A DNA stretch of 23,326 bases from the IMG/VR virus record IMGVR_UViG_3300037427_000292, positions 1-23,326 of that record; one strand, given 5' to 3'. Of the stretch, positions 1 through 23,326 are shown in pieces. Position 1 is the stretch's first letter. Each line of letters opens with the position of its first letter. The notes below the pieces were generated by a model, which was not told the origin of the DNA, did not search any database, and saw only the letters and a program-made list of their open reading frames with translations. Source of the stretch: a virus. The position numbers and the translations under genes are program-made.

Positions 1-15
1 GCCCCCTCTTTTCTT

Positions 16-624
16 ATGGGTCTTAACCTCACATCAGAGCTAGAAGCAGTCAACAAAGTATTAAGGATGATGGGTGAAGCACCTGTTAACTCCTTGGCTG
101 GTCAGTTCGGTCTTGCAAAGCAAGCAAACGATACTCTCAACGAAGTAAGCAGAACAGTTCAATCAGAAGGGTGGTCATTTAATACTGACTACGAGAGAAC
201 TCTGACTCGTACTGCTGGTACTAATGAAATTGATTTGAGTTCAGATATAAGCAGAGTGAAGATTGATCCTTATGAATACCCAGACAATGAGGTAGTACAA
301 AGAGGATTGAAGTTATACGACAGAAGAAAGAATACTTCTATCTTTGAAGAAGATCTAACAGCAGATGTAACTTATATTCTTGACTGGACTGACCTACCTG
401 AACACGCTCGTCAATACATAATGACGAAGGCAGGTCGCACATTACAAGAGCAAATACTAGGTAGCGCAGAGCTAGGTCAGGTCAATTTCACAGCAGAAGC
501 AGAAGCTAAGGCTTTGTTCTTAGAAGAAGAAAATAATGCAGGAGATCACAATATGATTAGAGGTAACCCTAACCACACAGGAGTATTCCAGACTTACCAA
601 CCAAGTCGTACTGTTCTTAGATAG
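16..624 (+). CDS. gp11: Tail tubular protein A (T7 gp11-like)
   Basis: This 202-aa protein matches T7 gp11 (196 aa), the adaptor ring between the head-tail connector and the tail nozzle. The resemblance is directly visible. An N-terminal helix reads ELEAVNKVLRMMGEAPVNSL, matching the T7 AVNDILASIGEPPVSTL region. It is followed by an SRTVQSEGWSFNTD segment (T7 has QIQSRGWTFN) and a DLPEHARQYIMTKAGR segment (T7 MPECFRYWIVTKASR). The C-terminal AEAEAKALFLEEENNAGDHNMI helix matches the T7 EAR..CMEYEMDYGGYNML region. The ATG at 16 is the only start that keeps the conserved N-terminus. No Shine-Dalgarno sequence is visible in the 15 bases upstream. Only two bases separate it from the next gene, the usual partner in the tail. 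The assignment is secure. Confidence 0.97.
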   Translation: MGLNLTSELEAVNKVLRMMGEAPVNSLAGQFGLAKQANDTLNEVSRTVQSEGWSFNTDYERTLTRTAGTNEIDLSSDISRVKIDPYEYPDNEVVQRGLKLYDRRKNTSIFEEDLTADVTYILDWTDLPEHARQYIMTKAGRTLQEQILGSAELGQVNFTAEAEAKALFLEEENNAGDHNMIRGNPNHTGVFQTYQPSRTVLR

Positions 625-626
625 TC

Positions 627-3587
627 ATGCCTTTAATTACTTCTGCAATCCCAAACCTTATTAATGGGGTTAGTCAACAACCGCCTGCCTTGAGGCTGGC
701 ATCACAAGCAGAAGAAGTTATTAATTGTATGTCGAGTCCAATCGAAGGATTAAAGAAGAGGCCGCCATTAAATAATGTTGCTCGCTTATTTATTGAAAAC
801 AAATCAACAGTCCGACCATTTGTTCATATGGTTTCAAGGACTAATGATATTAACTACATCATCATTATTCAAGATGGTGCAATTAAGGTAGCAAACCTAG
901 ACGGAACACTTACAACTCCTGCAACACCAGACGGAGTTGACTACCTAGATGTAACTGGTCATCCCTCAGAGATGTTCAGGGTTGCATCTATTGCTGACTA
1001 TACATTCATTGTTAACAAAGAGAAGGAAGTGGCTATGTCCACCGACTTGTCACCAGCATCAATCACCAATCCATCAGCGATGGTGTTCATTAAGGTTGCA
1101 AACTATGACACTGAATACAGCGTTACATTAAATGGTGTAACTAAAAGCTATACAACACCTCCTGCTGGTGGAGAAAAGATTGAATGTTCTTATTCTCAAG
1201 GAGCCAACAGTTCTACTGTCGGTATAAATGCAACAGACCATGGATTACTGCCAGGAGATAAATTTAAGATTAGTTTTCCTACTGCATCAGGTGGAGTAGC
1301 AGGTACTTACGAGGTAGGCTCCGCTGGTACAGATTCTTTTACTTACACAGCAGGATCACAAAACGATTCAAGTGTTAACTCTGGTAATTGCACAGTTACA
1401 ACACAAAAAAAATTATCAACAATTACAATTGCAGATGAGTTAGCAGCAAAATTACATGGAAATGGATTCAATGTTAATAACGATGACTACATAATACGAA
1501 TCACTAAGACAGATGGAAGTGATTACACATTAACAAGCAAAGACGACAAGACAGGAGAAGCAACCAAGGTAATTAAAGGTGTTGTCGATGACTTAGATGA
1601 CTTACCTATCAAGGCTTATGACGGTTTCATTGTTAAAGTACAAGGCTCTCAAGCTACTCAATACGATGATTACTATGTGAAGTTTGTAGTTAACGCAGCC
1701 TTCCCACCTAGTATTTCTTCTTCTGGTACGAACACTCCAACAGATATATATGGTGATGGGGTATGGAAAGAGACAGTAGCACCAGGGATAAAATACAGAT
1801 TTGACGAGGCAACAATGCCTCATGTATTAGTTAGAAATTCAAACGGTACTTTTACATTTCAAAAATATATAAAGGGAGAAAATACTGCCACCTATGCACA
1901 GTCAGGAACAACAGTTACTGTTACCAAAGCAAATCATAAATTAGAAAGTGGAGATCTTCTATTCATTAGACCTTCTACTGGTACTAATACAGCAGCTAAC
2001 ACAGGTGTCTTTCCTATTAGACCGGTTACTGCAAATACATTTACATTTACATCAGGAGCAAACCAAACCACTAACGGCAATACAATCTATGGAACTACGT
2101 GGTCAGGTCGTATAGCTGGTGATGAGAAGACAGCCCTAGAGCCTACGTTTGCAGGTAGAACAATACAAAACTTAAATATGTTTAGGAATAGATTAATAAT
2201 GCTGTCGGAAGAAAATGTCATCCTTTCTGCTAGTGACGATCATGGACGCTTCTGGCCTGAAACTGTTCAAACTATGGTGGACAGTGATCCAGTAGATCTT
2301 GCTTGTGGCGGTAGCTCTATCAATATTCTCCTATCTACTGTCGCCTTTGCTAACACTCTTCTCTTGTTCAGCAGGAATGCTCAGTTCAGATTAGATGCAG
2401 GACTAAACGTAGGTTCTGCCTTAACGCCTAGCACAGCAACAATTACACAGATGACCTCCTTTGATATGGATACATCTGTTGACCCGATAGCTGTTGGTCG
2501 TAACACGTATTTCCCTATTACTAAAGGAGGCTTTAGTGGACTAAGAGAATTCTTTCTTCCTGACTCCAGTGGATCAGTACCTTTATCAGAAGACGTAACA
2601 TCCAGTATCCCTAGGTATATACCGACAAACTTATGTAACCTTATCTCTGCTGTGGCAGAAGATGCTGTTGCAATGCTTAGCCTTGATCAGCCCAAGAGGA
2701 TTTATCTTTACAAGTTCTTCTTTGAAGAAGATACAAAGCTTCAATCGTCTTGGTCTTACTGGGAAGTTAGTGGTGCAAAGAAAATAATAGGCGCTGCAAT
2801 TAAAGGTAGTGATTTATATGTGCTTACTGAATATGACGAGGATGGAACTTCATCTCAATCAGGGACTTACCTAGAGAAAGTATCATTAAGACCTGAACAA
2901 GTAGACCCAGGAACAGAGATAGAAATACTACTAGATAGAAAGATTACTGAAACAGAAGTTACATCGACAAGTCTTAATAATGCTGGTGGTCTAGGTGTAG
3001 AAACTGTTATCACTCTTCCTTACCCTATCAACACTGGGGCAGACATGATTGTAGTAGGAAGATACGAGGCAGGTAATACTCTCCTAAGACATGGACAAGT
3101 TATTGAGCCACAGTCTCAAACATCTAATACGATCACAGTTCTTGGAGACTTAAAGACAGTTCCAAGTTCAGGTGACAATGCAGGTAAGACACCACGCTTC
3201 TTTGTCGGAGAAAGATACACTATGACTTACGAGTTCAGCACTCCATATATAAAAGAACAGCCGCAAGGTGGTGGTGTTGCATTAGCAGCAGGGCCGAAAT
3301 TACAGATGAGAACGTGGACTGTAATCTTTGATGAGTCGTCAGCCTTTGAGTTAAAGGTTACTCCTGCAAGTAGAGACACAAACACTTATCCATATAACGG
3401 AATCATCGTTGGTGAAGCTCCTCCACTTATCGGAGATCCTTCAGTTCTTACAGGATCTTTCCGTGTTCCTGTGATGACAAGCAATATAGATACTAAGATA
3501 GTTATATCCTCTACAAGTCCACTACCTTGTCGATTCCAATCAGCCGAATGGGAAGGGTTCTATCATACGAGAGCGAAAAGGAAGTAG
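627..3587 (+). CDS. gp12: Tail tubular protein B / tail nozzle (T7 gp12-like)
   Basis: At 986 aa this is longer than T7 gp12 (794 aa), the nozzle below the gp11 ring. The N-terminal signature NLINGVSQQPPALRLASQAE, followed by EGLKKRPP, is the hallmark of the family (T7 has GGISQQPDILRYPDQ and EGLQKRPP). A second conserved block around residues 515-560 contains FRNRLIMLSEENV, FWPE and DSDPVDLA. Much of the extra length sits in two inserted small beta-type segments, roughly residues 185-255 and 415-487. They share an H-(G/K)-L-x-x-GD core, a G-x-(Y/F)-x-(V/I) step and a final FT(Y/F)T, and look like two copies of one domain. They may be surface decorations of the nozzle. The 3' end overlaps the next gene by 40 bases. 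Gene identity is secure; the role of the insertions is inferred. Confidence 0.97.
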   Translation: MPLITSAIPNLINGVSQQPPALRLASQAEEVINCMSSPIEGLKKRPPLNNVARLFIENKSTVRPFVHMVSRTNDINYIIIIQDGAIKVANLDGTLTTPATPDGVDYLDVTGHPSEMFRVASIADYTFIVNKEKEVAMSTDLSPASITNPSAMVFIKVANYDTEYSVTLNGVTKSYTTPPAGGEKIECSYSQGANSSTVGINATDHGLLPGDKFKISFPTASGGVAGTYEVGSAGTDSFTYTAGSQNDSSVNSGNCTVTTQKKLSTITIADELAAKLHGNGFNVNNDDYIIRITKTDGSDYTLTSKDDKTGEATKVIKGVVDDLDDLPIKAYDGFIVKVQGSQATQYDDYYVKFVVNAAFPPSISSSGTNTPTDIYGDGVWKETVAPGIKYRFDEATMPHVLVRNSNGTFTFQKYIKGENTATYAQSGTTVTVTKANHKLESGDLLFIRPSTGTNTAANTGVFPIRPVTANTFTFTSGANQTTNGNTIYGTTWSGRIAGDEKTALEPTFAGRTIQNLNMFRNRLIMLSEENVILSASDDHGRFWPETVQTMVDSDPVDLACGGSSINILLSTVAFANTLLLFSRNAQFRLDAGLNVGSALTPSTATITQMTSFDMDTSVDPIAVGRNTYFPITKGGFSGLREFFLPDSSGSVPLSEDVTSSIPRYIPTNLCNLISAVAEDAVAMLSLDQPKRIYLYKFFFEEDTKLQSSWSYWEVSGAKKIIGAAIKGSDLYVLTEYDEDGTSSQSGTYLEKVSLRPEQVDPGTEIEILLDRKITETEVTSTSLNNAGGLGVETVITLPYPINTGADMIVVGRYEAGNTLLRHGQVIEPQSQTSNTITVLGDLKTVPSSGDNAGKTPRFFVGERYTMTYEFSTPYIKEQPQGGGVALAAGPKLQMRTWTVIFDESSAFELKVTPASRDTNTYPYNGIIVGEAPPLIGDPSVLTGSFRVPVMTSNIDTKIVISSTSPLPCRFQSAEWEGFYHTRAKRK

Positions 3588-4045
3588 CTTATCAAAGACG
3601 TACAGAGTTAGAAGATATTAGAATTATTGGTGAGAACATGAGAGATGAGGACATAGCTGAGATCAGAGCACAGTCAGGACTGACACCCATAGCTAGTTTG
3701 TTCTACTGCTTCTTTAAGAGTAACCCCTGTATGACTATGGTTAGCAGGCATGGACACCCAATGGGTATGTGGGGTGTTGTACCTGAATCAGAGACATCTG
3801 GTCGTATATGGATGTTGGGTTGTCAGTCAATGTTGGATGATCCAAGTGATAAGCGTACGTTCTTAAGACGATCTAAGATAGAACTAGACAAGATTATTCA
3901 GGAGTATCCTGTATTATTTAATGTAGTAGATGCTAGAAACAAAGTTCATGTCAGATGGCTTCAGTGGATGGGATTTACATTCATCAAAAAGCACTCAGAA
4001 TATGGGCCAGAGAGTCGTCTGTTCTATGAGTTCGTGAGGATTTAA
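3548..4045 (+). CDS. gp13: GNAT-fold internal virion protein (T7 gp13-like)
   Basis: This is a 165-aa protein in the position of T7 gp13 (138 aa), between gp12 and gp14. The TELEDIRIIGENMRDEDIAEI segment followed by a short helix (AQSGLTPIASLF) is typical of the acetyltransferase-like gp13 group of podoviruses. A GMWGVVPESETSGRIWMLG strand pair and a WLQWMGFTFIKKHSEYG C-terminus fit the GNAT fold. The R/Q-x-x-G-x-G/A acetyl-CoA loop is not obvious, so enzymatic activity is doubtful. T7 gp13 is known to be needed for virion morphogenesis. A TTG at 3527 is also in frame; I prefer the ATG at 3548, giving a 40-base overlap with gp12. The internal ATG at 3638 would cut off the conserved TELEDIRIIGEN segment. 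Confidence 0.85.
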   Translation: MGRVLSYESEKEVAYQRRTELEDIRIIGENMRDEDIAEIRAQSGLTPIASLFYCFFKSNPCMTMVSRHGHPMGMWGVVPESETSGRIWMLGCQSMLDDPSDKRTFLRRSKIELDKIIQEYPVLFNVVDARNKVHVRWLQWMGFTFIKKHSEYGPESRLFYEFVRI

Positions 4046-4047
4046 TT

Positions 4048-4776
4048 ATGTGTGATCCCGTAACAGCCAGCGTAGTAATGGGGGTCATGTCTGCTGGCCT
4101 CCAGATCATGCAGCAGCAGGCAGCGACTAGAGCACAGAACGCACAGATAGATTTTGAAAACATGCAGGCACAGCAGGAGTATGAATACTCTGTGCTACAA
4201 ACTGATGCAAACAGAACAGGAGAAGAACAGCAAAGACAGTTGCAAGAAGATCTGATAGCACAGAATGAATACCTTGCAAACGAAGCATACGAGAGTGATA
4301 TTGCACAATTAAATCTACAACTAATGCAAGAACAAGAAGCAGCAGGACAAGCCAAAAGAGGAGCAGCGTTAGAAGCTATGGAAGCTAAAGGTGAAATACT
4401 TGCAGCAGGTCGTTTCGGTAATTCAATTCAAAACTTAATTGCAGACGCAAGGCGAGAACAAGCAGCCTTTGACTATGCGACATCACAAAATTTAGCTTTT
4501 GTCGGCAAGCAGATACAAGAACAGAAGAGAGGTTCAGGGGTAGAAAGAGCTAGTCGGATTGCAAGTCAACAACCATACTTAGAGCGAACGTACTTAGATC
4601 CGTTGAAGCCAATGAAGCGAGGACATGTTAGTGGCCCTGGATTCTTGGGAGTATTAAGTGCTGGATTAAGCGGTGCTAGTACTGGCTTAAACACTTACTC
4701 AGCAGGGGTGCAAGCTGGTATCTGGCCTAAAGGAAACGCTGGCCCGAAACCGCCTATTCTACCTAGAGGGAAATGA
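4048..4776 (+). CDS. gp14: Internal virion / ejection protein (T7 gp14-like)
   Basis: This 242-aa protein occupies the gp14 position (T7 gp14 is 196 aa). It has the typical organisation: MC at the N-terminus, a short hydrophobic stretch (residues about 7-25), and a long Gln/Ala/Glu-rich helical middle from about residue 25 to 165. Near the C-terminus is an RTYLDPLKPMKRG linker into a Gly/Ala/Ser-rich hydrophobic segment, like the VLDPLAIMGSSAASAYASG region of T7 gp14. In T7, gp14 is ejected first and forms a pore in the outer membrane. A good ribosome binding site, GAGGA at 4036-4040, sits seven bases from the ATG. The stop overlaps the next start as ATGA. Identification rests on position, architecture and short motifs rather than high identity. 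Confidence 0.86.
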   Translation: MCDPVTASVVMGVMSAGLQIMQQQAATRAQNAQIDFENMQAQQEYEYSVLQTDANRTGEEQQRQLQEDLIAQNEYLANEAYESDIAQLNLQLMQEQEAAGQAKRGAALEAMEAKGEILAAGRFGNSIQNLIADARREQAAFDYATSQNLAFVGKQIQEQKRGSGVERASRIASQQPYLERTYLDPLKPMKRGHVSGPGFLGVLSAGLSGASTGLNTYSAGVQAGIWPKGNAGPKPPILPRGK

Positions 4777-7118
4777 AACCAGCACTAACTAAAAAAACAT
4801 CAAGTCGCTTAATGGGTGGCCCATCAATGGGCGGTGCTTCAACTCCCTTCCAAGAGCTATCAATAAATACACCCAAGTTACAGCCTCAAGCTACACCTGT
4901 TACTTCCTTTGCTCAAGCAAGTAAGCCTAACGCACCTGGTGCACCTGTACTTAGCAAGCCTCAGTTAACACCAGAGCCAGCAGAGATAACCAATCTCGAA
5001 AGACTAGCGAACGACCTTGGTTCTTTAAACCAAAACTTAAAACAATTTGGATCTGCTGCTATTCAGTTCGCAGGAGTAAGAGATACGGAAAGGAGGGAAG
5101 ATGCTAAAGCTTTGAGCCGTGTTTCTTACGGTCAATTCCCAGGACAGTCATTACTTGATTACAGAGATAAGGTCGAGAAACGAGTTAAATCACACCCAGA
5201 GGATACAGAAGCAAAAGCAATGCTGGATTATATTCAGTCATTGAATCCTGTAACTTTAAAATACGCAGAGCAATACCACCAAGCAGCCCAACTTAGAAAC
5301 AAATTCGACACTATTGAATCTACCTATAACAAGACAAGTTCTATAGGCGAAGTAGCTATTGAGACTTTAAGTGTTAACAGTCCAGAGTTTCAACAATGGA
5401 AAGGCGAAACACTAGCGGTAAACATTGAAGATGCAAAGATTAGAAAAGAAATAGAACCTTACCAATTAGATGCTCATCAAAAATTAAATAGAGCACAAGC
5501 GGCAAAGAACTCAGATTATAAATTTAGACAATACAGGCAGAAAACTGAAACACTCCTTGCTACTAATTTCAAGTCAAACGAAACACAACCAGAAGACTTA
5601 GCTGCGTCATTCACTGGAACACTGACTGAGTATAGAAAGATTGCAGGAGTAGAAAAGTATCAGGAATTTGTAAAAACAATTCCTAATCAATTAGCTGTCG
5701 CTGCTGTTGATGCAGGAAGAATGTATATATTAGATAACGGTCAGAGAATATCTGCTTCAGAGCCAATACCAGAAGGTAGAACTGTCGCTAGCGAGACAAT
5801 AGATGCAACGACTTCAAGATTATATTTACAAAAAGCACTTGAAACTTACGAGCTAATACAAGCTGGCCCTAACGGTGAATTGCTTTCTACAAGATTAGAT
5901 CCAGGTGCAAGAGAAAACTTAGAGCTAGAGATATTAAAAGTACAGGCAGATATTAAAAACAAATATACAAACTACAATAAAGACTTAGGCGAACAATCTG
6001 CAACTAGACACTCAGCTACAGCAGGATTAAACGATTCAAAAACATACGATGATATTGAAACTTCTAACGCAGCACTGCGAAGAGCTGTTGATGGTGTTAC
6101 AAGCGACCCAACTCTTAGAGGCAATCAAGCAGCTATAAATAAAGGAATTAAATCTGTATCAGATCTACACAAAACTAATACAGCGATTTACTCAGCACCA
6201 CAGCAAAAAGTATTTCAAGATAGAGCACAAGAAATAGTAGATGACCCTTACCTAACCAGCACAGAGAAGAGGCTTGGAATACAGAACTTAGTACAGCAAG
6301 GATTATCAAATCGAAATGCTGGCCCTTTCTATGGTTCTATCAACAAGCAACGCTCAGAATACGATGCTACAGAAGGATACGACAAGCTAGCAAGAGAAAG
6401 GCTTACTGCTAAAGATGGCTTGCAAAGCAGGCTAATGAAAGCAATAGCAACAAGAGATGGCAACTCCAATCCTGACCAGCTAACCAGCAAGCAGAACGAT
6501 GAATACAGTGACATGATTGTCGCTCTGACAAACAAAAGACAAGCAAACAGAAGGCGTGTCTTTACTCAAGAACGTCCAGAAGGACTTTCTGATAATGAAT
6601 GGTTGGCACAGCAAGCAGATGAATATAGAACATCAGATAGAAATATAATTACCAAATTCCAAGAAGAGGTTGAAGCAACTGAAGCAGCCTATGCACAAGC
6701 ACAAGCTAAGAAAATTCAGATAACAAATTTAGATACAGTCTTTAGTACCGACAGAAGAGGAAAAAGCAAAATAACTTTAGTTACTAAAAAGAAATGGAAA
6801 AATTCTGTCGGCAATACGGCAATTCTTTCGACTGAAGAGTTTGAGAAGCACTTTACAGATTTCTGGAAGACTGGATCTCTTAGCAAAGAAATGATTCAGC
6901 TTTTTAAAGCTATTGGGTACAACAAGAAAAAAGGTGAGCTAGTGACTGACTTCTTTAGAAAACAATATTCTGTCCATTATCCTAATAGGGTTATTAAAGC
7001 TGGAGGAAAGATAGATACAGCGTTGAAATTCCTAGAAAAGAAAAATCTTCAAAGCGGTAGAAACATATTCAAAAGACAAGGCAGACTTGATACACCTAGA
7101 ACTGTCACCAGCAGTTAG
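4773..7118 (+). CDS. gp15: Internal virion / ejection protein (T7 gp15-like)
   Basis: At 781 aa this is close to the 747 aa of T7 gp15 and lies between gp14-like and gp16-like genes. T7 gp15 belongs to the internal core and, with gp16, forms the conduit across the periplasm during ejection. The first 75 residues are low in complexity and rich in Pro, Ser and Thr. After that the protein is almost entirely predicted helix, rich in Gln, Lys and Glu, with no cysteine, signal peptide or membrane segment that I can see. The C-terminus is basic. The start overlaps the previous stop (ATGA at 4773), which implies translational coupling. The assignment is by position, size and composition; I see no catalytic motif. 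Confidence 0.85.
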   Translation: MKPALTKKTSSRLMGGPSMGGASTPFQELSINTPKLQPQATPVTSFAQASKPNAPGAPVLSKPQLTPEPAEITNLERLANDLGSLNQNLKQFGSAAIQFAGVRDTERREDAKALSRVSYGQFPGQSLLDYRDKVEKRVKSHPEDTEAKAMLDYIQSLNPVTLKYAEQYHQAAQLRNKFDTIESTYNKTSSIGEVAIETLSVNSPEFQQWKGETLAVNIEDAKIRKEIEPYQLDAHQKLNRAQAAKNSDYKFRQYRQKTETLLATNFKSNETQPEDLAASFTGTLTEYRKIAGVEKYQEFVKTIPNQLAVAAVDAGRMYILDNGQRISASEPIPEGRTVASETIDATTSRLYLQKALETYELIQAGPNGELLSTRLDPGARENLELEILKVQADIKNKYTNYNKDLGEQSATRHSATAGLNDSKTYDDIETSNAALRRAVDGVTSDPTLRGNQAAINKGIKSVSDLHKTNTAIYSAPQQKVFQDRAQEIVDDPYLTSTEKRLGIQNLVQQGLSNRNAGPFYGSINKQRSEYDATEGYDKLARERLTAKDGLQSRLMKAIATRDGNSNPDQLTSKQNDEYSDMIVALTNKRQANRRRVFTQERPEGLSDNEWLAQQADEYRTSDRNIITKFQEEVEATEAAYAQAQAKKIQITNLDTVFSTDRRGKSKITLVTKKKWKNSVGNTAILSTEEFEKHFTDFWKTGSLSKEMIQLFKAIGYNKKKGELVTDFFRKQYSVHYPNRVIKAGGKIDTALKFLEKKNLQSGRNIFKRQGRLDTPRTVTSS

Positions 7119-7154
7119 CTAGTTTACCTCTAAACCTTTACCTCCCCAGTTCAA

Positions 7155-10100
7155 ATGACAGACGAAAAAAAAGAAGGTTTTACCTACGAAACAAGAGATG
7201 ACGGAATAACTGAAGTTGATTGGGAAGGTGAAGTTTATCAGCCTTCTGAATTTGAAGCTCGTGACGTAGCAGCAGGGGGAGGTGCTTTCAATCCTATGAA
7301 GCATGTTCCTGGGCTATCTTTCACCGAAACACTTGGGGAAGGAATTACTCACGGTGTAGCAGGATATATAAAAGAAGGGATGGAGTCAGGATTCTTTAGT
7401 GGTGAAGCAGTAAAAGCAGGAATGGACAGAGGCAGTGAATACATTAGGCACGACCTAGAGAAAGGAGGGCTAGGAAGATCAACTAGCAAAATGGCGTTTG
7501 GTCTTGGTCGAGATGTTATTCAACAATCAGCAAACAGAGTTGCAGGCTTTCTTGATCCAGACAGAACGATTGCAGATGGAGATGTAGGAATATTTTTTGG
7601 AGAACCACTAGCTCCTATCTCTATGAATCCTGTAGAGAAATTTGGACAACACGCAGCAGGTTATGCGGCTCTTTGGTTTTCAGGTGGAGGTCTTATAAAA
7701 TGGGCAGCACCTAAAGCATTAGCACTTCCAGGGGTAGCAAAAGCCACATCCAAGGTCGCACCATTAATTCAAAAGCTAACCCCAGGGGCACAGAAGATTT
7801 TACAAGGAGCCTCTACTAAGGCTGGAAATTTAAGCAAAATAAAAATTGGTAATGCAAATATTCCATTTACAGGGATGCCTTGGCAGCAAGCTGTCTTGGG
7901 TGCAGGAAAGCTATACGCAGATGGCTTAGTTCCAGGGTTTATTTATGACTACACCTTTACCGAAGTAGGGCCAACAGGTCAGTACGAAGAGTTAGAGAAT
8001 GGTATGCAGAAATGGATAGCAGATAATAACTGGACGCTTGAAAGAATCACAGACGACACAAAACTATCTGACGCTTATTTGCAAACTGCTGCCGTAGGAA
8101 CTCTATACGGAGGATTGTTTAACGGAATATTTAAAACTCCTAGTGCTTACAAGGCTTTTAATAAATATAGAAACTTCAGAAAGCTTGAAAAACAAAGAAT
8201 AGAAGGACAGAAGTTAGCACAACTTCTTGATGCAAAAAACCAAGGAGATGCACCAATAAAAGAAAGGCTTGCAAATCTTACTGTGCAAGAAAAGAGAAGA
8301 TTGATAGCACAAGGCATCATGCACCCAGATGACTTCAAGCAAGGCGAACTCTTTAGTCCTGAAAAATATGCAGAACTAGAAAGGCTTGATTTAATCGTTA
8401 GAGAAGATGCACCAAGAGCAGAATCCATTATTGCCGCAACACCAACTGACGCAGAGATGGTAGGAGAAGCGGCTGCAACAGGACAGGCTTTGCAAAAAGC
8501 AGCACAAGAAGGCGAGATAGATGTACATACTCAACCTGATCTTGACCTCAACGGTGAGCCAAACACAAAAGTAAGTCTTGACCAGAACCCAGGGACAAAG
8601 CCTCTTGCAAGGCAAACACGGATGGAGAAGACATCTAATTTATTTGTCGATCCAGAAACTTATCAATACAAGGCAGACGCAGATCCAAAAACAGGATCAG
8701 TTGGATCTATTGACCCTAAAACTGCATACAACCCTAGACTTGCTGGCTACATTACTGTTTGGAAAAACCCAGCAGACGGTAAAACTTATGTTGTCAATGG
8801 ACATAACAGACACGCAAAAGCAGTACAAGAAGGAATTGAAGATCAGCTAGTTTGGGATATTTCAGACGAAGCCGCTACAGCAGCAGACGCAAGAAGAATA
8901 GCTGCAACTGACAATATTGTTGACGGCAGAGGAACAGCGTTAGACGCAGCCAAGCTCTTTAGAGAATCAGATCTAACGAAAGAGCAGTGGTTAGAAAGAG
9001 GCGTAAGTCTTCGTGGTGAAATAGGCAATGTCGGGTTTGGGCTTTCTCAACTTCCAGAAGATGTTTACAAGGGAGTCGTACAAGGAAGTAAGGACTTTTA
9101 CAAGAAAGCAGCACTAATTGGACAGGCGAATCTAGGAGAAGAAGTAACTAGAGACTTATATAAAACATTCAAAAAAACACCTGCTGTTACTCTTGAGACA
9201 ATTCAGGAAGCGATTGTTGTCGCTAGAGATGCACAGGTAGGTAAAGGAGATCCTAGCCTGTTTGATTTCCTTGAGGACGGAGGTAAGGAATTTAAAGCGT
9301 TATTAGCAGATCAAGAAACTAACTTTTTAAAACTAACAAGAACAAGAGTTCTCCTGAAGAAGCGACTAAAAGAAACAATAGACGCTCTTAAAGGTGATTT
9401 AAAAGGAGCAGATACAGAGACAGCAAAGGCAAAGAAAAGAGCAGGGACAAAGATAGGGCCAAAGACTCCCAAAGATCTCCAAGTAGCACAAGAAGTCTTG
9501 CAACGCTTTGATCTTGCTTTGGCTAACCCAGATAGCGAAGCTTCTAAAGTTTTCAGGAAAATAATAGAGAAGCAAGGCAAAAAGAAATTTTCCTTAACCA
9601 CAGCAAAATCAGTAATTAAAGAACACATGGAAGAGCTAAGAGAAGCTCTTGAAGATTCACCAGTATTCCCAGGGGATAAGACACCAGTAAAACCTGTCAA
9701 GTCTCCAAAAGCTAAAGCAAGAGTACGCAGAGCCTCTAAGAAAGTTACGCAAGAAGCTGCTAAAGAAGAAGCTGTACTAGGAGATCAAAGATTCCAAGCA
9801 CCTGAAGTACCTCCTAAACCTGAACCAATATCGACAGCCGTAACAAAAGCAGATAAGAAAACACCTATCTCTGCTTTCTTAAGACAAGCTCCAGAGGAGA
9901 TGCAAGGAGAGATTGCGATACAAAGATTGCTTGATGCAATGAATAAGTTTAATGATGGATTCAAGAGGGAAGGTAGAACTTCTATTGATACTGTCGGTGA
10001 TTTAGCCAACCTCTTGAATGTTGCAAGAGTTGCTACTGAAGAATCAGTGCAGAAAGCATTGAGAGATGTCGAAAAGATCTTTGTCTTCTTGCAGCAAGAC

Positions 10101-13100
10101 ACTGCTGACGTACTTCCATTTGGAAGAACAATTTTGAAGATGGCTTCAGAGGATAGAAAAGCTTTGTTATTAGATAGAGCAGGAAACCTTGATGCTGATA
10201 TTCAAGCTTTAGGGCCAGAGCCTAAGAAACCAAGGCGTTCAAGGAATAAAACACCTGAAGCTATTAAAGCTTTTGATGAAAGAAATCGTATTTACAACGA
10301 ATACTGGAAGAAGAGAAACGCATTAGAAGAACAGAAAGGTCTTATTGATCCTTGGGACGAAGAAATTAATAATGTTAAGGATGAAGATTTAGACAAGCCT
10401 TTATCCATTCTTCCTGAGTTTGCTCGCAAGACTGATCTTGGCAATGGAGTTACATCTAAGCTTAGACAAGAGGTTGCTTTCCTTGCAGAGCTAAGAAAGA
10501 TTGTCAAAGAGGTTGCAGGTGTAGATGTTCAAGTTGAAATTCGTCCAACGCTAGAGGGATACCATGACGCAGGATCTGCTGCTGCGTACGGAACTCAGGA
10601 AGGAACTTTCTTTACAGCCTATGGTCAGTTTGGCCCTAGAGAAATCACAGGAGAACTTGATGATTTAGTTCTTTTGTCGATGGGTTCTAAGGAGTATGGA
10701 AGGTTGTGGAGTCAAAGAGATATGGTAATGGCTGCCTACCATGAATCATTCCATAGAATACAAACTAGATTCTTAACAGCTAGAGAGTTAAGACTTTTAC
10801 AGCGAAACGACAAAGCAATTAGAAAGCTTGCAGCAAGAGTAGTAGACGCACAACTAAAAACAAAAGGCTCAGATTTTGCTCGTCAACTACTAGATGGAAC
10901 AATTTCTAGTGATGAAGCACAGGCTATTGCTTTCTCTGGTTGGTGGCAATTTGGTGATCTTTATAAGCAAGCTACATGGGCAGAGCCATTTAGAAAACTT
11001 GCCGAGATTACTCAGAGAATTGCGAACTTCTTAAAAACAAGAAAGTTCAATACATGGGAAGAGATCTTTGAAGAATCTTTCTACGGAGAAATGTCTCAAA
11101 GACCAGAGCTAAGAGGCCCAGACAAGAAAGCCAACATGAGAGCAAGGCAAGCACAGAAAGGTACAAAGAAATCGCTTACTGCTCCTAATGGCCCAATGAT
11201 GTCGGTTAATAACAACAGTATGCCGCCAGACATGGGTGATGGTGATCCTGACTTTGCAGTGAGATTTGCAAGATTGCTTGAAGATAATAAGGAGAGAATT
11301 GCTAGTGGAGAAATCACAAGAGCACAGTTATGGGCTGAAAATAACTATCAAAAAGTTAGAAGTGAATCAGGTAAATATGTTTACAACTATCAAAGCGAAG
11401 ACCTTTTAGAAGGTATGAACGCCATGACCAGAGCAGAAGCTAGGTCAAGGGCAGAACTTACTGGTGCAACACAGTACCTTACAACTATGGATGGGGTGGA
11501 AGTCCAACGACTTAACCATAAATGGTTTGAAGATAGAGGTGCGGACGGTAGTGGGATTCTTTCAGGACTTAAATCTTTAACCAAAGGATTCCAAGAGTAT
11601 GAAATTGGTGCATTGCATAGAGCGATGGACTTTGCCGACAAGCTTCAACTAAAAGCACAGATTGAGGCAACAAAATGGAAAGATGTAGACGCAGATCCAA
11701 CACTAGACAAGCGTATTCAGTTAGCTCGCTTGGTAACTTCTGCTGATTCAGCAAGAAGGATGCACTTAGCGATTATGAATATCACAAGAAGATGGGGGCA
11801 GCTTGGTCAAGAAATGCAGCTACCTAGAGATATAGATACTTATGAATTACCAGAGATGGCTTGGTTACCTGAAGTTGCTGAAGAGGTAAGTGACGGCCCT
11901 CCTCCAACTGGAAGTGTTGTCGAACAAGCGATTGCAGATGAGCTACGTGTTCCTGCAGGTACTAACCCTGCAATGGAAGAGCTAGCCGACAAGTTCTTAG
12001 GAGTTAGAGAAGCGTTAGAAACAGGAGAAATAGATATAGATGCAACTGTTTCAGCAGATGAAATTGCTGACACGATGTTAATACTAGGAGAATCACCAGG
12101 GTCAGCAGAGAAAACCTTTAACCACCTAAAAGAGCTTGATCCAGCAGAAGCACAAGGTCAATGGATAAAAGGATTACACATGCTGAGAAGTAGCAACTTA
12201 ATTAGTGGTGGTGTGACTGCAACAAAAGCTTCTGTTAACGGAATCTTCAATATGAACTTACTAGCGATAGAGCAAGCTGGTGGATTCCTTATGCAGGGTG
12301 ATTACGAAAGAGCGTTGTACTCGGCACAAATGATTGGAAGCTACTTCAATAACTTAAGAATGGGATTCAGAAATGCTGCTATAGGATTCAAGACAGGTAG
12401 ACCAATAGGAAATTTAGACAGAACAACTATTGATGCTCTTGGCAAAGCTGCTGAAGTTGATGCTCAAGGAGAACTTATAGCTCAAAACAGAAGGACAGGA
12501 TTAACAGTAAATACATTGGACATGGAAGAGAAATTTGCCAAGACGAGCACTGGCAAACTTTTCAATGCTTTATGGCAAGCATTAGGAACACCAGGAATAA
12601 GACTTGCTGTAACTGTTGACTCCTTCAACAGCACAGTAGCTGGATGGAGCTACGAGTTCTTTAGGCACATGCCCAGAGGAATGGAGCTAGCAGTTAACAG
12701 AGGACACAAGAAATACAGTAAGGAAGCATTTGAAGAAGCCTACGCATACGCTCAGAAGAGAGTTGATGGCGCAGTTAAAGATGCAGTTATAGACGGAAAG
12801 AACTTAACTGAAGTCGCATTAGATAGCCCACACGCTCAAGACTTTATGGATGCGGTCAACTTTACCGAGAACATACAAGCGACAATGGAAACAAGGAGTA
12901 TTGAAGATGGTTTTAACAAAGGAAAAGCACAAGGATTAGAAGGTCAAGAGCTACTTGAGTATGCACAGAACTGGGTCAAAGAAGGCGACTGGCTGCAAAA
13001 AGTGGCTCATGGAATGACAAATGACTGGGCTGTAACCCCTGGAAGAATTGGTTCAATCCCAGGAGTTCTTTTAACAGAAGGAGCAAAGATGCCTTTAGGT

Positions 13101-14477
13101 ATTGGCCCTGTTGTTAAATTTGTCCAACCATTTATGAGAGTGCCTACAAATATTCTTAAGGCAGTTGCAAGAAGAACGCCAGCAGCAGTTCTTGTGGATA
13201 CATGGTGGAGAGATATTGCAAGTAGCGACCCAGGTGCTAGGGCAAGAGCGATGGGGCAAGTAGTAATGGGAAGCAGTGCCTTGGCTTTGCTTTGGGGTGC
13301 GAATAATATGGGCAGAATGAGAAGCAACGGAGGAGGGCCGAGAGAATATGCAGCAAGAGAGAAATGGTTAAAAGATAGGCAAATGCCTTACAGCATCCAG
13401 TTCTGGGATGACGATGCAAATTACTGGGGTGCTCCTATATCAATGGCAGCACTAGAACCGTTCTCAACATTATTTGGAGCCTTGGGTGATTACAACGATG
13501 CACAAGCAATGATGACAAATGAAGAAAGAGATGCTTGTGCAGAGTCTTTATGTCTCGACATTATCAGGATGCAAGCAGGTGGCTTGTTAAGTCAGACCTA
13601 CTTCACTGGTATTAGTGAACTTGTCGATGCTGCCTTTGATAAGAATATGGTCACTAGCGGATCGAACAGACAGCAAGCAATGGAAAGGTTCTTGTATAGA
13701 ACAATTTCGACAATGATTCCTTACTCTTCTGCTTTAAGACAAGCAAGGCAGGAAGTAGATCAAACTCCTAGAAGAATTGAGCCTGACACTATAGAGACAG
13801 GGATGATGAGTTATTGGAACGAAACTTGGGCAACTATCAAGAACGGAATCCCTGGCATGTCAGAGGAAAACCCTCCAATACTTGACTGGTCTTCACCTGG
13901 GGCAGAGCCAGTACAAGCACCTCACATCCTGTACTCAAGAGATATGGCTGAAAACTATCCTTGGATGGCAGCCGTTGCTCAGTACACGCCACCTTTCGGA
14001 GCTTTTAAACGAGGCAGGCAAATAGATGATCCCATAACACAGGTCTTGGTTAATCTTCACGGAAAAGGAACAGCGTTCTTAGGGCCAGTTGCAAGCGACT
14101 TCCAACGAAAGGATTTATATTTGTCGCCTTCAGAGTTGAACGAGTACAGACGTATATTTGCAACAACTAAGATTAGCGGCCTTACGTGGAGAGACAGGAT
14201 GATGCAGCTAATAAGTACAGAAAATTGGCAAGCTTTAGGCAGAATGGATGAACAAGAAGGTATAAGCTCTAAGGAACCAAGCAGACAAGCGGCTCAAGTT
14301 CAAAAGTTAATTACTGAGTACAAGAAAGAAGCTAAGAAAAACTTCAAGCTATACACAGCTAAAGGAAGATTGATTGCTGACGAAGAAAAAAAATCAAAAA
14401 AAAGAAAGACTCAAACAGAAGTTATAATGCAAAATAAGAGTACTACGTCAGAATTTAACCAGAAGGTTAACTACTAA
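7155..14477 (+). CDS. gp16: Giant internal core protein (gp16-like) with ParB-like, zincin and LPD38-like domains
   Basis: This 2440-aa protein is the largest in the window; T7 gp16 has 1318 aa. Its position after gp15 and before the tail fibre makes it the ejected core protein. The N-terminus has Ala/Gly-rich hydrophobic stretches (about residues 168-200 and 310-330). Residues about 490-670 resemble the DdrB-type ParB-like domain: VWKNPADGKTYVVNGHNRH, with NGHNRH at 548-553, then ADARRIAATDNIVDGRGTAL. A Lys/Pro-rich linker (about 836-900) follows. Residues about 1100-1300 look like a zincin, with HESFH at 1196-1200 after a short helix, a possible third ligand Glu1254 in DEAQAIAF, and the LTARELRLL segment between them. 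Residues about 1985-2055 (KFVQPFMRVPTNILKAVARR, then a hydrophobic helix) resemble the LPD38 domain of polyvalent proteins. I find no T7-type lytic transglycosylase motif. A 36-base gap without Shine-Dalgarno precedes the ATG. Domain calls are by recalled motif; activity is untested. Confidence 0.9.
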   Translation: MTDEKKEGFTYETRDDGITEVDWEGEVYQPSEFEARDVAAGGGAFNPMKHVPGLSFTETLGEGITHGVAGYIKEGMESGFFSGEAVKAGMDRGSEYIRHDLEKGGLGRSTSKMAFGLGRDVIQQSANRVAGFLDPDRTIADGDVGIFFGEPLAPISMNPVEKFGQHAAGYAALWFSGGGLIKWAAPKALALPGVAKATSKVAPLIQKLTPGAQKILQGASTKAGNLSKIKIGNANIPFTGMPWQQAVLGAGKLYADGLVPGFIYDYTFTEVGPTGQYEELENGMQKWIADNNWTLERITDDTKLSDAYLQTAAVGTLYGGLFNGIFKTPSAYKAFNKYRNFRKLEKQRIEGQKLAQLLDAKNQGDAPIKERLANLTVQEKRRLIAQGIMHPDDFKQGELFSPEKYAELERLDLIVREDAPRAESIIAATPTDAEMVGEAAATGQALQKAAQEGEIDVHTQPDLDLNGEPNTKVSLDQNPGTKPLARQTRMEKTSNLFVDPETYQYKADADPKTGSVGSIDPKTAYNPRLAGYITVWKNPADGKTYVVNGHNRHAKAVQEGIEDQLVWDISDEAATAADARRIAATDNIVDGRGTALDAAKLFRESDLTKEQWLERGVSLRGEIGNVGFGLSQLPEDVYKGVVQGSKDFYKKAALIGQANLGEEVTRDLYKTFKKTPAVTLETIQEAIVVARDAQVGKGDPSLFDFLEDGGKEFKALLADQETNFLKLTRTRVLLKKRLKETIDALKGDLKGADTETAKAKKRAGTKIGPKTPKDLQVAQEVLQRFDLALANPDSEASKVFRKIIEKQGKKKFSLTTAKSVIKEHMEELREALEDSPVFPGDKTPVKPVKSPKAKARVRRASKKVTQEAAKEEAVLGDQRFQAPEVPPKPEPISTAVTKADKKTPISAFLRQAPEEMQGEIAIQRLLDAMNKFNDGFKREGRTSIDTVGDLANLLNVARVATEESVQKALRDVEKIFVFLQQDTADVLPFGRTILKMASEDRKALLLDRAGNLDADIQALGPEPKKPRRSRNKTPEAIKAFDERNRIYNEYWKKRNALEEQKGLIDPWDEEINNVKDEDLDKPLSILPEFARKTDLGNGVTSKLRQEVAFLAELRKIVKEVAGVDVQVEIRPTLEGYHDAGSAAAYGTQEGTFFTAYGQFGPREITGELDDLVLLSMGSKEYGRLWSQRDMVMAAYHESFHRIQTRFLTARELRLLQRNDKAIRKLAARVVDAQLKTKGSDFARQLLDGTISSDEAQAIAFSGWWQFGDLYKQATWAEPFRKLAEITQRIANFLKTRKFNTWEEIFEESFYGEMSQRPELRGPDKKANMRARQAQKGTKKSLTAPNGPMMSVNNNSMPPDMGDGDPDFAVRFARLLEDNKERIASGEITRAQLWAENNYQKVRSESGKYVYNYQSEDLLEGMNAMTRAEARSRAELTGATQYLTTMDGVEVQRLNHKWFEDRGADGSGILSGLKSLTKGFQEYEIGALHRAMDFADKLQLKAQIEATKWKDVDADPTLDKRIQLARLVTSADSARRMHLAIMNITRRWGQLGQEMQLPRDIDTYELPEMAWLPEVAEEVSDGPPPTGSVVEQAIADELRVPAGTNPAMEELADKFLGVREALETGEIDIDATVSADEIADTMLILGESPGSAEKTFNHLKELDPAEAQGQWIKGLHMLRSSNLISGGVTATKASVNGIFNMNLLAIEQAGGFLMQGDYERALYSAQMIGSYFNNLRMGFRNAAIGFKTGRPIGNLDRTTIDALGKAAEVDAQGELIAQNRRTGLTVNTLDMEEKFAKTSTGKLFNALWQALGTPGIRLAVTVDSFNSTVAGWSYEFFRHMPRGMELAVNRGHKKYSKEAFEEAYAYAQKRVDGAVKDAVIDGKNLTEVALDSPHAQDFMDAVNFTENIQATMETRSIEDGFNKGKAQGLEGQELLEYAQNWVKEGDWLQKVAHGMTNDWAVTPGRIGSIPGVLLTEGAKMPLGIGPVVKFVQPFMRVPTNILKAVARRTPAAVLVDTWWRDIASSDPGARARAMGQVVMGSSALALLWGANNMGRMRSNGGGPREYAAREKWLKDRQMPYSIQFWDDDANYWGAPISMAALEPFSTLFGALGDYNDAQAMMTNEERDACAESLCLDIIRMQAGGLLSQTYFTGISELVDAAFDKNMVTSGSNRQQAMERFLYRTISTMIPYSSALRQARQEVDQTPRRIEPDTIETGMMSYWNETWATIKNGIPGMSEENPPILDWSSPGAEPVQAPHILYSRDMAENYPWMAAVAQYTPPFGAFKRGRQIDDPITQVLVNLHGKGTAFLGPVASDFQRKDLYLSPSELNEYRRIFATTKISGLTWRDRMMQLISTENWQALGRMDEQEGISSKEPSRQAAQVQKLITEYKKEAKKNFKLYTAKGRLIADEEKKSKKRKTQTEVIMQNKSTTSEFNQKVNY

Positions 14478-14480
14478 GCC

Positions 14481-17400
14481 ATGAGTTACACACCATTTGC
14501 GTACATAGTAAATTCTTCGTCAGCACAGGGTACTACTGACTTTCAGTTCACCTTCCCTTACATCGAAGAATCACATATTCAGGTTTTCCTCAACTACGCC
14601 GAGATCACTCAAGGGTCAGGAGGTGCCCAGTACCAAGTAATAACCAACGTATCTCCTAAACTGATACGACTTAATACAGGTATAACGTCAGCAAACTTAA
14701 GAGTAGAAATTAGAAGAAACTCATCACTTGCTACACCTCTTGTCGATTATGCAGATGGTTCAACCCTTACTGCTAATGACTTAGATACAAGTGCTTTACA
14801 GAGTTTGTATATAGACCAGGAGCTAAAAGACAACCAAAGCAAAACAGTCAGTGTTAACGAAACCACAGGACTTCCTACTTTAAACAGCCAAAGATTAACC
14901 AATGTTGCTGACCCAACAGCAGCACAGGATGCAGCAACTAAGAACTATATCGACACAAAGCAATTCACTTCTAGTCAGATTCAAGACGGAACACTTGTAA
15001 ATGCAGATGTAAATGCAAGTGCAGCAATAGCCGGAACAAAGATAAGTCCTAATTTTGGTTCTCAGAATATAGTTACGTCAGGAACAGTTGATGGTAGAGA
15101 TGTATCTAACGATGGAATCAAACTAGATAGTATTGAAACTGGTGCTACAGCAGATCAAACAAACGCAGAGATAAGAGCAGCAGTAGAAGCAGCTAGCGAT
15201 TCAAATGTATTTACTGACGCTGATCATTCAAAGCTAAACGCTATAGAAGCCAGTGCGACTGCTGACCAGACGAACGCAGAAATAAGAACAGCAGTTGAGG
15301 CGGCTACTGACTCTAATGTATTCACTGACGCTGACCACAGCAAACTAAACGCTATAGAAGCTAGTGCTACAGCAGATCAAACTAATGCAGAAATTAGAAC
15401 AGCAGTCGAAGCAGCAACAGATTCAAATGTCTTTACAGATGCTGACCACTCTAAGCTAAATGCAATAGAAGCTTCTGCTACAGCAGATCAGACAGCTAGT
15501 GAAATTAAGACATTACTACAATCCGATAAACTAACCAGTTCTGAAATAGCAACAGGTGCATTAGATGGAAGATATTACACAGAAACAGAGTCAGATGCTA
15601 GATACTTCAATATAAGTACTGGTGACACTATTAAAGATGGTGATACCTTTCCAGACAATGACACAACAATAGCTACAACTGCTGCTATCAATGACAGGAT
15701 TATTGATCTTGTTGATGATGTGGGTGGTTTTGTACCAATAGCAAATGAAACATCTTTTCCTAACGCTAACCCTGACGTTAATAACGGGGCTGGAACTCTT
15801 GTATCTATTAAAGCTCTCAGCAGCAACCTCACCTCTAATGGATCTGGAGTTGCAACCATTTCTAACGGCACTGTCGGCAACTCAACAGTCACCATTACTG
15901 GTTTAGCTAATAGCACAACATATGCTGCTAACTTTGGTCTTATTGTAGAAACAACTTCTACATTAAATACTTACGCATTCCATAGACAAGTACCTATAGC
16001 AACAGAAGTTTCAACAGTTGCTGGAAGCATTTCAAATGTTAATACGGTTGCTGGATCTATATCTAATGTCAATACCGTAGCTGGTAATAACTCTAATATT
16101 AATACTGTTGCTGGTGTATCAAGTAACGTCACAACAGTAGCTGGAGTAGCAAGTAATGTTACTACGGTTGCTGGTATATCTAGTGATGTAACAGCAGTAG
16201 CTGGTGATGCAACAGATATTGGAGCCGTTGCTGCTAAAGCTACAGAGATAGGAAGATTAGGTACAGCAGATGCTGTGTCTGATTTAAATACATTAGGTAC
16301 TACAGCTATTGTTAGCGATCTAGATACTTGTGCTACAAACGTATCGAATATAAATACAGCCGCTGGATCAATATCCAATATTAATACAGTAGCTACCAAT
16401 ATCTCTAACGTTAATGACTTTTCTGATAAGTACCGTGTAGCAAGTTCAGCACCAACATCTAGCTTAGATACAGGTGATCTTTACTTTGATACAAGTGCTA
16501 ATGAACTAAAGGTATATAACGGATCAGCATGGCAAGGTGGTGTAACAGCTACTGGTAACTTAGCTGGATTAGGAGCTAATACGTTTACTGGTAATCAGAG
16601 TCTTGGAGATAATAAGAAGGTTATCTTTGGGACTGGTGGGGATTTAGAGATCTACCATGATGGCTCCAACTCATACATAGATGATGCGGGTACAGGTAAT
16701 TTATATCTCAGAGGATCAGCTTCTATTGAATTCAGAAAGGCAGGTGCTACTGAAAAGATGTTATATGCCGAGCCTGATGCAGAGGTACAACTCTATTACG
16801 ACAACAGTAAGAAGCTTGAGACGACGAGTTATGGCGTTTTAATTTCATCGAGACTAAATGCACAAACTATTAGTATTGAAGATTGGAATAGTACCCATGA
16901 AACTGGTGCTATAAAACTGGGGACTGGTAATGATCTCCAGATCTACCATGCTGGTACATATAGCGTTATAACAAATGCAACTGGTGATTTATATATAAAT
17001 AATAGTGCCGATACTATTATTAAACCAGCTAATGATTGTTTCATAAAGCCACAAGGCGGTGAAGATGGAATAAAAGTTATTGGTAACGGAGGCGTAGAAC
17101 TCTATTACGACAACGCTAAGAAGTTAGAGACAAAGAGTAATGGTGTTGAAATTACTGGAAATTGTTGGGCTGATGCTTTTTATCTTGGAGATAATGAAAA
17201 ATCATATTGGGGTACTGGAGATGATCTCCAGCTCTACCATGATGGAAGTAATTCATACATAGATAACAATACGGGAACTTTAAATATACTTTCTGCGGAT
17301 GAGATACGGTTATGGGTTGATGACGATGAATATGCTGTTAAAGCTGTTAATAACGGCTCAGTAGAACTCTATTACGACGGTAGTAAGAAGTTTGCCACAA

Positions 17401-18515
17401 AATCAAATGGAGCGTTTGTTCATGGTGATGCTAATGGAGCTTATTTGGTTCTTGCTGACACTAGTAGTAACTATTGTTATCAACTAATAGGATTTGACGC
17501 TAATGCTTCTGCTGCTGGTGGTCGCTTAGTTCTTGCAGATGCTGATGGCGGTACTGTTCTTGATATGAGACAAGCTGGAAATAATATATTTTGTAAAAAC
17601 AATTTCAATCTAAATGTTGATAATTTAAAGCTTCAATTAGGAGCAGGAGATGATCTCCAGATTTACCATGATGGAACGGACAGTCATATAAAAAACAGTA
17701 CAGGTAACTTATATTTTGAACAAGCTTACTTTAGAGTTAGAAATGCAGCTAATACTGAACACCTTATTACTGCTAATGAAAACGGAGCCGTAGAGCTCTA
17801 TTACGACAACAGTAAGAAGTTTGAGACGACGAGTACAGGAGTAACAATAACTGGTTCTCAAAGTAAATTAGTAGGTGATGTACGTTTTGATAACGGAACA
17901 AATACAGAAAAAGATATTTATTGGGACGAATCAGAAAACAGATTAAATTGGTTTGATGATGTTAAAGCTACATTCGGAAATAGTAATGATCTCCAGATCT
18001 ACCATGATGGCTCAAATAGTTATATTCACGATAATGGTACTGGTCAATTAATAGTTAGATCAGATGGATTCCAAGTTAGAAACTCTGCGGCAACCGAATA
18101 TCATATAGCCTGCAATAATAATGCAGCCGTAGAACTCTATTACGACAACAGTAAGAAGTTAGAGACTAGCTCTACAGGCGTTACGGTAACTGGAACGGTA
18201 TCAGACAGCAAAGGCGATTTAAGAAAGATACCTATCAATACTCAAGGCTCTGCTTATACTCTTGTCGCTGGAGATGCTGGGAAATTTATAAGTGCTAGTG
18301 CAAATATTACATGGGCTGACAGCGTTTTTAGTGCTGGTGATGCTGTAACTATTGTCAATAATAGTAACTCAAATATAACAATTACTAAAGGAAGTAATAT
18401 GTATAATACAGCCGATGGCAATAATGCAAACCGCACTCTAGCAGCAAGAGGAATGGCTACTATCTTATGGGTTTCTGCATCTGCTGCCTACATCTCAGGT
18501 TCGGGGTTAACTTAA
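14481..18515 (+). CDS. gp17: Tail fibre with T7 gp17-type N-terminus and three kinds of internal repeat
   Basis: This 1344-aa protein begins with the T7 tail-fibre anchor domain (residues 1 to about 130: PFAYIVNSSSAQGTTDFQFTFPYI, later DGSTLTANDLDTSALQSLYI), which attaches the fibre to the tail. The shaft follows in order. Residues 222-332 hold three 37-residue repeats plus a partial fourth. Residues 512-591 hold eight 10-residue repeats of the T-V-A-G type, with further copies to about 645. A conserved DLYFDTSANELKVYNGSAW segment lies near residues 665-690. Residues about 719-1235 hold five modules, each with a DLQIYHDG strand and, 45-53 residues later, a (V)ELYYDNSKK strand. The last 100 residues form a compact domain ending VSASAAYISGSGLT, the likely distal part. 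The fibre is presumably trimeric and reads the host surface. Its stop overlaps the next start (TAATG). Confidence 0.96.
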   Translation: MSYTPFAYIVNSSSAQGTTDFQFTFPYIEESHIQVFLNYAEITQGSGGAQYQVITNVSPKLIRLNTGITSANLRVEIRRNSSLATPLVDYADGSTLTANDLDTSALQSLYIDQELKDNQSKTVSVNETTGLPTLNSQRLTNVADPTAAQDAATKNYIDTKQFTSSQIQDGTLVNADVNASAAIAGTKISPNFGSQNIVTSGTVDGRDVSNDGIKLDSIETGATADQTNAEIRAAVEAASDSNVFTDADHSKLNAIEASATADQTNAEIRTAVEAATDSNVFTDADHSKLNAIEASATADQTNAEIRTAVEAATDSNVFTDADHSKLNAIEASATADQTASEIKTLLQSDKLTSSEIATGALDGRYYTETESDARYFNISTGDTIKDGDTFPDNDTTIATTAAINDRIIDLVDDVGGFVPIANETSFPNANPDVNNGAGTLVSIKALSSNLTSNGSGVATISNGTVGNSTVTITGLANSTTYAANFGLIVETTSTLNTYAFHRQVPIATEVSTVAGSISNVNTVAGSISNVNTVAGNNSNINTVAGVSSNVTTVAGVASNVTTVAGISSDVTAVAGDATDIGAVAAKATEIGRLGTADAVSDLNTLGTTAIVSDLDTCATNVSNINTAAGSISNINTVATNISNVNDFSDKYRVASSAPTSSLDTGDLYFDTSANELKVYNGSAWQGGVTATGNLAGLGANTFTGNQSLGDNKKVIFGTGGDLEIYHDGSNSYIDDAGTGNLYLRGSASIEFRKAGATEKMLYAEPDAEVQLYYDNSKKLETTSYGVLISSRLNAQTISIEDWNSTHETGAIKLGTGNDLQIYHAGTYSVITNATGDLYINNSADTIIKPANDCFIKPQGGEDGIKVIGNGGVELYYDNAKKLETKSNGVEITGNCWADAFYLGDNEKSYWGTGDDLQLYHDGSNSYIDNNTGTLNILSADEIRLWVDDDEYAVKAVNNGSVELYYDGSKKFATKSNGAFVHGDANGAYLVLADTSSNYCYQLIGFDANASAAGGRLVLADADGGTVLDMRQAGNNIFCKNNFNLNVDNLKLQLGAGDDLQIYHDGTDSHIKNSTGNLYFEQAYFRVRNAANTEHLITANENGAVELYYDNSKKFETTSTGVTITGSQSKLVGDVRFDNGTNTEKDIYWDESENRLNWFDDVKATFGNSNDLQIYHDGSNSYIHDNGTGQLIVRSDGFQVRNSAATEYHIACNNNAAVELYYDNSKKLETSSTGVTVTGTVSDSKGDLRKIPINTQGSAYTLVAGDAGKFISASANITWADSVFSAGDAVTIVNNSNSNITITKGSNMYNTADGNNANRTLAARGMATILWVSASAAYISGSGLT
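15144..15515 (+). repeat. Three tandem 111-bp repeats plus partial fourth in the fibre gene
   Basis: Units start at 15144, 15255 and 15366, with a partial fourth from 15477. Each encodes 37 residues beginning ATADQTNAEIR and ending KLNAIEAS. Units 2 and 3 encode identical protein, yet 24 of 37 codons differ by synonymous changes, by my hand alignment. Unit 1 differs from them at two residues (RAAVEAAS instead of RTAVEAAT). This is probably a repeated segment of the trimeric shaft. Confidence 0.95.
16014..16253 (+). repeat. Eight 30-bp repeats encoding 10-residue T-V-A-G units
   Basis: Units start every 30 bases from 16014 to 16224. Each encodes a variant of TVAGSISNVN, with V/I at position 9 and small or polar residues elsewhere. 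Scattered further copies occur around 16332-16418. The units are diverged at the DNA level and lie in frame inside the fibre gene, so this is a protein shaft repeat, not a CRISPR-like array. Confidence 0.93.
16636..18180 (+). repeat. Five fibre modules with two DNA-conserved blocks each
   Basis: Five modules repeat a YHDG-type strand (YHAG in module 2) at residues 725, 822, 919, 1062 and 1174 and a YYDN/YYDG strand at residues 772, 875, 964, 1107 and 1220. The DNA for these strands is nearly invariant. The 24 bases at 16791-16814, 17796-17819 and 18135-18158, from the codon before YY through SKK, are identical; the copies at 17100 and 17367 differ by only a few bases. The sequence between blocks is strongly diverged in both DNA and protein. 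Confidence 0.93.
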
Positions 18516-19453
18516 TGCCTATTCAACAAATGCTACTTGGTGTAGGAAAGCTCCCAGATGAAGAACCCGGTCAACAAGTCTTTTTATTTACAGGGACTAA
18601 AAGTACTACTGCACAACAAACTACTCACACGTTTACGCCGGGTGTAGGTGTTACAAGTATTTCAATTATGACAATTGGCGGTGGCGGTGGTGGTTATTCT
18701 ACGAACGGTGGTGGTGGTGGTGGAGTTGCAACTAGAGATAATGTAGCTGTAACTCCCGGAACTGCTTACACTGTTTACGTAGGAGGAGGAGGTGCAGGAG
18801 CAAGCACTGGTACCTCTGCAGGACCAGGTGGAGATAGTTATATAGTTACAGATGGAAATGTCACCACAAAAGGTGGTGGTGGTGCTGGTGGTTCTTCAAC
18901 CAATGCAACACCATCTGCTGGTGGAGAAACTACTGGAGACCGAGGCGGATGGGGTGGAATTGGTGGTAGTTCATCAAACGCGTACATGCCCGGCGGTGGC
19001 GGTGGAGCTGGTGGATTCTCCGGAGGTGCAAGTGCTTCTACAGGACAAAGAGGAAAAGGAGGAAGCCAAACAGGTTATTGGAGTGGTTCATCCGGAGAAC
19101 CGGGTAACTATGGTGGCTCTGGTGGCGGTGGATCAGGATGGGCTTATGGAGGAGGAGCTTCAGGCGGCGGAGGCGGCCAAGGTCTTCTGATTGTAACGTA
19201 CCTAGAAGGTGCTGGTGGTGCTGGTGGTACAGGTGCTGGATATGCTGGTGTAGCCGCTGGTCAAGGTCAAGAATGGGCTAATGGTTCTGGTACTGCAGCG
19301 TCAGGTGGTAATGGTGCAGACTATGGAGGAGGAGGAGCTGGTGGTGATGGTGGCGGTAAATCTGGTGGTAATGGAGCAGTTCGTATTATGTGGCCATCAG
19401 GAGACTCACCTCTTAGAAACTATTACCCCGGCTCAAATATAGCTGACCAATAA
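18515..19453 (+). CDS. Glycine-rich putative tail-fibre tip adhesin
   Basis: This 312-aa protein is dominated by glycine from about residue 53 to 290. An N-terminal strand-rich segment (residues about 24-52: FLFTGTKS, then THTFTPGVGVTSISIMTIGGG) resembles the entry to glycine-rich domains of phage adhesins, and the C-terminus closes with GNGAVRIMW. Known glycine-rich adhesins, such as those of T-even-like phages, fold into polyglycine-II sandwiches at the fibre tip and set host range; whether that holds here is inference. The ATG at 18515 overlaps the fibre stop (TAATG), so production is probably coupled to the fibre. An in-frame start at 18467 would lie inside the fibre gene and adds an unconvincing Cys-rich leader. 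There is no signal peptide. It could instead be a chaperone-like or decoration protein, but the context favours the tip. Confidence 0.85.
   Translation: MPIQQMLLGVGKLPDEEPGQQVFLFTGTKSTTAQQTTHTFTPGVGVTSISIMTIGGGGGGYSTNGGGGGGVATRDNVAVTPGTAYTVYVGGGGAGASTGTSAGPGGDSYIVTDGNVTTKGGGGAGGSSTNATPSAGGETTGDRGGWGGIGGSSSNAYMPGGGGGAGGFSGGASASTGQRGKGGSQTGYWSGSSGEPGNYGGSGGGGSGWAYGGGASGGGGGQGLLIVTYLEGAGGAGGTGAGYAGVAAGQGQEWANGSGTAASGGNGADYGGGGAGGDGGGKSGGNGAVRIMWPSGDSPLRNYYPGSNIADQ
18707..18724 (+). repeat. In-frame GGT trinucleotide run in the glycine-rich gene
   Basis: Five GGT codons followed by GGA encode six consecutive glycines. Shorter GGT/GGA/GGC runs recur at about 18678-18692, 18870-18890 and 19321-19345. 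Because the unit is three bases, slippage would change glycine number without breaking the frame. Confidence 0.85.
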
Positions 19454-19455
19454 TT

Positions 19456-19794
19456 ATGACAATAACTACAACTTGGGATATAACAAAACTCAATTATATG
19501 AGAGATGATCAGTATGTATTTTCTATTGATTTTACTGTATTAAGTAAAGATGATGTCTATCCTACGTTTGAATCAAAGTTTGAATCAAATGTTAGTTTAG
19601 AAAAACCAGATACATTAATACCCTACAAAGATATAACTAAAGAAACAGCTATAACATGGGTAAAAGATCGTCTTAATGAATTAAACAAAGAAGACAAGGA
19701 TAACCTTTCCACAAAAAATATCGAAGAAATTACTGAGGCTAATTTAACCTTTAAAATCATACCCACTAAACTAAGTGGAACACCTTGGGCTTAG
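19456..19794 (+). CDS. Small conserved phage protein, paralogue of the next gene
   Basis: This is a 112-aa acidic soluble protein. It shares a clear pattern with the protein encoded at 19841-20152: a Trp near the N-terminus (TTTWDI against TKTWQV), KPDTL(I/V)PY-x-D(I/L)T, then WVK-x-x-L, and a C-terminal G-x-PWA. I recognise this as a type of roughly 100-residue protein common beside tail genes of marine phages, but I know of no established function. No signal peptide or membrane segment is visible. The ATG follows the glycine-rich gene by two bases, placing it in the late tail transcript. It could be a minor virion protein or an assembly factor; neither is shown by the sequence. Confidence 0.85.
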   Translation: MTITTTWDITKLNYMRDDQYVFSIDFTVLSKDDVYPTFESKFESNVSLEKPDTLIPYKDITKETAITWVKDRLNELNKEDKDNLSTKNIEEITEANLTFKIIPTKLSGTPWA

Positions 19795-19800
19795 TAGGTA

Positions 19801-19816
19801 TGATTTGTACAAATCA
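19801..19816. promoter_or_regulatory. 16-bp perfect palindrome between the paralogous genes
   Basis: TGATTTGTACAAATCA is a perfect inverted repeat with no spacer. It lies in a 46-base gap, one of the few real intergenic spaces in the window. It is followed by an AT-rich stretch containing a weak -35/-10-like pair (TTGTAC at 19805, TATTAA at 19827, spacing 16). It could be an operator or part of a promoter. With no loop it is unlikely to be a terminator. The evidence is only the symmetry and the position. Confidence 0.35.
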
Positions 19817-19840
19817 ATTAAATTTTTATTAAAAACAATC

Positions 19841-20152
19841 ATGGCAACAAAAACCTGGCAAGTAAACACCCTTCAACGCGAACTAGCAGACGGGTATGTA
19901 AACAAAGTTATCTACCGTGTTAACGGTGCTGATGGCACTTATTCATTCAGAGCTACAGGTGAAGTTGATCTACCTAAGCCTGATACTCTTGTACCTTATG
20001 CTGACCTTACTGAGGCAACAGTATTAGCTTGGGTTAAGTCAAAACTAGATGCTGATAAAGCTGGTACTGTAGCTGCTATCGAAGCTGCTGTAGATAAAGG
20101 TGTTAACGAGCAGAAGACTCCAACAACAGGAACTGGCAAGCCTTGGGCATGA
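19841..20152 (+). CDS. Small conserved phage protein, second paralogue
   Basis: This 103-aa protein is paralogous to the preceding gene, sharing the W near the N-terminus, KPDTLVPYADLT, AWVKSKL and GKPWA. The in-frame GTG at 19775 lies inside the upstream gene and would add a basic leader absent from the paralogue. The ATG at 19841 aligns the N-termini of the two proteins (MATKTW against MTITTTW) and is preferred. The stop overlaps the next gene as ATGA. The function is unknown; duplication and divergence of the pair within one operon suggests related but not identical partners. It is less Lys/Asp-rich than its sister. Confidence 0.88.
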   Translation: MATKTWQVNTLQRELADGYVNKVIYRVNGADGTYSFRATGEVDLPKPDTLVPYADLTEATVLAWVKSKLDADKAGTVAAIEAAVDKGVNEQKTPTTGTGKPWA

Positions 20153-20337
20153 TAAAAGTTCTTACCTACATAAATACTGCTTTTCTTGTGATAGCAGTTG
20201 GTGGTGGAACTTTTACATACTTGAATAAAGATAAGATTGTGAATACAATCTTGGATAAGGTAAAGGGTCAAATCCCTGAATTGGTTAAACAATCAATGCC
20301 TTCAATGCCCACCACAACAGGATTGCCTAAGTTATGA
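20149..20337 (+). CDS. Small single-pass membrane protein
   Basis: A 62-aa protein with one clear hydrophobic helix at residues about 4-25 (VLTYINTAFLVIAVGGGTFTYL), then a charged amphipathic segment with several lysines (NKDKIVNTILDKVKGQIPELVKQ) and a short Pro/Ser/Thr tail (SMPSMPTTTG). Both ends overlap neighbours by four bases (ATGA), so it is translationally coupled. The size and single N-terminal helix would fit a pinholin, a small virion membrane protein or an accessory subunit. No homology that I can see decides between them. The ATG at 20149 is chosen over the TTG at 20143 because of the coupling. Confidence 0.82.
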   Translation: MIKVLTYINTAFLVIAVGGGTFTYLNKDKIVNTILDKVKGQIPELVKQSMPSMPTTTGLPKL

Positions 20338-20855
20338 CACAGTTGAAGGAAGGTAACTATCTTCCTCTTCTCCTCGGTCTTGGATTAATCGGTAGCAATT
20401 TCTTTTCCCTTGTCCTGCTTAGTAGGTCAGGGGATTCGCTGCCTAATCTTGCATCGTTAGCTACGACAGAAAACAGTAGTAGCCAGATGCGATACAGGAA
20501 GGACGAAAAAGGATTGGAGGTAGTAATGAGTCACAACATGCACTCACCTAAAACAGTTTTATTTAGTTCAGAAAAATCTAAATGGAACGGTAAAACTGAT
20601 TACACAAGGAAAGAATATGTTGCTCATCAACCTGGAGCAAACGCAACATTAGCTGCTGACTATCTTCAGTGTATAAAAAACAAAGGTAGTGCAGAATCTA
20701 ATGGTGAAATAGTAGGAGCTTCTTTAGTTACTGCTACTCCTGCTGCTAGTACATTAGCCAATATCCCAATCGTAGGATGGATTGCTAGTGGATTTGCTGT
20801 CAAGAAAGCAGGACAGATTGGTAAAGATATTGGCGGTGACTTCGTAGATTGTTAG
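20334..20855 (+). CDS. Membrane-anchored protein of unknown function
   Basis: A 173-aa protein with an N-terminal hydrophobic segment (residues about 10-30, LPLLLGLGLIGSNFFSLVLL) that reads as a signal anchor or uncleaved signal. A polar domain containing YLQCIKN follows, then a Gly/Ala-rich hydrophobic segment near the C-terminus (about 127-158: EIVGASLVTATPAAS, IPIVGWIASGFAVKKAGQIG), and the protein ends in DFVDC. Two cysteines (in YLQC and at the C-terminus) could pair. The gene overlaps its upstream neighbour (ATGA) and is followed directly by the next start. I do not recognise a named family. The small glycine-rich helix near the C-terminus would fit a membrane-active protein, but this is only a guess. 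Confidence 0.8.
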   Translation: MTQLKEGNYLPLLLGLGLIGSNFFSLVLLSRSGDSLPNLASLATTENSSSQMRYRKDEKGLEVVMSHNMHSPKTVLFSSEKSKWNGKTDYTRKEYVAHQPGANATLAADYLQCIKNKGSAESNGEIVGASLVTATPAASTLANIPIVGWIASGFAVKKAGQIGKDIGGDFVDC

Positions 20856-21629
20856 GTGGATGAAATACCAGATATACAAGTCGATAGTATTTCTATCCCT
20901 GATAATTCTATCGACAGAGTTTCTCCGAACATCCCCAATGTTCAACCCGTAACTCTTAATTTACAGCAACCTAATTTAATATTTGAAATCCCTGGTTGCG
21001 TAGAATCTCATCCAGACTCGGGTAATAATAAGAAACTAAAAACAGATGACGATAGAGGCGTTCAGGTGTACTGTGATGCAGGGATGCCTTCTTTTAATCC
21101 TGTCGATTACAGGCCAGAAAATATAGAAGAAGATCTACCAGAACCCACCACACCAAAAATCAATCCTGCTAAACAAGAAGAAAAGAAAGAACAATCCACT
21201 TCAACGACAGAAAACAATAACCCACCACCAACAAATCCTTTAGTTCCTAAAATCCTGCCTTGCCCTAGACCTGACGATTTACCTGTAGGAGCAATCGGGA
21301 AATACGGAACAAAAATAATTCGGGGGTATGAACGAGATGGAAATCAATGCAAAGTCCTATACGAGGAAAGAGGTGTACTGGAAGTTGTTAACACTTACAC
21401 TCCACCACCAACGACATTACTTAATACAAGTGCGATAGCTATCACTTCAGTTATCGGTGTAACTGTATTAGGTCAACCAATAGCAAAGATGCTCCAGAAG
21501 CAAATGAAGGGGCAGGTTAAGAAGATCTCTAAGAAGATTACAAAGAAACTTCTTGCTATTCGGGGGAAGAAACCAAAGGTGCTGTCACTTCGTGAACGCC
21601 GAGAGGAGCAGAAGAGTCTGAGGAAATAG
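20856..21629 (+). CDS. Cys-containing protein with C-terminal membrane helix and basic tail
   Basis: A 257-aa protein starting at a GTG directly after the previous TAG; there is no in-frame ATG nearby. The first 40 residues are Ile/Pro/Asp-rich. Then come a conserved-looking EIPGCVESHPDSGNNK segment with a downstream VYCDAGMPSFNPVDYRPENI, a Lys/Glu/Thr/Pro-rich linker (about 85-140), and a PCPRPDDLPVG-x-x-GKYG block with NQCKVLYEE. One hydrophobic helix (about 192-212, TSAIAITSVIGVTVLGQPI) precedes a strongly basic tail. I recall similar layouts in marine cyanophage hypothetical proteins, without a function. Four cysteines hint at disulphides, so the long N-terminal part may sit outside the cytoplasm. 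The last 74 bases overlap the convergent minus-strand gene. Confidence 0.83.
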   Translation: MDEIPDIQVDSISIPDNSIDRVSPNIPNVQPVTLNLQQPNLIFEIPGCVESHPDSGNNKKLKTDDDRGVQVYCDAGMPSFNPVDYRPENIEEDLPEPTTPKINPAKQEEKKEQSTSTTENNNPPPTNPLVPKILPCPRPDDLPVGAIGKYGTKIIRGYERDGNQCKVLYEERGVLEVVNTYTPPPTTLLNTSAIAITSVIGVTVLGQPIAKMLQKQMKGQVKKISKKITKKLLAIRGKKPKVLSLRERREEQKSLRK

Positions 21630-22425
21630 AATGAACGTGATCTATTGGCTTTTCCTTAAAAGGTCTGGTCAAAATATCGGCACAAATAGAATAAGCAGAG
21701 CTAGTAGGAGCAAAATTTATTCCTTGAAGTTTAAATTTAGAGCACTCACGAAGCCTCGCAATTTCAAAATCAAGCCTCTTATTAGCCAAGATCTGCTGTT
21801 GTATTTTCTCTTGGGTTGTAGCGGCAGATAAACAACGAGTCGTGAATCTTTTATCCAGTGGGACTGAAAGGGTTGCTGAGAGGCCGCCTGTGATGGAGTG
21901 TGAGTCCTTCTGTCCTGTTCTTACATCCTTGAAATATAAAACACTGCCTGGATTATCAATAATTCCATCATCATTAGCATCACTTGTATCGTAAACAGGA
22001 TCTTGGTAGAAACTTTCGTAGGGTCGTTTAAGCGATAATGCACCTGTAAGGAAGGGCGTAATGCTTAATGTAGTTCCTTGACACTGTATTCCGTTACCGT
22101 ACGTGTTGGTGTGGAATGGCCCTTGTAAGACTTGTACTCCTTGGTTGATAACGCTTCCACTAGATGAAGCATTGGGAGCAGCGGTAGCACTAACGCCGCC
22201 GACATCACCAGAGTAAGCAGGCAAACTGAAGTTAAGCGTGAGTAATCCATAGGCTATTGCTGAAAGATGCTTGTTGTATCGGTGATACTTGTTTGATCGG
22301 TTGTTCTTTGAATAATTGTCTGCTGGCTTACCCCAGGAGCCGAGTATGTTTCGGTAAACTGAAAGGCTGCTCCATCTGTTTGTAGCTGCCAGTTTGGTTT
22401 GTTGGAGTGATCTAAGCCAACCCAT
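21556..22425 (-). CDS. Probable exported protein; start uncertain
   Basis: The 289-aa reading frame has a solid core from about residue 73: GDVGGVSATAAPN, SGSVINQGVQVLQGPF, GNGIQCQGTT and a C-terminal Arg/Cys-containing helical part (LDFEIARLRECSKF, SAYSICADIL). I recall similar sequences among marine cyanophage hypotheticals. A signal-peptide-like stretch (residues about 54-72, LSAIAYGLLTLNFSLPAYS) precedes the core. The only ATG in this frame, at 22425, gives a 172-base overlap with the upstream gene and an implausible 53-residue leader. No ATG, GTG or TTG lies between that ATG and the signal peptide. An ATA overlapping the upstream stop as ATAG, a frameshift from the ATG at 22250, or a local sequence error would each solve this. 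Four cysteines lie in the mature part. The 3' end overlaps the convergent plus-strand gene by 74 bases. Confidence 0.72.
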   Translation of the reverse strand: MGWLRSLQQTKLAATNRWSSLSVYRNILGSWGKPADNYSKNNRSNKYHRYNKHLSAIAYGLLTLNFSLPAYSGDVGGVSATAAPNASSSGSVINQGVQVLQGPFHTNTYGNGIQCQGTTLSITPFLTGALSLKRPYESFYQDPVYDTSDANDDGIIDNPGSVLYFKDVRTGQKDSHSITGGLSATLSVPLDKRFTTRCLSAATTQEKIQQQILANKRLDFEIARLRECSKFKLQGINFAPTSSAYSICADILTRPFKEKPIDHVHSISSDSSAPLGVHEVTAPLVSSPE

Positions 22426-22682
22426 GTGTAAGTAATGCCATCAGTGGTCTGAGAGGGGGCTGTAACAGTTGTTGGAGACACAGATGAACCAGAATGTTTC
22501 ATGTTTGTCCCAGTAACTGAGTATTGCCAGCCTGTATCTATGTCAATCGAGTTGATTGTCTCTGTAATTTTTGTACTCGTTTCCGTGTGTGATGTGACCG
22601 TACCCTGTGTAAACTGAGGAACCACTGGTACAGCCTGAACAGCAGGGCTAAACAGAAATACGAGAGATAAAAAGGTACGCAC
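22254..22682 (-). CDS. Sec-exported small protein, paralogue of the upstream gene
   Basis: A 142-aa protein starting at GTG, with an AGGTGA-like ribosome binding site ten bases upstream. Residues 1-17 (MRTFLSLVFLFSPAVQA) form a classical signal peptide with an AQA-type cleavage site. The mature part is Thr/Ser-rich and probably all beta. YSVTGTNMK at 54-62 and TDGAAFQFTET at 102-112 match YAVSGTNIK and TSGSAFSLTES in the protein encoded just upstream on this strand, so the two are paralogues. The function is unknown. A location in the periplasm or cell envelope follows from the signal peptide. The middle of the minus-strand cassette is compact: ten bases separate it from the upstream gene. 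Confidence 0.86.
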   Translation of the reverse strand: MRTFLSLVFLFSPAVQAVPVVPQFTQGTVTSHTETSTKITETINSIDIDTGWQYSVTGTNMKHSGSSVSPTTVTAPSQTTDGITYTWVGLDHSNKPNWQLQTDGAAFQFTETYSAPGVSQQTIIQRTTDQTSITDTTSIFQQ

Positions 22683-22692
22683 AGGAGTATTT

Positions 22693-23190
22693 TCACCTTA
22701 CAGTAAGTTCGCTGGTTACTTGTCCTACAGCCGTAGTATTTGCACCACCTGCTACTACTGTAACCACACCAGAACTAACTACAGTACCTGCAAGCGTACC
22801 AGCTACACCACCTGAAATTGTAGTAGTACTACCAAAAGCAGGCATATCAGCAACTACACCAGCACTTACATCAACACCACTGCCTATTGCTGGTATAGCG
22901 TCTCCTTGTTGCCAGCTTTCCGTAAGCGAAAACGCTGATCCTGATGTGTTCATTTCGTACGTTCCAACATCAAGCGTAGCTGCTGCTGTTGCTGACCCTG
23001 CCGTTAGCTTGCCAATGTGTTCTCCAGTACTGACCTTTATATTTGTTCCCGATACTGCGTAAGTAGACGGAACTCTGACTGCCTGAGTACTACTGGCTCC
23101 TACTGTTAAAGAAGTAGAGCTAGAAAGCTTTGATGTGATGTTGGCTTGTGCAGGTGCAGCCAATAGAAGCAAGATCAATAATCCCTTCAT
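22693..23190 (-). CDS. Sec-exported Thr/Ser/Gly-rich protein
   Basis: A 165-aa protein with a short signal peptide (MKGLLILLLLAAPAQA, cleavage before NITSKL). The mature chain is rich in Ser, Thr, Val and Gly and has no cysteine or charged cluster. Its YAVSGTNIK (44-52) and TSGSAFSLTES (82-92) motifs pair it with the downstream protein. The C-terminal half has a repeating Val/Gly/Thr pattern (SGGVAGTLAGTVVSSGVVTVVAGGA) that looks like stacked strands. The ATG overlaps the stop of the upstream minus-strand gene as ATGA, implying coupling. I recall related sequences as hypothetical proteins of marine cyanophages, with no function. A phage-encoded envelope or surface protein made late in infection is the simplest reading. 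Confidence 0.86.
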   Translation of the reverse strand: MKGLLILLLLAAPAQANITSKLSSSTSLTVGASSTQAVRVPSTYAVSGTNIKVSTGEHIGKLTAGSATAAATLDVGTYEMNTSGSAFSLTESWQQGDAIPAIGSGVDVSAGVVADMPAFGSTTTISGGVAGTLAGTVVSSGVVTVVAGGANTTAVGQVTSELTVR

Positions 23191-23326
23191 GTCAATTTCC
23201 CTGTTTGTGGATCTACTTCTTTACCAGAAATAGGATCAATACGTGGTTTATCTGGTACTAATTTTACTGGAGTCTCAATTCTTACAATGGTATAAGGAAC
23301 ACCATTAGCAAATCCTCCTGCTGCTT
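23187..23326 (-). CDS. 3' end of a minus-strand gene (partial)
   Basis: The frame is open from the window edge to a TGA at 23187-23189 that overlaps the next ATG (ATGA). The 45 visible C-terminal residues read from AAGGFANGVPYTIVRIETPV to DPISGKEVDPQTGKLT. This is a Pro/Lys/Asp-rich tail with no recognisable domain. The coupling to the exported-protein genes makes it part of the same cassette. The rest of the gene lies beyond the window, so no function can be proposed. Confidence 0.75.
   Translation of the reverse strand, partial: AAGGFANGVPYTIVRIETPVKLVPDKPRIDPISGKEVDPQTGKLT

Follow-up and report, generated by a model that had tools for sequence, protein, structure and literature searches.

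The window, an IMG/VR virus fragment of 23,326 bases, carries a 2440-residue open reading frame whose product is probably a T7-like core ejection protein that delivers a cassette of ParB and zincin domains to the host cytoplasm. The window genes run gp11-gp12-phrog_308-gp14-gp15-[2440-aa ORF]-fibre, which is the late gene order of T7 (T7 itself was compared). The first-pass annotation had made the frame about 1100 residues longer than T7 gp16, and this is confirmed (T7 gp16 has 1318 residues, an excess of 1122); the NGHNRH (548-553), HESFH (1196-1200) and Glu1254 residues named there all lie where they had been placed. The features are as follows.

16..624, plus strand: gp11-like tail tubular protein A (PF17212, 5e-39)
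627..3587, plus strand: gp12-like nozzle (PF25675, 2e-222)
3527..4045, plus strand: small internal virion protein (phrog_308, 2.7e-37)
4048..4776, plus strand: gp14-like internal virion protein (PF24072, 5e-15)
4773..7118, plus strand: gp15-position protein, 781 aa (position and size only)
7155..14477, plus strand: large core (ejection) protein at the gp16 position, carrying the inserted cassette, 2440 aa (ORF calling; 94% identical relative L001)
7536..8144, plus strand: N-terminal chassis, residues 128-330 (homologous region in gp16/internal virion protein D of marine T7-like phages)
8175..8591, plus strand: fast-evolving linker, residues 341-479 (dN/dS 0.34 vs 0.03-0.17 elsewhere)
8622..9254, plus strand: predicted ParB domain with nucleotide-binding and HTH lobes, residues 490-700 (AlphaFold2, Foldseek, VIA)
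8796..8810, plus strand: NGHNR motif, residues 548-552 (invariant residues in alignment)
10407..11114, plus strand: predicted zincin metallopeptidase-like domain, residues 1085-1320 (AlphaFold2 model, VIA, dN/dS 0.029)
10740..10754, plus strand: HESFH, residues 1196-1200, predicted to supply zinc ligands and the general base (HExxH invariant, 18/18)
10914..10916, plus strand: Glu1254 of the E-x-[QE]-A motif, predicted to be the third zinc ligand (invariant, 18/18)
12891..14387, plus strand: C-terminal chassis, residues 1913-2411 (homology to marine gp16/internal virion protein D)
13248..13304, plus strand: second hydrophobic zone, residues 2032-2050 (recurs in homologues; at 1.06 below threshold in the window protein)
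14481..18515, plus strand: tail fibre protein (phrog_21412, 9e-103; further tail fibre families match as well)

The 2440-residue frame is under purifying selection (dN/dS of 0.12 overall relative to the 94%-identical relative), with values of 0.088 for the ParB domain, 0.34 for the linker and 0.029 for the zincin, the lowest of the whole protein. Pfam, NCBIfam, PADLOC and PDB sequence searches leave the protein without annotation; no PDB sequence match was significant (the best, ParB at 0.55 and FtsH at 0.16, were both weak), and a colicin-DNase Pfam match (E 0.19) was dismissed as chance. The 781-residue gp15-position protein found no family match in domain and family profile searches. The nearest named relatives of the nozzle are the Prochlorococcus P-SCSP1 phages (about 51%), which also hold the nearest named full-length homologue of the 2440-residue protein (2571 aa, 27%). 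A clear Shine-Dalgarno sequence was not found ahead of the ATG of this frame (7119-7154). The nozzle (627-3587) has 986 residues and its family model 794 positions, which are matched in two stretches, as in several other nozzle-bearing records, suggesting an insertion in the nozzle; its residues 191-252 show a weak endosialidase beta-barrel match (6e-4, below the cut-off). The adjacent frames 19456-19794 and 19775-20152 each match phrog_7802, of unknown function, and are likely a tandem duplication.

Firstly, both ends of the large protein align with core proteins. Residues 128-330 match the N-terminal part of marine T7-like gp16-position proteins (hhalign probability 95%, E 2e-8), and residues 1913-2411 match the gp16-position proteins of P-SSP7, CRP roseophages, the HTVC025P pelagiphage and P-SCSP2 (hhalign ~100%, E 4.6e-39). 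With tblastn the C-terminus reaches P-SSP7 gene 16 (E 2e-3) and CRP-125 (E 6e-14), while the C-terminus of the homologue L030 matches the phrog_6651 internal virion protein (1.3e-18). P-SSP7 gp16 is itself assigned by synteny and size. Because the N- and C-termini both match core proteins, the ParB and zincin domains lie inside an insertion of ~1500 residues; as judged from these alignments, the extra length is an insertion between the N and C parts of a core protein. The surrounding synteny is conserved among relatives, a T7-type nozzle being present in 17 of the 18 records that carry the protein and lying 3.6-4.8 kb upstream of its gene in the 16 records measured.

The proposal of a gp16-like core protein therefore stands for position and for homology to marine T7-like proteins, but not for T7 gp16 itself. 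Gene order is shared with T7 and P-SSP7, and the C-terminus is homologous to P-SSP7 gp16; both gp16 proteins are without the cassette, unlike the window protein. Profiles of T7 gp16 relatives did not match the C-terminus, so that no homology of this region to T7 gp16 was detected, and the transglycosylase domain of T7 gp16 was not found in the 2440-residue protein. An LPD38-like C-terminal region, also suggested earlier, was not borne out and is rejected at the sequence level, the region matching core proteins instead: PF18857 had no match in the window protein or its homologues, and an alignment of LPD38 proteins found no hhalign match to the C-terminus. The PF18857 model is functional, matching Ruegeria phage 45A6 at 3.6e-53.

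Secondly, sequence conservation and modelling give good support to residues 1085-1320 as a zincin metallopeptidase-like domain. None of the 18 sequences in alignment A7, whose homologues are only ~18-41% identical to the window, departs from His1196, Glu1197, His1200 or Glu1254; the zincin was not selected for in about half of these loci because they were found with ParB patterns only. In a set chosen by the C-terminus alone HExxH is kept in 54 of 57 zincin matches, the remaining three being cut off by the contig start. HExxH occurs in 1.6% of residue shuffles of the 2440-residue protein, and HExxH followed 30-80 residues downstream by E-x-[EQ]-A in 0.08%; conservation is a stronger test of the motif than residue shuffling. 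The AlphaFold model of the domain (pLDDT 81.4, pTM 0.79) runs from a long N-terminal helix through strands and the HExxH helix to a later helix (model residues 168-177) on which Glu1254 sits. VIA-align places the zincin domains of anthrax lethal factor first (Z 7.5, 149 residues, rmsd 4.6) and IrrE second (Z 6.4), with the N4 virion RNA polymerase far lower (Z 2.8); these scores are moderate, all below Z 8. Foldseek of the model against the PDB returned nothing significant (E-values above 0.1), and Pfam scans of the window protein and homologues gave no match to a curated metallopeptidase model. The lethal-factor match agrees with the result of Iyer et al., who reached lethal factor from the N4 zincin (PMC5512222). 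The earlier call of a zincin with HESFH and Glu1254 as third ligand is thus supported, by a zincin-like predicted fold and by an HExxH and Glu that are not freely replaced among homologues.

In BFVD the best match of the zincin model is a homologue from MedDCM-OCT-S31-C1, named in UniProt "Large polyvalent protein associated domain-containing protein"; large uncultured-phage proteins named cr4_1 and similar (A0A7M1RSI1 and others) also match by fold. Alignment A7 proved too divergent to scan genomes with the zincin; alignment A3, used instead, led to two loci (L123:2692-11106 and L124:3-11243), each in an alphaproteobacterial genome assembly and possibly in a prophage, where a related zincin sits in a very large protein.

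The other module of the cassette, residues 490-700, is firmly predicted by modelling to be a two-lobed ParB of the ParB/Noc type. The AlphaFold2 model of residues 480-720 (pLDDT 86.5, pTM 0.77) retrieves Noc/ParB with Foldseek (E down to 9e-7, prob 1.00), followed by ParB, KorB and Spo0J, and gives VIA Z of about 10, with both the nucleotide-binding and the HTH lobe covered in several chains. The NGHNR motif (548-552) lies at what we take to be the GxRR box of ParB, and 28 sequences all agree in Asn548, Gly549, His550, Arg552 and Asn587. DdrB-like ParB domains are described as having an Asp/Asn at the end of strand 2 and a conserved Arg (PMC5512222); here the model strand 65-69 ends at N548 and R552 is invariant, so both traits are present. 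However PF18763, the DdrB model, has no match in the window protein or any homologue tested, and P1 DdrB, which itself matches PF18763 at 2e-39, gives no profile match to the window ParB (hhalign). The DdrB-type ParB of the first-pass annotation is therefore upheld in its fold and unsupported in its type, the domain being not demonstrably DdrB-type. The same ParB domain is carried by portal and minor-head/MuF-type proteins of other phages (L010, L012, L017, L045, L069, L088).

These results bear on whether the protein is literally a DdrB-ParB/MPTase-PolyVal/LPD38 polyvalent protein. The broad kinds of domain are the same, and the MedDCM homologue bears the polyvalent name in UniProt, but since neither PF18763 nor PF18857 finds a match in the window protein or its homologues, and hhalign finds none to P1 DdrB or the LPD38 alignment, such an identity is very improbable.

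Finally, the cassette is exchanged among relatives. The homologues L060 and L030 are 72% identical in the N-terminal part, 88% in ParB, 85% over 1340-1690 and 85.5% in the C-terminus, and only 15.5% in the zincin slot, which in L060 holds an ART (DUF3990, 1e-4; ART-PolyVal, 0.006); this is a clean zincin-for-ART swap between flanks 72-88% identical. P-SCSP2 has the chassis with neither ParB nor zincin. Scanning with the C-terminus alone yielded 34 distinct complete proteins, in which all eight combinations of ParB, zincin and ART-like modules are present: ParB with zincin in 16, all three in 5, zincin alone in 3, zincin with ART in 2, ParB with ART in 2, ParB alone in 1, ART alone in 1 and none in 4, a class that may hide distant modules missed by the scan. 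The ART label is given to one type from weak Pfam matches (1e-5 to 0.006; DUF3990 at 9.5e-6 in L147) and to the other, of the P-SCSP1 lineage, from motifs alone, a PDB sequence search having given the latter no support. Within the window protein the zincin is nearer to the MPP-C lineage (41%) and the C-terminus nearer to L030 (43% vs 25%), mismatched affinities which point to mosaic exchange. The polyvalent-like string of domains proposed earlier is thus supported, with unrelated modules shuffled between relatives in eight combinations. Four further chassis (L172, L175, L181, L186) have 890-1020 residues ahead of the C-terminal match, in which neither ParB, zincin nor an ART-like module was seen and Pfam finds nothing; they may carry further modules. 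The MedDCM-OCT-S31-C1 homologue (L004:10417-18311) ends right after the zincin and is followed by a 1145-aa gene; this second gene was weak as a candidate for the missing C-terminal half (probability 15%), and the layout could, weakly, be a split chassis.

Because of the zincin-for-ART swap and the eight combinations, delivered and exchangeable modules are favoured over an obligatory role in assembly, and the evidence fits exchangeable effector modules on an ejection protein. Were the ParB and zincin folds instead non-catalytic, serving the core as structure or to organise DNA, the fact that other phages fuse ParB to their portal or minor-head/MuF-type proteins would fit, as DNA handling in the virion. 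This reading is improbable: it is exactly the zinc-site residues that are invariant despite low overall identity, and the zincin is replaced by an unrelated enzyme fold.

The favoured account of a delivered cassette takes its route from T7 gp16, which is ejected, membrane-anchored and DNA-binding, and in which two membrane regions flank the cytoplasmic DNA-binding gp16-C (PMC8954989). In 19 homologues no strong hydrophobic peak lies within about 340-1960 (window numbering), and most are near 160-330 and 2032-2055; the peaks of the window protein are weak (at most 1.09). We infer ejection, cassette topology, catalysis and targets, the first two by analogy. The large gp16-position protein of this T7-like marine phage, its cassette of ~1500 residues held between the shared chassis ends, would leave the virion through the tail as T7 gp16 does, the hydrophobic zones would anchor it in the inner membrane, and the cassette between them would face the cytoplasm. 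There the ParB module would most likely hold on to the incoming genome in a nucleotide-controlled way, and the zincin would cleave a host protein or, less likely, its own chain; in relatives the same chassis bears an ART-like module, other combinations or no module. For the zincin we give a host target an even chance, consider self-processing possible and distinctly less probable, and regard a non-catalytic role as unlikely.

Self-processing is the core of the main rival, which sees in the zincin a processing protease that acts on its own polypeptide, inside the head or once ejected, and frees the ParB and chassis parts, with no attack on the host. P1 DdrB, for which self-cutting has been proposed, combines a ParB with a C-terminal metallopeptidase and is processed (PMC5512222), and in MedDCM-OCT-S31-C1, where the zincin lies close to the end of its gene and another gene comes next, separation is tolerated. 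Against this, the N4 virion RNA polymerase has a zincin yet is packaged whole (PMC5512222), and complete chassis without zincin exist (ParB with ART, ART alone, ParB alone). Cleavage is thus not needed to use the ParB and ART modules, since zincin-less chassis carry them, and this rival is weakened; we consider it rather unlikely.

Delivery of exchangeable modules, the reading we prefer, has partial precedents. Polyvalent proteins (Iyer et al. 2017, PMC5512222) likewise bring unrelated enzyme and DNA-binding domains together in one very large phage protein, and share with the 2440-residue protein the common zincin module, ART and ParB partners, late-gene context and domain shuffling; the window protein differs in being built into a T7-like core protein, in its ParB/Noc-type rather than DdrB-type domain, and in that no match was found to the LPD38, MPTase-PolyVal and ddrB-ParB models. 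In P1 DdrB, which is incorporated in the phage head (PMC5512222), a ParB-fold domain is followed by a metallopeptidase as here, but that ParB belongs to another family and DdrB is not a podophage core protein. N4 virion RNA polymerase gp50 is also a giant podophage protein with an HExxH zincin-like part and is ejected in N4 (PMC12633501, PMC5512222); the zincin model matches it weakly in VIA (Z 2.8), and it differs in its cargo (an RNA polymerase), its family (Schitoviridae) and its chassis. Closest is the gene 21 product of P-SCSP1, a Prochlorococcus phage of the MPP-C clade: at 2571 aa it has the same position, ParB, zincin and C-terminus (~25-41% identity by domain) and, after the zincin, an extra ART-like module that the window protein lacks. 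It had been speculated to be an internal virion protein, with no domains reported (PMC9860041).

Polyvalent proteins and ejected zincins (N4) are already known; a T7-like core protein with an exchangeable slot appears to be new, a literature search having found no paper that describes one as such a chassis. Probably enzymes, too, reach the host through the entry machinery, and we infer a part for the protein in host takeover. More tentatively, and with somewhat less than even confidence, we suggest that marine T7-like phages, including the abundant MPP-C cyanophages, use the core protein as a chassis for exchangeable effectors, comparable to polymorphic toxins, with a DNA clamp and a protease or ART reaching the host cytoplasm together with the first phage DNA and acting before phage gene expression. 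In the global surface ocean nearly half of the cyanopodovirus reads come from MPP-C phages, whose core-protein gene could not be annotated by the authors of the MPP-C study (PMC9860041). The cultured P-SCSP1 phages on Prochlorococcus MED4 make a direct test feasible, and chassis bearing anything from no module to all three already exist in nature for comparison. Host takeover may start at DNA entry if a protease and a ParB clamp are part of the MPP-C core protein.
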